64,000 nt of DNA from Candidatus Didemnitutus mandela (GTDB lineage: Bacteria; Verrucomicrobiota; Verrucomicrobiia; Opitutales; Opitutaceae), in contig NJAL01000003.1 of assembly GCA_002591725.1 (NCBI GenBank), forward strand, positions 186,001-250,000. Reading direction: 5' to 3'. The notes below the pieces were generated by a model. That model did not search any database. It had not been told where the DNA came from and worked only from the letters and a program-made list of their open reading frames with translations. Below, one piece after another: positions 1 through 64,000 of this stretch; position 1 is the first letter of the stretch; each line of letters starts with the position of its first letter. The position numbers and the translations under genes were made by a program.

Positions 1-1225
1 CGTTTGTCAGAGATTTACCATCCGTCGGTTAGTAAACCGGGTGATGAAGTCTCCGGCGATCGAAACTGATAAAATCGTGACGATCCATTAAACACTTCCA
101 AAAACGGTAGGTGTTTTTGTTTAGTTTCCTCGCCGGGGAGTAAAGATTATGAACCTAACTATGATAATATCCCCCCTAGATAGGAAGACTTCACTAAAAT
201 CTTTTTTAAAACCTGTCTTTATCTTAAATATATTATCATTTGGGCAAACTTGAGGACACTGTTGACTATCAACGGACTAAATAATGATATTGGCTGACAT
301 ACTTTCTTAGCACCGGTTTTTGTTGTCGCATGGGTTCGTTCCGGGGTTGCCGTGGGGGCATGCAGTTCTTTTTCTTGGGGCGGGTAAAGAAGGCGGATTT
401 TCTGCAATCGCTGGGATTCGCAAACAGAGCGATTCTGGTGTATACCGTGGCTTGTTGTATTTTTATATGGCGATTTCTTTGCCTGGTTGATAGATGGTGT
501 TAAATAGTATGGTTTTGGGAAGGTTGTCGGTTATCTTGGCGCAAATGTCTGCTGGGCTGTTGGGTTTTTTAGGAAATCGGTCGCAATTCCGACGCCGGTG
601 TCCGGTGACCTCCGTGGTTTTTAACACGACAGGAACAGGCTTGGTTATGCTGTTTCCCGTCTATGGATTGGAGTACCACCGTGGAGTCCGTTAAGTACGA
701 AGTCTGCTGGTGAGGTGCAGCAAATTTTTCTGATAGTGCAGGAAAATCACAAGATTGCCGTGCGGGACGAGGCGCTGAATACAAACGAGGTAGTAGTCGG
801 GGTTGATAGCAGCTTAGCCGTGAAGGGGAATGGTGGCTGGTATTTCCCGGAGGGGTTGGAGATTTTGGTGATGTCAGCTCGTTTGAACGAGATCTCCACT
901 TTCCCATTTCTAACAACAGGTATTTCTGACTTAAGTTCGAGAGTGCTCGGGAAGGAAATTGGTTTGTGCCGCCAAGTTGGCCACGCCACTGTCGCTGTGC
1001 CGAAAATGAAGGCAGTTTTAATGGGAGAAGTCGTAGCAGTTTAGTTTAAACGGCGGCGTCTCTAAAAACAATCTTTGCGCTTGTTTCCAACGCTTTTCTC
1101 GAGAATCCGCGTGAATATTTCGAAATCGGTCATGACTTTTCTGTTTTCCTTGGAGTCGGATGGAAGATTAACTAGTATCGTTAGCGGCAGGACTTAGACT
1201 CAGCGAGCGACGCTAGCTGTCTGAG
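1..1225. other. Gene-poor eroded sequence
   Basis: No protein family was recognised here. The longest open frame on the + strand (715-1044, 109 residues) has no motif I can name and is shadowed by open frames on the other strand, so I do not call it a gene. There are A/T-rich patches near 150-240. The stretch looks like non-coding sequence left by gene erosion, directly upstream of the inositol monophosphatase remnant. Confidence 0.5.
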
Positions 1226-1229
1226 GTCG

Positions 1230-1800
1230 TTATTATTGCTGGAGGTGCGGGCGAGATCGTTATATGTTACTTTGACACTTTGACACACTTATTCCGGCGA
1301 CCACCAAAACGAGCCGCATTGATACTTTACCGAGGCAGACAAGGAGTCTGAAGCCTTTAATCGTGGCCGAGCTGCTCAATAAATTTCCAGATTGCCATAT
1401 TGTGGGCGAGGAAGTTTTCGGCCAAGGTACGCCTGCAGCGAAGGCGCTTTACTAATGGCTCGTGGATCCGATCGATCGCACCGCTAATTTTGTCGCAAAG
1501 CTGCCGTATTCCTGTGTGAGTACCTGGCTCACGAAGCCCGATCGCGACACTGCTTGGCACCGTTTACGATCCCACGCTCAGGGAAGTGTTCAGTGCGATC
1601 AAGGGAGTTGGCACCTAGTAGGTCCGGGCAACGCGAGCGGCTCTTGTTTGCTGACATCTTCCCGCCCGGCGGTCGAAGTGATTTTTACGGGCAAAGAAGC
1701 TGACGAAATAATTCTGGCTGGCGCACATTGGGATGCAGTCGAAGCTGGCATTGGTTAGGATTACGGTAGCGGTTGGAGAGTCGTTAGCGAGTGTCGACAT
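1230..1800 (+). pseudogene. Inositol monophosphatase family remnant (suhB-like)
   Basis: The fragments lie in the order of an inositol monophosphatase but in different frames. Near 1243 is AGEIVICYFDT, like the N-terminal helix. Around 1330-1400 is EADKESEA followed by IVAELLNKFPDCHIVGEEVFG, the family's ADxxSE and GEE metal-site region. Near 1462-1515 is DPIDRTANFVAKLPYSCVS, equivalent to the DPLDGTxNF metal-binding motif with G changed to R. A shifted frame then gives LLGTVYDPTLREVFSAIKG, and near 1720 AHWDAVEAG resembles the C-terminal HpWDvaAG block. Stops and frameshifts separate the blocks, so no functional enzyme is expected. The original enzyme would have hydrolysed inositol phosphates or related sugar phosphates. 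Confidence 0.75.
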
Positions 1801-2950
1801 AGTGGGAACTATTGGCGTTGAGCGGGAAGGCGGAACTGGATTTCAACGAGCTAAGGCTGCCTCCCTCGGCAACGATGAGTTGCAAAGCGGCAAGATAAGA
1901 TTGTTCCAAGTCGGATGTTCTGTTGCTTGGTATTCGAAGGAGTGGTTTTGGACCAGCTTGGCGTAGAGCCCGCCGCCCCTGTGGCGTAGCTGATGTCTTT
2001 AAAAAATATTGACCAAATCTTGGCTGATCGACTTTAATAGTCTTATATGGTATACTGAGTTCGATGCTGGGTGGCGGGGAAAGCAAGGCCAGACAGGCTA
2101 AGGTAGTGGGAAGACTAGAAAACATTTGGCGCAAGGGGGAGTGCTTAAAAAGTGAACAATACGAGTTCCGGAGCACCAGGCGCATCCGAGAAACTTGCGA
2201 TTGTGTTGGCACATGAGACATGCTCTTTTCGTCTAAACTTAGTCATGGCTAAGGCGATTGGGCTGACGTTGGCGGAGGGAAAAGCGGTAAAGAATGTTGT
2301 CGGATCGTCGCTGATCTCGCTGGATTTTGTGGCAGCGGGGCGGCTATGTATGCTGGCTTTGCCGAAGGTAGCGGCACCGGAAAGCCGTGGCTGTGGTGGT
2401 GGATGGAGCTTTTCGGTCATGAGCTACAGACCGATTTTGTGCTGTTCGCGTGTGGCTGATACGTGGCCTATATGAACGTGTAAGAAATGTATGGCGCGCC
2501 GAGGACGGAGTTGGTCGGGCTGGGCTGGGGCATGCTGTATGCCTTCAACTAGACGGCGGTGTACCCGGAGAAAATAATTGTGTTGTATTGCTCCTCCCGT
2601 ACTAAATCTAATGATTCGGCCTCAGGCTAAATCATTAGATTTGGCATGAGTGCTTCGATAGCTATGTAATAACGGTGGAGCAGGCTATGTCGGCGAAGTT
2701 TAACTCGCTCGACCCCTGGTGGAAACGATGGCGCGCGCTAAGATTCCCATTATTATTGATGCTTGCGGTACGGTTGACGAAACGGTGTCACTGGCCGCGA
2801 ACTCGCGGAGCGAAATAAAAATGACCATGAAATCCGGAGTCAGATATCACCCGCCACCCGATCCGCCTGTCGAATCGATAGGATCACATGTAGGAAACAC
2901 ACGGGAGAAACTAAAAGTTTTTGAAAGGTACACGGGGTACTTATTACTCA
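1801..2950. other. Eroded intergenic region
   Basis: This stretch contains short open frames on both strands (for example 2152-2475 + and 2719-3171 +) with no motif I can assign. The second overlaps the 3' end of accA on the opposite strand. One clear structure, a 13-bp inverted repeat at 2604-2642, is listed separately. It is likely the remains of one or two genes between the inositol monophosphatase remnant and accA. Confidence 0.5.
2604..2642. repeat. Perfect 13-bp inverted repeat (hairpin)
   Basis: The left arm AAATCTAATGATT (2604-2616) and right arm AATCATTAGATTT (2630-2642) are exact reverse complements around a 13-base loop (2617-2629). There is no T-run on either side, so a simple intrinsic terminator is not indicated. 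The function is unknown. It lies about 310 bp beyond the 3' end of accA. Confidence 0.8.
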
Positions 2951-3925
2951 TTACTTTGCGCTGGCTTCCAGAAATTTACCGAGGGCACGATAACGCTCGT
3001 AGCGCGTACCGAGCAGTTCGTCAGTCGATAGTTCTGTCAGTTCGTCGAGATGGCGACGAAAAGCTTTTTTTAAGGCCTCGGCGGCAGCAACTGGATCGTT
3101 GTGGGCGCCACCGAGCGGCTCGGGAATCACTTCGTCGACTACACCGAAGTCGGCTAGGCTGGAGGCGTTGAACTTCAGGGCCTCGGCCGCTTTGGGCGCG
3201 TTGGCGCGACTGCGCCAGAGGATGGTGGAGCAGGCTTCCGGGGTGATAACAGAATAGTAGGCATTTTCAAAAATGAGCACGCGGTTGGCGACGCCGATTC
3301 CGAGCGCGCCACCGGAGCCACCTTCACCAACGACCACGGCGATCGAGGGCACGCTGAGCATGGCCATTTCGCGGAGATTAACGGCGATAGCTTCGGAGAT
3401 GTGGCGGGCCTCGGACTCGACGCCGGGATAGGCGCCGGGCGTGTCGATGAAGCTGAGGATTGGTAGATTAAACTTTTCGGCGAGCTTCATTAGCCGGAGC
3501 GCCTTGCGGTAACCCTCGGGTTGTGGCATGCCGAAGTTGCGGAGGATGTTTTCCTTCGTGTTGCGGCCTTTTTGCTGTGCGATGATAATGACAGCGCGGC
3601 CGTCGAAAAAGGCGGTGCCGCCGATTAGGGCCTGGTCGTCCTTGAATTGGCGGTCTCCGTGGAGCTCCTGAAAATCGGTACAAAGCGCAGATACGTAATC
3701 GAGCGCATACGGGCGCTTCGGATGGCGGGCGACGAGAACGCGTTGCCAGGGTGTTAGGTTCGAATAGATTTCGCGCTCGGCCTTCGCTAGTTTCTGCTCG
3801 ATGGCTGCGAGCTCGGTGGACATTTCGATATTGTTTTCGAGCGATTGCTGGTGCCACAATTCGAGCTGTTTCCCGAGTTCGCGGAGCGGTTTTTCGAACT
3901 CGAGAATATAAGCGTGTTGCTGCAT
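2951..3925 (-). CDS. accA: Acetyl-CoA carboxylase carboxyltransferase subunit alpha
   Basis: This gene encodes the alpha subunit of the carboxyltransferase half of acetyl-CoA carboxylase. With AccD it moves the carboxyl group from biotin to acetyl-CoA, giving malonyl-CoA for fatty acid synthesis in the cytoplasm. The 324-residue product is full length for the family (E. coli about 319). The N-terminal helical region (about 1-60) is followed by the crotonase-fold domain, with PYALDYVSALCTDFQELHGDR near 70-90, GRNTKENILRNFGMPQPEGYRKA near 120-143, and the active-site glycine-rich segment VVGEGGSGGALGIGVANRV near 200-218. The ATG start at 3925 gives the expected N-terminus. It is an isolated intact gene between eroded regions, which argues for continuing selection. 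accD is not in the window. Confidence 0.97.
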   Translation of the reverse strand: MQQHAYILEFEKPLRELGKQLELWHQQSLENNIEMSTELAAIEQKLAKAEREIYSNLTPWQRVLVARHPKRPYALDYVSALCTDFQELHGDRQFKDDQALIGGTAFFDGRAVIIIAQQKGRNTKENILRNFGMPQPEGYRKALRLMKLAEKFNLPILSFIDTPGAYPGVESEARHISEAIAVNLREMAMLSVPSIAVVVGEGGSGGALGIGVANRVLIFENAYYSVITPEACSTILWRSRANAPKAAEALKFNASSLADFGVVDEVIPEPLGGAHNDPVAAAEALKKAFRRHLDELTELSTDELLGTRYERYRALGKFLEASAK

Positions 3926-5454
3926 AGCGGCAGAAATAGGAAATTTTTAATAATAAACTATTGTGGGGCTCTCTGTCAACGGGTTTTCGGTTGATCGGTC
4001 GGAGAAGAGCGAATGGGAGCCGTTGCTGCTGGAATTTTGAGGGTAAAATTTCTGGATTCGCCGATTAAAACGCTTCTTGGATCGTTAGGTACGTTGGGGT
4101 CGGACGAGAGAAAATGAATTGTTACAATGGTGTAAGAGATGTTTGGTGAGCGTGGTTCAATTCGCTAGTAGCCGGAGGAAGTACTGCGTCATCCACCCAA
4201 CCTCCCTTGCTTTTCCCATGAAAGCCTTGCCATCAATCTTATGGCGAGTCGCTTACCGATGCCGAACCCGGATTCGACATTTCCTTATTGCTGGATAATG
4301 AAGATAAGTGAACCGGAAAACCCCAGTTGGCTGGATGCATCAAAACGGAAGATCATAGTGAATTGTGGAAACTTTCTATATTCCAAATTAGATATGAAGT
4401 TAATGGGCATGGGGGTTTGGACATAGGGTTTCAACTTTGTTTCCCCTTTTCGTGGCCGCTTGCGGAATTGGCTGTTACCAGGACTGCAAGGCGGTATCCC
4501 GCTAGCTTACACTGTCGAAGCCAAAAGTGCCGTTTAAGGAGGTTCTGTTTTCGGCCTCTCTGCTGACAGCGTTCAGGAAGACGAACGAAATGATCATACG
4601 AAACACAAGGTTGCTTGCGATTCCGTCGTCGCGATGCTCCGACGATCCCTCTGTGTGTGCGCGAAAGTTTAGTGCCGAAAAGTCTGCAGTTCAAGCGAGC
4701 AAGGGCACACTGCAGCATCCACGAAACCGATGTTTTTCGTGCTTGTCGATCAGTACATGATTTTGAAGTCGCCGGGAGTTTTGATGTTTTCACGGGCGTT
4801 TCTGTGCTGGGCACGAATTGTGAGGATGGAAGAATTGCGATGCGAACAGGTGCCTCGCTCGTTGCTGAACGGAACGAATTATTTTGTAGGCGAGACATGT
4901 CCCAAAGCTACGACGAAGCGCGGGGAAAGGTCTGTTTCAGGGGCAGCAGCAGTTCCGTGATCTGTTTCCGTCCCTGACGGTTTGCGCGGAAGTGGCAGAG
5001 CAAGGCAAAGTGAGAGACCTGATTGCTGAGCTTCTGGATTTTTTTGCTGGTTTTAAAAGCCTTGGATTCTCGATTGGGTGCCAAAGTGCTTGGCCTTGTT
5101 GCCCTTCTTGTTGCCTTTTTCTTTCTATGCGGATGCGGAAAAGGGATTGTATTGGTGAAAGAGACCCTGTGGTTGAAGCCGATACGCCTGCTCGGCTGCA
5201 TCGAGTGTTTCGTCGAAACAGTGGAGACTGAAATTGATGTCGGCGAGACGGTGTGCCAAGCGGCGAAGGTGTTTGGTGCGAGGACGCTGGCAAACTTAGC
5301 GAGGGCGGAGCCGGTATTGTCCATTGCGTAGTCGAAAGTGGCGTTGTCGATTAGATTTTAGATTTCGCTGGCTGTCGCGGGAAAGGGAACGTGGCAGACG
5401 GTGGAAAAAAAAGAAAGAAACCGACATGTCGGGCCGACCGAAAAACAAGGGAAA
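3926..5454. other. Eroded region, no family identified
   Basis: About 1.5 kb without an intact gene. Overlapping open frames on both strands (4431-4898 -, 4615-4977 +, 4908-5324 -, 5023-5331 +) suggest former coding sequence. I examined the stretch 4560-5330 in all minus-strand frames without finding a recognisable family. A minus-strand gene or genes upstream of the YceI remnant would be the simplest history, but this is inference. Confidence 0.45.
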
Positions 5455-5870
5455 CTAGCTGACTTCGATATTGGTGGTCAGCGCGACCTCATTGCCGAGT
5501 ATCGAGGGGGGCGGCCATGTTGAAGTCGAATTTCTTTGTCGTGATGGTGCTTCTCCTGTCGGAAAGAAATTTGCCGGGGATCTATATCTAGGCTAAAGCC
5601 GAGCAGCTGGGCTTTGGCGATGATTTTATTATTTAAATAATTGATTTTGATATATTTAAAAATAAAAAAATATCTTTCTCTAGGATGTGATCTTGAAACT
5701 GGCGCTCGGGAACTTGGCAGCGTCGACGGTGGCCTGGCTGTGGCTGTTTTCGAGGTTATCGCGATCGATGGCGGTCTTGCCGTTTAAGTTTTTTGGTGCT
5801 GCTCTCGAACTTCGAGAGCATGTGGCGGATTTTACATTCTACCCACAAGCGGGTGGTTGGATAACATAAC
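5455..5870 (-). pseudogene. YceI-family protein remnant
   Basis: YceI proteins are small periplasmic lipocalin-like proteins that bind isoprenoid chains. Reading down the minus strand from about 5840 gives KIRHMLSKFESSTKKL, the family's N-terminal block. A shifted frame then gives NGKTAIDRDNLENSHSQATVDAA, the conserved second block. This runs directly into KFPSARFKITS, where intact proteins have about 20 more residues, so an internal deletion is likely. After a gap and another frame change, the C-terminal strand GNEVALTTNIEVS ends at a TAG at 5455-5457. The order of blocks is right, but frames and spacing are not compatible with a functional protein. Confidence 0.72.
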
Positions 5871-5997
5871 CTTAGGCTACTGCTTTGGCATCGAGCCTCA
5901 AGGTGAGGAAAACGGTAAAAACGAGTTTTCCCATAAGGTGATGAAAGACAGAATTTATAAATTTATTGTTTATGTAGCTAAATTTAAGGACGCGGAT

Positions 5998-7010
5998 TCA
6001 GAGGATTAACATGGCATCCCTGTAGCTGAAGAAGCGATATTCCTGGGCAATGGCTTTTGCATAGATTTCCTTTAACCAGCTGGTCCCGCTTATCGAGCCG
6101 TGGCTGAAGAAGGCGGAGGCGAGGTACAGCAAAGTCGAGCGAGGTTGATGAAAATTGATTACCAGGGTATCCACGCTGCGAAAGAGACTCGGAGGGTGAG
6201 ATGAATATTGAACTATCCTACTTTCTCCAACAAAGTTGGCGGCAAACGGGGCGGGCTTGTGTGGAGAGAGAAAGTCCTCGACCGTACGGATAAGTCGGTT
6301 CCGATCGCGACGCGATCGGCTCTTTGCGGAAAGATTTGTTAACAACGCGTACTGGGTACGTAACGGAGATTTCATAGGTTTCGCTGTAGGTCTCGTGTCG
6401 GTTGACGTAGCCGGTGGTGATATGGATGGAAAGTTATAAGTGTTGAGGCCGATGTGTAGAGTCAGGCTGGCGAAAGCCACCCCTGCGGTATCAAGCGGGA
6501 CAGGGGTGAAATGTAGCGCGGCGGCGGCGACTTGGTGAGCGCGTTCGGCGTAGACGGTTTGATAGCGTTCGCGGTCGAGCTCCTAGGCTGCGGTGTCGTG
6601 CTGGCGAATATAGGGCGGCAGCGTGATCGCGCCAATACGATTGGCGATAGCAAAAATCTTATCGGCAGGCTGCTTGGTGGTGAAAGCGATCCGGGCGCTG
6701 CCGTTGGCCGTCTTTTCACGGACTGTACCAATAAACTCGCCGGGGTTGGGGAAAGGAAAGTGAAACTAGGTTCTAGTCTTTTTCCGAATCGGAGCAGAAA
6801 CAACCTTCCACCCACTGTGGCGGATGGAAGTAGTAGCAGACATTTTAACTCGTTTTCCGGTAAGATGTTGTGCGGTGATGTGGGTGGAAATTACCGCAGC
6901 GTTTTTACGGGAAAAGATGTTGCTGGTGCCGAAACACTCGGCACAGGTCGGCAAAGGTGCGATGTTATAGCTGGCGGGGTGACTCGGTGCACGGAAAACA
7001 GGTACGAATC
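5998..7010 (-). pseudogene. queA: S-adenosylmethionine:tRNA ribosyltransferase-isomerase remnant
   Basis: QueA adds the epoxycyclopentanediol precursor to preQ1 in tRNA during queuosine synthesis. Near 6960-6890 the minus strand reads HRTFADLCRVFRHQQHLF, the N-terminal block. Around 6600-6490 it reads RYQTVYAERAHQVAAAALHFTP, matching the RYQTVYA..GAVAAPTAGLHFT motif but with the PTAG part lost. From 6480 follow AFASLTLHIGLNTY, then NFHQPRSTLLYLASAF, and finally YRFFSYRDAMLIL, the canonical C-terminus. Several frameshifts and stops interrupt the frame. Its loss implies no QueA-dependent queuosine synthesis unless another copy exists. Confidence 0.88.
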
Positions 7011-7411
7011 GTTGCGCTGATCGGCAGGTTTTTGCAATTAAGCTCTCAGGAATCTAGCAATCTAAGAGGTATATCTTTATGCAATGTAAACGAAGAGTGT
7101 CAACCATTGTGCAGTTGGGACGATTGTTGCGCGAAATCAATATCTCTTGACTTATCATAAAATTGAAAGCTAAAAAATTGAAGAATAGAGATAGAATGTT
7201 ACATATGACTTTTTCTTCCCTCTGGAGTTTGTGAATGTTCTGGCCACTTCCCTCATTGTGGTTCTTGCTTTTATTGCTTCGAGCATATCGCGGCTTTCGA
7301 AAACGCTTGTCGTTTCTGTTTCTGGCGGACTAGCAAGCAAGGTACTGTGCCTCGTTTGCCCTTCGCGCATGAATCCGGCGTGTTGCTGACAATCGGTGAG
7401 TTTTAGGGATT
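7011..7411. other. A/T-rich intergenic region upstream of the ilv remnant
   Basis: About 400 bp with no recognisable coding sequence on the + strand. It lies immediately upstream of the ilvD remnant and presumably once held the operon's promoter and leader. I see no leader peptide rich in Leu, Ile or Val codons and no clear attenuator hairpin. The 3' part (7320-7411) may hold further eroded ilvD coding sequence, since the N-terminal half of that gene is missing. Confidence 0.4.
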
Positions 7412-8101
7412 TGTGCGAAGATGCCCACGACCGCCACGCTCAAGCCGGACGGCCTCTACACCGCGGTCGAGGTGGACAGGGCGGGCGAAATTTCTCTGTT
7501 GCTGCCGCTGGCCCTCTTGGAGGGCGGGTTATTTGACTACGTTCGGTCTACTTGCTCGGAAATGGCATGTTTTATGGAGCCAAGACAACCGGGCAACAAG
7601 CGACTCGGCTCGACGAGCGAGCCGCTCAAGCCGACCAGCAGTCTTGTCATCCTTAAAGCCAACCTTACCCAGGGAGGTGACGTGTTCAAGACCGCAGACT
7701 CGAATCTAAAAGCATTACTGGCTTGGCCTAAGTATCATTATTGCGAGGAGGACGGAATTGCCGCCGTTTACTGCGAAAAAATCAAAGCTGGCGATGTCGT
7801 TACCATCTATTATAAAGACCCGAAGGGCAGGGTCGGGCATTCGCGAGATCCTCGGAGTTACGGCTGCGTTGGCGGCGGGGGCATGACCTCGCTGAGGCCC
7901 TTCGCATTGTTTGGCCAATGGCCGCTTCTCCAATGCTACCCGCGCGTCTTTCCCGTTGGCCACGTTGCGTTCGAGGCGTTCATCGGTAGTATGATGGCTT
8001 TTGTCGAGAAAAACGATCCGATCATGATCGGCGTGGAAGCCCGCAAAATCGAAGTCCAAAATCCCTCCCCAAAGCCTTCGTCTCAGGCCTACCAGCGCTG
8101 A
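7412..8101 (+). pseudogene. ilvD: Dihydroxy-acid dehydratase remnant
   Basis: IlvD is an Fe-S enzyme that dehydrates 2,3-dihydroxy acids in valine, isoleucine and leucine synthesis. One frame stays open for 226 codons from 7421 and carries family blocks: LKPDGLYTAVEVDRAG near residue 7 (typically ADLKPGGRYVAVDVDRAGG), then VFKTADSNLKA, CEEDGIAAVYCEKIKAGDVVTIYYKDPKG near 110-140, GGGMTSLRPFALFGQWP, and GHVAFEAFIGSMMAFVEKNDPIMIGVEARKIEV near the C-terminus. The Fe-S and active-site N-terminal half is absent, TDGRFSG has become LFGQWPL, and blocks between are compressed. A full enzyme has about 560 residues. The TGA at 8099-8101 is followed after two bases by the ilvB start, so the old operon spacing is preserved. 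Confidence 0.88.
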
Positions 8102-8103
8102 GT

Positions 8104-9800
8104 TATGGCCAAATATGTCAATGCTGTACCTTCCGGATGCTACGACGTTGTGGCCAGCTAAGTTTCAATCAAACTTGTTTCTCCGTGCAAATAGCCGGTG
8201 CTAAAATCATTTTGGAATGCCATTGCCATATCCGCGAAGGCTTGGATGAGATCCTCGTTATACGAAGCAACGCTATTTTGTCTACTTACGATGCCATGAC
8301 AAAATATTCAAATATTACTAGTGCTCGTTTGGCCAAAAACATGCCCGATGGCTACGCTCGAGCCAGCGGTAAGATTGGTGTCGCCGTTACGACGTCTGGT
8401 CTGAGGGGGGACCAACACGGTCGCCGGCATTGCTACGCCCATGATGGAGTCCTTGCCCATCGGTATGCATACCGGCTAAACCGAGTCGAAGTCGATCAGA
8501 ACGGATCGCCTTTTAAAGAACGACTTTACCAATGTTACATTGCCCAGTCACGAAGCGCAATTACTTCACCACTAAGCCCGGCTATCTCTCCTGAATCTCT
8601 GCGCACACCTTTCGAGAAATAAAAACTGCGTGCTTTGACTTCATAAACGGTGCAAAACACTCGGCGATTCTCGCTGGCTAGGGCATCCTCAAGTCCGGAT
8701 CAACCGAATAGGTTTATGCTGCTCGCCAAGACTTTGCGGATTCCAATCGCTGGGACGCTGCTTGGCATCGGTGCTGCGCTTGCCTTGTGGCAATAAACCT
8801 TGGCATGATGGGAATGCACGGTTAGAAAATTAGTAGGGAGACAACCAAGCAGTCCAGCAGGCCGACCTACTTATTGTGCTTGTACTTAGGATGCGTTTTG
8901 ATGGCCGCGTTACGGACAACTTCAAAACCTACGCCCTCAATACGAAAAAATCTACATTGAGATCGATCCTACGATTTGAGTAAGAACGTGCATATTGCCC
9001 TCATCGGCGGCCTCAGCGACTCAGCGAAGTGCTTGGCAAATTGCTACCAGATGTAAAAGTGTCCAACTATTCCAATGGTGGAGCAAGACAGCCAAGATAA
9101 AGGGCGACTCTGCTGTGGGCGAGATAAAGAGCTTTTCTAACAATGGGCATCTTTACGCTGAGGATGCGGTCAACGATATCTGCCGCGCCACGCAAGATCG
9201 GGAGACAATAGCCGTTACTGACGTCGGCCAGCACCAGATTTGGGAGGTCCAGCATTTCCGTTATAGCAAGCCGCATTCGCTCATTACCAGCGGTAGCCTG
9301 GGCACGATAGACTTTGCGTTCCTCGCTGCCATCGGCCCGAAACTTATCTGCCAGGGGAAAGGGCGTGTGGGGCGTTATCGGCGCGGACGGTTTCATAGAT
9401 GACCTCGTGTGAATTGGCCACGGCCGAACAGAAAGAAGTCAAAGTTAACGTTGCTATCATCAATAGCGCCTTTTTCTGCATGGTGCTCCAGTGGCAGGAG
9501 CTTTTTTACGACAAGCGCTATTCTGCCACGCCGATGAACAAGTCTGGGCTTCGTCAAAACTCGCCAAAAGCCTATCGGCTAACCGGCTTGTGTTGCGACA
9601 AATACCGCCGGCGTAAACGGCACTGTGAAGAAAACGCTTGCGGACAAGAAGCCATGATCGTCGACTTTTTGATCGAAAAGGAAGGCACCGTTCGTTTCTC
9701 CGATAGTGCTGGCTGGGGCGAGTCTCGACAAAATGATCCGTCGCCCGAAACAGGATTTTGTCACCGAAACAGGTGCCGGCAAAGAGTGGAATATGCCCGC
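8104..9800 (+). pseudogene. ilvB: Acetolactate synthase large subunit remnant
   Basis: This was the thiamine-diphosphate enzyme condensing pyruvate into acetolactate. Blocks run in family order across three frames: GAKIILECHCHIREGLDEI near 8195, AILSTYDAMTKY near 8270, DGYARASGKIGVAVTTSG near 8350, GILKSGSTE and LGMMGMHG near 8680-8820, MRFDGRVTDNFKTYALNTKK near 8890, LSEVLGKLLPDVKVSN near 9010, HLYAEDAVNDICRATQ near 9150, FRYSKPHSLITSGSLGT near 9255, then MVLQWQELFYDKRYSATPMN near 9480 and AGASLDKMIRRP near 9710. Stops and frameshifts occur throughout. The length is close to the original, so decay is mainly by small indels rather than large deletions. Confidence 0.92.
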
Positions 9801-10414
9801 TGCTAATTCCCTTCCTTCCATAGCTAAACGTACTTTCATTGCTTACGTCGAGGATGAGTTCTGCATGCTTAATCGCGTTGCGTCGCTCTTTCGCCGCTGC
9901 AATTTCAACATCGAGTCGCTCATAGCGGGCGGAAACCGAGCAGACGGGTATTCTTCGTCTTACGGACGTCGTCGACGCTCTAACGAAAGCGGCGTTTGTC
10001 TCGTCAAGGCCAATCTCTATAAGTTCGTCAACGTCTTTCGGGTGGATGGCCTTACGAACAAGCCTGCGTTGGCCTGCGAGTTCGACATCGTGAAAGTAAA
10101 AGTCATGCGGAAGAGACACTCGTAAGTATTGAGGTATTGCAGTTTGCAGTTCGTTAACGCGTCCCGTGCCTGCGTGGCCGACGTTGATGAAGCCTTGTTA
10201 GCGATCGAAGCCACCGGCACGTTGGAAAAGACCGTAAAGCTCGAGCTCGTCTTCCGTTCCTGCGGTACCCTCGAGATGGTGTGCACAAGTACTGTTGCAA
10301 TGGCGTGCGCGGTCACAGCGAAGTTTTCTCGACCTCGCCGCTCGTGCGTGTGGGAACGACGACGGTCAGGGAAAACGCGCTGGTTCGTCGGGGACTTGCG
10401 AAGTCTGTTTAGCT
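9793..10414 (+). pseudogene. ilvN: Acetolactate synthase small (regulatory) subunit remnant
   Basis: The ACT-domain subunit gives valine feedback control to acetolactate synthase. The ATG at 9793 starts MPAANSLPSIAKRTFIAYVEDE, then FCMLNRVASLFRRCNFNIESLIAGG, the hallmark N-terminal ACT domain. It continues with VKANLYKFVNVFRVDGLTNKPA near residues 75-95. A frameshift near 10110 moves the rest into another frame: EALLAIEATGTLEKTV and GTLEMVCTSTVAMA (near 10180-10310), matching the C-terminal ACT domain. Another shift leads to a stop near 10414. The gene overlaps the end of the ilvB remnant. Confidence 0.9.
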
Positions 10415-10451
10415 TATTTTCCAACCACAACCTCCAAGAATCTTTCACTTA

Positions 10452-11350
10452 ATGGCTAGAGCTTATTACGACAAGGATGCAGGTCTTTAACCCAAGAGGA
10501 AATCCGCCGCCAAAGGCGAAGAAGTCTGGTCTCAACGTTGGCACTACCGCCGAGATTCCGGCTTTTGGCCGGCGTCATCATTTACCCTCGTCCTGGATCA
10601 GGCCCAGGCAAAGCTCTATTGTTAGGAGATCGCTCCGGGCCTCACCAGGGCAAGATGTTGATGTTCGCTTACGGCTTCAACATCCGCTTCGGTGGCATCG
10701 TATTGTCCAAGAATGTTGATGTTACGATGATCGTCTCGAAAGCTCCTGGCAATCGCGTGCGAGAAGATTTCCAGGAAGGCAGCCGCGTTTTTGGTTTTGG
10801 TCGCGGTTTATCAGGATACGATGGACACTGCCAAAGATGCTCGCGTTTTCCTACGGCCGTGGAATTGATTGCATTTGCGTCGGCGCCTTCGAAACGACTT
10901 TCAAGGAAGAGACAGTGAACGATCTTTTAGGCGAGTAAGTCGTATTGTCTGGTGGAACCGCCGAGCTGGTTAAAGCTGGGTCAAGGCGCTGTTTAATGTT
11001 GCTTATCAGCCAGAAATCTCTTATCCTAAGTGCCTGCACGAACTAAGCTCATCGTCGATCTAATGTATTGTGGCGGCATAAACTACATGCGCTACTTGAT
11101 CTCCGATACTGCGACGTGAGGCGGCTACGTGTCCGGTCCGCGCATTATCACCAAACAGGCCCAAGATGGGGCAGGGGCGGTCTTGAATGACGTCTTGGCC
11201 GGCAAGTTTTCCAAGCGCTTCACCGAAAAGAATAATAAGCCATGGTCCCAAGAAAACATGACCAAGTTCCGCTATGGGGAACACGATTAGGAACCCGAAG
11301 TTGTCTGCGCCAAAACTCTATGGCATGATGTCATTCCTGAATCTTATTAT
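10452..11350 (+). pseudogene. ilvC: Ketol-acid reductoisomerase remnant
   Basis: IlvC uses NADPH to isomerise and reduce acetolactate. The ATG at 10452 starts [12 protein letters not shown] followed by an immediate TAA. The nucleotide-binding N-terminal part is shortened. From 10650, [28 protein letters not shown], then [15 protein letters not shown] match the APKGPGHxVRxxF block. Downstream in other frames are [32 protein letters not shown] (typically AGYQPEIAYFECLHE), then remains of GGINYMRYSISDTAEYGGY and SGPRIIT near 11080-11150. At least six frame changes or stops interrupt the gene. Confidence 0.9.
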
Positions 11351-11439
11351 TTAGCAAATAATCTTTGGCTTTACCGGGCTGCGCCAGTTACCAGACCAAT
11401 TTCTCTCTAAAATAAGTTCGAGCTACGTCGATATATCTG

Positions 11440-11960
11440 GCATTAGCTTATGCGGCGGCGAGCAAGCCCCCCTGGCGCTTCGGATTACTGCGGCTGATAG
11501 ACAAGCCCGCGACAGCTGGCGCAACTGGGGGTGAACGTAATTGAGGCCTGTTTCCCAACCGTGCTACTCGATAGCATTGTAACTGCATTGAGCGGCGTGA
11601 AGCTGAAGCTACCTGTACATTCATACCTTCCTTCAATAAAGCGATTGTTCACCTGAAGCACAAGCTCTGTCTGGTACGCGCAGCGGAGACGGTCTCCTTT
11701 ACCAAGTCGCTTTTCGACGACATGAGTTTTCCCCGACGAGGACGTCGGTCGGAGCGATCCGGAGTTTCCGAAGCTGCTACCAAGGCTGGTGCGACGATGC
11801 TGAACATTTCCGACACCGTTGGTTACACGCTTCCGGACGAATATGGTGCGCTCATTGCCGGTATCATCACAAAAACGCCTAGCGCGGAGGATTAGATCTT
11901 CTGTGCACTGCTCGACCTTTGGCCACGTGGTCGCTAATTCGATCAGCTAGCGTGGCGCCA
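11440..11960 (+). pseudogene. leuA: 2-isopropylmalate synthase N-terminal remnant, joined to cimA
   Basis: LeuA condenses acetyl-CoA with 2-oxoisovalerate to start leucine synthesis. The remnant reads GGEQAPLALRI near 11455 (from the DGEQ motif), NVIEACFPTVLLDSIVTALSGVK near 11530 (typically DVIEAGFP), and LKHKLCLVRAAETVSF near 11655. From 11770 one frame gives GATMLNISDTVGYTLPDEYGALIAGIITKTPSAED, with the IPDTVGYT signature of LeuA rather than citramalate synthase, which has LCDTNGG. It runs on to IFCAHCSTFGHVVANSI near 11900, which corresponds to the HNDLGLAVANS block. After that point the homology changes to citramalate synthase. Confidence 0.7.
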
Positions 11961-12755
11961 GGCTGAGTGCACGATCAATAGCTACGACGAACGCTGTGGA
12001 AACACAAACCTCTGGATCAATCATGCCTAATTTCGAATTGATCCTAAAAGTGTGGGCGCTTCCAACCGGGCACCTTGCCTTGCTGCATTAAGAAAGAAGG
12101 TGGTGAGCTTCAAGTTGAATGACCAGGCGGTCTGCGCTGGTTCCAGCAATGCAGCGCCTGGATGCCTACCAGCATATTTTCTCCAAAGGCGAGCGAGTTT
12201 GGCTTGTACAACTTAGATACGGAGGGGCCCGAAGGTGCTCGAAGCCATCAAGACGCTCGAATATGAGAGGTTTTGGGAAGCGGCCGAGACGAGCGTAGGG
12301 CTCATCTCTCGCCGGCTAGCGAAAAATTATCAGCCGCTCTTCAAGCTGTTTTATTACGGGATATGGTGACCCACTGCGGGAACCGATAGGCGGTGGATTG
12401 GACCAGCAAATTCGATATCTGATGTCTATCAGATGGACACTTGCTTCTAGGATAATGGTTTGTGAGCGCTTTCGACAAGGCCTTGCACAAAGTGCTCTTT
12501 CCGCTTTCTTCGTAAGCTGCCAAGATCTAGCTAGCATACCGCAAAGTGCGCATTCTGAACAGTGACTCCAGTGCTGCTGCCGTCATGCGTGTGCTAAGCC
12601 TGCTAATTGACTAGCGTGATGGCGAGCGGTGCTGGAACACGGTAGGCGATGGCACAAACATCCTCGATGCTACTCGGCTTGCGCTGACCGATGGCTATGA
12701 ATTTGCCCTAACACCGGCTTTTCTTGTCGCGCCGAAGATTGAGGCTATCGTCTGA
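11960..12755 (+). pseudogene. cimA: Citramalate synthase C-terminal remnant
   Basis: CimA makes citramalate from pyruvate and acetyl-CoA for isoleucine synthesis. The block AECTINSYDERCGNTNL (near 11965) resembles the GTINGYGERCGNANL signature of CimA. MPNFELILKVWALPTGHLALL (near 12023) follows as in that family. LEAIKTLEYERF with AAETSVGLISRRL (near 12237) matches the KxLExxGYQFExAExSFELLxRR block. FDKALHKVLFPLSS, YRKVRILNSDSSSAAVMRVL, RDGERCWNTVGDGTNILDATRLALTDGYEFAL (12470-12715) match the C-terminal regulatory domain. Frameshifts and stops separate them. No CimA N-terminal half was seen upstream, where LeuA sequence sits instead. Confidence 0.75.
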
Positions 12756-12781
12756 TTTTCTTTCAATCTCCTTTTTTCTCA

Positions 12782-13740
12782 ATGAGTGCCAAAATTTTCT
12801 GCTTCTGGATAGCGGCATTGGTCCCGAAGTTATTAACGAAGCGTGATTGGTCCTTGACGCTGTCGCGCTCAAACATGGCTACAAATTTGAATACATAGAA
12901 CAATTAAGATGGTTGTTCGACGAAAAATTGGCACAGCGACCCCGACCCCGGTGTCGTCTATATCTCGAAGTTGGGCGACTTGCAGGCGAATGTCCGTTCA
13001 GAGCAAAGCTTGCTGGCGATCTGCCAGGGGGCTCGGTTTCTGTACCAGCTTGTGCTCCGTGCACAGCAATGCTGCCGCTGACTGTCCTGTCGTCGCTCAA
13101 GCCCGAGTGTGCGGCGAACGTGGACCTCGTTTTCTATTTGCAAGCTAATCTGTGGTCTTTATCTCGGTAAGTCCAAGGGGATGTGCGCAGACGCTACAAG
13201 GCAAGCGTGCAGTCGACCCGCTGGTCTACACGGAGAAGAAAATCTGCTGCATTGTGAGGCTTGCGTTTAAGGTTGCGCACAACCAGTCGAAAGCTCGTTA
13301 CCTCCATCTACATCTACAAGGCCACAACGTACTCGAGTCATCGCGCTTTTGGCGCAAGATTACAATCAAGGTGGAAAAAGAAGTTTCCCGATGTGAAACT
13401 CGAGCGCCAACTTGTTGATTCCATGGCATTCCATGGCGACTTCTTCTCATTACACACGCTAAGCAGTTCGACGTCGTCGTGGTCGAGGGCATGTTTGGCG
13501 ACATCCTGGCCGGCGAGGCCGCAGCGATGCTGCTACGTCACTCGCTCGGCTTTGAGAAAAAAACAAAAGCCGTTTCTGTCGAAACGGCCGTAACCCTTGT
13601 TATCGAGGACGGGCATCTCAGCGCTGACTTGGGGGCGACGAAACCGCTCAGCGTTTCGCCAATGGGCACGGTTGTGCACGCGAGCGTCTCAGCGTCGCCT
13701 AAACTGCGGACAAAAAATCTGTCAGGTAAACCGTCATGAG
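12782..13740 (+). pseudogene. leuB: 3-isopropylmalate dehydrogenase remnant with internal deletion
   Basis: LeuB oxidatively decarboxylates 3-isopropylmalate in leucine synthesis. From the ATG at 12782: SGIGPEVINEA, a stop, then LVLDAVALKHGYKFEY, equivalent to GDGIGPEIVAEAVKVLEAVAAKHG. Then VRSEQSLLAICQGARFLYQL (typically LRPEQGLLxLRKxLGLFANLRP) near 12990, SSLKPECAANVDLVF near 13095, YLGKSKGMCADATR near 13160, TYSSHRAFGARLQSRWKKKFPDVKLERQLVDSMA near 13330, and GMFGDILAGEAAAMLLRHSLGFEKK near 13490. In the last block FGDILxDEA is joined directly to SAAMLLRHSLG; the roughly 48 residues normally between them are gone in frame. The C-terminal DGHLSADLG block ends the remnant. Confidence 0.9.
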
Positions 13741-14229
13741 CTAAAATACCAATCACCCATCTTTGGAGAAGGTGCGGGTGCGGTCCCGCGGAGCAAATAA
13801 ATCCTAGTAATCATTAATCATATTTGTGGAACAACAATGGCACATAATATCTGCATTATACTGATTACACTAATAAGTATTCTATATTCTACGGTGTTGA
13901 CGAAAACACGCGGACGATAATTGCTTCGGAGCGAAATGTGCTGAAAATGTGTGCGCCCGGTGCGACGAGATCCAGAACATAGGCGTTAAGCCTGTCGTAA
14001 TTTTTCGGATGCGCCATAGCCTGGTTTTCCGACTGAGCGTCTCGTTCGCAGTGTTTAAATGAAAGTTTCTCCCTTTTCCCTTCCCTCCGTATTTGCCGAA
14101 AATCGGCAAGCAGTCGTGCGGTGGTCTGTCATGGCTTTCCCGTTTCCGACTTGGGGTTCCGTCGAGTTTGGCGACGAGATAACCTCTTCCCCGAATCGGT
14201 GAGAAACGTTTCGTTGGCGCATCAAATAT
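13741..14229. other. Short eroded stretch between leuB and ilvE remnants
   Basis: No family was recognised. A minus-strand open frame at 13882-14232 (116 residues) could be a further decayed gene or the shifted C-terminal half of the ilvE remnant, but none of its three frames gave the expected aminotransferase C-terminal motifs. Confidence 0.35.
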
Positions 14230-14560
14230 CATAGCACGTAGGGTTGTTTTCGTGCAGCATAAATTCCTTATGCTTTACGGGGAAGAAGGAGTGATTGTTT
14301 TGCGGTGATTGATGTTGTAGATGTTGTTTTGCCGCGCACTCGGCGACGAAGCCCTGGTCGTTGAGCATTATTGGCTCGAGCGCACTAGCCTTGGCGGGCT
14401 TTCGTGTTTGCCGAAGATTTTGTTTAGGTAGTTTAGCGGCTTGATTGTGATCAGCAACGTAGATAGGTTGGCAGGGTGAATTGGAGTGGATATAATGGCA
14501 AGGGCGAAGTCATTTTTCGCGCGAGTGGCGACGACCTGGATATCGGATGCAATGGTCGGT
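14230..14560 (-). pseudogene. ilvE: Branched-chain aminotransferase remnant
   Basis: IlvE is the PLP enzyme performing the last transamination of valine, isoleucine and leucine synthesis. Down the minus strand from 14555: IQVVATRAKNDFAL, then IKPLNYLNKIFGK (typically IKSLNYLNNILAK, the fold-type IV signature), and after a frameshift LNDQGFVAECAAKQH (typically MLNDQGFVAECTGDNIF). Only the middle of the enzyme is readable. It is convergent with the ilv/leu remnant operon, so the final pathway step encoded here is lost as well. Confidence 0.72.
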
Positions 14561-15035
14561 AAGTTTTTTATCTTTATATACTTCTAAAAAACATCTCTGC
14601 TAACTGCGCTTGGGAGAACGTATGTTGAGAAGTACGGCCTTAGCGGAATTCTTAAGTTGCTACAGATGCTCTTACCAACCAGAAGATGTTGCCCGCATAA
14701 GCCCGCATAAAGGTCATAAAGGCAGATGCTCCCAAAAGCGCCGTCCCGGTAAAGGACAAAGCGAGTAAATCTGAAATTCTGTCGATCAACGAACTTACCA
14801 TTGAGGTAAAGAGGGAGGTAAAGAGGTGAATTTTTATTTCCAACGACACTTCAGCTGTGGCGCTGTTCCCAAGAATGCAAGAATGGAATTCCGCGTCGCG
14901 CGCTTCGGACAGGGGGGGCAGGTGCCCGGCGATCCGACTCAGATTTTCTCTCGCTGGTAACCGTTCCGAGGTATAAGCTTCCTTCGTGAAGGCACCAGGA
15001 CAATGTGGGAAGATAAAATACCTTAGCTTCGATGC
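14561..15035. other. Eroded region with short tandem duplications
   Basis: No recognisable gene. A 10-base unit GCCCGCATAA occurs twice in tandem at 14691-14710, and GAGGTAAAGAG recurs with a one-base spacer near 14803-14826. A minus-strand open frame (14652-15044) has two hydrophobic patches but no known motif and runs into the tRNA gene. Confidence 0.45.
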
Positions 15036-15111
15036 TGGAGCCAACAGCCGGACTTGAACCGGCGACCCACGCTTTACGAAAGCGTTGCTCTACCAGCTGA
15101 GCTATGTTGGC
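15036..15111 (-). tRNA. tRNA-Thr (anticodon CGU)
   Basis: Read on the minus strand, this 76-base gene folds as a full cloverleaf. The acceptor stem GCCAACA pairs with TGTTGGC. The D arm is GCTC-AGCTGGTA-GAGC. The anticodon arm is ACGCT-TTCGTAA-AGCGT, with CGT at positions 34-36 decoding ACG threonine codons. The T arm is GCCGG-TTCAAGT-CCGGC. The 3' CCA is encoded (15036-15038). All stems are perfectly paired, so the gene looks functional. It lies 80 bp downstream of the LON-domain gene on the same strand and could be cotranscribed with it. Confidence 0.95.
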
Positions 15112-15190
15112 GAAAGCGAGCTGTAGCATTGGCGATTTTGTGCCGCGCGTACCGCGCGAGGCAAGCCTCTTTTTGGAAGATAAGGGGGGG

Positions 15191-15874
15191 TCAATTATCC
15201 TGGATATGATTGTCCCTCAAATGGCCTTGGAGCTTCCGTTGCAAACGTTGGGCGGTGATTTCCGAGTTCAAGTGTTTGGAAAATAGCATCATGCGCCGAC
15301 GAGTATCTAGTTCCTCCAGGAGCTTTTGTTTGATACAATTATTATTGCACAAATTGAAAGCTGCCAAGTCTGCGAAAGTATCAGGGTCGTCAATGGTCTC
15401 GAGAAACTGGGTCATGCCCTTCGGAACAGCCACGCCCAAGCGTTGGCGGATATCTAGCAGGTGCATGATGTTGGCGCGCAGAAATTCCAGTTCTCCGGAG
15501 GCGGCTGTATTCGCCGTCGCTAGGGGGCGGATGGAAACGGTGCGGTAAGGCTCTTCGCAGACGATGTCGATAATTTCGACCCGGCAGAGACCTTGAAGTA
15601 AAAGATGCGAGGTGGCATCGTTTTTTTCTTGCGAGGCGCGTACAATACCGATCGTTGCGATGTAACTGAGGGGTTCGAACGTGGCGGTATTGGACGGAGT
15701 GGGATCCATGCGGGCGACGGCAAAGAGCCGGTCGTATAGCAGCACATCTTCGAGCATTTGACGGTAACGCGTCTCAAAAATATGCAGAGGAAGCAATGCT
15801 TGTGGGAAAAAAACGGTACTTGGCAGGGTCATGACTGGCGCTGACTTGGGAAGCCAAAGAGTTTCCATTTCCAT
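15191..15874 (-). CDS. LON substrate-binding (N-terminal) domain protein
   Basis: This is a stand-alone protein made of the LON N-terminal domain only, without AAA+ or protease domains. It probably binds substrate proteins, but its role is not established in this group. The fold signature is near the N-terminus: PVMTLPSTVFFPQALLPLHIFETRYRQML, typical of the family's fFPgxxLPLhIFEpRYrqm. GLCRVEI near 105 and a C-terminal helical part follow. About 227 residues from the ATG at 15874. A longer frame from a TTG at 15916 exists, but the extra residues do not resemble the family. No clear Shine-Dalgarno was seen. It follows the lipoprotein gene on the same strand and precedes the tRNA-Thr gene. Confidence 0.85.
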   Translation of the reverse strand: MEMETLWLPKSAPVMTLPSTVFFPQALLPLHIFETRYRQMLEDVLLYDRLFAVARMDPTPSNTATFEPLSYIATIGIVRASQEKNDATSHLLLQGLCRVEIIDIVCEEPYRTVSIRPLATANTAASGELEFLRANIMHLLDIRQRLGVAVPKGMTQFLETIDDPDTFADLAAFNLCNNNCIKQKLLEELDTRRRMMLFSKHLNSEITAQRLQRKLQGHLRDNHIQDN

Positions 15875-15923
15875 GGTGAGAGTGATGGTGGATTGACTAA
15901 GCAAAATCCGTTGCAATTACCAG

Positions 15924-16382
15924 CTAGCGTTGATATTGATCAATAGAGCATACATGGCCATCCACAAATGTTATACGGATGTTGTCCTTCTCGTTGGCGT
16001 GGCGAATATCCGTTGTGACCCAATGGTGAAGGATAGGGTAGCAATACGGAACGAACTCAGCTCTCCGATGCCAATCCACCCACGTTTCGTTTTCGTATTG
16101 TGGCCGATAAACTTTATAACACCAAGTCGTCTTGGTACCTTTGGTGTTGGTGTGTGTTTTTTTTTCGTTCGGTTCGCCGAGGGCGATGTAAACCAAGTCT
16201 TCTGTATCGCCCAAGCGAACGATGCCTTCCTGAAGGCGCTCGCGGGTTTGTGGTTCGAGGAAATTATAGATGGCAATTTTTTTCTTGGCTCGTGTATCGA
16301 AGGTATCGAAGGAAGTACAGGCGCTCAACAGCCCGCAGCCGAGGAGTATGAGGATGTTAAGGAGGAAACGCGAAATGGGCAT
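15924..16382 (-). CDS. Small lipoprotein, SmpA/OmlA-like
   Basis: From the ATG at 16382 the product (about 152 residues) begins MPISRFLLNILILLGCG and has a lipobox LLSAC, with the acylated cysteine at about residue 22, so a lipid-anchored envelope protein is predicted. The body contains RLQEGIVRLGDTEDLVYIALGEPNEK, which resembles the start of outer-membrane assembly lipoproteins (SmpA/BamE type: G.t..qv...lG.P). This likeness is weak, and the protein could equally be a verrucomicrobial lipoprotein of unknown role. It shares the strand with the LON-domain gene and is divergent from dnaK with a 180-bp promoter region between. Confidence 0.7.
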   Translation of the reverse strand: MPISRFLLNILILLGCGLLSACTSFDTFDTRAKKKIAIYNFLEPQTRERLQEGIVRLGDTEDLVYIALGEPNEKKTHTNTKGTKTTWCYKVYRPQYENETWVDWHRRAEFVPYCYPILHHWVTTDIRHANEKDNIRITFVDGHVCSIDQYQR

Positions 16383-16492
16383 GGAAATTGAGACTGAAAA
16401 AACGAAGAACTGTGCCAAAATTGTGTCAGTTTTTTTTAAAGCGCGTCAAGTTGTCGCAGTTTTTTGCTAAATACGTTTCTGGGTAAATATTT

Positions 16493-16517
16493 TAAAACAT
16501 TCCATAATAATGTTTTA
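16493..16517 (+). promoter_or_regulatory. Inverted repeat upstream of dnaK
   Basis: TAAAACATT (16493-16501) and AATGTTTTA (16509-16517) are exact inverted repeats around seven bases, 46-70 bp before the dnaK start. This does not match the CIRCE element (TTAGCACTC-N9-GAGTGCTAA) bound by HrcA. It could be an operator for a different heat-shock regulator, or a chance A/T-rich palindrome. Confidence 0.45.
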
Positions 16518-16562
16518 TGTTAAAACTTCGCGAAGGCACAAATTTTGCTAGAATAATAACAT

Positions 16563-18494
16563 ATGAGTAGAGTTTTGGGTATCGATCTTGGCACTACAAA
16601 TTCGTGCATGTCTGTTATGGAGGGCGGTGAACCTGTTGTAATCCCGAACGCGGAGGGAGCACGTACAACGCCGTCCGTAATTGCTTTCACTAAAACTGGC
16701 GAACGCGTAGTTGGGCAAGCCGCCAAACGGCAGGCGGTTACCAACCCAAAAAACACAGTTTTCTCAGCCAAGCGCCTTATAGGCTGCAAATTTTTCGAAA
16801 TCTGCGAAGAGGCAAAAAATTTCCCTTTTAAAGTAGTCGAGGGGAAAAACGGCGATGCATACATCGAGGTGCAAGTTGGCGACAAGAGGGAGATTTTTGC
16901 GACACAACAGATCTCGGCATTCGTTCTCGGTAAGCTGAAAGCTGACGCAGAAGCCTATCTTGGCGAAAAAATCACGCAGGCCGTTATTACCGTTCCTGCC
17001 TATTTTAACGACGCCCAACGCCAGGCAACGAAAGATGCTGGCAAGATCGCGGGTCTTGAAGTTCTCCGCATTATTAATGAGCCGACGGCGGCTTCCCTCG
17101 CCTATGGTCTCGACAAGAAAAAAGACGAAAAGATTGCGGTGTTCGACTTGGGCGGCGGCACGTTTGACGTGTCGATCCTCGAGATCGGCGATGGCGTTTT
17201 CGAGGTCAAAGCTACAAACGGCGATACCCATTTGGGTGGCGATAACTGGGACGAAGCTATCATTAGCTGGATGGTTGAATCCTTCAAGAAAGAAAACAGC
17301 ATCGATCTTCGCAAGGATCCGATGGCGCTCCAGCGTTTGAAGGAAGAAGCTGAAAAGGCGAAGATAGCCCTCTCGTCTGCGAGTACTTACGATATAAATC
17401 TACCGTTTATCACGGCCGACGCGTCGGGCCCGAAGCATCTTAACAATCAATTGACTCGTGCGAAGATGGAGCAGATTTGCGATAGCCTCTTCGAGCGGTG
17501 TATAGCTCCGTTTAAAAATTGTCTAAAGGACTCCGGAATCACTCCCGACAAAATTGATGAGCTTGTTCTCGTCGGCGGAATGACACGCATGCCGAATGTT
17601 GTTGAAATAGCAAAGACACTCGGTGGTAAGCCGCCGCATCAAGGCGTGAATCCCGACGAGGTCGTCGCTATCGGTGCCGCGATTCAAGGTGGCGTATTGA
17701 AGGGGGAAGTGCGCGAAGTGCTCCTACTCGATGTTACACCCCTTACCCTCGGCATCATGACGGCAGGCGAAGTCGCTACACCGATGATCTCGCGGAACAC
17801 CACGATCCCAACTAAGAAGACACAAGTCTTCTCTACCTACGCGGATAATCAGTCTGGCGTTGAAATTGTCGTCCTTCAGGGCGAGCGTTCAATGGCGCGT
17901 GACAATAAGAATCTTGGCACGTTCAAGCTCGACGGTATTCCGCCGGCGCCGCGCGGCACGCCGCAAATCGAGGTGGTCTTCGATATTGATGCAAATGGCA
18001 TTCTCAATGTCTCGGCCAAGAATCTTGGCACTGGGAAGGAACAGAAAATTACTATCCAAGGCTCTTCTGGCCTGTCGAAAGAAGAGGTTGAGAAGATGAC
18101 CAAGGATGCCGAGCTCAATGCTGCGCAAGACGCAAAGCGCAAGGAACTTATTGAAAGCAAAAACCAACTCGATACGACGATCTATCAACTCGAAAAGAAC
18201 CTTAATGAGTCGGGCAACAAGCTCCCCTCAGATATGAAAGGTAAATTCGAGGGTGTGATTGCCGAAGCAAAGAAAGATCTCGAGAGCAACGACCTGGCGC
18301 GCATGAAGGCGTCTTTGCAAAATCTTCAAAAAATCGGCTCCGAACTTTACCAGGCAGCCCAGGCAGCCCAGGCAGCCCAGGCAGCTGATGGTGTACGACC
18401 GCAGAAGGAGGGAGGGACGCCTCAAGCGGCCCAAAAAACCGATAGCAAAGTCGTTGACGCTGATGTGGAAATTATCGATGAAGGTAAGCAATGA
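16563..18494 (+). CDS. dnaK: Chaperone protein DnaK (Hsp70)
   Basis: DnaK is the ATP-dependent Hsp70 chaperone that binds exposed hydrophobic peptides and works with DnaJ and GrpE in the cytoplasm. The 643-residue product is full length. The ATPase domain has phosphate 1 motif [17 protein letters not shown] at 5-21, phosphate 2 motif [17 protein letters not shown] near 195-211, and the adenosine motif VGGMTRMP near 338-345. The substrate-binding domain follows ([12 protein letters not shown] near 390) and then the helical lid. The C-terminal tail contains a short AAQ repeat from a 9-bp tandem duplication and ends [12 protein letters not shown], close to the usual EEV-like tail. groES and groEL follow on the same strand. 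dnaJ and grpE are not in the window. Confidence 0.98.
18351..18386 (+). repeat. 9-bp tandem repeat inside dnaK
   Basis: The unit CAGGCAGCC occurs three times exactly and a fourth time with one change, encoding repeated Gln-Ala-Ala in the disordered tail of DnaK. The repeats keep the frame. The tail is tolerant to such slippage. Confidence 0.9.
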
Positions 18495-18586
18495 TAAGTT
18501 TTGGCGAAATCGACTTTTATGGTCTGGCTCTCTTTTTAATCCACTAACTAAATCCTAAACCCATACAAACGCTAAACTAAACCAAC

Positions 18587-18898
18587 ATGGCTAAAGTGAA
18601 CATCAAACCAATCGGTGATCGTGTGCTGGTGCACCACATCGAAGAAAAAGAACAGGTGCGTGGCGGAATCATAATTCCTGATAGCGCCAAGGAAAAATCA
18701 CAGGAAGCTGAGGTAATCGCCTTGGGCACTGGTAAGAAGGACGAGAACGGCAAGGTTACGTCTTTCGAAGTAAAAGTCGGCGACAAAGTTCTTATTTCTA
18801 AATATGGCGGCACCGAGGTTAAAATCGAAGATGAAAAATATACTCTCGTTCGCGAAGACGACATACTCGGCATAGTTGTCTTAAACACCCAATCCTAA
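18587..18898 (+). CDS. groES: Co-chaperonin GroES
   Basis: GroES forms the seven-subunit lid of the GroEL folding chamber. The product has 103 residues, slightly longer than the usual 95-97. It starts [37 protein letters not shown], with the mobile loop near 18-36 that docks on GroEL, and contains [16 protein letters not shown] near 64-79 and EDDILGIV at the C-terminus. It lies 92 bp after dnaK and 32 bp before groEL. The 92-bp gap is A/C-rich and contains no CIRCE element that I can see. Confidence 0.97.
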
Positions 18899-18930
18899 CT
18901 CATAACTTCATTTCATAACTGCAACCTACC

Positions 18931-20550
18931 ATGGCAGCCAAACAACTCCTATTCGATGAAGCCGCCCGCCAAAAAGTGCTCCGCGGCGTCGAGCTTCTCT
19001 CCAAAGCCGTCAAAGTTACTCTCGGTCCGAAAGGCCGCAATGTTGTTATTGACAAAAAATTTGGTTCCCCGGCCGTTACTAAGGATGGGGTCACCGTTGC
19101 GAAGGAAGTCGAACTTCCGGACCCCTATGAAAACATGGGTGCGCAGATGGTAAAAGAAGTCGCTTCCAAGACCTCCGACAGCGCGGGCGATGGCACTACC
19201 ACAGCCACCGTGCTCGCTGAAGGCATTTACCGCGAGGGTCTGAAGAACGTGACCGCAGGCTCTAACCCGATTTACTTAAAACGCGGAATCGACAAGGCTG
19301 TTGAGGCCGCCGTTGCAGAGCTCCAGAGGATCTCCAAGAAAGTCAATGAACGCGAAGAGATCCGCCAGGTAGCCACTGTCTCCGCAAACTGGGACAACAC
19401 TATTGGTGAAATAATTGCCGACGCGATGGACAAGGTCGGCAAAGATGGTACGATCACAGTCGAAGAAGCCAAGTCGATTGATACCACTCTTGACGTTGTC
19501 GAAGGTATGCAGTTCGATAAAGGCTATCTTTCGCCCTATTTCGCGACTAACATGGAAGCGCAAGAAGCAATTCTAGAGGATGCTTACGTGCTCATCCACG
19601 AGAAGAAAATTTCCAACTTGCAGGAACTCCTTCCTCTCCTCCAAACCGTCTCCAAGAGCGGAAAACCGCTTCTCGTGATCGCAGAGGAAGTCGAAGGCGA
19701 AGCTTTAGCTGCCCTTGTTGTGAACAAAATCCGTGGCACCCTTAATGTGTGTGCTGCCAAAGCCCCCGGCTTTGGCGACCGCCGCAAAGCCATGCTTGAA
19801 GACATTGCGGTTCTAACTGCTGGCAAATGCCTTACCGAAGACCTTGGCATCAAGCTTGAGAACGTTACTATTTCCGACCTCGGCCGCGCGAAGCGCATCG
19901 TAGTCGACAAAGAAAACACCACGATCGTTGAAGGTTCGGGAAAGTCGTCTGACATACAAGGCCGCGTGAAGCAGATCCGCCGCCAGATCGACGAAACTAC
20001 CTCCGACTATGATCGAGAAAAGCTGCAAGAGCGCCTCGCGAAGCTCGCAGGTGGTGTTGCTGTCATCAATGTCGGCGCAGCGACCGAAGCCGAAATGAAG
20101 GAAAAGAAAGCTCGCGTCGAAGATGCGTTGCATGCTACCCGTGCTGCCGTTGAAGAAGGCATTGTTCCCGGGGGGGGCGTGGCCCTCCTTCGCACCGCTA
20201 AGGCGATCGAAACCCTCAATGTTGAAAGTGACGAAGCGATTGGTTCTCAGATTGTACGCCGCGCTATCGAGCATCCCCTTAAGCAGCTTTGTGCTAACGC
20301 AGGCGTTGATGGAGGTGTTGTTGCGAAGGAAGTTTCCTCTGGAAAAGCCAACTACGGCTACAACGTCGCGACCGGAAACTATGAAGACCTCGCAAAAGCA
20401 GGTGTTGTCGATCCGACCAAGGTAACCCGTGCTGCTCTGCAAAACGCTGCCTCGATCTCGGGGCTACTCCTCACGACTGAGTGCATGATCACCGAGATTC
20501 CGGAAAAAAAGGAAGTTCCTCCGGCCCCCGCTGGTGGGATGGATTACTAA
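18931..20550 (+). CDS. groEL: Chaperonin GroEL
   Basis: GroEL is the 60-kDa chaperonin that encapsulates and folds proteins using ATP together with GroES. The 539-residue product is full length. The ATP-binding segments are [19 protein letters not shown] near 29-47 and [14 protein letters not shown] near 86-99. The apical domain and the hinge near [10 protein letters not shown] (410-420) are present. The C-terminus is short, [10 protein letters not shown], with one GGM rather than the long GGM repeat of many orthologues. Reading frame and length are intact, consistent with strong retention. Transcription ends at a strong hairpin 30 bp downstream. Confidence 0.98.
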
Positions 20551-20578
20551 TAAAGACAAGCTGTCTCGGAAGCCCTTC

Positions 20579-20610
20579 AAAGCGCGCTCTTCAGAGCGCG
20601 CTTTTTGCTT
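20579..20610 (+). terminator. Intrinsic terminator after groEL
   Basis: AGCGCGCTC and GAGCGCGCT form a 9-bp GC-rich stem with a TTCA loop, followed by TTTTTGCTTTTT. This is the clearest one-directional rho-independent terminator in the window, and it ends the chaperone gene cluster. Confidence 0.95.
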
Positions 20611-22042
20611 TTTGTGCGGCCAATCGAGAAAGATAAACTAAGCTCGTCTGCTTTTGGCCAGGACTGAAAAAGAAAAAGCCTTATGAAAATCGTGATCAGA
20701 TTTATTTTTTAGTGTGCTTGGGCAAGCGAGATGACAGTTAAAGAACAGACGCGAGCGCGATTGAAACAAATTGCACACAGAAACCACTCATTATACTGCG
20801 CTTTATTTCAAAATCGGTTCATTGATATGCAATGCGACGTCTTTATATCTAGTGACGACGTTGGAGCAGCAGCTTCCGCTATTCCCTATTATGTCCGGTT
20901 GTCGGCGAGGACCGACTAGACCATTTCCGGGCTTATCGGTATCAGGAAAAATGCACAGTTGAACCATGAACTATACGGAACAGGAGTTGGCGCAATTTTG
21001 AGAGCGAGTGACACGTGAGCTTGGCGTCCGTCCGGGCTTCGTTATCGAATCGGGACTTGACACGCTAGCCATCAGTTTTACCTACGAAAAAGGTCAGCTC
21101 CGCCGTACCGTGACTTGCTGGTAAAAGCGAGGGATGTGACAGCGTGACAAGTAGTCTAGTCGCGATTTTGTAACGTACCGGGAAAACTTTTATGGCATTT
21201 ACAGAATTCAATTTCCATTAATTGTTACCGTGAGACAGCTGGCGAATAGTCCCTCTTCCATCTGTACGACCTGGCAGTTGAGACATGAAAGAGAGATGTT
21301 AGATCCGTGAGACGGGTGATCGTGTTTTACGGTGTTGAGGCTTCCCTTAACCGGAAGAGAGTCGGCTGCGAGGTGTTACAGCCAGCCTTTGTACGCGCAA
21401 ACTCGTGTGTAGGCCTTTTAAAGCGTGGAGCATGGTTGGCCCAATGGTGGTCACATTTCGCCGAGGGGGTTTGGAAAACTGTGCGGCAATTTTGTAGCTA
21501 GCGGCGTGGTCATCAAAGTTGGTTAGGTTTCGCAACAGCAGAAACTCGGGGAAACCGACGACATTTCGCATTGATCGATGGCGTTCAAATATTTACCGGA
21601 CCGAGTAAGCACCCGATTGCGTGCGATCACTTGGCTGGTCGGCCACACTGGTATCCTGACGCTCGTAGTGAAGTTCGATCCGGTTAATCTCCGATAGTTT
21701 CCTGTGGAGAAGTCGTCGGGGGCAGAAACCTGTCTACTAAAACAACTGCAAGCGCATTTCGAGCAAAGCTGCAGGTGCTGGCAAGCCAGGCCTGCTGATG
21801 CCAGTGGTACTGGACGGCTTGCGACCGGAGCTCAATCTGACGAACGATAATATCCGGTGAAACTTGCGTAGCGGTTGGATAGTCGGTCAAAAAGTTAGTT
21901 ATGTTACTTATTTTATACATAGCATTTACTATACTAATGTAAAGTGCAGTTTCCGGCGGGCATCTCACTTGCTTACCATGGGCTTGCAGTTGAAATAGTG
22001 AATCGTCTGGTGGAGGAGCGAAGTACCGCCGCAAGGCGTTAT
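20611..22042. other. Eroded region downstream of groEL
   Basis: No intact gene. A short coding-like segment begins at an ATG at 20966: MNYTEQELAQF, a stop, then ERVTRELGVRPGFVIESG and LDTLAISFTYEKGQLRRTV, which reads like a protein with one nonsense mutation. I do not recognise its family. The rest (21200-22040) gives only short frames on both strands. Confidence 0.4.
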
Positions 22043-23805
22043 TTAGAACGGCCAGATTTTCGGGATGACATGATAGCTACGTTGAAATAAAGGAGGTCCA
22101 TCAGTATTCAGTATGTCGGCTTTGAGGAAGTTATCGAAAAGGTAGCCGGTGGTGCCGTAGACGTAGGCGTTCCTCTGGTAGCCGATGGGCGTCGAGAAGG
22201 CGGCGGACGCAGCGAAAATGATGGTAATCAGAAAGAGGATGGGAATCGAGCCCGGCTTCGATCGCGATCTGCAGTAATGACTGCAACTATGGTGTATTCC
22301 CGTGAACTCTATTGTGATCGTATAGATGTAGCCGAATATCACGAGGGGGGATTTTCGGGCTCGGCGATTACGTGGTTAACGAGACCGCACACTTCGTGTG
22401 CAACCTAGCTGGCAGCGCCTGTTCCCTTTTGCAGTGTTGAAGGCGAGCATACCGAAGACCAAGTAACATCAATGGCTGCTCGATATGCCCGCATAGGCTT
22501 CCTTCGGGCGGATGGAGTCGGCGAAACATAAGAGACAGAGCCGACAATTGTACCGATATGGATGGGCAGGATTTTGAAAGTTTTTAGCAACACAGCGCCG
22601 GTCGACCAGGATAGTCTTACGATACAGCGAAACTGACGACAGTGGCGGGCGATCCTATGAGGATGACTTCGTCGGTCTCGCCGTATGGAGGCGACAGCCT
22701 GCTCCGTGCTAATCATTAGGAGGATATTACCCATCCGCAGTGGGCATGGAATCGGGATGGCGATTGCGGAGGGTTTCTCTACCCCCGATGGATTATAAGA
22801 ACGACAGCGCGAAAATGCTGGCAAAAGTTGAAGTCGGCGATGTTTTGGTCGATGAGTTCGGAGTTCGGGTGCAATCATGCCCTCAAAAACAGTGCTTTGA
22901 TGGGCTACGATTTTTCCGAGGCTATTCTTTTGCAGCAAAATCGAAACCAGGAATCGAGCACGCGCTCTCGATGGCGGGCGGGTGGCACCCCAGCTTCCTA
23001 CACATACATACCGGTATTATTATTGGATCCATGGGCGATGGCGATTCTATTGCGAATTACTTTAAGGAGGCGAAAGCCGCAGGCCGATACGAGGTCGGCT
23101 TCCATCAGGCTTTCGGCGAATTAGCTGGGGGACCTAAGCTTCTGCGATATATTCGCGTTTCTCGCCATCGGAGGGGATTGATTCGGGCATTTCCAGACAG
23201 CAGGCGGTTGCCGGCGATGGTGAGATAAACGCCACCAATTATCGCAGCGGGAATAGCAAGTGCTGGGAGTTCGAATATATCAAGGCTGTGCTGACCGCGC
23301 TCCAGGGGGAAAGTAGTTGACCGATAAGGTTGATGCTTGTGCACGATATAAGATGCCATCGAACGCTTATGGCATAGGAGAGTGGGATCAGAAACTTCGA
23401 AGCTGGTAGGTTCACCTTCCTGCGCAGAGGCTGGCTACGATGGGTACGAAAACTGCGACAGCGGGCGTGTTATTGATCGACGCCGAGATAAAAGCGACAA
23501 ACACGACGAGCAGGAAACTCACCACAGGATAGTGCGAGCTTCGCTGCCTTGTCTAAGCAATTGGAAGGATAATCGATGGGAATTGCTGCTTTCACTAAAG
23601 TAGCACTGAGAGTGAACGTCGCTGAGACGGAGATGAACACCGGGTTAGCGAAGACCGTCGTCGCTTTCTCATGAGGTAGCAGTTTGCTGACGAACAGAAT
23701 GGCAGAAGCGGGGAGCGCAATAATATAGACATAGTATTTCTTCAAAACGAAGCCGCTGAGAGCAAGCGCTAACAATCCGATCACGAAGGAAGTTCCCAAA
23801 GTCAT
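22043..23805 (-). pseudogene. SLC13-family (DASS) anion permease remnant
   Basis: The intact family members are about 590-residue membrane permeases with two central TrkA-C domains, importing sulfate or dicarboxylates. The N-terminal part (23805 down to about 23600) reads LLALALSGFVLKKYYVYIIALP, then TTVFANPVFISVSATFTLSATLVKA, matching the family's GFSNPAVITVAALFVLSAAL. At 23290-23190 FELPALAIPAAIIGGVYLTIAGNRLLSG matches the segment before the TrkA-C domains. At 22290-22110 FAASAAFSTPIGYQRNAYVYGTTGYLFDNFLKA matches the signature ASAsFaTPIGYQtNxmVygPGGYrF near the C-terminus. Stops and frame changes lie between, and the total span fits the original length. Confidence 0.85.
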
Positions 23806-23849
23806 GAGCTGTGAAGTTAGCCGGAGACCGGGTGGAAAACTCGAGAAGA

Positions 23850-24600
23850 TCCGGGTTTGAAATTCGTTCGCGCGGTTTTTCGATTGCTGGTACCAGCTAG
23901 CTATAGAAGGCCGTGACGAAGGCGATCATCACGACTCTCATTCCCACCACTTTCATCATCAAGCCGGTCAACAGCTGGCTTTCAACTGCCAACAGGAGAT
24001 GGAGATGATGCGACTGAAAAATCGTAGGTCGAATAAAGAACCTGGGCGAAAAACGTAATATAGGCTAAAATCGGCCTCATAGCGATGGTGGCGACAGGGA
24101 AGTAGGGAAGTAAAAAACAGTTTCCAGGCGAAACGGATGGACGGAAAATCGTGTGAGAGACTGAATCAACCGGAAAAGGGCAAAGGCTGCGCAGAAGATC
24201 GTGAACTTTTCGATGGTGTGAAGCGTTCGATTGTGTAGCGCGGTGTGGTAGAGAAGCGGAGCATTCCAGGCGGTCTTGCTCAGATCAAGTCGCAAGTGCA
24301 CAGACGGAGCAGATAGACCCGGAAGCCGAGCGCAAAATCGGCTGGCCGCTCGCGGGCTGAATTATCCAGCAGGGAAGGTAAGAGGAAGAGCAGAGCAGCG
24401 TAGATCAAGAAACTAGCGTTGGAGTATATGGGCGCTGAAAAGGAGAGGGAACGCTCACCGGCCTGGTCGAGCGGCGAGGCGTAGAATTTAAGCGCGCAGT
24501 CTACCGGGAAGAACGACCCAGGGGAAGGCTGGATCGCAAGGGACTGGCCGAGCAAGGCATAAAGCTATCGAAGCAGGGTAAACTGCCGATAAAAAACTCA
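23850..24600 (-). pseudogene. ctaG: Cytochrome c oxidase assembly factor CtaG remnant (caa3 type)
   Basis: CtaG of the caa3 family is a membrane protein needed for copper insertion into the oxidase. Reading the minus strand from about 24500: LKFYASPLDQAGERSLSFSAPIYSN, then LIYAALLFLLPSLL, corresponding to SPLDxLGExxLFSAHMxQHLLLxxxAPPLLLLG with the AHMxQH histidines lost. Near 24280-24170, TAWNAPLLYHTALHNRTLHTIEKFTIFCAAFALF corresponds to LWHLPxLYdAALxxexlHaLEHlsFLlaallFW. Near 23970, QLLTGLMMKVVGMRVVMIAFVTAFYS corresponds to DQxLgGLlMWVPGgxvYLiaalvlfy. Frameshifts separate these. Its position directly after coxD on the same strand supports the call. Confidence 0.78.
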
Positions 24601-24683
24601 TTGTGCCCGCACATTCTAGGAGATTATAAAAAAGCTTCGCCTTAAGGTGGAGCTGGGAGATGAATGCAGTCTCTTCAGTGGGG

Positions 24684-25064
24684 TCAAACCAGTCCGCGAA
24701 GAACAGCTGGAGAAGCTAGCGATGCGGATAGGGAGGTCAGCGGTTTGCTGACTTCTGCTCCGAAGAGATGGAGGAACGCCCACATCATGAAACTTGCGAG
24801 AATCAGTCCGATGAAGAACAAAATCGTGCAGAAGATTTTATCCCATCGCAGGTGCATGAAGTAAAAGATAACAAGTATAAACTTGATGGCCGAGAGCATG
24901 GAAAGCAGGCCAAAAACCAGCTTGTGGGTCAAGGGAAGGCAAATAAGAACAATTTCGAGACCGGTGATGATGCCGAGGATCATTGCGATCTGCACATAAA
25001 TGTGCAGCCTGTTCGGTTCCTGGTGGCCATGGGCGGTCGTAGTTGTGACAGCGGGAACAGGCAT
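24684..25064 (-). CDS. coxD: Cytochrome c oxidase subunit IV
   Basis: This small membrane subunit of a heme-copper oxidase belongs to the prokaryotic COX4 family. The ATG at 25064 lies two bases after the coxC stop and gives about 126 residues. Three hydrophobic helices are visible: IYVQIAMILGIITGLEIVLICL, LVFGLLSMLSAIKFILVIFYFMHLRWD (the family's conserved KFxLVxxfFMHL motif), and FCTILFFIGLILASFMMWAFLHLFG. Its role is stabilising the complex in the inner membrane. It is the last intact gene of the oxidase cluster before the ctaG remnant. Confidence 0.9.
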   Translation of the reverse strand: MPVPAVTTTTAHGHQEPNRLHIYVQIAMILGIITGLEIVLICLPLTHKLVFGLLSMLSAIKFILVIFYFMHLRWDKIFCTILFFIGLILASFMMWAFLHLFGAEVSKPLTSLSASLASPAVLRGLV

Positions 25065-25066
25065 GT

Positions 25067-25933
25067 TCAGAGGTATTCGATGAGATAAACCGCGGTGAAG
25101 ATGACAATCCACACGATGTCGACAAAGTGCCAGTAGAGACCGATAGATTCGATGTCCACGGCATTCGCTTTTCCGAAATCAACGGCGCTGGCGAGAGGCC
25201 TGCGGCTCATCCAGAAGATTGCGCCAAGAGAGACGATTTCGAAGAGGACCGCAATCAGGTGATGGCCGAAGAAGTCAGCCAAGCCGGCGCTGCTGATGCC
25301 ATGCACTTCGAACATTTCGAGGACGCCCGGGACAATCTTGATGAACGCGAAACCGATCGCGGTACAGATAAAAAGGAGGTGGAGCAGTGCCATGCCAAAA
25401 TCGGCCGCAGCGCCGTTACTGTGGGCGGGCTTAAAAGAGCGAACATGCATGAGGCCAAGCAAGAGAACACCGATGGCAACGTGCGTGCCGTGGGTGCCGG
25501 TGAGCGTGTAGAATGTGGAGCCAAAAATGCTGTTCGAGATCGTCATGTGGTGGATGTGTACGAACTGACCGAACTCGAATACCTGGCCACCGAGGAAGAT
25601 ACAACCGAAGAACATCGTCCCGAGAAGCATGTTACGCATGCTCTTGATCTGACCGCGCTGAATGGCGTTTACGGCGAGCGCCATGAGGAGCGACGACATA
25701 AGGAGGATGAACGTCGAAAAGGACGTCAACTCGATGTTGAAAATCTTGGTCGGCTCGGCATTGCCCGGAGGCGGATTGAGACGATAAACAAGATGGGTCG
25801 AAATCAGCGAGCCAAAGAACATGCAGTCCGAAGCGAGAAAAGCCCACCAAAGGAGTTTTTTGTTCGGAATGCCCGTGCTGGTAGTTGGGTCGTTGTGAAT
25901 ATCGATAGCGCTGGCGGCGGCGTGGCTGCTCAT
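25067..25933 (-). CDS. coxC: Cytochrome c oxidase subunit III
   Basis: Subunit III supports proton uptake and stability of the oxidase core. The 288-residue product starts MSSHAAASAIDIHNDPTTST and has about seven transmembrane segments. Recognisable are KLLWWAFLASDCMFFGSLISTHLVYR near 25-50, with the conserved acidic residue in the second helix region, FGSTFYTLTGTHGTHVAIGVLLLG near 138-160 (the FftlTGxHglHV motif), and WHFVDIVWIVIFTAVYLIEYL at the C-terminus, the classic YWHFVDxvWxxxfxxxYl ending. It follows coxA by 18 bp and is translated into coxD. Confidence 0.96.
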   Translation of the reverse strand: MSSHAAASAIDIHNDPTTSTGIPNKKLLWWAFLASDCMFFGSLISTHLVYRLNPPPGNAEPTKIFNIELTSFSTFILLMSSLLMALAVNAIQRGQIKSMRNMLLGTMFFGCIFLGGQVFEFGQFVHIHHMTISNSIFGSTFYTLTGTHGTHVAIGVLLLGLMHVRSFKPAHSNGAAADFGMALLHLLFICTAIGFAFIKIVPGVLEMFEVHGISSAGLADFFGHHLIAVLFEIVSLGAIFWMSRRPLASAVDFGKANAVDIESIGLYWHFVDIVWIVIFTAVYLIEYL

Positions 25934-25951
25934 GGGTGAATATAAAATTGG

Positions 25952-27952
25952 TTAACGGGAGCTGCGGAATACGGATTCCTCGCCGCTTGCGTTGATGTGG
26001 ATATGGTAGCCGCCGGGGCCTTCTAGCGCCCAGAGATAGCAGCTAAAGAACAGGATGATGCCGCCGAGGATGGCAAAGGGCATGTGGGAGGTGGCTATTT
26101 CTTTCCCGAAGAAAGTGACCGGATCGGCGAGCTGGATGAAGTTATAGCCGCCGAAGAAAAGGCCGATAGAAGTGATCAGCGGATACCAGGACGAGTCGGG
26201 CATGTGGATACCGCTATGGGGTTCCTCCGCCTGCATGCGCTCGGATTGCTCCTTCGCGATTTCTTTTTTGTGGTGCTTTTCATGCCAGTAGGCATCGCGG
26301 GCATGGACGGTGGGAATGACCTTGAAATTGTATTCCGGGGGAGGAGATGGAATTGACCATTCGAGCGTGCGACCATCCCACGGATCGCTGCCGGCTTTTT
26401 CTCCTTTGAAGTAGGTGTATACGAGAACGGAAAAGTAAGTGAAGATGCCGATTCCGAGGAGATAGGAGCCGAAAGTGGAGATGAGGTTGTCATCGTTCCA
26501 GCCCATGTTGGCGTCGTAAGTCCAGGTGCGGCGTGGCATGCCGTTTAGACCGAGGAAGTGCATCGGAAAGAAAGTTACGTTGAAGCCGATAAAAATGATC
26601 CAGAAGGAGAGCTTGCCCCAGAATTCCGGAACAAGCCGGCCAAAGAACTTTGGGAACCAGTAGTGAATCGCGGCCAGCAGCGCGAAGGTGGAACCACCGA
26701 TCAGCACGTAGTGGAAATGGGCGACGACGAAATAGGAGTCCTGCTGCTGGGCATCAGCGGGGGCTGCAGAGTGCATCACACCAGAGAAGCCGCCGAGCAT
26801 GAACATCCAGATAAAGCCCAAAGCGAACATCATCGGGGTGCGTGTTTGGATCTGGCCGCCCCAGAGGGTCCCGATCCAGTTGAAGATCTTGACACCGGTC
26901 GGAACCGCGATGGCCATCGTTGCGATGGAGAATGCGGCGGTGGCGACGTTGCCCATTCCCGTGGTGAACATGTGGTGGCTCCACACACCGAAGCCGATGA
27001 AACCGATTGCGGCACCGGAGAAGACGATGATTGGATAACCAAGGAGCGGCTTGCGCGAAAATGTTGGTAGGATTTCCGAGATGTAGCCCATAGGGGGCAG
27101 GATGAGGATGTAAACTTCGGGGTGACCGAAGACCCAGAAAAGATGCTGCCAGAGGATCGGTTGACCGCCGTTGGACACTTCGAAGAAGTTAGTGCCGAAG
27201 TGGCGGTCGAACAGTACTTCAACGAGCGCGATGGCGATTGCGGGAAGCGCGAGAATCAGCAGGAAGCTGGTTACGAGGGTCATCCACGTAAACACCGGCA
27301 GGCGCATCATCGTGAGACCAGGAGCCCGGAGGTTGATGATAGTTGCGATGAAGTTAAGAGAGGAAACGATTGAAGAGACACCGAGGATTTGTAAGCCCAT
27401 GGCCCAGAGATCGGTGGAAAGCTGCGGAGTGAAAACCTTCGAGGTGAGGGGCGCATAGCCGAACCAGCCGATCGCGGGAGCGCGGCCGAAGTCGAAGGAG
27501 GGGAAGAGGTGGCTCAGCCAGCCGAGGTTTAACATCACGGCACCGGCTACCCAAACCCAGAGAGAAAACGAATTAAGGCGGGGAAAGGCGACGTCGCGGG
27601 CGCCGATTTGAATCGGCATGATCAAATTAAAAAACGCGGAGTTCAATGGCATGATTGCGAGGAAGATCATGGTCGTGCCGTGCATTGTGAAGAGCTCGTT
27701 ATAGGTTTGAGCCGTTACAAAACGATTGTTTGGCACGACGAGCTGGGTACGGATCATCAGCGCTTCAAGGCCGCCGATTAGGAAGAAAATAATGGCGAAG
27801 GTGGCGTAAAGGATTCCGATCTTCTTGTGGTCGACAGTGGTGAGCCAGCTGGTCAAACCGGATTTCTCCATCGGACGGGGAAGGAATTCGATCGACCGTG
27901 CAGCGGAATGTCCCTTGTCTATGTAATCTGGTTTTTCCTGTTCTTCAGCCAT
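25952..27952 (-). CDS. coxA: Cytochrome c oxidase subunit I (caa3-type)
   Basis: Subunit I holds low-spin heme a and the heme a3-CuB centre where oxygen is reduced. The ATG at 27952 (MAEEQEKPDYIDKG) gives about 666 residues. A longer frame to 28081 exists but its extra residues are not family-like. Twelve core helices are expected. Landmarks are the first heme a histidine in MHGTTMIF near 93, the CuB histidine and cross-linked tyrosine in WVFGHPEVYILILPP near 260, the CuB His pair region, and VAHFHYVLIGG near 395-405 with the histidines for hemes a3 and a. A C-terminal extension with one or two further helices follows. It lies between coxB and coxC on one strand. Nothing suggests inactivation. 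Confidence 0.97.
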   Translation of the reverse strand: MAEEQEKPDYIDKGHSAARSIEFLPRPMEKSGLTSWLTTVDHKKIGILYATFAIIFFLIGGLEALMIRTQLVVPNNRFVTAQTYNELFTMHGTTMIFLAIMPLNSAFFNLIMPIQIGARDVAFPRLNSFSLWVWVAGAVMLNLGWLSHLFPSFDFGRAPAIGWFGYAPLTSKVFTPQLSTDLWAMGLQILGVSSIVSSLNFIATIINLRAPGLTMMRLPVFTWMTLVTSFLLILALPAIAIALVEVLFDRHFGTNFFEVSNGGQPILWQHLFWVFGHPEVYILILPPMGYISEILPTFSRKPLLGYPIIVFSGAAIGFIGFGVWSHHMFTTGMGNVATAAFSIATMAIAVPTGVKIFNWIGTLWGGQIQTRTPMMFALGFIWMFMLGGFSGVMHSAAPADAQQQDSYFVVAHFHYVLIGGSTFALLAAIHYWFPKFFGRLVPEFWGKLSFWIIFIGFNVTFFPMHFLGLNGMPRRTWTYDANMGWNDDNLISTFGSYLLGIGIFTYFSVLVYTYFKGEKAGSDPWDGRTLEWSIPSPPPEYNFKVIPTVHARDAYWHEKHHKKEIAKEQSERMQAEEPHSGIHMPDSSWYPLITSIGLFFGGYNFIQLADPVTFFGKEIATSHMPFAILGGIILFFSCYLWALEGPGGYHIHINASGEESVFRSSR

Positions 27953-28008
27953 GGAAGAGTTGTGTCGGTGGTTTGTGTGTGTGTTAGAAAACAAAATAAT
28001 TGCGTTAT

Positions 28009-29295
28009 TTATTTGAGGCTTTGTAGGTAGGCGACCATTGCGTCGATTTCCTTGTCGTCGAGGTGGAAGTTCTGCTTCCACTCTTTGCCCTGTTGGACGT
28101 AATAGCCGCCGAAATACATTTTATTGCCCGGTTTGAAATAGGACGGATCTTTGATCCACTGGTGCATGCGTTCCGGGGTGTTTTCGAGCACCCCCGCGGC
28201 GATCGTGGAGCGGGAACCGACGTGGGTCAGTTCCGGTCCCGTAACACCAATACCTTCGTGCCCGCGCACGGTGTGGCAGCTGATGCAGGTCTTTTCCGAA
28301 AAGAGCTTGCGGCCTTGGGCAATAAGATCAGGGTTTTCCCCAGCTGTAACGGTCTGCTTCTCCTTCCAAGCGGCAAACGGGTCGGCATCGAAGGTCTTGC
28401 TTCCAGAGAGCGTGCTGCCCGGGCCGGTGTCGGATGATCTGGGCTTGAACGAGGCAGACTTGATATGGATCTTGCTGGACTCGGTGGTTGCCATGGCTCG
28501 GGCGGGTTTTTTTTGATTATCAAGCCATTTGATGTACTTGCTCGGTGACAGCGCGATCACGCGAAAACGCATGGTAGCATGTGAATCGCCGCAATATTCT
28601 GCGCATTGGCCGTAATAGTAGCCGGGCTTTTCCGTTTTGAACCACAGAAAGTTCGGACGGTTGGGAATCATGTCTACTTTGCCAGCGAGCTTCGGGATCC
28701 AGAAACTGTGGATGACGTCGGCCGTTCGTAGATGAACGCGAATCGGAACGCTAGCGGGAATAACCAACTCGTTCCCTGTGGAAAGGACTGGGCCGTTTTT
28801 GCCATCGGGAAGATTTACTGTTTCCTTATCGTAATCGAATTTGAACCACCATTGGTAGCCGGTGGCAGTGACGTCCATCGCGTTGGCCTTTTCCTCCTCC
28901 GGAACATCGTGTTGGAACCAGATACAGCGGAGCGTCGGGACGGCGATGATGGCGAGTAGGGTGAAGGAAGCGACGATCAGGCCGATTTCGATCAGCGGGT
29001 TGCCATGGCTTTGGTGAGGCATTTTCGCTTTCGTATCTTGGCCGCGAGCCCGGAACCGAATCATCGCATAAGCAAGTATGGAACCGACGACGGCGAAAAC
29101 GAAGCTGGTCACGTAGACCGTGGTCATGAATAGGTCCAGTTGCCTCTTTGCAACCGGGCCGGCGGGCTCGAAAGTCGACTGGCGTCCGTGTAAGTTCAGG
29201 TATTTGCATCCGGAGAGGAGGGCGAAGGCAAGGCCACCTAAAACGAGCAGGGCGAAACAGAAAATTTTGCGGGAAGCGAAGCGTGGGCGAATCAT
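28009..29295 (-). CDS. coxB: Cytochrome c oxidase subunit II fused to cytochrome c (caa3-type)
   Basis: Subunit II accepts electrons at the CuA site. Here a cytochrome c domain is fused to its C-terminus, as in caa3 oxidases. The 428-residue product starts MIRPRFASRKIFCF and has a lipobox-like LLSGC near 30, then two transmembrane helices (about 52-75 and 98-120). The cupredoxin domain has DVIHSFWIPKL near 190 and CAEYCGDSHATMRF near 222-235, supplying the CuA ligands C-x3-C-x3-H-x2-M. After a linker, the heme c site CISCH is near 334-338, with a downstream methionine ligand probably in NKMYFGGYY near 390. All ligands are present, so electron entry looks functional. Confidence 0.97.
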   Translation of the reverse strand: MIRPRFASRKIFCFALLVLGGLAFALLSGCKYLNLHGRQSTFEPAGPVAKRQLDLFMTTVYVTSFVFAVVGSILAYAMIRFRARGQDTKAKMPHQSHGNPLIEIGLIVASFTLLAIIAVPTLRCIWFQHDVPEEEKANAMDVTATGYQWWFKFDYDKETVNLPDGKNGPVLSTGNELVIPASVPIRVHLRTADVIHSFWIPKLAGKVDMIPNRPNFLWFKTEKPGYYYGQCAEYCGDSHATMRFRVIALSPSKYIKWLDNQKKPARAMATTESSKIHIKSASFKPRSSDTGPGSTLSGSKTFDADPFAAWKEKQTVTAGENPDLIAQGRKLFSEKTCISCHTVRGHEGIGVTGPELTHVGSRSTIAAGVLENTPERMHQWIKDPSYFKPGNKMYFGGYYVQQGKEWKQNFHLDDKEIDAMVAYLQSLK

Positions 29296-29544
29296 GTGTG
29301 TCGTAATGAAACGAAATCCTCTGGTGTTGTGCCGGCACGAAGCGCTTAATGTGTGAGCGCTTCAAAATGGCCGCGGCCGCCCATTTTAATCAATGTAAAA
29401 AAACAGATAAATCGATGCTTGGCGGCGAGAGGTAAATCGCTATACAAAAGTCTATTAGCGAGGATGCTACTTTGCATTAGGATAGCCTCACTCGAAAGCA
29501 CGTTATTGCATAAATACACAGATTGTGTCATAAATTAGATTAAC

Positions 29545-30066
29545 ATGAAAAACAAAGCTTTAATCTCCTGGCTTGTCGGAATTCTTGCGCTTGCCGGATG
29601 TTGCAAAAAAGATGACGTGTCACCCCCAGCTGGCTCCACGAGTGCAACCACCTCGGTTTCAGACATCGTGACTGTTGAAATTACTGCCAACGATAGCATG
29701 AAATACAGTATAAATAGCATTGAAGCCAAACCGGGCCAAGAAGTAAAAGTCACCCTTACTAACATCGGCACGATGCCGAAATCCGCTATGGGCCACAATT
29801 TTGTGCTGCTTGAAAAGGGCGTCGACCCGAATGAGTTTGTAGACGCAGCAGCAGCGACGGCGGAAGCGGATTACATCCCGGAGTCGATGAAAGATAAAGT
29901 CATTGCGCACACAAAGCTACTTGGGCCAAAACAAAGTGACGAGATTACTTTCAAGGCTCCCACCGAGCCGGGCGATTATACCTTCCTTTGTTCCTTCCCG
30001 GCGCATTTCAATAGTGGCATGCATGGCGTTTTGGCGGTGAAGGCAGAGGGTGTTCCTCCTTCCTGA
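29545..30066 (+). CDS. Azurin-like cupredoxin lipoprotein
   Basis: This type I copper protein shuttles single electrons in the periplasm. The 173-residue product has a signal ILALAGC with a lipobox (acylated Cys near 19), so it is membrane tethered. A low-complexity Ser/Thr linker follows (to about 45). The azurin fold has a copper histidine in MGHNFVLLEKG near 82 and the C-terminal ligand loop LCSFPAHFNSGMHGVL near 148-163, containing Cys, His and Met ligands. It lies between the two arms of the oxidase locus and points toward DUF420, sharing a terminator with it. It is a plausible electron donor to the oxidase, but this is inferred from location. Confidence 0.93.
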   Translation: MKNKALISWLVGILALAGCCKKDDVSPPAGSTSATTSVSDIVTVEITANDSMKYSINSIEAKPGQEVKVTLTNIGTMPKSAMGHNFVLLEKGVDPNEFVDAAAATAEADYIPESMKDKVIAHTKLLGPKQSDEITFKAPTEPGDYTFLCSFPAHFNSGMHGVLAVKAEGVPPS

Positions 30067-30074
30067 TTGAAGAC

Positions 30075-30107
30075 AAAAGCCGGGCAGGAAAGCCCGGCTT
30101 TTGTTAT
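30075..30107. terminator. Bidirectional intrinsic terminator between azurin and DUF420 genes
   Basis: AAAAGCCGGGC (30075-30085) pairs perfectly with GCCCGGCTTTT (30092-30102) around a 6-base loop. Because the stem begins with AAAA and ends with TTTT, it can end transcription in both directions, serving the azurin gene (+) and the ctaA-ctaB-DUF420 operon (-). Confidence 0.93.
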
Positions 30108-30123
30108 GATTTCGACAGACTCC

Positions 30124-30561
30124 TCATGCTTTGCCCGCTGGCCACCATTGGTAGAGGAAAAAATAGACCAGCACTCCGGTTACGGAGACGTAATACCAGA
30201 TAGGGAAAACGAACTTTGCCCACCGCTTGTGGCGAGCCAAGTCGCCTTTGATTGCCAGCAGGAGGGTTCGCGGCACCAGGTAGGTGATTGCCATTGCCAG
30301 GATGACGTGCGAGACCAGCATCGTGTAGTAGATATTTCGGGCTAGCCCATAGCCACCGAAGGACGTGTGCATGCCGTGTATGAGGATTTTGTGCGTGACG
30401 TAGCTGACAAGAAAAGCTGCTGAAACGACCATCGCGGCTGTCATTACTTTGCGATGGGCGGTAGTCTTGCCAGTCTTCACAAAGATAAAGCCAAGCGTGA
30501 TGAGCACGGTGGCGATTCCATTCAAAGTGGCGTTCAGAGCGGGGATGTCGGCGGCGACCAT
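30124..30561 (-). CDS. DUF420 membrane protein
   Basis: DUF420 proteins are small membrane proteins found beside heme-copper oxidase genes; a relative (CtaM/YozB) has been tied to oxidase biogenesis in Gram-positive bacteria. The 145-residue product has four or five hydrophobic helices, with the family motifs LNGIATVLITLGFIFVKTGKTTAHRKVMTAAMVVSAAFLVSY near 12-53 and HVILAMAITYLVPRTLLLAIKGDLARHKRWAKFVFPIWYYVSVTGVLVYFFLY near 86-138. It starts four bases after the ctaB stop, so it is cotranscribed with ctaB and ctaA. It is an intact putative assembly gene next to decayed ctaG and SCO1 genes. Confidence 0.92.
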   Translation of the reverse strand: MVAADIPALNATLNGIATVLITLGFIFVKTGKTTAHRKVMTAAMVVSAAFLVSYVTHKILIHGMHTSFGGYGLARNIYYTMLVSHVILAMAITYLVPRTLLLAIKGDLARHKRWAKFVFPIWYYVSVTGVLVYFFLYQWWPAGKA

Positions 30562-30565
30562 GGAT

Positions 30566-31483
30566 TTAATAGTGAAGCCAGAGACGGTCCGCTAGCAGCA
30601 GCCCTAGCTGCAGCGGCAGATAATAAATGGAAACCAGAAAAAGCCGGCGCGCCTCTGCTTCACGCTTATCGGGATTAAGAAAGAAGAATGCCGAGCGTAG
30701 AAACCAAAAGCCAAATACTGAAGAGAAAGCCAAATAATACCAAGAGCAATACCCTAGAATCGTTGGCAGGCAGCTCCCAGCTACCAGCAGCATTGTCCAA
30801 ACAAAGGCCCGCCGTGCCACGCGCATTCCTGACAGATCGAGGACCGAAATCATTTTCATACCAGCGGCAGCGTAGTCTTTTTGATAGGCCCAGGAAAGGG
30901 CAAGAAAGTGCGGCATTTGCCACGTATAAAGAATGAAGAAAAGTGTCCAGCCGAGTAGCGGACTCGAACTTCCAGCGGCGGCCCAGCCGATCATTGGTGG
31001 CAGCGCCCCGCTGATGGCGCCAATTTCGGTATTCCAGCGCGACCATTGCTTTGCCGGTGTGTAAATCGCGAGGTAAGCGACGATCGTGGCCAACGCGAGA
31101 AACGCCGATAGACCGTTCACTTTCACGAAAAGCAGTGCCAGGCCTGTGAGGCACAGCATCCAGCCGAGTACGAAAGCGGAGCCCGGTTGGATGATGCCAG
31201 CCGGAATCGGCCGGCCGGCCGTGCGACGCATTTTCGCGTCAGCATCGCTTTCCATCCATTGATTTAGTGCTGCCACACCGCCTGCACAGAGCGCTGTTCC
31301 GACCATGACCAACAGCATGCGTGTCCATTCAAAAAGCGGCACTACGACGGTGTAGCCGACCATGGCTGTGATGACCGACATCGCGCTTAGGCGCGGTTTC
31401 GTCAACTCAAGGTAATGGTGCCACGTTGCTGATTCGACGCTGGTGGAAAAGCGGGAAGAGAGCGAATCTTCGCTATTCGTCAT
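30566..31483 (-). CDS. ctaB: Protoheme IX farnesyltransferase (heme O synthase)
   Basis: CtaB transfers a farnesyl group to protoheme to make heme O, the precursor of heme A for the oxidase. The 305-residue product is of normal length, with the UbiA-superfamily aspartate-rich prenyl-diphosphate site NQWMESDADAKMRRTAGRPIP near 83-103 and the second conserved loop YTPAKQWSRWNTEIGAISGALPPMIGWAA near 144-172. About nine membrane helices are predicted. Its start overlaps the ctaA stop by four bases (ATGA), so the two are translationally coupled. Confidence 0.97.
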   Translation of the reverse strand: MTNSEDSLSSRFSTSVESATWHHYLELTKPRLSAMSVITAMVGYTVVVPLFEWTRMLLVMVGTALCAGGVAALNQWMESDADAKMRRTAGRPIPAGIIQPGSAFVLGWMLCLTGLALLFVKVNGLSAFLALATIVAYLAIYTPAKQWSRWNTEIGAISGALPPMIGWAAAGSSSPLLGWTLFFILYTWQMPHFLALSWAYQKDYAAAGMKMISVLDLSGMRVARRAFVWTMLLVAGSCLPTILGYCSWYYLAFSSVFGFWFLRSAFFFLNPDKREAEARRLFLVSIYYLPLQLGLLLADRLWLHY

Positions 31484-32460
31484 GCGGGCGGAGAAACGTC
31501 ACGCTCAATGAGCGTGCGGTGCAGGACAAACGTAACCAAGAAGGTCGTTGCGAGCGTCAGCGCCCCAACGACGACGTGTCCGGTCGTCATGTAGACGCTA
31601 CGATTGGTCCAGATGATCTGCGCTCCAAGTCTGATCTGCAGCAGCACGAGGGAGACGAGCAAAATACCTAGTCCGCGCAAAATTGGTGGCGCCGCCTGCT
31701 TGCGCAGCAGGCGATAGGCATAAACCAGAATCGCTACACCGATAGCTCCCGCCATACAGCGATGGATAAACTGAGTCGCGACTCGGAAATCCCAGTGTGC
31801 TGGTAGCCATTGTCCGTCGAAGGTCGACTTTGGGAAAGTCGGAATCGCGAGGCCGGCGAAACTGTGCCGCACCACAGCGGCGATACTTAGTTGAACGAAA
31901 AGCAACACCACGCAGAGGCGGCCGATGCGCTTTAACCCTTCTGATGGAGCTCCGTGCAGTTTGGCGCTTTGTTCGATCCACGGCCGCGAACAGGCTAGCG
32001 CGATGGCGAAAAGAGTACAAACGTAGGTTTGCGCGAGGAAAGCGTGCGACATCGCAAAAAGCCGGCCTACATTGGTGTCGATCATGCTGATTTCAAAGTG
32101 ATCCAGTAGAACACGCAGACCGCCGACCACGCCTTGCACGATCACCAGCGCGAGTGCGAACCAAGCGAGTTTGCGAAGCCAGATGCGCGCTTCCGTGCGC
32201 CAGAGCCAGACGGCGAGGATGGTCGTAATTATGCCCATCACCGTTGCGCTGATACGATGCGAATGCTCGGCAAATTTGTCGATCTGGGTCAGCCAACCGT
32301 GCGGGTTCACGGAACCGTTCGAAAGAGGCCAGTCCGGAAAGGCCATGCCTGCGCCGATGGTGGTGGTAAACGCGCCTAGTGATACCAGTACGAAAACCCA
32401 AAGGCTGCTGAGGGTAGCAAACCAAAAAAGGCCGCGCTTGTAGGAGGAAGTGCGATTCAT
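31480..32460 (-). CDS. ctaA: Heme A synthase (COX15/CtaA family)
   Basis: CtaA oxidises the methyl group of heme O to make heme A in the inner membrane. The ATG at 32460 (MNRTSSYKRGLFWFATLSSLW) gives about 326 residues. A TTG further upstream is less likely. Eight transmembrane helices are expected. Heme-ligating histidines lie in EHSHRISATVMG near 63-74, in RHSFAGLAIPTFP in the middle, in FIHRCMAGAIG near 235, and in TTGHVVVGALTL near 295. The GMAFPDWPL motif near 37-45 is the family signature. It is the first gene of a three-gene operon with ctaB and DUF420, with an inverted repeat upstream at 32534-32561. Confidence 0.96.
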   Translation of the reverse strand: MNRTSSYKRGLFWFATLSSLWVFVLVSLGAFTTTIGAGMAFPDWPLSNGSVNPHGWLTQIDKFAEHSHRISATVMGIITTILAVWLWRTEARIWLRKLAWFALALVIVQGVVGGLRVLLDHFEISMIDTNVGRLFAMSHAFLAQTYVCTLFAIALACSRPWIEQSAKLHGAPSEGLKRIGRLCVVLLFVQLSIAAVVRHSFAGLAIPTFPKSTFDGQWLPAHWDFRVATQFIHRCMAGAIGVAILVYAYRLLRKQAAPPILRGLGILLVSLVLLQIRLGAQIIWTNRSVYMTTGHVVVGALTLATTFLVTFVLHRTLIERDVSPPA

Positions 32461-32533
32461 CGAAGCGGAAGAGTAGAACAATTAGTTGATACCTTGGCGG
32501 GCGCCGGAGCAAGCTGTTTTCACAGTTTTTCCG

Positions 32534-32561
32534 AATAACAGTTAACTATTTAACTGTTATT
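32534..32561 (-). promoter_or_regulatory. 12-bp inverted repeat upstream of ctaA
   Basis: AATAACAGTTAA (32534-32545) and TTAACTGTTATT (32550-32561) are exact inverted repeats with a 4-base spacer, 74-101 bp before the ctaA start. No T-run follows on either strand, so an operator is more likely than a terminator. It sits between ctaA and the divergent SCO1 remnant and may once have controlled both. Confidence 0.6.
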
Positions 32562-32899
32562 GGTTAAACTCTATTATAGCTCTTTTATTTTCCGATCGCG
32601 CTGCTCTTGGCATATGTGCTTATGGCGACCAGAGTCTTGATCGACTGCGTGAAAAAGAACGAGACGAAACCAGCTGGCGGGCGACGCTGGAGCCGCCAAT
32701 GGATAAAAGTGTTTTCCGTTTTCAGAAAAGGTTGTTTCAGCTGAGCTTGACAAGCAGGTCCTTGGCCGTGTGGGCCACGAGGCAATCTCTGGCCACATGC
32801 TGGCATGCTGGCGATAACGATGGAGTTTCACGCCAGCAAGGGTGACTTGGAAAATGCCAAAGCCGGGCGGTACATCTGTGGGAAAATGGTTTATGCATA

Positions 32900-33480
32900 A
32901 TGACATGCTCCCGCTGGGAAAGATACAGCACGACGAGAGGAAGGCCGCGCGTGTGCTCGATATCACAGCCAACAGTGCTCGCCCAAAACACCCAAGATTT
33001 GCAAGGTCTGCGGCTGCAGCGTTTATTGCAAAACAGACGAGGGCTCTGTCTGACTTCACACTGCTCTATTAGAGTGAGCGGGCTGTGCTCGATGGGCAGT
33101 TTTCGCGGCAAGCAGGTAGTTTTTGTTGAACTTTATTTTACCCGTTTCCCGATCGCGGCGATGTGCCCGGCGGGATGCATCAAGGTAGATGCGCTCGTTG
33201 CAAAAGCTGGCTAGGGAGGAGGGAATGAAGGACATCTGCTTGGTCTCGATTTCGTTTCATCCCGGCTACGATCCACGCGGCGCGCTGAAGTATGAGTATC
33301 CCGGCTGCACTGGACATCGAAAACTCGGATTGGAGCTTTCTCGCTGGGGGGCCCGACCAGGTTGTCCGCTAGCTTTTCGCACAGATGGGCATCTCTGCGA
33401 GTTTGAAGCATAGACTATCAAACACACAATTGTAGACGCTTCTGGTCGGTGAACATGGACGGATCATTTACTGCAGCGAC
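32900..33480 (+). pseudogene. SCO1/SenC copper chaperone remnant
   Basis: SCO proteins are thioredoxin-fold copper chaperones that load CuA of oxidase subunit II. Reading + from about 33040: LSDFTLLY, a frame change, ERAVLDGQF, then RGKQVVFVELYFTRFPIAAMCP near 33105, where the family has GKvvlvxFiFTrCPmpxxCP. The first copper cysteine is changed (FTRFP instead of FTRCP) while the second remains. ICLVSISFHPGYDP near 33235 matches VSISFDPExDTP. After a frame change TIKHTIVDASGR near 33418 matches the family's H....ID.xGR block, with its copper histidine. An in-frame stop after LVAKAG and two frameshifts make this a pseudogene. Confidence 0.8.
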
Positions 33481-34126
33481 GGATTGCGTCGATGCAGCCA
33501 GTGGAACCGCAAGGATTTTTTGAAACAGATAAAAAAAGGGGAAGCATGAGCGACGGCCCATGGATCATTGGGCAGTCCGACGGCTCTCGTCTTGGAAGCC
33601 TTTGGGCCTCGAAAAAAACAACAGCTATCCATTCTTCTGAATTACGGTGGTGGCTGCGTATTTCTGAGTGAGGGAGCTGATCACAGAGGCGCGATCCTCA
33701 ATCACATGGATTTTTTGGTGCAAGGCTCAGCGCAGAATGTAATCAAATTTTGCGATTCCGTGAATCTGCAGTTCATTTCGGTGGTAATTTCCCGTTGTAA
33801 TCGCGAAGTCCCCGGTGAAGCTTGCGTTTGTGAGCCGACGAGCAGCCGCTGCATCATTTCCGATTCACTGTACGGCGAGCGGCAGCGGAGGTTTCAGCTC
33901 TGCTGCGCACCCGGAGTGACCAGCTGTGGGCGTGAGTGGGAAAATGAGCGCTAGTTAGTCCGGATCGGTCTCGCAACGTTAGAGCCGCGAAGATCAACTT
34001 CTGATTGCTGGATGTGCCGACGCAGACAAAGATCGGACTGTTTCCTGGCATGAGACAGCAGTTGGAAAGTGGCGCCGCAAATCCGGAAAATCATTGTCTT
34101 GAAAGTAGAAACGCCCCCCCTGGCAC

Positions 34127-34156
34127 GTCACAAGCCCTGCATCTAGGGCTTGTGAC
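34127..34156. repeat. Perfect 12-bp GC-containing hairpin
   Basis: GTCACAAGCCCT (34127-34138) and AGGGCTTGTGAC (34145-34156) are exact inverted repeats around the loop GCATCT. There is no T-run on the + side and no identified gene adjacent. It may be a fossil terminator or a structured RNA element left after its neighbours decayed. Confidence 0.8.
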
Positions 34157-35134
34157 AGGTGCTTCACGGCCAGACTGTTGGTGGTGAGGTATCTTAAGTA
34201 ATAGATCCCAATGTGAAAGTGGCACGCGAAGCGGTCGATATCGACCTGGCGATCAGGGAGCAGCGGTCTTTCCGCACTGTGGATGGGAATCTAATGTCAT
34301 TTGGCGAAAAAGTGAAGTAGCGCTGAAAATTAGTGATTATAGTGATTAAAGTGTATTTACTGAAGCCTTTTAGCGGATCCGAGTTTCCTACGATTTTCTC
34401 TTTGGCTTTGGGAGCCATAGCATCCCATGGGAGTCGTTTTTTCTGCATGAAAGGTTCAAGGAGATTAAAGGCGGACGAAAACGGTGCGATACTTTTTTTA
34501 CTAAGTACGAGCACGCATTTTTTTAGAGGAACTGTATAAGCAGGAGAGGCAGCAACCAGAGTCGACTACCCTCCCGGCTACGACCTCGTTTGGTTCACTC
34601 GCTGGATTAGCGGCCGTGGCGAAAAGGCCGTCGGTGGTGGCACCTTCGGTTCTCTGAATCAACGTGGTAAGCGAAATGACCGGAAATGACCGCAGTCTGC
34701 ACGCGTGGTAACTTGGTGAAAGAGGCTTTTGGCGACCGCGGTGCTGGACTCTGCCGCCGTCGCACTTTCGGAGGGAAAGCGGGAGAGCTCCGTGGTGGTC
34801 ACGTCGATTCAGAAGACACCCGTCTTTTGCTTTCCCATGGTGGTTGATCAGATCGTCGAACTTGCCGGGCACCTTGGACGATGAATTCTAGCCTATACGC
34901 TCACTTCCGTTCTGCGTTCTGTGGACCATCTTGCTGATGGATTCCCTGGTTTTACTGGCTGTTTCCCCGGCCGGCTATGCTTCTGCGTCGGACTGGGTTG
35001 TTCACTTTGTCAGGGGCCACGGCGAAATCCGGTCCCGGCCTCACCGCTTGTAGTCGTCTCGATCGCGGCATTCGGCGCGAAAATGTTGCTTTGCGAGGCG
35101 GCCTCATCGACGGCCTTGATTTCGCCTAGGGAAC

Positions 35135-35167
35135 AAAGGGCTTTTAAAGGGCTTCTAAAGGGCTTCT
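35135..35167 (+). repeat. Three tandem copies of an 11-bp unit
   Basis: AAAGGGCTTTT, AAAGGGCTTCT and AAAGGGCTTCT follow one another without a gap. The unit length is not a multiple of three, so the expansion would break any reading frame through it. Confidence 0.9.
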
Positions 35168-35440
35168 TCGAATCCCTGTTGCTGCGTGTGTTTCCTGGCT
35201 CATTTTCTGTGAATCCATTTTTATGTGCCAGGACTCTTCGTTCATCGCTGTGGAAACATCATTAAAAACTGTCCGACTACGGTCGCTTTGGCCGCTGACA
35301 AAGCGTTGGATAAGAAAAGGGAGACGTAGCAAGCGGATACGGTTTTGGTGACTATGAACGCTGCATGCACCACAATGATTGCGAAGGTGGTGGGATAGCT
35401 GAATACGCTAGCTGGTAACACAGAAAACAGAAAAAGAAAG

Positions 35441-35466
35441 TATACGTAGTGCATATACGTAGTGCA
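35441..35466 (+). repeat. Exact 13-bp tandem duplication
   Basis: TATACGTAGTGCA occurs twice in direct succession. The duplication lies inside the hydrophobic minus-strand remnant and would shift its frame. Confidence 0.92.
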
Positions 35467-36238
35467 CGGCAATTATGACCGCTCCTGCGATGATTGCCGA
35501 GAGATAGATCAGCTGGATGAGTAGGTCCAGTTGCACAAAACTGGAAATGCACTTCGATTATGCGTTGGCCGGCGTGGATTAAGAGTCCGCTGAGGGAGAA
35601 CAGAGAGATGCTGACCGAGATTGAGGTTGTGACCTCGATAAGGATCACGCTATTAGAGCAGAGCTGGCCCGGCTAGAAAGGACGTAGCCGATCGCGAGCA
35701 CGGTAGCCGATGTTGATGTCAAAATACCAGGCGACGGCGGCGGTGATCGGAACGTGGGCCGCCAACGCCAAGGTCAAATTTTGGTTAGCGCAGTAGTGTT
35801 GCTGAAATTCTGTGATTTCGTTTGTGGCCAGTATTTTATGTATTGGGTGGGATCACCGGAGGCGCGGAGGATGTATTACTGCCGGCGCAACCGAAGGCCG
35901 AAAGAGCTGGTGCAAGCTTCCCCGTAAATTTCGACCTCGCGGATGGGATGGAGGTCTGCCAGTCCTGTGGGTACACCCGTGGGCCGCCGGATAACGCAAC
36001 GTGTGGTTGGCATCGAAAATCAACAGCCATAGCACGACTCCGAGTCTGGTACCATGGGGCTTCTCTCCACCGGATAGGCGTTTGGGCCGAAAAATCGCTT
36101 GACGGGAGCCGGCACTTTCACTTAGTTTAGGGATCTGAAACCCATGTTTCTTCCGAGAAGTTCTGATTGTTCCTGTGTTGAATGAATGCTAAGGGGGAGA
36201 ATTGAAGCTTCCACATTCGCTGTCGAGTAAGTGCACTA

Positions 36239-36264
36239 TTTATATAATATCTTTATATAATATC
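36239..36264 (+). repeat. Exact 13-bp A/T-rich tandem duplication
   Basis: TTTATATAATATC occurs twice in direct succession in non-coding sequence. Confidence 0.9.
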
Positions 36265-37321
36265 TAATCTAATGTTGGCGGGTTTTTCTTAGAATAATAG
36301 CAGTTTTTTTCGGCTGTAGACAGCGGGTCCTGTCAGCAAAGGAATTGGCTACGAGGCCAGAAGTACCCGAATCGCGATAGATGCCGATTGTAAAATTATT
36401 TATGGAATGATAGATATTTACTCCGAGCAAAAGCTTGAGACAATATTGAGTTTGTAATCGTTACCACAAAACTCTAGAAACTCTACTTAACTAATTTGGT
36501 GGGCCAGCGATGGACGCGGTAATATCCTAAAGCAACGTGCTTTTCAGGGCTTGAATTTAGACTCGATTCTTTTTCTTTTAGGGCTTGGTTTGAAAAGCAG
36601 ACGCTACGTTTTTCGAAAACCACCGTAAACGACGAATGCATGAAGTTTTGGGATACCTTAGCCCTAGTTTTGGTGTCCGTATTCAGCGGTCCGGTACGAC
36701 GACAGAGAGCCAATTCCAGGGGGCCTATCTGCTCGATTAAAACCGCATCTTGGTTGGTCCAGGGAGACACGATTTTGAAATCGTTTCCGAAGCACTCCGC
36801 GAATGGCCAATGTTTCTGCGCTCATGGACTTGAATCTGGTTTTGAAAAGCGCTGTTGGTTGCCGAAGTTTTAATTGCTATACTCGCTGACGTTTATCGCT
36901 TTTGGTGGGTTAATGTCTGTCGAATCGTTTATATCATCGATGAAATGGAAGCTTTGATATCGCTGATCTGGCTTCGTTTGTGGCATGTTACCCGAACATG
37001 TCCAATAAGGCGAAGAACGATTCTTTGTGGAGATTAATGCGGATGGTTAAGTTTAGTATGACTTGAAAGCGTTTTAGTGCCCACTGCCACTTGCTGGTGA
37101 AGCTGGCTAAACTATTGCCGCGATTGCAGCAACATCAGTTTACCAGCCAACATAAAGCAGATAGTGGTGCAGGCTGTTTTGGAGCCACGGACTGGGAAAC
37201 GGGGCTGAATCCAGTGTTTTGCTTGCTGGCCATCAGAGCTGCGTGTGCCACAAATTAAATTCGCTGGTCATTGTTTAATTGAACTGTCCGTGACTTTCGC
37301 GGCTTTTCCTGGTCGACTTCA

Positions 37322-37753
37322 GTGTTTTTGCTGGAGGCCTTGGTGGTGGTGTCACTACCATTTGGGGTTGTGCGCGATCCTAAAAAGACCACTGGAGCCG
37401 AGCAGCTCCTCCTCGCCTTGACACAGCTCGAGCAATTGCCTGCGGCAGTTGCGCTGATGCTCACGACCAAAGTCGTACTCGGTGCCCGGGCTGTGAGTTT
37501 TGCCACGCCGTCGATCGTGCTAATGGCGGTGATCGCGATAGCCGGACTTCTTAGCGAGCTTTCCAATGTGGACTTTCGCACAACTTGGGAGTTGTGCCGC
37601 TATACCGGTCTTGTGTTTTTTGCGGTCAGTGGTGCTTGTGGCGCGGTCGATCGGGGAGGGATGAATCCATTCGGATTTTGTGTCGATATCATGCAACTGG
37701 TCGCCGTGATATTGATGACCGGCTTGCAGATCGGGCTCGCTGTCAATAGTTAA
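37322..37753 (+). pseudogene. Hydrophobic ORF with a TRIC/UPF0126-like segment, probably a remnant
   Basis: An open frame of 143 codons. Its middle, RYTGLVFFAVSGACGAVDRGGMNPFGF (residues about 93-119), resembles the first helix of UPF0126/TRIC-type channels (GTxxFAlSGalaAvrrgmDlFG), but the following LVLAFVTAIGGGTLRD block is missing. Before it lies a hydrophobic region I cannot assign (AVALMLTTKVVLGARAVSFATPSIVLMAVIAIAGLLSEL). It may be a fusion of two remnants that happens to stay open. The antisense frame 37255-37581 is also open, so coding status is uncertain. Confidence 0.35.
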
Positions 37754-38768
37754 TATACTAATAATTAATATAATCCGGTTTTTTGGGCTCGTATGGCCTT
37801 GGCCTATGCTTAGTATAATTAGTATAATATTAGTATTTTTGATATAATAGTTATTTATCTATTAATTTCAGTTTTTCTGTGCTGTCGTTTCCGTGGATCT
37901 TCCGGGCCTTGTATTGCACCGCCAATGCGGTTAGATTTTTCATGTGTGGTTTTCTCACTTTGCTGCGTGTGTGTGTGTCCGCTGATTAACTTTTTTAAGC
38001 GGGCTAACTCCGCTGCTGAACTCGATTTCCCACGAGTCGAAGTTGAGGAGTCGCCTGAGCTCGCCGGTGAGCCAAGCTTTGGCTTGGTCGGCGGTTTTGC
38101 TGCCAGGCTCGACCACGCACAAAAGGCTGCTGTGTGTGAACAGCGGTTATGCGAAAGCCACTGCCGTGTAAAATCACGCTCCTGGGATACTCGGCGCGTT
38201 TCGCGCTACGCTACCGGGGCCGTGGAGTTCGAGCTTGGAAGGGGTCGCTGACTCTTCGTTGCGTGCGGTGAGCAGATAGTGCGGAAAATAGGTTTCGCGA
38301 AACCAAGATTCCAACCCTTGGCAGCCCAGCCGTGCAAGCAGCGCTTGGTGAAATTGTAGCCATGGGTCACAAACCGGCTGCCTGGGCTCAAGCACGCCGG
38401 CGGCCTCTGCGAGAAAGCGAATACGGCCGAACCAGTGGAACCCCATGACACGATGAACAGTCGAAACTAAGTATCGCCAAACGGAAGCTTTACCAAAGGC
38501 AGCGAATCTTCGGAAACGCGAGTATCCGAGCGAAAATGTCAGTGGTCGTGACTTCGTCGGTTAGCAGTTGCAAGGAGATAGCAGGATGGCCGGCGCTGTA
38601 GCTGACAGTCGAACAGGCGCGGCAGGGGGCCGTCTCGATGTGCAGACGTCTCGGAAAGACGGCTCATTACACCAACTTTAAAACACGGACGATTCTGGCC
38701 GTAGCTTTCTGCGGCTAGGCCGCGGAATATAATGGTTGACGACTTCGTTTACTACGGCCGATCAGCGG
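37754..38768. other. A/T-rich spacer and unidentified minus-strand remnant
   Basis: 37754-37900 is A/T-rich with repeated TTAGTATAAT-like words. From 38450 down to about 37980 the minus strand has coding-like text: MGFHWFGRIRFLAEAAGVLEPRQPVCDPWLQFHQALLARLGCQGLESWFRETYFPHYLLTARNEE, then after frame changes LCVVEPGSKTADQAKAWLTGELRRLLNFDSWEI. The family is not recognised. Frame changes mark it as a pseudogene. It lies downstream of lipA on the same strand. Confidence 0.45.
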
Positions 38769-39665
38769 TCAAGCGCTAGCAAGCGCGGGGCGGATGTTTA
38801 GGTGCTCCTTGCCGAAGTATTTGGCGGACTGCTCGTCGGCGTGGTAGCTCGATCGGACGAGCGGACCGGATTCGACGACACCGATTCCGAGTTTGAGGGA
38901 AAATTCCTTCCAGCGCGCAAATTCTTTCGGAGGAACCCAGCGGGCGAGAGCACAGTGCTGCGGCGTTGGCTGCAGATACTGGCCGATGGTGAGAATGTCT
39001 GTCTTGTCGCTCGTGATGTCGCGGAGACACTGCGCGATTTCCTCTTGCGTTTCACCGAGGCCGAGCATGATGCCGGTTTTTGTGGTAAAGCCACGGCTTT
39101 TCGCGTGGCGGAGCACGGAGCGCGAGCGATCATAACGGGCTTGGACACGCACAGGGCGCTGGAGACGTTCGACGGTTTCGACGTTGTGGTTGAAGATGTC
39201 GGGTTTAGCGTCGAGGACAATGTCGACTTGGTCAGAATGACCTTTGAAATCTGGTACTAGCACCTCGATCGTGCACTGTGGGTTGCGATATTTCGTGGCG
39301 CGGATCGTGGCAGCCCAGACGCTGGCACCGCCGTCCTTTAAATCGTCGCGAGCGACCGAGGTGATAACACAGTGACGCAGTCCCATTTTGGCGACGGCAT
39401 CGGCAACACGGGCAGGTTCGCCAAGGTCAAGTTCGGTGGGGCGGCCTGCCTGGATCGCGCAGAAGTTACAAGAGCGCGTGCAGATATTGCCGAGGATCAT
39501 TATTGTGGCGGTGCCGCGGGTCCAACATTCGCCGATATTCGGGCACTGGGCGCTTTGGCAGACTGTGTGGAGCTTGTTGTCTTCCACAAGCTGGCGCGTG
39601 GCGGTGTAGACAGGGCCAAAGGGCAATTTGGCTCGGAGCCAGTCAGGTTTGCGGAGGGCGCTCAT
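38769..39665 (-). CDS. lipA: Lipoyl synthase
   Basis: LipA is a radical SAM enzyme that inserts two sulfur atoms into protein-bound octanoyl groups, making lipoyl cofactors for 2-oxo acid dehydrogenases and the glycine cleavage system. The ATG at 39665 (MSALRKPDWLRAKLPFG) gives about 298 residues. The auxiliary cluster motif is CQSAQCPNIGEC near 37-48. The radical SAM motif is CTRSCNFC near 63-70. The C-terminal serine ligand motif is RSSYHADE near 275-282. All are intact. lipB lies upstream on the same strand, so octanoyl transfer and sulfur insertion are encoded together. Confidence 0.97.
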   Translation of the reverse strand: MSALRKPDWLRAKLPFGPVYTATRQLVEDNKLHTVCQSAQCPNIGECWTRGTATIMILGNICTRSCNFCAIQAGRPTELDLGEPARVADAVAKMGLRHCVITSVARDDLKDGGASVWAATIRATKYRNPQCTIEVLVPDFKGHSDQVDIVLDAKPDIFNHNVETVERLQRPVRVQARYDRSRSVLRHAKSRGFTTKTGIMLGLGETQEEIAQCLRDITSDKTDILTIGQYLQPTPQHCALARWVPPKEFARWKEFSLKLGIGVVESGPLVRSSYHADEQSAKYFGKEHLNIRPALASA

Positions 39666-39800
39666 AGAAAAAGAAAAGACATGTTTTGACGGGCAGTACA
39701 AGCGGGTTTTACAGGCGGCGACGGTCATTGCTCTGTTTAATCGGTGCAGAGCAAAAATTAGTAGCGCTTCGTGCTTCCCAGCGGGGAATTAAAAAATGCC

Positions 39801-40487
39801 CTACGATCGATCCAGACCGGAAAAAAAATCGGGAAGCTGGCGCCAGAACTCGTTGGAAAGACAGTCTTTTATCTTTTCGAAGCTAATAGTGCACCCGAGT
39901 TCGAGGTGCATCGACGTTACGCTTCCTTCCGCAGTGCTGATTCCGCAGGGAACGATGCCGCTGAAGGGGGTGAGATCGGTGTTTACGTTGAGCGCAAAAC
40001 CGTGAAAGGTGGTCCATTTCTTTACTGCGACGCCTATTGCGGCGATTTTGCGCGCGCTGAGCCAAATGCCGGTCTTGCCAGGATTGCGGTCGGCGTTCAG
40101 ATTATAGTGCGCGACTGTGTCGATTATCACCTGTTCGAGAAAACGCAGATAGGCGTGCAAATCCTTGCGTGGCGATAGGTTGATGATTGGATAACCGACG
40201 AGCTGGCCCGGACCGTGATACGTGATGTCGCCGCCACGACTTGTGGTTCTGATCTCGATGCCACGGCGCGCGAGTTCGGGCGCGGGCCAGAGGAGGTTTT
40301 GTTTGGCGCCGCGGCGAACGCCGAGAGTGAACACGGGCTCGTGCTCCGTGAAAATCAAAGTGTCGGTAATCTCGCCGTTGTTCCGTTGTGCGACCAACTC
40401 CATCTGTTTTTTAGTGGCCCATGCGTATTGGGTACGCTCCCAATCTGCAGTTGAAGAAGTGATGCTGCTGGGCGAACTGGTTTGCAT
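39801..40487 (-). CDS. lipB: Octanoyltransferase LipB
   Basis: LipB moves an octanoyl group from acyl carrier protein to the lysine of lipoyl domains, the first step before LipA. The ATG at 40487 (MQTSSPSSITSSTADWERTQYAWA) gives about 228 residues, normal for the family. The frame extends 82 codons further upstream but that part is not family-like and overlaps eroded sequence. Motifs are RGGDITYHGPGQLVGYPI near 84-101, the catalytic lysine region GIWLSARKIAAIGVAVKKW near 145-163, and the catalytic cysteine in GIVPCGISTAEG near 183-194. It lies 135 bp upstream of lipA. Confidence 0.95.
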   Translation of the reverse strand: MQTSSPSSITSSTADWERTQYAWATKKQMELVAQRNNGEITDTLIFTEHEPVFTLGVRRGAKQNLLWPAPELARRGIEIRTTSRGGDITYHGPGQLVGYPIINLSPRKDLHAYLRFLEQVIIDTVAHYNLNADRNPGKTGIWLSARKIAAIGVAVKKWTTFHGFALNVNTDLTPFSGIVPCGISTAEGSVTSMHLELGCTISFEKIKDCLSNEFWRQLPDFFSGLDRS

Positions 40488-40689
40488 GACAGCAAGTAGA
40501 TTCAGTCGAAGCGTGGGCGCAACCGCAGGATCGGTGGGGGAGTGGGTGTACAGTTCCGGCTTGTCAGGCGCGGCGGGCAGCTCTCGCGAACAGCCAGGAT
40601 TTTTGGAAGTCGGACGGAAAACCCGGGACTCATTCCAGCTACGATGGCCGTTGCTGCGGTGGCCGTTTTGCTCGCGGGTTGCCGGGATG

Positions 40690-41260
40690 TTAGTGAGGGT
40701 CGGGGATGATGCAGGGGTGTGCCATAGGCACATCGTCGTGGCTTACGACTGAGATGTCGTGCGTAACGAGAATACAGGTTTCGTTCAACGTCTGGATCAG
40801 ACCAGCGATAATGTTGCTGATCGCGATTATGGCAATGGGTTGATTCTTGCCGGCGGGCAGGGGGATGCTTCAAACTGCGCCCCCGGGGATGCATTCTTGT
40901 TGGCCGAGCCAGATGTGGCGGCACGAAACCACGGCCGTGACATAACAGATAGTTGCGGACGTGGCTGGCGATAGTTTTAACTGCTAGCCTGCCGATTTCC
41001 GGTCGCGAGCTGATGCTCAACCAGATCGGAGGCCGCTTCAGATTTGTTGATGCAATGCCGCAGGCGGCTATGTGCGGATCGCTTGGCAGGCCGATTTGTA
41101 CGAAGGCAATCCCGGGGGGAAGGGGAAACTGTCGCTTCATGCGTGAAAGCCGGTCGTACTGACGGTCATCAATGTATGCAATGTATGGCCATATGGCCGG
41201 AGACATGGGCGCGTTGATTCAGTCCCTAGAGGACCCGGATCGCGGCGAGAAATAGATAGC
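40690..41260 (-). pseudogene. Possible ABC transporter ATPase remnant
   Basis: Around 40830-40740 the minus strand reads IIAGLIQTLNETCILVTHDISVVSHDD, which resembles the ABC-ATPase segment leading into the H-loop (xxxLnxxxxxTxilVTHDixxa). No Walker A, signature or Walker B motif could be read in the shifted frames upstream, so the assignment rests on one block. The 40490-40690 and 41260-41550 flanks hold nothing I recognise. Confidence 0.35.
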
Positions 41261-41555
41261 CGGAGGGAGCAGACGACGACTCCAACGAGGCTGCTATCTG
41301 CCAGAAACATCTGGGCGGACGGATTGGGATGATAGCCGAGCTGGGTTGCGAGCGCGATTACCCTTACCCGGGCAACTGTTTTCTCGGCGATTCCAAACTT
41401 TTCCGCTCGTCAGTTGGAAACATGGGAGACGACGGACCGGCTTGATGCCGGTACTGCGGACGATCTCGTTTTGGCTGGATATGGATAGGGGATTAGGGGC
41501 CTAGGTGGTCAGACTCAACTCACTTTAACGCGGAGTTACGGGCTGTCCCTATATG

Positions 41556-41579
41556 CGCCGATGCGCCGGCGCATCGGCG
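41556..41579. repeat. 24-bp perfect palindrome without a loop
   Basis: CGCCGATGCGCC (41556-41567) is followed immediately by its exact reverse complement GGCGCATCGGCG (41568-41579). It is G/C-rich with no spacer, which is unusual in eroded sequence, and lies just past the 3' end of the MFS transporter remnant. Confidence 0.9.
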
Positions 41580-41589
41580 TTAAGTGTAT

Positions 41590-42265
41590 AAGCGGATACG
41601 GTAAAAAACAATTTAAACGATAGATATTCCGCTGTCCAGCCCGATGGCCGTTTGGATGATGGTCCCGTGAGCCCCTCCGAGGGGTCCAGTAAGTCCGCTC
41701 ACTGAACCGATGGTGCTGGCTTGACAGTAGTTTAGCCGGTAGGATGATGTTGGCCCACGTTGCGTGGCGGAATATCGCAATGGTTGATACAGGAGAGCGC
41801 AAAAGCGAGCATGGGTGGTGCGCGCGATCGAGAATAAAAGAGCAAGCGTTTCCGGCGAGACGAAGAACTATGGTAGTTTTGCTGGCTCGGTTCACAGTCC
41901 AGCTGGCGATGGTGGTCCTTAGGCTAGGTTTCTGGTGTTCCAACTGCCAAAATCGGGATCCAGAGGAAACTGGAAGTGCTTGTGGCGACGAAGGCCCAGC
42001 GCTAGTTGAGCGTGAGTGTGATGAAAAATCCCCTACCTGGATGATAATGCTCGCGCTGACTGCGATGCTGGCATTGAATAGCCTGGCAGTAAGAGTGTCC
42101 TCTTTCAGAGGAAACTCTTCGGAGACCACTTTCATACCGGCGAGAAAATTGGCTGTTTCGGCAGCTTGAAATAGAAAGCGGTAATTGGCAAACTCGAACA
42201 GCGTGTAGGTAAAAAATGGATTCTCGCCACGAACAACCAGCCACTAACAAAAATCGAAAAGGATT
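41590..42265 (-). pseudogene. MFS transporter remnant (ExuT-like)
   Basis: The minus strand from about 42220 reads FANYRFLFQAAETANFLAGMKVVSEEFPLKEDTLTARLFNASIAVSASI, matching the hexuronate/anion symporter block (FrxxLGxgEAgNFPAaiKxvaEWFPkkErAlAxGiFNxGxnvGAi). Near 41720-41660 a shifted frame gives IGSVSGLTGPLGGAHGTIIQTAIG, matching the late-helix block AvGSVaGlgGxaGglggxxx. Segments between are in other frames, and the span is far shorter than the usual 1.3 kb. The substrate class is inferred from family likeness only. Confidence 0.65.
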
Positions 42266-43579
42266 CCCATGGTTCCAGCTAGTCTACGAGCCGACCGCTC
42301 ACTAAATACATGACTTTGTAGTAACTGAGCAAAAAGCAGAGGTTTGCACAGGAGTGTTTGGCTGTGGTTAGCTTGAGTTTGCTCTAAATTGTTTGCGCGA
42401 ATGTCGACAGCATTTTCCGAATTGAGGTAGCTTAACTTAAGGGGACGATTGCGAACAGCGCAACAATATGCCGCCAAAGTCTGCGATTTTTTTTGGGGGG
42501 GGAACAGGCCGCTTTCGGAAGTTTGGAACCAGAGACTAAAAACAGTATAAGCGACAATAATCAAAATATTATAAAATAATTTTTAATCAGTCACTGTCGT
42601 GAAGTGCATTCTTCCGAATCGTACAATGAACAACAGCGTGGCTTTCTGCTTCGATCTCAGGCCAACGGCTTTCCCGGGGGAGATTTCCATTTCCAGGGGC
42701 CGGACCTGGCGCAGGTCCCGCTTTGTACAGGACACTCGATGCCCTAAAGTCTCATCGCACCGAAGGGATTCTTCTCGCTCTGATCATCGATTGGGGCGAC
42801 GCGCTGGCCGCGAAGCTGGAGCAGGTTGAACGTGTTATCGGGGAGCCGGTCCAGCCATCGCAGCAATGGAATGGTGCCCGGCTACCAAGAAGCATATCCT
42901 GCGGAGTTGATGGGCGATGCCAGGAATCGCTTCATTTAGAGCGGTTGAAACTTTCATAAGGATATGGTATCCAGCTAGTTGCGCTCGCTCTCGCGTTAGC
43001 TAGGTGTGCTGGAATTCATTGCGCACATTGCTTCCGGGGAGTGTGCGAGGCGATTGAACATTTGGCGGCAAACGAAGCAGAAGTCTATGCGAGGAACGCG
43101 GCGGACCTTAGTTCACGTAGGTCGAAAATGACATGTTATTGGAGTTGCCGTACCAAGACAACGCCTTCTAGCGGGTGCTCGCGCAGAAGAGCTGATGGCG
43201 AGGCGATTTTTATTGCCGCTGGATTGCATGGTACCGAGAGCAGTGCTAAAAAACTTTGTCAGGGTCAAGTCGCACGTGCGGGTTTCTCATGACGGATTTA
43301 ACAGGGCAAGCCTGGGGTATTACAGGCTTTGCCGGCCCAGAATCGAAGTCGGAAGCGGATAGAGTGGTACGCAAGCTGGGGGAAATAATTTTGTTGGTTT
43401 TTGCTCACGATGGACTGAGTCGCGTTTTACGTAGCGGATTAGCTCGGTTGATTGCAGCCGGAGAGGCCGACGCGGTGTGTGGCTCGCGGATGCAATGCAC
43501 ATGGTACTGAAACTAGCGCAAACATCCTACAGTTTCCATTTGCCCGGCCGGGGTTTGGCTCTCACAAATAGATGGTTCC
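42266..43579. other. Eroded region upstream of lysS
   Basis: No intact gene. + strand fragments look once coding: LYRTLDALKSHRTEGILLALIIDWGDALAAKLEQVERVIG (42720-42840), VCEAIEHLAANEAEVYARNAADL (43040-43110) and LARLIAAGEADAVCG (43440-43480). I could not place them in a family. The final 70 bp before lysS must contain its promoter if lysS is not transcribed from further upstream. Confidence 0.45.
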
Positions 43580-45076
43580 ATGAGTGACAACTCCGAGGAT
43601 ATTTCTTATAATCAGTATGCTGTCCGGCTGAAGAAGCTGCACGAGATGAAGGCAGGCGGTTTCGACCCATTCCGGGCGAACGTGGCTCAGACCCATTTTT
43701 CGCAAGAGGCCAAAGCGCTTTATGTCGACGGACAGGACAATACTGTGGTTGTTTCCACGGCTGGTCGCCTCGTAGTTTTCCGAGTGCAGGGTGGCAGCTC
43801 CTTTGTAAAAATCCAGGACCAGCAAGGCCAGATCCAACTCTATTTCCGCCGCGATGTCCTTGGCGAGGAACACTACAACGATTGTTTTAAGAAATACCTC
43901 GATCTCGGCGATATCATCGGTGTGACAGGCACCCTGTTCAAAACCAAGGCCGGTGAGGTGACGGTTCTTGTTGAGCGCTTCAAGCTCGTCTCAAAGGCGC
44001 TTCGCCCGCTTCCGGGAAAATGGTACGGCCTCACGGACGCTGAGCAGGTGTACCGGCAACGTTATCTCGATCTGATTGTGAATAGCGAATCACGTGCGCG
44101 GCTAATGCTCCGCAGCCGCATTGTCGCAGGGATTCGTTCCTTCTTGAACGAACGGCAGTTTCTCGAAGTGGAAACGCCGGTGCTCGAAAGCGTTCCCGGA
44201 GGCGCGGCCGCACGCCCTTTTGTTACACACCACAACGCGCTTGGCGTTGATTTCTATTTGCGCATCGCGCTTGAGCTGCGGCTGAAACACCTCCTCGTTG
44301 GCGGCATCGATTGCGTTTACGAGATCGGCCGGATTTTTCGCAACGAAGGCGTGTCGCGGAAACACAGCCCCGAGTTCACGATGCTGGAGGTTTACCAGGC
44401 TTACAGCGATCACCGTGGTATGATGGATCTGATTCGCTTGCTGCTGCTTCGCATATGTCGCGACGTACTTGGAACTGCGGAGATCAGATACGCGGCGACC
44501 GGCGAGACGATCAATCTTATCGGCGAGTGGCGCGAGACATCGTATTTCGACCTGATCGACAGCGCCGTCGGTTTTAAACTCAGCTCCTATCGGAACATGC
44601 CCGAGTATCGCGCTAAGGCGATCGAGGCCACGCAGAAACTCGGCCTCGAGATTTACGATTACTGGGAGACGTTCGAGATCGTGAACGAAATATTCGGTAA
44701 GCGCGTCGAGCCAACATTGATCCAACCGACATTCGTGACATTGCTGCCGAAGGAGCTCTGCCCGCTCGCAAAACTCAATGGTGACGACCCAGGTTTGGTC
44801 GATGCGTTCGAACTGATCGTCGGTGGCATGGAGCTGGCGCCGGCTTACACGGAGCAAAACGATCCCTTCGTGCAGCGTGAGGCGCTAGAAAAACAGGTCG
44901 GTGAAGAGCAGCATAGGATGAACGCGGACTTTCTGCTCGCGCTCGAACACGGCATGCCGCCGGCAGGCGGTATGGGCGTGGGCATCGATCGGCTATCTGT
45001 CTTGCTCACCGGAGCGGAAAGTATTCGCGACGTGATCCTGTTCCCGCTGCTTCGGCCACAGATCGAGACGAAGTAA
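43580..45076 (+). CDS. lysS: Lysyl-tRNA synthetase, class II
   Basis: LysS charges tRNA-Lys in the cytoplasm. The 498-residue product has an N-terminal OB-fold anticodon-binding domain (about 60-160; GRLVVFRVQGGSSFVKIQDQQGQIQLYFRRD) and the class II catalytic core. Motif 1 is near FLNERQFLEVETPVLESVPGGAAARPF (190-216), motif 2 near FRNEGVSRKHSPEFTMLEVYQAYSD (251-275), and motif 3 near PPAGGMGVGIDRLSVLLTG (455-473). Length and motifs are normal. It heads a + strand operon with lolC, lolD, a Gfo/Idh gene and lpxB; lolC follows by ten bases. Confidence 0.97.
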   Translation: MSDNSEDISYNQYAVRLKKLHEMKAGGFDPFRANVAQTHFSQEAKALYVDGQDNTVVVSTAGRLVVFRVQGGSSFVKIQDQQGQIQLYFRRDVLGEEHYNDCFKKYLDLGDIIGVTGTLFKTKAGEVTVLVERFKLVSKALRPLPGKWYGLTDAEQVYRQRYLDLIVNSESRARLMLRSRIVAGIRSFLNERQFLEVETPVLESVPGGAAARPFVTHHNALGVDFYLRIALELRLKHLLVGGIDCVYEIGRIFRNEGVSRKHSPEFTMLEVYQAYSDHRGMMDLIRLLLLRICRDVLGTAEIRYAATGETINLIGEWRETSYFDLIDSAVGFKLSSYRNMPEYRAKAIEATQKLGLEIYDYWETFEIVNEIFGKRVEPTLIQPTFVTLLPKELCPLAKLNGDDPGLVDAFELIVGGMELAPAYTEQNDPFVQREALEKQVGEEQHRMNADFLLALEHGMPPAGGMGVGIDRLSVLLTGAESIRDVILFPLLRPQIETK

Positions 45077-45086
45077 TCGCGAATCT

Positions 45087-46319
45087 ATGTTTTGGCCCGT
45101 CTACCTCGCATTTAAACAGCTATTTCCGGCTGGTCGGATATCGTTTTTTACGCTGGTTTCCATCACAGGGGTTGGTCTTGGCGTGGCGCTGTTGCTCGTG
45201 TCGACGAGCGTGATGGGCGGCTTTGGCTACCAGGTTGAGCGCATGATCATCGATACACAGGGCGAGATTCAGATTCATGCTCGCGTGTTACTCGCTCCAG
45301 CACAGATGGAGGAGATAGAAAAAGTTCTTGCTGTTTCGCCACAGGTCGCAGCGTTTGCACCCTACGCGGCTGGCATGATTATGTTGCAATACCACAATCA
45401 GCCGGCATTTTCCATGGTCCAAGGCTTCGATTGGAAAAAGATGCAAAAGGTCATCCCGATAGAGCGTTATTTGACTGTGGGTTCGCTCGCGGACATGGAT
45501 AACGATTCGGTGATCCTTAGCTCGATCCTGGCTAGCTCGCTTGGTGTAAAAGTCGGCGATGCGATCAGCATTTACTCGCCGCTCATACTGGATCGGTTGA
45601 AAAAAAACGAAGTTCTGCTGCCGCGCGAAGTTCGCGTGGCGGCGATTTTTCATATTGGGCATCAGCAACTCGATAGCTCTACGGTTATCTGTTCGCTTCG
45701 GCTCATGCAGGATCTTTACGGCCTGCAACAAAGCTTGCACGGCTGCAATGTGCGGCTGAGGCCCGGCGTGAACTACGACGCGGTAGCTGATGCGCTGAAT
45801 CGTGCTCTGCCACCTTATGCTTCCGCGCTGACGTGGTTCGAGGCAAGCGCGGAATTCCAATCGGTACTTAAATTCGAACGCAACATGATCTTCTTTCTAC
45901 TAACGTTCATTGTGGTTGTGGCGGCCTTTTCGGTTATGAGTTCGCTGCTTGTTACCGTGGTGCGGAAGACGCGCGAAATTGGTCTGCTGTCTGCGATGGG
46001 CGGGAAAGCGCGCAATGTTGCGCTGTGTTTTTGCATGCAAAGCTTGATAATAGGCTGTATCGGAACGGTCGCCGGACTAATCGGTGGTTTTTTGCTGCTG
46101 CAGTTCCGCGACGACATTGTTCGCCTGATCGCGCAAGCCACGATGGGAGAGGCGACCTTCGTAAAATACTACCAGTTTAGCTCGCTCCCGGCTTACACTG
46201 CCGGTAAGGATGTATTTATAATTACCGTTTTTTCGATTGTAGCGTCAGCGTTTTCCGGCTTGCTGCCTGCTTGGCGGGCGGCGCGGCTAAACCCTGTGGA
46301 AGCATTGCGCAGTGAGTGA
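45087..46319 (+). CDS. lolC: Lipoprotein-releasing ABC transporter permease LolC/LolE
   Basis: This permease of the LolCDE complex extracts lipoproteins from the inner membrane for transfer to LolA. The 410-residue product has the family plan: an N-terminal helix (FTLVSITGVGLGVALLLVSTSVMGGF near 21-46), a large periplasmic domain (about 50-265), and three C-terminal helices, with the FtsX-domain motif VRKTREIGLLSAMGGKARNV near 292-311. It ends in the typical PAWRAARLNPVEALRSE. A single permease gene is present, so it may act as a homodimer. It overlaps lolD by eight bases. Confidence 0.94.
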   Translation: MFWPVYLAFKQLFPAGRISFFTLVSITGVGLGVALLLVSTSVMGGFGYQVERMIIDTQGEIQIHARVLLAPAQMEEIEKVLAVSPQVAAFAPYAAGMIMLQYHNQPAFSMVQGFDWKKMQKVIPIERYLTVGSLADMDNDSVILSSILASSLGVKVGDAISIYSPLILDRLKKNEVLLPREVRVAAIFHIGHQQLDSSTVICSLRLMQDLYGLQQSLHGCNVRLRPGVNYDAVADALNRALPPYASALTWFEASAEFQSVLKFERNMIFFLLTFIVVVAAFSVMSSLLVTVVRKTREIGLLSAMGGKARNVALCFCMQSLIIGCIGTVAGLIGGFLLLQFRDDIVRLIAQATMGEATFVKYYQFSSLPAYTAGKDVFIITVFSIVASAFSGLLPAWRAARLNPVEALRSE

Positions 46320-46998
46320 CACAGCGCCAGTCCTGCGCGCGGTCGCGCTGAGCAAAACTTACCGCAGTGGCGATACCAAACTGTGCGTGCTAATGAGTGT
46401 GGACTTCGCCCTGGCCTCCGGCGAGAGCGTGAGCATTCGCGGCCAATCCGGTTCTGGGAAAAGTACACTGCTGAACCTGCTGGCTGGTCTTGACCGGCCG
46501 GATGCTGGTGAGTTGTGGTGGGCGAGCGAACCGGTGCACCGGCTTAGCCTCGAGGAACTGACGGCGCGGCGCGGTTGGTTTCTTGGTATGGTTTTTCAAG
46601 CCTATTATTTAATCCCGGAAATCGATGTGCTGGATAACGTGCTTATGGGCGCTCGTGTGGCAGGTCATCCCGATGCTTCGAAACGGGAACGCGCTGCGGT
46701 GTTATTGGAACGTGTAGGTCTCAAAGCTCGGGCACATCATCTGCCAGCGCAGCTTTCCGGCGGCGAGCGGCAGCGTGTAGCGGTGGCGCGTGCATTGATA
46801 AACCGGCCGGTGGTCCTATTTGCCGACGAGCCAACGGGAAATCTCGACGAATGCACGGGCGACAGGGTTGTCGATCTGTTGCTTAAAACCTCGGCTGAAC
46901 AGGGGACTGCACTCGTGCTCGTGACACACAACGAGGTGCATGCGCGAAAGACGAGTTGCCAGCTGTCCCTGAAAAACGGGCACTTGTCCCGTGGCTAA
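46312..46998 (+). CDS. lolD: Lipoprotein-releasing ABC transporter ATPase LolD
   Basis: LolD powers lipoprotein release. The 228-residue product starts with GTG at 46312 inside the end of lolC. Walker A is GQSGSGKSTLLNLLAGLDRPDAG near 43-65, the Q-loop is in MVFQAYYLIPEIDVLDNV near 93-110, the signature LSGGERQRVAVARALINRP is near 147-165, Walker B is VLFADEPTGNLDE near 167-179, and the H-loop is VLVTHNE near 200-206. The characteristic LolD segment between Q-loop and signature is present. It is translationally coupled to its permease upstream and overlaps the next gene by eight bases. Confidence 0.96.
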   Translation: MSDTAPVLRAVALSKTYRSGDTKLCVLMSVDFALASGESVSIRGQSGSGKSTLLNLLAGLDRPDAGELWWASEPVHRLSLEELTARRGWFLGMVFQAYYLIPEIDVLDNVLMGARVAGHPDASKRERAAVLLERVGLKARAHHLPAQLSGGERQRVAVARALINRPVVLFADEPTGNLDECTGDRVVDLLLKTSAEQGTALVLVTHNEVHARKTSCQLSLKNGHLSRG

Positions 46999-47968
46999 GA
47001 AAATTCGCTGTGGAGTCGCCGGTGTCGGATCGCTCGGGCAACATCATGCCCGGGTTTATGCGTCGCTGCCCGGAGCGGAACTAGTGGGAGTTTTCGAAAC
47101 GAATGACGCGCGGGCGGCGGAGATTTGCGCGAAGTACAGCTGCCGCCGGTTTGTTACGCTTGATGAACTGGGCGCGGCGTGTGAGGCGGTTAGCGTCGTG
47201 GTGCCGACCAATCGGCACGTCGAGGTGGTTTTGCCGCTACTTGCTGCTGGATGCAACCTACTGATCGAAAATCCGTTGTGTACGATGTTGGAGGAGGCGG
47301 AGCGGGTGCTCGCGGCGGCGAAAAAGAGTGGGCGGTTTGTCCATGTTGGGCACGTCGAGCATTTTAATCCGGTGATGGACTACCTCGAAGAACACGTCGA
47401 TTGCCCGCAATACATCACCACCGAGCGATTGACGTCTTACCAGATGCGTGGGGCTGAGGTGGGCGTGGTGCTCGATCTGATGATCCACGATATCGGTATA
47501 GTCCTTGCGCTTGTGAAATCGCCAATTCGTAAGATTAACAGCATCGGAGCCAGCGTGCTGTCCAAAATAGAGGACATTGCTAACGCACGCATCGAATTCG
47601 AAAACGGCTGCGTGGCAAATCTCAGCGCGAGCCGGATGAGTTTGGAGAAGAGCCGCGAAGTTCGGATCTTTAAAAACAATGCCTACATGTCGCTCGACTT
47701 CATGAATCAGAAGGGACATATGGTGAAGAAGAGGGACATCATAGACTACAGTTTGAAGTTGAAGGTTGGACTGGCCAAAGCGGGTGATAGATCGGTTTTG
47801 GTGCACGATATCCCGATTAAAAAGGGCGAACCGTTGGTGATCGAGCTGGCGTATTTTGTCGAGAGCGTCCGGGAACTGGCGAAGCCCAAAGTAGACGTTG
47901 CGCTCAGCCAGTCGGCGCTCAAAGTGGCGGTCGCAATCACAGATGAAATTTGTAAGAAGCAGCTATGA
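46991..47968 (+). CDS. Gfo/Idh/MocA-family oxidoreductase in the lpx neighbourhood
   Basis: The 325-residue product starts with GTG at 46991. An N-terminal Rossmann fold begins IRCGVAGVGSLGQHHARVYASLPGAELVGVF, and a C-terminal beta-sheet domain has MIHDIGIVLALV near 160. Genes of this family often sit next to lpxB in bacteria, and one such enzyme (GnnA) oxidises UDP-GlcNAc at C3 to make amide-linked lipid A. The family's EKP motif, whose lysine acts in catalysis, reads ENP here (LLIENPLCT near 89-97), from an AAT codon. This might signal altered or lost activity, although the frame is intact. A partner aminotransferase (GnnB) is not present. The gene overlaps lolD by eight bases and lpxB by four. 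Confidence 0.88.
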   Translation: MAKKIRCGVAGVGSLGQHHARVYASLPGAELVGVFETNDARAAEICAKYSCRRFVTLDELGAACEAVSVVVPTNRHVEVVLPLLAAGCNLLIENPLCTMLEEAERVLAAAKKSGRFVHVGHVEHFNPVMDYLEEHVDCPQYITTERLTSYQMRGAEVGVVLDLMIHDIGIVLALVKSPIRKINSIGASVLSKIEDIANARIEFENGCVANLSASRMSLEKSREVRIFKNNAYMSLDFMNQKGHMVKKRDIIDYSLKLKVGLAKAGDRSVLVHDIPIKKGEPLVIELAYFVESVRELAKPKVDVALSQSALKVAVAITDEICKKQL

Positions 47969-49152
47969 ACGATGTGGCCTTTGCTCCGAAGGAATTGCCA
48001 GTGCTGAAAGACGGCTGCGTCGACTTGCTGATCTTGGCTGGCGAACATTCCGGTGACGAACACGCGGCGCGGGTCTTGCGCGAATTGCTTGGCAAACGAC
48101 CAGATCTGCACGTGTGCGCGCTTGGCGGTCGCGAGCTCGCTGGCACAAGTGGGCAGTTTCTGCACGATCTTACGGCGACGTCGGTCGTTGGATTTGTGGA
48201 GGTGTTGAAGAACTACGGCTATTTTCGCGCCTTGTTTGCGGCGACGTTAGCGTGGATCGAGAAATACCAGCCGAGTGCGGTGTGTTTCGTGGACTATCCC
48301 GGTTTTAATATGCGACTATCCGCGGAGCTGCGCAAACGCGGGCTGAGCCGGAAGGGCGGAGGGAAAATTCAGACGCTGTATTATATTTCGCCGCAGATCT
48401 GGGCCTGGAAGCCGAGGCGGCGCTTTACGATGGCGCAGGACTTGGACGGGATCGGCCTTATTTTTCCGTTTGAACTGGCGTGCTACGCGGATACGGGTTT
48501 GCCGGCAGAATTTGTCGGGCATCCGTTTTTGTCAGCCGATCACGACGCGTCGATTGAATACGCTGGCGACGCGCCGGTTTTGTTGCTTCCGGGGAGCCGT
48601 GTTCAAACTGTGGAGCGGATTCTGCCGCTCTTGCTGGCCGGGTTCGCTCTGTACCGGGATAAGCATCCGCTGGCGAATGCGGTCGTTGTTTATCCCAGCA
48701 CGGCGGTTCTGGCGGTCGTGCAGCGGGTGCTCGCGCGCTGGCAGCAGCTGGCTCTGGCAATCCATTTACAGGCCAATTTTGGTAATAGTGCGGCGATATG
48801 CACGAAAGTGTCGGCAGTGCTGACGAGCAGCGGCACGATGTCGCTGCATTGTGCGCTGGCCGGAATTCCTGGTGCGGTGGTTTACAAAACTGACACGCTT
48901 ACTTACTGGCTTGGCCGGTTGCTGGCGAGGGTAGAATTTATCGGGATGGCGAACCTCTTGTTGAAGGAGCCGCTTTATCCGGAATTTATTCAAGGCGCGG
49001 CTACGCCTGAAGCGTTGGCTGCTGAATTGGGGAGCTGCCTCCACGATCCTTTGCGGTTGGAGCACACACGGATGTTGGCGGGCAAACTTCATGGCTTGCT
49101 CGCCCAGCCAGCCCAAAGCACGGCAGCGGACTGGCTGGCACGGTATTTGTAA
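47965..49152 (+). CDS. lpxB: Lipid-A-disaccharide synthase
   Basis: LpxB joins UDP-diacylglucosamine and lipid X to form the lipid A disaccharide at the inner membrane. The 395-residue product contains LILAGEHSGDEHAARVLREL near 21-40 (the family's aGExSGDxlga motif), a YISPQIWAWKPRR block near 139-151, FPFE near 168-171, VGHPF near 186-190, LLPGSRVQTVERILPLLL near 209-226, and the C-terminal SSGTMSLHCALAGIPGAVVYKT near 291-312. The ATG overlaps the previous stop by four bases. It is the last intact gene of the operon. Its presence implies lipid A is made; the other lpx genes are outside the window. Confidence 0.95.
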   Translation: MNDVAFAPKELPVLKDGCVDLLILAGEHSGDEHAARVLRELLGKRPDLHVCALGGRELAGTSGQFLHDLTATSVVGFVEVLKNYGYFRALFAATLAWIEKYQPSAVCFVDYPGFNMRLSAELRKRGLSRKGGGKIQTLYYISPQIWAWKPRRRFTMAQDLDGIGLIFPFELACYADTGLPAEFVGHPFLSADHDASIEYAGDAPVLLLPGSRVQTVERILPLLLAGFALYRDKHPLANAVVVYPSTAVLAVVQRVLARWQQLALAIHLQANFGNSAAICTKVSAVLTSSGTMSLHCALAGIPGAVVYKTDTLTYWLGRLLARVEFIGMANLLLKEPLYPEFIQGAATPEALAAELGSCLHDPLRLEHTRMLAGKLHGLLAQPAQSTAADWLARYL

Positions 49153-49249
49153 AGAAGCTCTGAAAAAGCGGGGAAAATAGGTCGCTATTACACGCTACTT
49201 TCGTCGGACATCGACCGATGTCCCGAGACAATAGCACCAGCCGATATTT

Positions 49250-52200
49250 GCAGTGCAGCCGCTGGCTGTCTTGGAAATCCTGCTGGTCGGCTCCATCTTG
49301 TTGGTCGTTTTCTGGCTGACGATGTGGCAACATATTGATGCACGTGATTGCCTGCAGTCGACGATTTGGACACGTTTTCCGTAACTGGAGTACTTGGTTT
49401 GCGCGGCCCAATGTGTTGCTAGATGGTTTTGCGGGAGGTTTCGCTGTTCGAGTAGTTCGCCTATTTTCGCTCAATTTCCATACATTTTCTTCGGAATAAT
49501 CGATTTGTTCTGAATCGAGCGCATACGCCGTCCGGACTTCGATGCGTTTGAAAGCTAGGCGCGCGCGGATATTTCTGGGTTTCAAGCAGAGCGGGAAGGC
49601 GGTTGTTAATGGCTTTACGTGGTGATGGCGATCGAACCGCAGGAACTGAACACACCCCTCCTGGGACTGGACGTTGGATCTGGCGCGATCAGAGGCACGT
49701 TGGTGAAAAGCACGCCGATCCTTTCGCGGCGGATTTGCTTGAACAACGGCGACAAGGAAGTCGCTGTCTTTCTGTTTTTTCTGCCGATGTATGCTTGGGG
49801 CAACCCCTCGTTCCGTGCGAACAACGTCAGATCGCGTTAGTGGGCTGGGCTTTACGCTTCTGTGCGGCTCGGTTAAATGGCCGAGACCGTGTTTGTGCAA
49901 CTCGGTTTCGACCTTTAAATACGTTGGTGCCGGAGAAGCTGCTCTACGATGTGGACGAGTCGGGAAATAAGCCGATGCCGGGAAAGCCAGACTAACCAAA
50001 GGCAAGCCGGTTTTTTTCACCGAAGTGCTGCTGGATATTTACAGGAAGTACTGGACGTTCGTGCCCAGTTTGCTGACGGCTTTCAACGCAGTGAGTTGCC
50101 GGGCTGTGGCGGCTTGATCGGATTATTGGTCACCTTTTTCGATAACGCTGTCGTGTGGCTGCTCGTGAATTTCCTGGCGAGGACACTCAAGTTTACGGCG
50201 GAACTGACGACCAATCTCCGTGCAACGGAAGCGGAATAGCTCCGGCTAACCATGGTGACAAGCCACACCGCGTCTTCCGTCATTCTGGATGACACCGACT
50301 CGCATATCCAGTAGGTTAACGACAGCTTGACCCGATACTTTGGTTAATACCCTTTAGAAAATGAAGGGGGCCGCCCCAGCCAAATGTTGTATGGTCTGCA
50401 AGCTTTGCTCTTGACGATACGAAAATTGGACGCGGCATGTAGGAGGGGAAGACGTTCAAGGGGGGATCTGTTTAGCTACAATAGGCGGAGCATCTGGCTA
50501 GAAATCGAAATCCAGACGCTACGGAACGATGCCGGCGAATTGACTGGCTGCAAAGGCTTGCAACTTGACGTTACCGAGTGGCACGAGGCGGAACTCAAGT
50601 GCAAGTGCGGTGAGGCCCTGTATCGGTTTATTCTCAATCCACTGCCGATGGGCGTGGGTTTAGGTTTATCAAGGTTCGGACCAAAAAGAAACTTGGATCA
50701 ACCGATGCTGTACCAATTTTGACTGGTCTCACCGTGGAAGAAGCGATCCGAGCGACGAACTACGCATACGAATGATTGGGTCAGCAGCGCGAAATTGAGT
50801 GGATTGGCTGTGGCAAGACCGACCGGGTAAGCGTTAAAGAAACGTTAAATTCGCTCTGACATTTCGATCATACACAGTCTGCTTGGGGTGTAGGTATAAG
50901 GTATATTACGGCCAGGATGGTGCTGTTCTGTGCTAGGTTTTCACCATCGTGGATATTTCTCAGGGAGGAAAAACTAAAAGCAGAAATTTCTTTTTGACTT
51001 CATTTTCGATTCGATGCCGGCTGGTTTGGCATGCCCGGAACATGGGGAGCGACGAAACTCGCATTACCAATGCCGAATACCAGCGCGTTACCGTGAAATT
51101 GGCTGGCCACGGAGGCGCAATTGCCGAACACGTTTGCTTTGTGCACGCATCCCGACGACTTGATCTGTCAATGCAAGCTGCTGGGTCGGCTCCATATGGG
51201 GGCGGGGGGCGGAGTTGGACCAGTTGGATATCGAGAAGCACTACCTACAACCTGAGGACCATTCTGACGTGGGTGAAGCTGATCCGTTGGATCTACCAGC
51301 TCGAAGATGGCCGGCCTCCACAGGAGCTCGACCCCATCATCGATATTACTGAACAAAATAACAGCGGAAGAACTGCGAATTGCCAAGGAGACAAGAGAAA
51401 AGGCGAATCTCGCAGAGAGCCAGTTTCTGGCGATGACTGGTTACGAAATCGGCATACCGATGAACGGCGTGATTGACATGAATAACTTGCTGCTCGGTTC
51501 TCCACTCAGCCGAGAGCAACACGAATATGCCGAGACTATTTGTACCAGTGGCTATGCGTTGCTTACGACCATCAACAATATTTTCGATCTTTCCGAAACC
51601 GAATCTGGATGCCTTCAACGCGAAAACGCAGGCTTAATTTTCCAGGAGTGCACAAGGGGTGCGCTCAATTTGCTGGCGGTGCGTGCTTTCGAAAAACAGA
51701 TCGATTTGCTCTATGAGACTGAAAAAAGTACGCTTCACATGGTAAGGCGGTGATGCTAGGGCCTGCGGAAAATCTTCGTCAATTTGCTCGGGAGTACTGT
51801 GAGATTTACGGAGCATCCTCACCGTTCGTTCCAAGCTAGCTTTGGGTGCGTCCTGAAAAAATCACGTTAGTGTGTGCAATGCCGGTATCGAAGTTTTGGT
51901 TTAAGCAACTGATCGGCTTTTCTGGCCACTAAGATAGATATGTGCCTCCATGACTCTGCGCTTTGGAAGTATGGAATTGGAGCTCGCGCCTAGCAAGCGG
52001 CTGGTTGAAGTGATATACGTCAAAATCTGAGGTTATTAGCGAGGTTGAGAGGGGGAAAACTTTTAGTCCACGGTTTTTGGGCGAGGTGGCGGAAGAGAAA
52101 TTGCGGCCATTTCTCCATCCCTCCCGTGTTAGTTTGGAAAACTGGCGCGTTCTGATTGTCGACGACAACGCGTCCCTCCGGAATAGCTTGTCTGACTTGA

Positions 52201-52450
52201 CGCGCGGTTGGTGCATGTATCCGGAAGTCGTCAAAAACAGCGAGCGAACTTTGTGGATGCTCCAGGCGGGCTCCTGTTTCGAAGTGGCAGCGCTGGGAAT
52301 GCAGATGCCGGGCAATGGAGAGCTTCATCCTTGCGCGAGAAGTTCGCTGGCTTGAGGGATGTTCAGGGTTCTTGCTCGTCATACTTTTATCGATTGGCCA
52401 GCGCGGGCGCTGACGTTGGACAATTTATTCCTCAGGTCTCGCCCTTCCGA
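49250..52450 (+). pseudogene. CHASE-domain hybrid sensor histidine kinase remnant
   Basis: Parts of a large membrane sensor follow in order across shifting frames. Near 49275 is a helix, LVGSILLVVFWLTMWQHIDAR. At 49620-49800 comes a CHASE-type sensor block, EPQELNTPLLGLDVGSGAIRGTL and FLFFLPMYA. A PAS/PAC piece is at 50495-50620, IEIQTLRNDAGELTGCKGLQLDVTEWHEAE. The HisKA domain at 51390-51610 reads LAESQFLAMTGYEIGIPMNGVIDMNNLLLGSPLSREQHEYAETI; the phosphoacceptor His of SHExRTPMNG is Tyr. A receiver-domain piece is at 52145-52290, RVLIVDDNASLRNSLSDL. Most of the ATPase domain is unreadable. Many stops and frameshifts are present, so the sensory pathway is lost. Confidence 0.85.
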
Positions 52451-53190
52451 CCCAATAAAGGAGTAATCTGAGTCCAGAGCGCGGTTGTCCGATCGGCGGA
52501 GATCGCCTTGACACCGGACGACTCCCGACTGTTGTTGCAGCGAGGCTGGCTTCGGTAATGCGGGCCAGATCGTCGAGATCTTTAAAGATAAACCGAGTCA
52601 ATTTTTTCGGTTTTTTGGTTTGATGTCCAGCGGTAGCGCCAGATCGACGAAAAATAGCGGCTGCGTGTCATGCTGTTTCATGGTTTTGACAACCATCTTG
52701 TGGGTGATGACGGTGTACGATGCGGAAGTGGAACTAGTGACAGTGACGATGTCGGCTTGCGCGAGTACCTGTACCTCAGACAGTTTTGCCATGCTGGCTG
52801 CCCAGCTTCCGGTAAGCCGTAGCGGCATCCTCGGCCTTCGAGAGCGTTCAGCTTGCGACGGTGATTTGCCGCGCGCTCCGACTCTGGAACGCTTGCACTG
52901 TTTTCGTGCCGATGCCGCTTGCGGCGAACACGAAGGTTTCACGGGCGAAAGGTCGCCGAAGACTTCTCCGGCGAGATCGACGGTGACACTAGCGATGCTG
53001 ATCTGGTCGTGACCGATTGCGGTGTTGGCGCAGACGTGCTTGACCAGACGTGCTTGACAGGGCAGCCTGGAAAGTTTTTGAAAAACGCGATTAAACACGG
53101 GGGCCCGCCCAGTTCCGGGGCAATGCCCCATCCAGGACGTTTGCAAGTATGGCCGATCGAACCCCGGTAATTTGGACAAAAGACAGCGGA
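52451..53190 (-). pseudogene. hemA: Glutamyl-tRNA reductase remnant, 5' half missing
   Basis: HemA reduces glutamyl-tRNA to glutamate semialdehyde, the first dedicated step of C5-pathway heme synthesis. Reading the minus strand from 53100: NRVFQKLSRLPCQARLVKHV, ISIASVTVDLAGEVFGDLS (typically VSVASVAVDLAxkIFGDL), then in shifted frames GIGTKTVQAFQSRSARQITVAS and TLSKAEDAATAY (the NADPH-binding domain). Next is QADIVTVTSSTSASYTVITHKMV near 52760, then QPLFFVDLALPLDIKP near 52645, and FKDLDDLARITEASLAA near 52570. The N-terminal catalytic domain with the active-site Cys is absent; the remnant abuts the S9 peptidase remnant at about 53200. Confidence 0.88.
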
Positions 53191-53221
53191 GCTACAGCTA
53201 GCGAAAAATGGGCTTTAGGAA

Positions 53222-54380
53222 TCAATAGCTCCAGCTGTTGCAGAGCCACGGGCCGCTATGTTGCAACACGATCATTGGACCGGTGGTAATCGAAGAGGGG
53301 AGGATGACGTAGCCATTGAGTTCGAAGCCGGAGCGATGAGATGCTCGGGCAGCACGGCGTCTGATGCTTACGCTGCAATTGGGCTTCTCCGTCGCGCAGC
53401 CAGGCTTGTTTGAAAGCTTGGCCTCGTCCTTCGCTGGCTGAATAGCGCACGGCGCTGCCGTGAAAAGATCATATTTATTATTGCTGAAAGAGCTATCTGA
53501 GTAACTTTGTGTGTCGAATCGCATGACATCGCGCGTGCTGGCAGCGTTGTGGCGAGCGACGAGGAGAAAACTGGCGTTGCCGTCGGCGACCATCAGCTGG
53601 TCGAGTTCGATATTGGTTGTGGCGGGTTTATAGTCGCTGTTTCCGGTGCGGCGGAGCAAAAACTGTTGACCTTTGCGGAAGCCGCAAGATATGAGCGATT
53701 TCGCAATCGCGTTACCATTGCAATATCATTATATTATCTGCGTGGAAGCCTAATTTTTTGAGAAAAAATTTATCCATTTTCCAGTCTCGCAGTGTTTGCG
53801 TTTAAGGTCAATCTCGAACATACTGAAACTGCGACTGTGATCGATACACCCAGATTTAAAGGTGGTCGTAGCGCATGGCATGTCGAAGGCTTCGACGAAG
53901 TTGTGTGCGTTGATAGCGATTGATTTGGAAAGTTGTTTTGCGGTTGGCGGCATAGAGTCCCAAAGGATAGTGGCTGTCCTTGACTATGGGAAAGACGAGT
54001 TGCTCGTCATCAGTTTAGCTGAAATTGGCGATATTAATCGAGATTGTCCCTCGTACATCTTCCCATTCGTTGGCGAAAAAGACTGTGAACAAGTAGAACG
54101 GTGTGTGTGTCAACGGGGTTGACACTTTGGCGCAACGGGGCCGCGGTGCGGTCGGAAAAACCTTCCATGGGAATATCCGTAGGGAGGGGAAGAGCCGGAG
54201 ATGGAGAGTCAGCGGCGAGCCGACATACGACAAGCAGAAAGCCTGCGAACGATAGAAAACATGGACAGCAACGAACGGAACATAAAATACATATCGATAA
54301 AGGATTGCGCGGCCCATGGCGCCCGAAAGGAGAGTGGAGGAAAGCGCGGCAAACGTAAACAACGGAGTTGCAGCCTACTC
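53222..54380 (-). pseudogene. S9 prolyl oligopeptidase-family remnant, catalytic domain missing
   Basis: Members have an N-terminal beta-propeller and a C-terminal alpha/beta-hydrolase domain. The readable end (53330-53222) is SHRSGFELNGYVILPSSITTGPMIVLQHSGPWLCNSW, matching the junction into the hydrolase domain (sRDGlxIxGYLtlPxxxxxxPmvVlxHGGPwxrdxW). Upstream blocks such as FANEWEDVRGTISINIANFS, DDEQLVFPIVKDSHYPLGLYAANRKT and TNIELDQLMVADGNASFLLVARHN fit a degraded propeller. The whole domain with the Ser-Asp-His triad is missing beyond 53222, where hemA sequence begins. A single deletion could explain both losses. Confidence 0.65.
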
Positions 54381-54400
54381 GTGAGCGCTACGGCCGAGAC

Positions 54401-57400
54401 TCAACTCTGCTTGGCCCAACGACGTTCCCGCTTGAGTTCCGCGGGGCGAGCTTCGATTTGCGTACCAAGGACGGCTGGATGGGTACGGAGTTCCTGAAAT
54501 TTCTGCGGGATGACGCGCCACCTCAGCGCTTGAGAAACCTCCGCTATCGGCGAGACGCGACCTTCAAAAACGAAGCCTAGCTCGATGTGGGTGGCGCCTC
54601 CGGTTGCTTCGAGAATCGATCGGAGTTGACGGAGAAAGTCCGGGACCGCGGCGTGCGTAGGATCGATCAGCCAGGTAATCCGCTTGATGTTGCTGGGAAT
54701 GTGTGCATCGATCGGATAGACTTCCTTTGCATTCAGACGCACGCCGTCCTCACCTCGCATCATGGTTCCGAGGACGATAATAGGCTGGTTCTCGGCGAGG
54801 TTTTTTGCGTAGTTCTCGTAGGCATGGGCATACATATTAACCGAGACGCTAGCGCGCTTTTTCGCGAGGTTGAAAAACACCCACGGCCGGTTGTCGCGTT
54901 TGGAGAGTTTTTTCGTGATGCTGGAAGCGATACCGCAGAGACGGAATTCGGTGCGATTACCTTCTTCGATGACTAACTCTTCGATGTTCGTGCAGAGCGC
55001 CTCGGCGAGGCCAGCGTAAGCGTCCATCGGGTGACCAGAGATGTAGAATCCGAGCAATTCCTTTTCGAATTGCAGGTGTTCGGCTAGGGTGAAATCATTG
55101 TTTGCTCTGGCTTCGACTCGCAGGGCGCTGCCGATTTTTTTTGGTGCAGCTTCTTCGGCAAACATGCTGAGGAAGCTGTGCTGGCCTGCGGCGCGGTCGC
55201 GGGCCAGTACAGCGGCGCCAGCGAGGATGGAATCGATGCTGTCGAATAATACTTTACGCGGTGTGCCGCTGAAGTCGAAGGCACCCGTTTTTACGAGGTG
55301 TTCCATTACGCGCTTATTGAGAGCACGGGTGTCGACGCGCGAGGCGAAATCGAAAAAACTTGCGTAGGAACCGTTTCGGTTTCGCTCCTCGATGATCTTT
55401 TGTGCAGCTTGTTCTCCTACGCCCTTGATGCCGGCGAGGCCGAAGCGGATCTTTTCGTTAATGGGCGTGAACATCTCGCGCGACTCGTTGACGTCGGGCC
55501 CGAGCACGGTGATACCAATTACCTCGGTTTCGGCAATAAAGTGGGCGAGTTTTTCCGAGTTTCCGAGTTCGGCACTGAGCATAGCGGCCATGAACTGCAC
55601 TGGGTAATTCGCCTTCAGGAACGCAGTCTGGTAGCTGATGAGCGCGTAGGCAGCGGAGTGCGATTTGTTGAAGCCGTAGCGCGCGAACTTATTGAGGAGA
55701 TCAAAAATTTCGTTGGCTTTTTTTTCGCCGATGTTGTTCACACGCTTAGCGCCTTCGACGAACTTGATGCGCTCTTTCGCCATAGCCCCGGCGTCTTTCT
55801 TGCTCATTGCGCGGCGAAGTAGGTCGCCGCCGCTGAGCGTGCACCCGGCGATGATTTTGGCGCATTCTATGACCTGCTCTTGGTAGACGATTATGCCGTA
55901 GGTTTCCTGCAGCGATTGTTCGAGAAGCTGGTGCGGATAAACAACCGTTGACGGGTCACGTTTCCCGCGGGCGTAGTCGGGGATGAATTGCATCGGACCA
56001 GGACGATAGAGGGCGCAGATAGCGTTGATGTCATTAATATCGGTTACACCGACCTGTTTGCAGGCGTTCTGCATGCCGCTCGATTCGAGCTGGAAGACGC
56101 CGACGGTCTTGCCGGCGTTGAGGATTTTGTAGGTCTTCGAGTCGTCTAGTGGAATTGCTTCGATATCAAATTTCGGGTCGGCTGTGCGGCGGATATTTTC
56201 AACGGTGTCTGCGATGACGGTGAGCGTCTTGAGACCAAGGAAGTCCATTTTTAGCAGACCGAGTTTGCCGATGGCGCTCATGTCGTATTGGACCGTAACA
56301 TCGCCTTCTTGCAAGGTGAGCGGCACGAATTCGTCGAGCGGTTTGTCTGTGATGATGATGCCGGCGGCGTGCTTGCTGGTGTTGCGCACCATGCCTTCGA
56401 GGACGAGCGCCTGGTCTATGATTTTTTTTGCAACGGGATTTTTTTCGGACTCCTTGCGCAGTTCGGTGGACTTCGTTATCGAATCGGTGAGTGAGATATT
56501 GAGATCGTCGGGAATCATTTTCGCGAGTCGGTCGGCCTCGGTGTAAGGGAGGTCGTGGACACGCGAGACATCGCGGATGACCATCTTTGCTCCGAGTGTG
56601 CCGTAAGTGATGATGTTGGCGACGCAGTCGTTCCCGTATTTCTGGCGGACGTAGCTGATGACTTCGCCGCGACGGCGCATGCAGAAGTCGATGTCGAAGT
56701 CGGGGGGCGATATGCGCTCGGGGTTTAGGAAACGCTCAAAGAGCAGTTTGAAGCGGATCGGATCGAGGTTGGTAATACCGAGCAGATACGCGACGAGACA
56801 GCCCGCTCCGGAACCGCGCCCGGGACCGACAGGAATGCTTTTTGACTTTGCCCAGTGAATGAAATCCCAAACGACCAGAAAATAGTCGACGAAGCCGGTC
56901 GCACTGATGATTGCTAGCTCGAAACCCATGCGCAGCACCAGCCCTTCCTCCGGAGCAAGGCCGGAGTAGTCGGGCGCGGAAGGCGTCTGGTTGTCGGCAG
57001 GACTGGTAAGCTTGGCGAAGCGCTCAGTGACGATATTGCGGGCAGCGATGGATTCGTAGTCATGGCCATAGCGTCGCTTCAGACCTTCAATGCAAAATTG
57101 CTTAAGATAGTCGGCGGGCGAGGTTCTGGCTTTGATTTCCGTGGGCAGCGGGTAGCGCGGGTAACGCTCCGAGCCCTTGGGAAACAAAATCGATACGTCG
57201 CACATTTCGGCGACGAGCTCAGTGTTCGTGATCGATTCTGGTATTTCGCCAAAGACCAGGTTCATCTCCTCGTGCGATTTTAGGTAAAATTGCGTGCTGT
57301 CAAATTTCATGCGGTTTTGCTCGGCGATTTTGGCTCCGGTCTGAATGCAGAGGAGCGCATCGTGTGGGCCGGCGTCGGTGTCGCGGACGTAGTGGACGTC

Positions 57401-58033
57401 GTTGGAGCAGATGACCTTTAAGTTAAATTCCTCTCCGAGCTTGAGTAAGCTTGGGATTATTTTTTGCTGTTCTGGGATGCCGTGATCTTGGATTTCGACG
57501 AAATAGTTTTCGCGACCGAAAGCTTCCACAAAATGGGCGCAGGCTTCGCGTGCTTCCTTGTAGCGGTCGTGCAGGAGATGTTGGGGAACCAGCGAGGCGA
57601 GGCAGCCGGTGAATCCGATCAGGCCTTTGGCATGCTGGGCGAGCTTTTCGAAGTCGGTGCGAGGTTTGTAATAGAAGCCCTTTAGGTGGGCGTCGGAGAC
57701 AAGCTTCAACAGATTTTGATAACCAGTGACATTTCGGGCGAGGAGACCGAGGTGAAATATGGGTTGGCTCTCATCGGAGCGGCCTGGGCGATCTAGCCGG
57801 GAACCGACGGTGAGATAGAGTTCGCAGCCGATGAGTGGCTTTATCCCTTTGTATTTAGCTTGTTTATAAAAATCGATTACGCCGTAGAGGTTGCCATGGT
57901 CGGTCAGTGCCAGGGCTTTCATCCCTAGCTCGGTGGCTCGGTCCATTAGACGGTCGATGCGGCAGGCGCCATCAAGGAGCGAGTAGTCGCTATGAACGTG
58001 CAGGTGGACGAAACTGGAGGTAGGAGCTGCCAC
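54401..58033 (-). CDS. dnaE: DNA polymerase III subunit alpha
   Basis: DnaE is the replicative polymerase catalytic subunit. The 1210-residue product is full length (E. coli 1160). The N-terminal PHP domain starts [23 protein letters not shown] at 8-30. The palm domain carries the catalytic pair in [17 protein letters not shown] near 412-428, and a third acidic residue lies further on. The fingers domain, the tandem helix-hairpin-helix region ([22 protein letters not shown] near 870-891) and the OB-fold ([30 protein letters not shown] near 1045-1075) are present. The start codon is GTG at 58033. It is the longest intact gene here, and no frameshift was seen, showing strong selection amid decaying neighbours. 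Confidence 0.98.
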
Positions 58034-58189
58034 GGTCAGTTAATCGGAATTCGCTGGCCGGATGCTCGCAAGTCCGAATCTTCGAGGACGATCGGCGAGG
58101 GAACTCTTTTATGACAAAAATAGGGATTGACGGCTGGGCACAACGATGGATTTTTTAATCTTACGCTAGAGAAATTTAATGACTTTACC

Positions 58190-58387
58190 ATGCCTATTGA
58201 GATCAAAATGCGCAAAAACGAACCGATCGATCGTGCGTTGCGTCGCATGAAAAAAAAACTTGATCGAGAGAACATAATCAAGGATGTTCGGGCTAAGCGC
58301 TATGCTGAGAAGCCAAGCGAGCGCCGGCGCCGCAAAGAAAAGGTGATGGCTTTCACGGTTATGCTTCGCGCGCGTTACGCGAGCTGA
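58190..58387 (+). CDS. rpsU: 30S ribosomal protein S21
   Basis: S21 is a small basic protein of the 30S subunit, near the site of mRNA Shine-Dalgarno pairing. From the ATG at 58190 the product has 65 residues: MPIEIKMRKNEPIDRALRRMKKKLDRENIIKDVRAKRYAEK, then a very basic tail PSERRRRKEKV. This matches S21 (V.Vr.nEpxdxALRRfKrxxxxxGixxexrkrxxYEKPsxxRkrk). A longer frame from 58127 is not family-like. It is transcribed divergently from dnaE with about 155 bp between. It is retained although S21 is absent from some bacterial groups. Confidence 0.93.
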   Translation: MPIEIKMRKNEPIDRALRRMKKKLDRENIIKDVRAKRYAEKPSERRRRKEKVMAFTVMLRARYAS

Positions 58388-59481
58388 GCCAAACCTGATA
58401 ATCTCAGCTGGTAGCCGCTTTAGCGAGCACGGCCGCTTTTTTCGTGTTTAGATTCTAGCGGTTGGAAAAAGATGGATGATTTTTGCTTGTCCAACGCGCC
58501 TTCGCCTTGCTTTAATGAATATTCCTAAACGAATCCTTTGATTGACTGCCCGCTGACTGTTGCTCACAGTGGAATAATGATGTGTATAAAGCTCTTAAAG
58601 AGGATGGCGGGCTTCATCGCTCAAATAGGCTCGAGCTGATCCATTGCGTTCTGATTAACCTGGTGCCGAGCATCATTCGTGCTGCGGAGGAAGGAGTGAC
58701 CTAATACCGCAATTCTCCACTTCCACTTCCGGCCGGTGTGATGCATGCGATGCCACAACTCTTATGTGCCGAACTCTAAGGGCAGTCGCGAGTGCGAATA
58801 GTGCCTTGTGGGCACAGCAAGCATATACTCCATTTCGCCCATCAGTAGGAGCATCGGCGCGTGGTGTTGCACGCTCGTGCAGAGTGGAATTTTCTGACTC
58901 AACCTAGTACGCAATGTCAACTGTTATGTCAATTTCCGTCCGAATACGAAATTTACCGAGGATCTGATCTATAAAGAAGCTGCTTTACCTGTGCGTTGTA
59001 AAAACTGAATCTTGGCAAAGACCGTTTCTTGGAGTAAGATACCTGCCTGCTGGCTTGAATTGATTTATAGCTTACGCCGAGCAGCAGGAGGTGGCGCTGG
59101 GCTTTGAGAACCAGAAAAACTTTAAGGAAGTGTCCATTTGCACTCATTTCCCGAAAACTTCTCGTATCCGTGTCTGTTGATGCTTTGGGCGGTTACTTGT
59201 GCGATATCGGCTATGTCCGAATCAAGGAACACATGGGCTTGCTCAGCTACCGCGAGCACTTGGAGAAGATGGTTACGGGCTCGGTCGGATTCCATCTTTA
59301 TATATATGAAAGATTGCCACGATCATCAGGCCATCCGTAGCGGGGAAATTGATTTCGCGATAGTGAGCGAGTTCTGGCGATCGGACCACGCCATCAGCAT
59401 TGAATTGAGCCTGTTGGTAATGACGGAGGACACTCTTATCTCAAGGTTGAGGAATGGGCTGCTTTTTGTTTAGGATTTTTA
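58388..59481. other. Eroded region between rpsU and mutY
   Basis: No intact gene. + strand pieces read like former coding sequence: VYKALKEDGGLHRSNRLELIHCVLINLVPSIIRAAEEGVT (58580-58700) and VDALGGYLCDIGYVRIKEHMGLLSYREHLEKM (59175-59270). I do not recognise a family. At 58410-58445 a weak hairpin precedes TTTTTT and might end rpsU transcription, but its stem is only four bases. Confidence 0.45.
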
Positions 59482-60522
59482 TCAGCGGCGGATTGATAGA
59501 AGTTCACGAATCCAACGGCGGTGGGGACCAGAGAGCGTGAGTGATCCCAATTCGCTGCGCGCGGCCCAGACCAGCTCGTCGCTCTCCGTGATTTTTCGAC
59601 GAAGCGTCGCATTGGGCTTGATCCGGTAGATCGGTTCTGAAATCTGAAAGCGTGTGATTCTGCGCTGCTTCCGGATGATGAGCTCGGTCTCTTTCGGGTG
59701 CATGCCGAGCAAGCTGGCGGCGGGTAACTCGTGTAGGCCGGCGAGCCGCTTGGCCGAGGCCCGCGCACGATACAGCAGTAGTTTGTAGCCGTCTTCGACC
59801 CAGAGCCGTGCTGTTTCTCTTTGCTCCCATTTTTTCGGGGCAAGCCGAGGAAATTTTGTTGGTGTGTCGTCACGCTTTCCGACGCAGAACTCGGCGACGG
59901 GGCAGAGCAGACAGCGCGGATTCTGTCGCATACAGATCGTGGCTCCGAGTTCCATCATGGCCTGGTTGTGGAAGCCTGGATTGGCATTGGTGATCAATAA
60001 TTCAGCGAGCGGTGTGAAAAATTTCGCTGCTTCGGCACTGTCACGAAATTGCCGACCTTCGCCTGTCAACCGGGCGAGGATGCGAATTACGTTGCCGTCG
60101 ACGCAGGCTACCGGATGGCCGAAGGAGACGCTCGTTACTGCAGCAGCTGTGTAAGGGCCGACGCCAGGCAATTCCCTCCACACTTCCGGTGTTCGTGGCT
60201 CCGTGTTCAGCGCGACGACGATTTTTGCGAGTTTGTAAAGGTTGCGCGCACGAGAGTAGTAACCTAGACCTTCCCACAGTTTAAGAATCTCGGTTTCCGA
60301 CGCGGCGGCCAAGGTGCGGAAATCCGGCATTGCCTGCAGCCAGCGCTCGAAATAGGGCAACACTGTGGCGACCTGTGTTTGCTGGAGCATAAACTCGGAA
60401 ACGACGGTCTTGTAGAGGGAAGAGGCCTCGCGCCAGGGTAGCTTACGGTGGTGCGCGGCATACCAAGCTTGTAAGGCTTGTTGAAACGCAGTGCGCTGAA
60501 CGATGAGGAGCGAGGCGGCCAC
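59482..60522 (-). CDS. mutY: A/G-specific adenine DNA glycosylase MutY
   Basis: MutY removes adenine mispaired with 8-oxoguanine, preventing G-to-T mutations. From a GTG at 60522 the product is about 346 residues, the usual size; no in-frame ATG lies nearer the conserved start, and the frame upstream to 60942 overlaps rnhC and is not family-like. Motifs are KLPWR near 25, the catalytic Glu in VSEFMLQQTQVATVLPYFERW near 38-58, the helix-hairpin-helix LPGVGPYTAAAVTSVSFG near 112-129, catalytic Asp in CVDGNVIRI near 133-141, and the Fe-S ligands C-x6-C-x2-C-x5-C in CMRQNPRCLLCPVAEFC near 190-206. A C-terminal NUDIX-like domain recognises 8-oxoG. Fully intact; retained in a decaying genome. Confidence 0.93.
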   Translation of the reverse strand: MAASLLIVQRTAFQQALQAWYAAHHRKLPWREASSLYKTVVSEFMLQQTQVATVLPYFERWLQAMPDFRTLAAASETEILKLWEGLGYYSRARNLYKLAKIVVALNTEPRTPEVWRELPGVGPYTAAAVTSVSFGHPVACVDGNVIRILARLTGEGRQFRDSAEAAKFFTPLAELLITNANPGFHNQAMMELGATICMRQNPRCLLCPVAEFCVGKRDDTPTKFPRLAPKKWEQRETARLWVEDGYKLLLYRARASAKRLAGLHELPAASLLGMHPKETELIIRKQRRITRFQISEPIYRIKPNATLRRKITESDELVWAARSELGSLTLSGPHRRWIRELLSIRR

Positions 60523-60627
60523 GAGAGTGCGTCGTAAAAAGGTGCAGAAGGCGCGATAAGACAAGCCTGCTCTGCGCCGCGTTTTCGTTTTTGCGTTTTG
60601 TCCACTTTTTTGAGACAACTTTCTCGA

Positions 60628-61662
60628 ATGAAACGACAGCTCGACGATTCCGATGGGAACCCTACGGCAATCACTACATATGCTATCAAGCTGGACAATG
60701 CGCAGATAGAAAAATTGCGCGTTGCTTGCGCGGCGAAATCCTGGGAAGAAGCCGAAGTGGCGTATGCGCGGTTCGCCTTTAAAGGGCCGAAGGTCAATGT
60801 TACTGCGTACACCAGCGGCAAGGTGGTTGTAGCTGGCAAGGAGACGGAAAACTTTGTGCAAAACGTGTTGGAAGCAGAGGTCACTGGCGCGCCGCGGCTC
60901 GGCTATGACGAAGTGCATCATCCGGAGTGGTTTGAGCCGCACGCCGGGCTCGATGAAAGTGGCAAGGGCGACCTTTTCGGTCCAGTCGTTGCCGCTACAG
61001 TGATTGCGGAAAAGCCGGCGGTGCTCGAGTGGCTCAAGGCGGGCGTTCGCGACAGCAAAACTGTGGTCGATTCGCAGGTCTTAAAACTTGAGGGTCTGAT
61101 TCGCATGACCCCTGGCGTTGTGGTGGAAACGGTCTATTACAGCATGACGAAATACAACGATCTCATGCTCAAGCCTCAGGCGAATTTGAACCACCTTCTC
61201 GCGTGGCAACATGCGCGGGCGCTGGAGGCGGCGTTGCAGAAAAAATGGGTCGCTTCCGGACTGCTTGATCAAATTTCCGAGAAACCGCTGGTGCAAAATG
61301 AGCTTAAAAAGCGAGGGCTTGAACGGTTCAAATTGGATATGCGCACTAAGGCTGAAGAAGATCCGGTCGTTGCTGCCGCTTCGATCGTGGCACGTTCGGA
61401 ATATGTGCGACAAATGGCGGCGTTATCACGAGAGTTTGGCGATAAACTGCAAAAAGGCGCTGGCACGCTCGCGAAGGCGCAGGCGGCGCACATTATCGAG
61501 AAATTCGGCGTCTTGGCACTGCCGAAATTTGCGAAGTTGCATTTTCGCACATCCTTTGAAGTGGTGGTGGCCGCTGGGAAAATTGGCGCTCTTCCGCTCA
61601 AAGAGCCTCGCAAAAAAATTGAGTGGCGGCACCAAAAGAAAAAGCCAGAAGAGAATCAGTGA
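60628..61662 (+). CDS. rnhC: Ribonuclease HIII
   Basis: RNase HIII cuts RNA in RNA-DNA hybrids. From the ATG at 60628 (MKRQLDDSDGNPTAI) the product has about 344 residues; a TTG at 60598 is an alternative. The N-terminal TBP-like substrate-binding domain (about 15-90; YAIKLDNAQIEKLRVACAAKSWEEAEVAYARFAFKGPKVNVTAY) is typical of HIII and distinguishes it from HII. The catalytic domain starts AGLDESGKGDLFGPVVAATV near 109-128, with DExGKGD, and continues with RDSKTV near 147. It is followed directly by rnhB on the same strand and divergent from mutY with about 105 bp between. Confidence 0.93.
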   Translation: MKRQLDDSDGNPTAITTYAIKLDNAQIEKLRVACAAKSWEEAEVAYARFAFKGPKVNVTAYTSGKVVVAGKETENFVQNVLEAEVTGAPRLGYDEVHHPEWFEPHAGLDESGKGDLFGPVVAATVIAEKPAVLEWLKAGVRDSKTVVDSQVLKLEGLIRMTPGVVVETVYYSMTKYNDLMLKPQANLNHLLAWQHARALEAALQKKWVASGLLDQISEKPLVQNELKKRGLERFKLDMRTKAEEDPVVAAASIVARSEYVRQMAALSREFGDKLQKGAGTLAKAQAAHIIEKFGVLALPKFAKLHFRTSFEVVVAAGKIGALPLKEPRKKIEWRHQKKKPEENQ

Positions 61663-61716
61663 GTGTCGATTGGTGCGCGATGTTTGCGTGAACGTGCCAG
61701 CAACTTTAAAAAAACG

Positions 61717-62466
61717 ATGTGTCCGTTAAACGCATCCCAACTCCGAAAATTCGACCTTGAGCAGATTCTCGGCTTTGAGAGCTTGTTGGGCTTAGACGAA
61801 GCGGGGCGCGGGGCACTGGCCGGTCCGGTTGTTGCTGCGGCCGTACTGGTGTCGCGCGAGTTTTTGGGAGGTCGCTGGGCACTGGCAAAGTCCGGGTGTG
61901 TCAACGATTCGAAGCAGTTGACGGCCGCCGAACGCGAAAAAATGTGGGCCGAATTCGAGGAGTTGATGCAAGCCGACCAGATTCACACGAATTACGGCGT
62001 GGCGAGTGTCGCCGAAATCGAGGCTCTTAATGTCTTTAGTGCGACGAAACTGGCGATGCGGCGCGCGCTCGAAGACATCTATCCGCCTGCTGTACTCGAG
62101 CTGAAGGAGAAGCTGGGCTTTTTTGCAACGCTGGAAGATCGGGTGACGTTCCAGCCCGCGGTATCTTGCAAAATCCTCATCGACGGCTTGCCCTTGCGTT
62201 TTTTCCCCTATCCTCATGAGGGTGTGGTCAAGGGCGATGCGCAGTCGCTTTGCATCGCGATGGCGTCGATTATCTCCAAGGTCACCCGGGACCGTTTAAT
62301 GGATGAGCTGGACAAAGTGCATCCGCTTTACGGCTTTTCCAAACATAAGGGCTACGGCACCAAAAACCATCGGGAAGCGATACTTAAGTATGGTCGTTGC
62401 CTTGCACACCGCGACAGTTTCCTGAAAAGGCTTTTCGCCAAACCGCGGAATTTGGAAGGTCAATAG
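61717..62466 (+). CDS. rnhB: Ribonuclease HII
   Basis: RNase HII removes single ribonucleotides and RNA primers from DNA. From the ATG at 61717 (MCPLNASQLRKFDLEQIL) the product has about 249 residues; a GTG at 61663, touching the rnhC stop, would add 18 residues. The catalytic motif LGLDEAGRGALAGPVVAAAV is near 24-43, with VNDSKQLTAAER near 62-73 and the third acidic region GDAQSLCIAMASIISKVTRDRLM near 187-209. HPLYGFSKHKGYGTKNHREAI near 215-235 matches the family's end. Both RNase H paralogues are adjacent, suggesting an operon with rnhC. Confidence 0.95.
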   Translation: MCPLNASQLRKFDLEQILGFESLLGLDEAGRGALAGPVVAAAVLVSREFLGGRWALAKSGCVNDSKQLTAAEREKMWAEFEELMQADQIHTNYGVASVAEIEALNVFSATKLAMRRALEDIYPPAVLELKEKLGFFATLEDRVTFQPAVSCKILIDGLPLRFFPYPHEGVVKGDAQSLCIAMASIISKVTRDRLMDELDKVHPLYGFSKHKGYGTKNHREAILKYGRCLAHRDSFLKRLFAKPRNLEGQ

Positions 62467-63720
62467 AGATTTTTACCGCCGCCGAGGGGAAAACTTTTAC
62501 TTCTAGCAATAAAGGAGGGCAGTGATTCACAGGGGTATATCTCCTGTGAAATAGCTCCCCTGTTTTCACTTCTCCCCCTTTTTTTATTATATTTAAACCG
62601 TATGCTATGGGTTTTAGGAAACTCTATCGAACCTTATTTCCAGATTCTTGAGTCCAAGGTTCAAAAGCGTTTTTCAGGAAAATACTGACTTAAAGCCACA
62701 ACTCGGAACAAAAGACCGATACTGTGCTTTCGCCGGCTCCTCGCGTGCGGTCGGCAATAGGGCTCAACGACTTTTTTCAGGCGCAAGGCGAATTCGACTG
62801 CGCTGCCAATATGCGCTAAAGTGGAGTGAAAGGTCGCTTCTTTTTCTGCCGCTGGCATTTACGTGGCGGGCGAATTTATGGGGGACCAAGACCTAGCCTT
62901 AGTTTCCAGGGGAACACGGCCAGCGCCAACACCGGGTAAGCTCACCCAGGAAAACAAGATTTACATCAGCTTGGGAAAATACAATTTCATCAACCTTGTT
63001 TCGGCCAAATCAAGCAGGCCCTTGTTGCCATAGTAGCCTTACTATGGCACGAAGCTCATGACAGCCGATCGCTTGCTGAGAAAAGGTCGGATTGTGGACG
63101 ATCGCCAGATCGGCGTCACGACGTCAGGCGATCTCGCCGAAAAAGTTAGATATCTCGCTATCATTGGCGACGGCAGCGGCTTGAGCGTGGTGAGTAGAAA
63201 CGGTAACTCTAAGTTCTAAAAGACAGCGTTCATTATTTTCTCTCCGATTTCTACGAAAGTTGACAAACTCGTGTTTGGTGTGACTGCTCTTGTAGAGTGA
63301 GGGGTGCTGGTGTGTCTAAATCTGGCTTTGGTTTCATAGGCAATTTTTTCACGGGCAAACATCAGGCGCGGGGTGGTGACGTCTCCTACACGTACAGTCT
63401 GCTCTTCCTCGGCGCCGAGCTTGCTCAAGGCGCATTTTGAACTGATAAAGGCAGTTTCCCCACAACGGCTTCATTCGATGCTCCTAAGGCTGGCAAGCTA
63501 CGGCAGTTTATTGGCTATGTGGCTCAGAACAAATTGCAGACTCTGGCTGCGCCGGGATGCATTTGATCCGCACCGCGCACCATCGCGAAAAACCGAAAGA
63601 TCAAATCGTGGCTGTTCGATCTCAACTATTTTGTCAAAGGTGACGTGCCTAGCTCCACGACGGATGGCGGCCGACTGTTGACGCGGTTTCAGGTTGCGTT
63701 CTAAGTAATGGACAAGGACC
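62467..63720. other. Eroded region between rnhB and the terminal sensor kinase
   Basis: No intact gene. + strand pieces look once coding: KLTQENKIYISLGKYNFINLVSAKS (62938-63010), TADRLLRKGRIVDDRQIGVTTSGDLAEKVRYLAIIGDGSGLSVVSRNG (63060-63205) and KIKSWLFDLNYFVKGDVPSSTTDGGRLLTRFQVAF (63598-63702). Frames differ between pieces. I do not recognise the family or families. Confidence 0.45.
62526..62550 (+). promoter_or_regulatory. Inverted repeat downstream of rnhB
   Basis: TTCACAGG (62526-62533) and CCTGTGAA (62543-62550) are exact inverted repeats with a 9-base spacer, about 60 bp after the rnhB stop. A C/T-rich run ending CCCCCTTTTTTT follows about 24 bases later. It might be an imperfect terminator for the rnhC-rnhB unit, but the gap between stem and T-run is too long for a standard one. 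Confidence 0.4.
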
Positions 63721-64000
63721 ATGTCCGCCCGAAAACACACTTCGCTAGACAAAGTTCTTGGCCGGCTTGATCAGCTCGATACGGCAAATCTGCATAACCT
63801 CGTCCAGCGCCTTGCTCGTGAGCGTACGATGTTTGAGGCTGTTTTTAACACCCTGCAGGAAGGCGTGTTGGTCATCGATGTGAATGGCGTGATCGAATAC
63901 GCTAACGAGTCTGCTGCTGGTTTTACTGGTGCCACCGACATGACTGGTGCTACGTTGTGGCGTCTTGTTCCAGGTTTGCGTGCTTCGCTTGAGAACGGCG
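63721..64000 (+). CDS. PAS-domain sensor protein, probably histidine kinase (runs off the window)
   Basis: From the ATG at 63721 the frame is open to the window edge (93 codons). It begins MSARKHTSLDKVLGRLDQLD, has a helical stretch LHNLVQRLARERTMFEAVFNTLQEGVLVID near 25-54, and enters a PAS domain (GVLVIDVNGVIEYANESAAGFTG near 48-70). This layout, a short coiled coil followed by PAS, is common at the N-terminus of cytoplasmic sensor histidine kinases. No signal peptide is visible. In contrast to the broken hybrid kinase at 49-52 kb, this frame is intact so far. Its kinase domain lies outside the window and is inferred. Confidence 0.75.
   Translation, partial: MSARKHTSLDKVLGRLDQLDTANLHNLVQRLARERTMFEAVFNTLQEGVLVIDVNGVIEYANESAAGFTGATDMTGATLWRLVPGLRASLENG

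Follow-up and report, generated by a model that had tools for sequence, protein, structure and literature searches.

The question raised by this locus is whether a run of broken branched-chain amino acid genes is a dead biosynthetic block, and what its loss would mean for the cell that carries it. In the window (the whole stretch of 64,000 nucleotides that was analysed), remnants of ilvD, ilvB, ilvN, ilvC, leuA, cimA and leuB were found head-to-tail on the + strand between positions 7293 and 13699 (Table 1). The remnants were aligned in a frameshift-aware manner against profiles built from six congeners, and own-profile scores of 353-1247 per gene were obtained. Shuffled DNA (eight single-base shuffles per gene) scored no higher than 51, and the same ceiling applied to every wrong-profile score in a 7 x 7 matrix, each segment matching its own gene only. 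A preliminary description of this DNA had named all of these remnants, together with ilvE on the other strand, and all are present in the order and strand it gave. It had placed the locus at 7412..14560, where it does lie, but the ilvD similarity begins at about 7293 and ilvE extends to 14811, both beyond those ends.

Table 1. Positions in the window, alignment results and lesions of the decayed locus and its neighbours.
Feature	Position	Strand	Alignment or assignment	Lesions and state
queA remnant, divergent, upstream of locus	6001..7080	-	score 737, maximum 50 in 10 shuffles; congener gene called QueA	9 frameshifts, 2 stops
ilvD remnant (dihydroxy-acid dehydratase)	7293..8161	+	codons ~258-556 only; score 479, shuffled maximum 42	7 frameshifts
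ilvB remnant (acetolactate synthase large subunit)	8185..9810	+	codons 1-582; score 1247; TIGR00118 fragments	17 frameshifts, 3 stops, several deletions
ilvN remnant (acetolactate synthase small subunit)	9820..10409	+	codons 1-190; score 404	3 frameshifts, 1 stop
ilvC remnant (ketol-acid reductoisomerase)	10452..11351	+	codons 1-333; score 649; TIGR00465 fragments at 10646-11248	10 frameshifts, 5 stops, 35-codon deletion
leuA remnant (2-isopropylmalate synthase)	11412..11965	+	about codons 1-235; leuA profile 353, cimA profile 51	9 frameshifts, 2 stops; 3' end joined to cimA
cimA remnant (citramalate synthase)	11966..12719	+	about codons 243-529; cimA profile 360, leuA profile 39	8 frameshifts, 5 stops
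leuB remnant (3-isopropylmalate dehydrogenase)	12782..13699	+	codons 1-357; score 571; sole site of PF00180 fragments	13 frameshifts, 1 stop, 47-codon deletion
ilvE remnant (branched-chain aminotransferase)	14078..14811	-	score 326; 52% identity over 221 codons	13 frameshifts, 4 stops
tRNA-Thr(CGT), downstream of locus	15036..15111	-	ARAGORN and Rfam	intact
Hsp70/DnaK, codon-position baseline	16563-18494		unusually conserved	intact

The reading frames of all seven genes were found to be broken by frameshifts, stops or deletions, and that of ilvE likewise, which bears out the earlier statement that every step carries stops or frameshifts. Over the ~6.2 kb of the seven remnants, the frameshift-aware alignment counted 67 frameshifts and 18 in-frame stops. 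The frameshift density is ~11 per kb across the locus, and the frameshifts are spread evenly among the genes (chi-square p = 0.50, in a test on 68 frameshifts). The same method, here with single-sequence profiles, gave 0 frameshifts and 0 stops over ~6.1 kb of four intact genes from the same genome. Taken together, these results make it very probable that the locus is a decayed, non-functional ilv-leu block and that its carrier is 'Candidatus Didemnitutus mandela', an Opitutaceae symbiont with a genome under reduction that lives in a Lissoclinum tunicate. The sequence comes from a draft metagenome assembly made from 101-bp reads, and on that account a working operon could look frameshifted through errors introduced in sequencing or assembly. 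This explanation has next to no probability, given a protein identity of 54-56% to three congeners over the aligned codons, the in-frame stops, the large deletions, the clean reading of the four intact genes and the similar decay of the adjoining queA.

The ilvE remnant was identified with a congener query that itself scores above the TIGR01122 ilvE_I cut-off; 20 shuffles reached at most 52, and two other class-IV aminotransferases scored 60 and 41. At the other end of the locus, the 5' half of ilvD (codons 1-257) is gone. The TGA at 8099-8101, previously taken as a junction between genes, is a premature stop inside ilvD; the ilvD alignment runs on to 8158, the old stop, read from the sequence, is the TAA at 8159-8161, and ilvB aligns only from 8185. 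The ATG cited at 8104 is in fact at 8105 and also lies within ilvD. The other cited junction stands, the ATG at 10452 being the ilvC start. The leuB ATG persists at 12782, and the ilvN start codon now reads ATA. Two of the genes remain near their original lengths, as had been noted: ilvB spans 1626 nt for its 582 codons, and ilvN spans 590 nt for its 190.

The segment earlier described as a single 'leuA/cimA' remnant is present but consists of two genes, with leuA starting at 11412 and cimA ending at 12719; the congener query genes behind these identities score above the LeuA and TIGR00977 cut-offs, respectively. The two are joined in register by a deletion near 11950-11970, the size of which is about 1.6-2.4 kb as judged by five congeners. 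The exact join is uncertain by some codons, and the 11965/11966 cut was chosen for separate scoring. A joint leuA-cimA alignment also assigned four codons to leuA 408-411, a position within the deletion, and these are read as alignment noise. The junction coincides with, or lies next to, the stretch in which the DNA of the two paralogs matches best, which suggests that the deletion arose by recombination. If so, it is an example of deletions in a shrinking genome being seeded by tandem paralogs.

Parts of the locus might nevertheless still give useful products, namely a 226-amino-acid ilvD C-terminal frame (7421-8101) or the leuA::cimA hybrid. The former is an open frame that matches PF24877 (7421-8098, E 3.5e-14) and the latter is joined in register, but the ilvD frame lacks codons 1-257 and contains four internal, mutually cancelling frameshifts that shift it from the ancestral frame, and the hybrid bears 17 frameshifts and 7 stops, making continued use of either extremely improbable.

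The decayed locus was compared with its counterparts in congeners. The order ilvD-ilvB-ilvN-ilvC-leuA-cimA-leuB is intact in 6/6 congener loci (G001, G004, G005, G007, G008 and G012), where the genes, order and strand are as in the fossil and the frames are open rather than broken. In G004, leuD (named from a reading of the sequence) and an aconitase-family gene, leuC by its place, lie between leuA and cimA. The upstream neighbour is queA in four of the six loci, and a stretch matching tRNA-Thr follows leuB in three of the six (L023, L024 and L025). The remnants therefore occupy the position orthologous to the functional genes of relatives, and the description of a whole locus fossilized in its original order holds.

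The assembly was searched for second copies with eight families, ilvN and leuD being outside these as separate queries. The assembly yielded no intact IlvB, IlvC, HMGL-family (LeuA/CimA), Iso_dh-family (LeuB), LeuC or Aminotran_4 protein, and the sole intact branched-chain synthesis enzyme across the eight-family searches was threonine ammonia-lyase. In the symbiont genome, the IlvC, IlvB, HMGL and Iso_dh searches matched remnants only and PF00330 matched only the aconitase AcnA (75% over 834 aa by tblastn). The Aminotran_4 search (PF01063) gave nothing in this genome and was also negative in two of four congeners, while the other family searches do recover intact members in the congeners tried. 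Note that the PF01063 search missed the ilvE remnant, so equally decayed second copies could escape detection; intact ones should not.

Weak matches below cut-off to the IlvB and IlvC models, in open frames on contig 5, were traced to MenD and AhcY (adenosylhomocysteinase). A third weak match was to PALP, in a long open frame on contig 3. The idea that the ilvD N-terminal half had moved to contig 4:129244 was rejected, as the remnant there aligns with ilvD codons 173-500 (35% identity, 9 frameshifts) and therefore appears to be another pseudogene of the IlvD/Edd family.

Assembly completeness is 74.51, or 94.2% by the authors' markers (PMC5698493), and an intact copy could sit on missing sequence. 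A working set of genes beyond the assembly, with only a dead copy here, is very unlikely all the same, since the dead copy lies at the ancestral place, by gene order and by its queA and tRNA flanks, and since the genome searches retrieved no intact synthesis enzyme except threonine ammonia-lyase. Auxotrophy for valine, isoleucine and leucine is thus well supported by the lack of an intact IlvB, IlvC, LeuA, CimA, LeuB, LeuC or class-IV aminotransferase in the assembly, and the dependence on outside supply proposed in the preliminary description is upheld by this second-copy search.

The retained threonine ammonia-lyase, on contig 3, scored 410.6 bits against the TIGR01127 cut-off of 378.75 and showed 0 frameshifts over 404 codons. 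Two intact tandem permeases on contig 10 are BcaP-like and constitute a plausible salvage route for branched-chain amino acids. Both fall short of assignment as BcaP itself: NF053761 was the best-scoring model in that library for each, and the scores of 588 and 525 bits lie below its curated cut-off of 690; two congener permease copies tested were likewise under that cut-off. A LIV-type importer was sought through PF02653 and discarded, as the one intact match is sugar-ABC-like, like its neighbour, and the second was a fragment with a stop. A PF00854 peptide importer was found in 3/3 congeners tried and not in the symbiont's own genome.

The age of the decay was considered from codon positions. 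When only sites identical in two congeners are counted, the remnant locus differs at 27% of first and 21% of second codon positions, compared with 26% and 18% for permease B, 19% and 14% for threonine ammonia-lyase, 10% and 5% for permease A, and 9% and 4% for DnaK. By this measure the fossil is not sharply set apart from every intact gene: it lies above three of them and close to permease B. The earlier suggestion of recent inactivation by small indels is not supported, because it does not fit ~11 frameshifts per kb, the missing ilvD 5' half and the leuA::cimA deletion, to which the 18 stops and the protein identity of 54-56% to three congeners may be added.

In the history proposed here, the ancestral genome had the arrangement still seen in living congeners, a divergent queA and then ilvD-ilvB-ilvN-ilvC-leuA-cimA-leuB. 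An external supply of branched-chain amino acids, probably from the host, would then have relaxed selection on the block. Frameshifts would have accumulated evenly along it, and in-frame stops would have arisen as well. Larger deletions would have followed from the same lapse, among them the loss of the ilvD 5' half and a recombination-type leuA-to-cimA fusion at or beside the best-matching stretch. The cell would now import valine, isoleucine and leucine, perhaps via the two tandem BcaP-like permeases.

Two readings that go beyond ordinary decay are, taken jointly, rather doubtful. In the first, recombination between the tandem paralogs, at or next to the stretch where they match best, may have produced an in-register hybrid synthase that worked briefly before the locus died. 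The second concerns pantothenate, which is made from 2-ketoisovalerate, a compound that IlvB, IlvC and IlvD also supply. Loss of these three enzymes would make coenzyme A, and with it the phosphopantetheine arms in the symbiont's seven-copy polyketide pathway, depend on valine or pantothenate from the host. If true, the host would be supplying the means of its own chemical defence. In the published account of 'Ca. Synoicihabitans palmerolidicus', ilvC is listed with panB, panD and panC for pantothenate (PMC8636102). That organism is likewise an ascidian-associated member of the Opitutaceae with a multi-copy polyketide cluster, but, unlike the present symbiont, it is according to its authors not undergoing genome reduction (PMC8636102).

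The decay described here is ordinary symbiont gene loss, the outline of which is already in print and some of the detail new. The inference of branched-chain auxotrophy is not new, as the 'Ca. Didemnitutus mandela' genome was reported to have truncated key enzymes of isoleucine, valine and leucine synthesis (Lopera et al. 2017, PMC5698493), and the conclusion that this synthesis is lost is shared. The main text of that paper gives it a single sentence; it neither lists or orders the genes nor counts lesions, and it does not mention a leuA::cimA fusion, permeases or threonine ammonia-lyase (the words 'transporter' and 'threonine' are absent from it), and Table S2 may list genes. The present analysis adds gene-by-gene support to the printed statement that the symbiont cannot supply its host with branched-chain amino acids; the symbiont is apparently kept for chemical defence, not nutrition. 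It also shows in readable form how an entire biosynthetic locus has decayed where it stood, and it points to a specific candidate for salvage and to a single enzyme that was kept. The published genome is given as 2.17 Mbp in 10 contigs with a GC content of 51.93% (PMC5698493); the assembly used here comprises 2,171,216 bp, and the GC content of the window is 52.3%.

The decayed locus was placed by frameshift-aware alignment against protein profiles built from six congeners, which resolved remnants of seven branched-chain amino acid genes on the + strand (Table). From ilvD to leuB, 67 frameshifts and 18 in-frame stops were counted over ~ 6.2 kb. Each segment scored 353–1247 with its own profile and no higher than 51 with the other six, and single-base shuffles of the genes (eight per gene) likewise scored at most 51. 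Four intact genes of the same genome (DnaK, threonine ammonia-lyase, and two permeases; ~ 6.1 kb), aligned by the same method but with single-sequence profiles, showed neither frameshifts nor stops. The window, whose GC content is 52.3%, also holds uninterrupted reading frames for DNA polymerase III alpha, DnaK, a Cpn60-family chaperonin, and subunits I and II of cytochrome oxidase.

Features of the decayed locus and related genes (bare coordinates, window positions; G000, source genome; C, contig; L, fetched stretch; remnants from ilvD to leuB placed by frameshift-aware alignment)
Feature	Position	Strand	Remark
queA (queuosine pathway) remnant	7080-6001	-	9 frameshifts, 2 stops
ilvD remnant	7293-8158	+	
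ilvB remnant	8185-9810	+	
ilvN remnant	9820-10409	+	
ilvC remnant	10452-11351	+	
leuA remnant	11412 to ~11950	+	
cimA remnant	~11970 to 12719	+	
leuB remnant	12782-13699	+	
ilvE remnant	14811-14078	-	opposite strand to operon
Open frames in window	54401-58033 (-), 16563-20550 (+), 25952-29295 (-)		
IlvD/Edd-family pseudogene	G000:C4:129244-129651		L001
Threonine ammonia-lyase	G000:C3:407266-408120		L142 / L154
Two tandem intact permeases	L153:2306-5279 (G000:C10)		best NCBIfam model BcaP, below cut-off

IlvC was found above cut-off in 14 of the 18 relatives searched, and gene order was read in six of those 14. All six loci carry ilvD-ilvB-ilvN-ilvC-leuA-cimA-leuB on a single strand with open frames, bearing out the preliminary description that the original order is preserved. 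A divergent queA lies upstream of ilvD in four of the six, and one congener, G004, has an aconitase-family gene and leuD (named from reading its sequence) between leuA and cimA. The ilvE remnant had no match in the six operon stretches; its matches came from aminotransferase loci retrieved separately. Neither an IlvC match nor IlvB above cut-off was found in congener G002 (2.5 Mb, completeness 73), which may reflect an incomplete genome or a separate loss, nor in two members of the same order, G017 and G018 (1.3 and 0.9 Mb).

The same description took TGA 8099 for part of an old start-stop junction, but it is a premature stop, since ilvD similarity runs on to 8158 and is followed by TAA at 8159-8161. 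Nor is the inactivation recent in any simple sense, as had been proposed, because the fossil carries ~ 11 frameshifts per kb, lacks ilvD codons 1-257, and shares 54–56% protein identity with three congeners. The frameshifts are spread evenly (p = 0.50, computed with 68 frameshifts). Counting sites on which two congeners concur, the fossil differs at 27%/21% of first/second codon positions. The intact permease B comes close to this (26%/18%), whereas threonine ammonia-lyase (19%/14%), permease A (10%/5%), and DnaK (9%/4%) differ less.

The leuA and cimA remnants are fused. Stretch 11405-11960 scored 353 with the leuA profile versus 51 with cimA, while 11966-12760 scored 360 with cimA versus 39 with leuA, and the join falls at homologous positions, either in the GER-x-GN region common to both genes or immediately ahead of it. 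A 14-codon window from leuA codon 237 (0-based) has the highest leuA-cimA DNA identity in four of the six congeners, ties for highest to two decimals in G004, and is among the five highest in G008. Runs of exact identity around the motif span just 8–13 bp, and the two motifs lie 1604–2355 bp apart in five congeners and 3638 bp apart in G004. The likely interpretation is that recombination between the tandem paralogs deleted the intervening DNA and would thereby have created the fusion. The deletion probably predates much of the decay, as the DNA match needed would otherwise have vanished. Several recombination genes are now absent, according to the genome paper (PMC5698493).

The paper describes 'Candidatus Didemnitutus mandela' as the mandelalide-making symbiont of a Lissoclinum tunicate, with an assembly (Ver_v2) of 2.17 Mbp, 10 contigs, and 51.93% GC; the assembly used here has 2,171,216 bp in 10 contigs, and the window covers positions 186001-250000 of its contig 4. 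The loss of branched-chain synthesis is already published there; the gene-by-gene anatomy, the fusion, and the kept permeases go beyond the text available. Assembly-wide searches for IlvC, IlvB, and the LeuA/CimA and LeuB families returned no intact copy, only remnants or nothing. PF00330 matched only the aconitase AcnA, so LeuC is absent from the assembly. No intact Aminotran_4 member was found in the assembly either, which is weak evidence because two of four congeners tried also lack the family and the search missed the ilvE remnant. Two weak sub-cut-off matches on contig 5 were MenD and adenosylhomocysteinase. An IlvD-family N-terminal match outside the window appears to be another pseudogene, 35% identical to ilvD and located ~ 64 kb upstream of its remnant.

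Threonine ammonia-lyase (TIGR01127, above cut-off) is kept and could serve catabolism; the later steps of its pathway have been lost. It is the only PALP-family member above cut-off, a second, 58-position match falling below, and three congeners tried have 7–9 matches. Among candidates for uptake, no POT peptide transporter was found in the assembly, and the PF02653 matches were a sugar-type permease and a fragment rather than a branched-chain importer. The tandem permease pair is also present in congeners G005 and G008. In the PDB the second permease comes closest to two entries, 5oqt and 6f34, whose name is simply 'Amino acid transporter'. This permease is 62–64% identical to its congener copies, a divergence nearly that of the pseudogenes yet with no frameshift, which suggests relaxed or changed selection.
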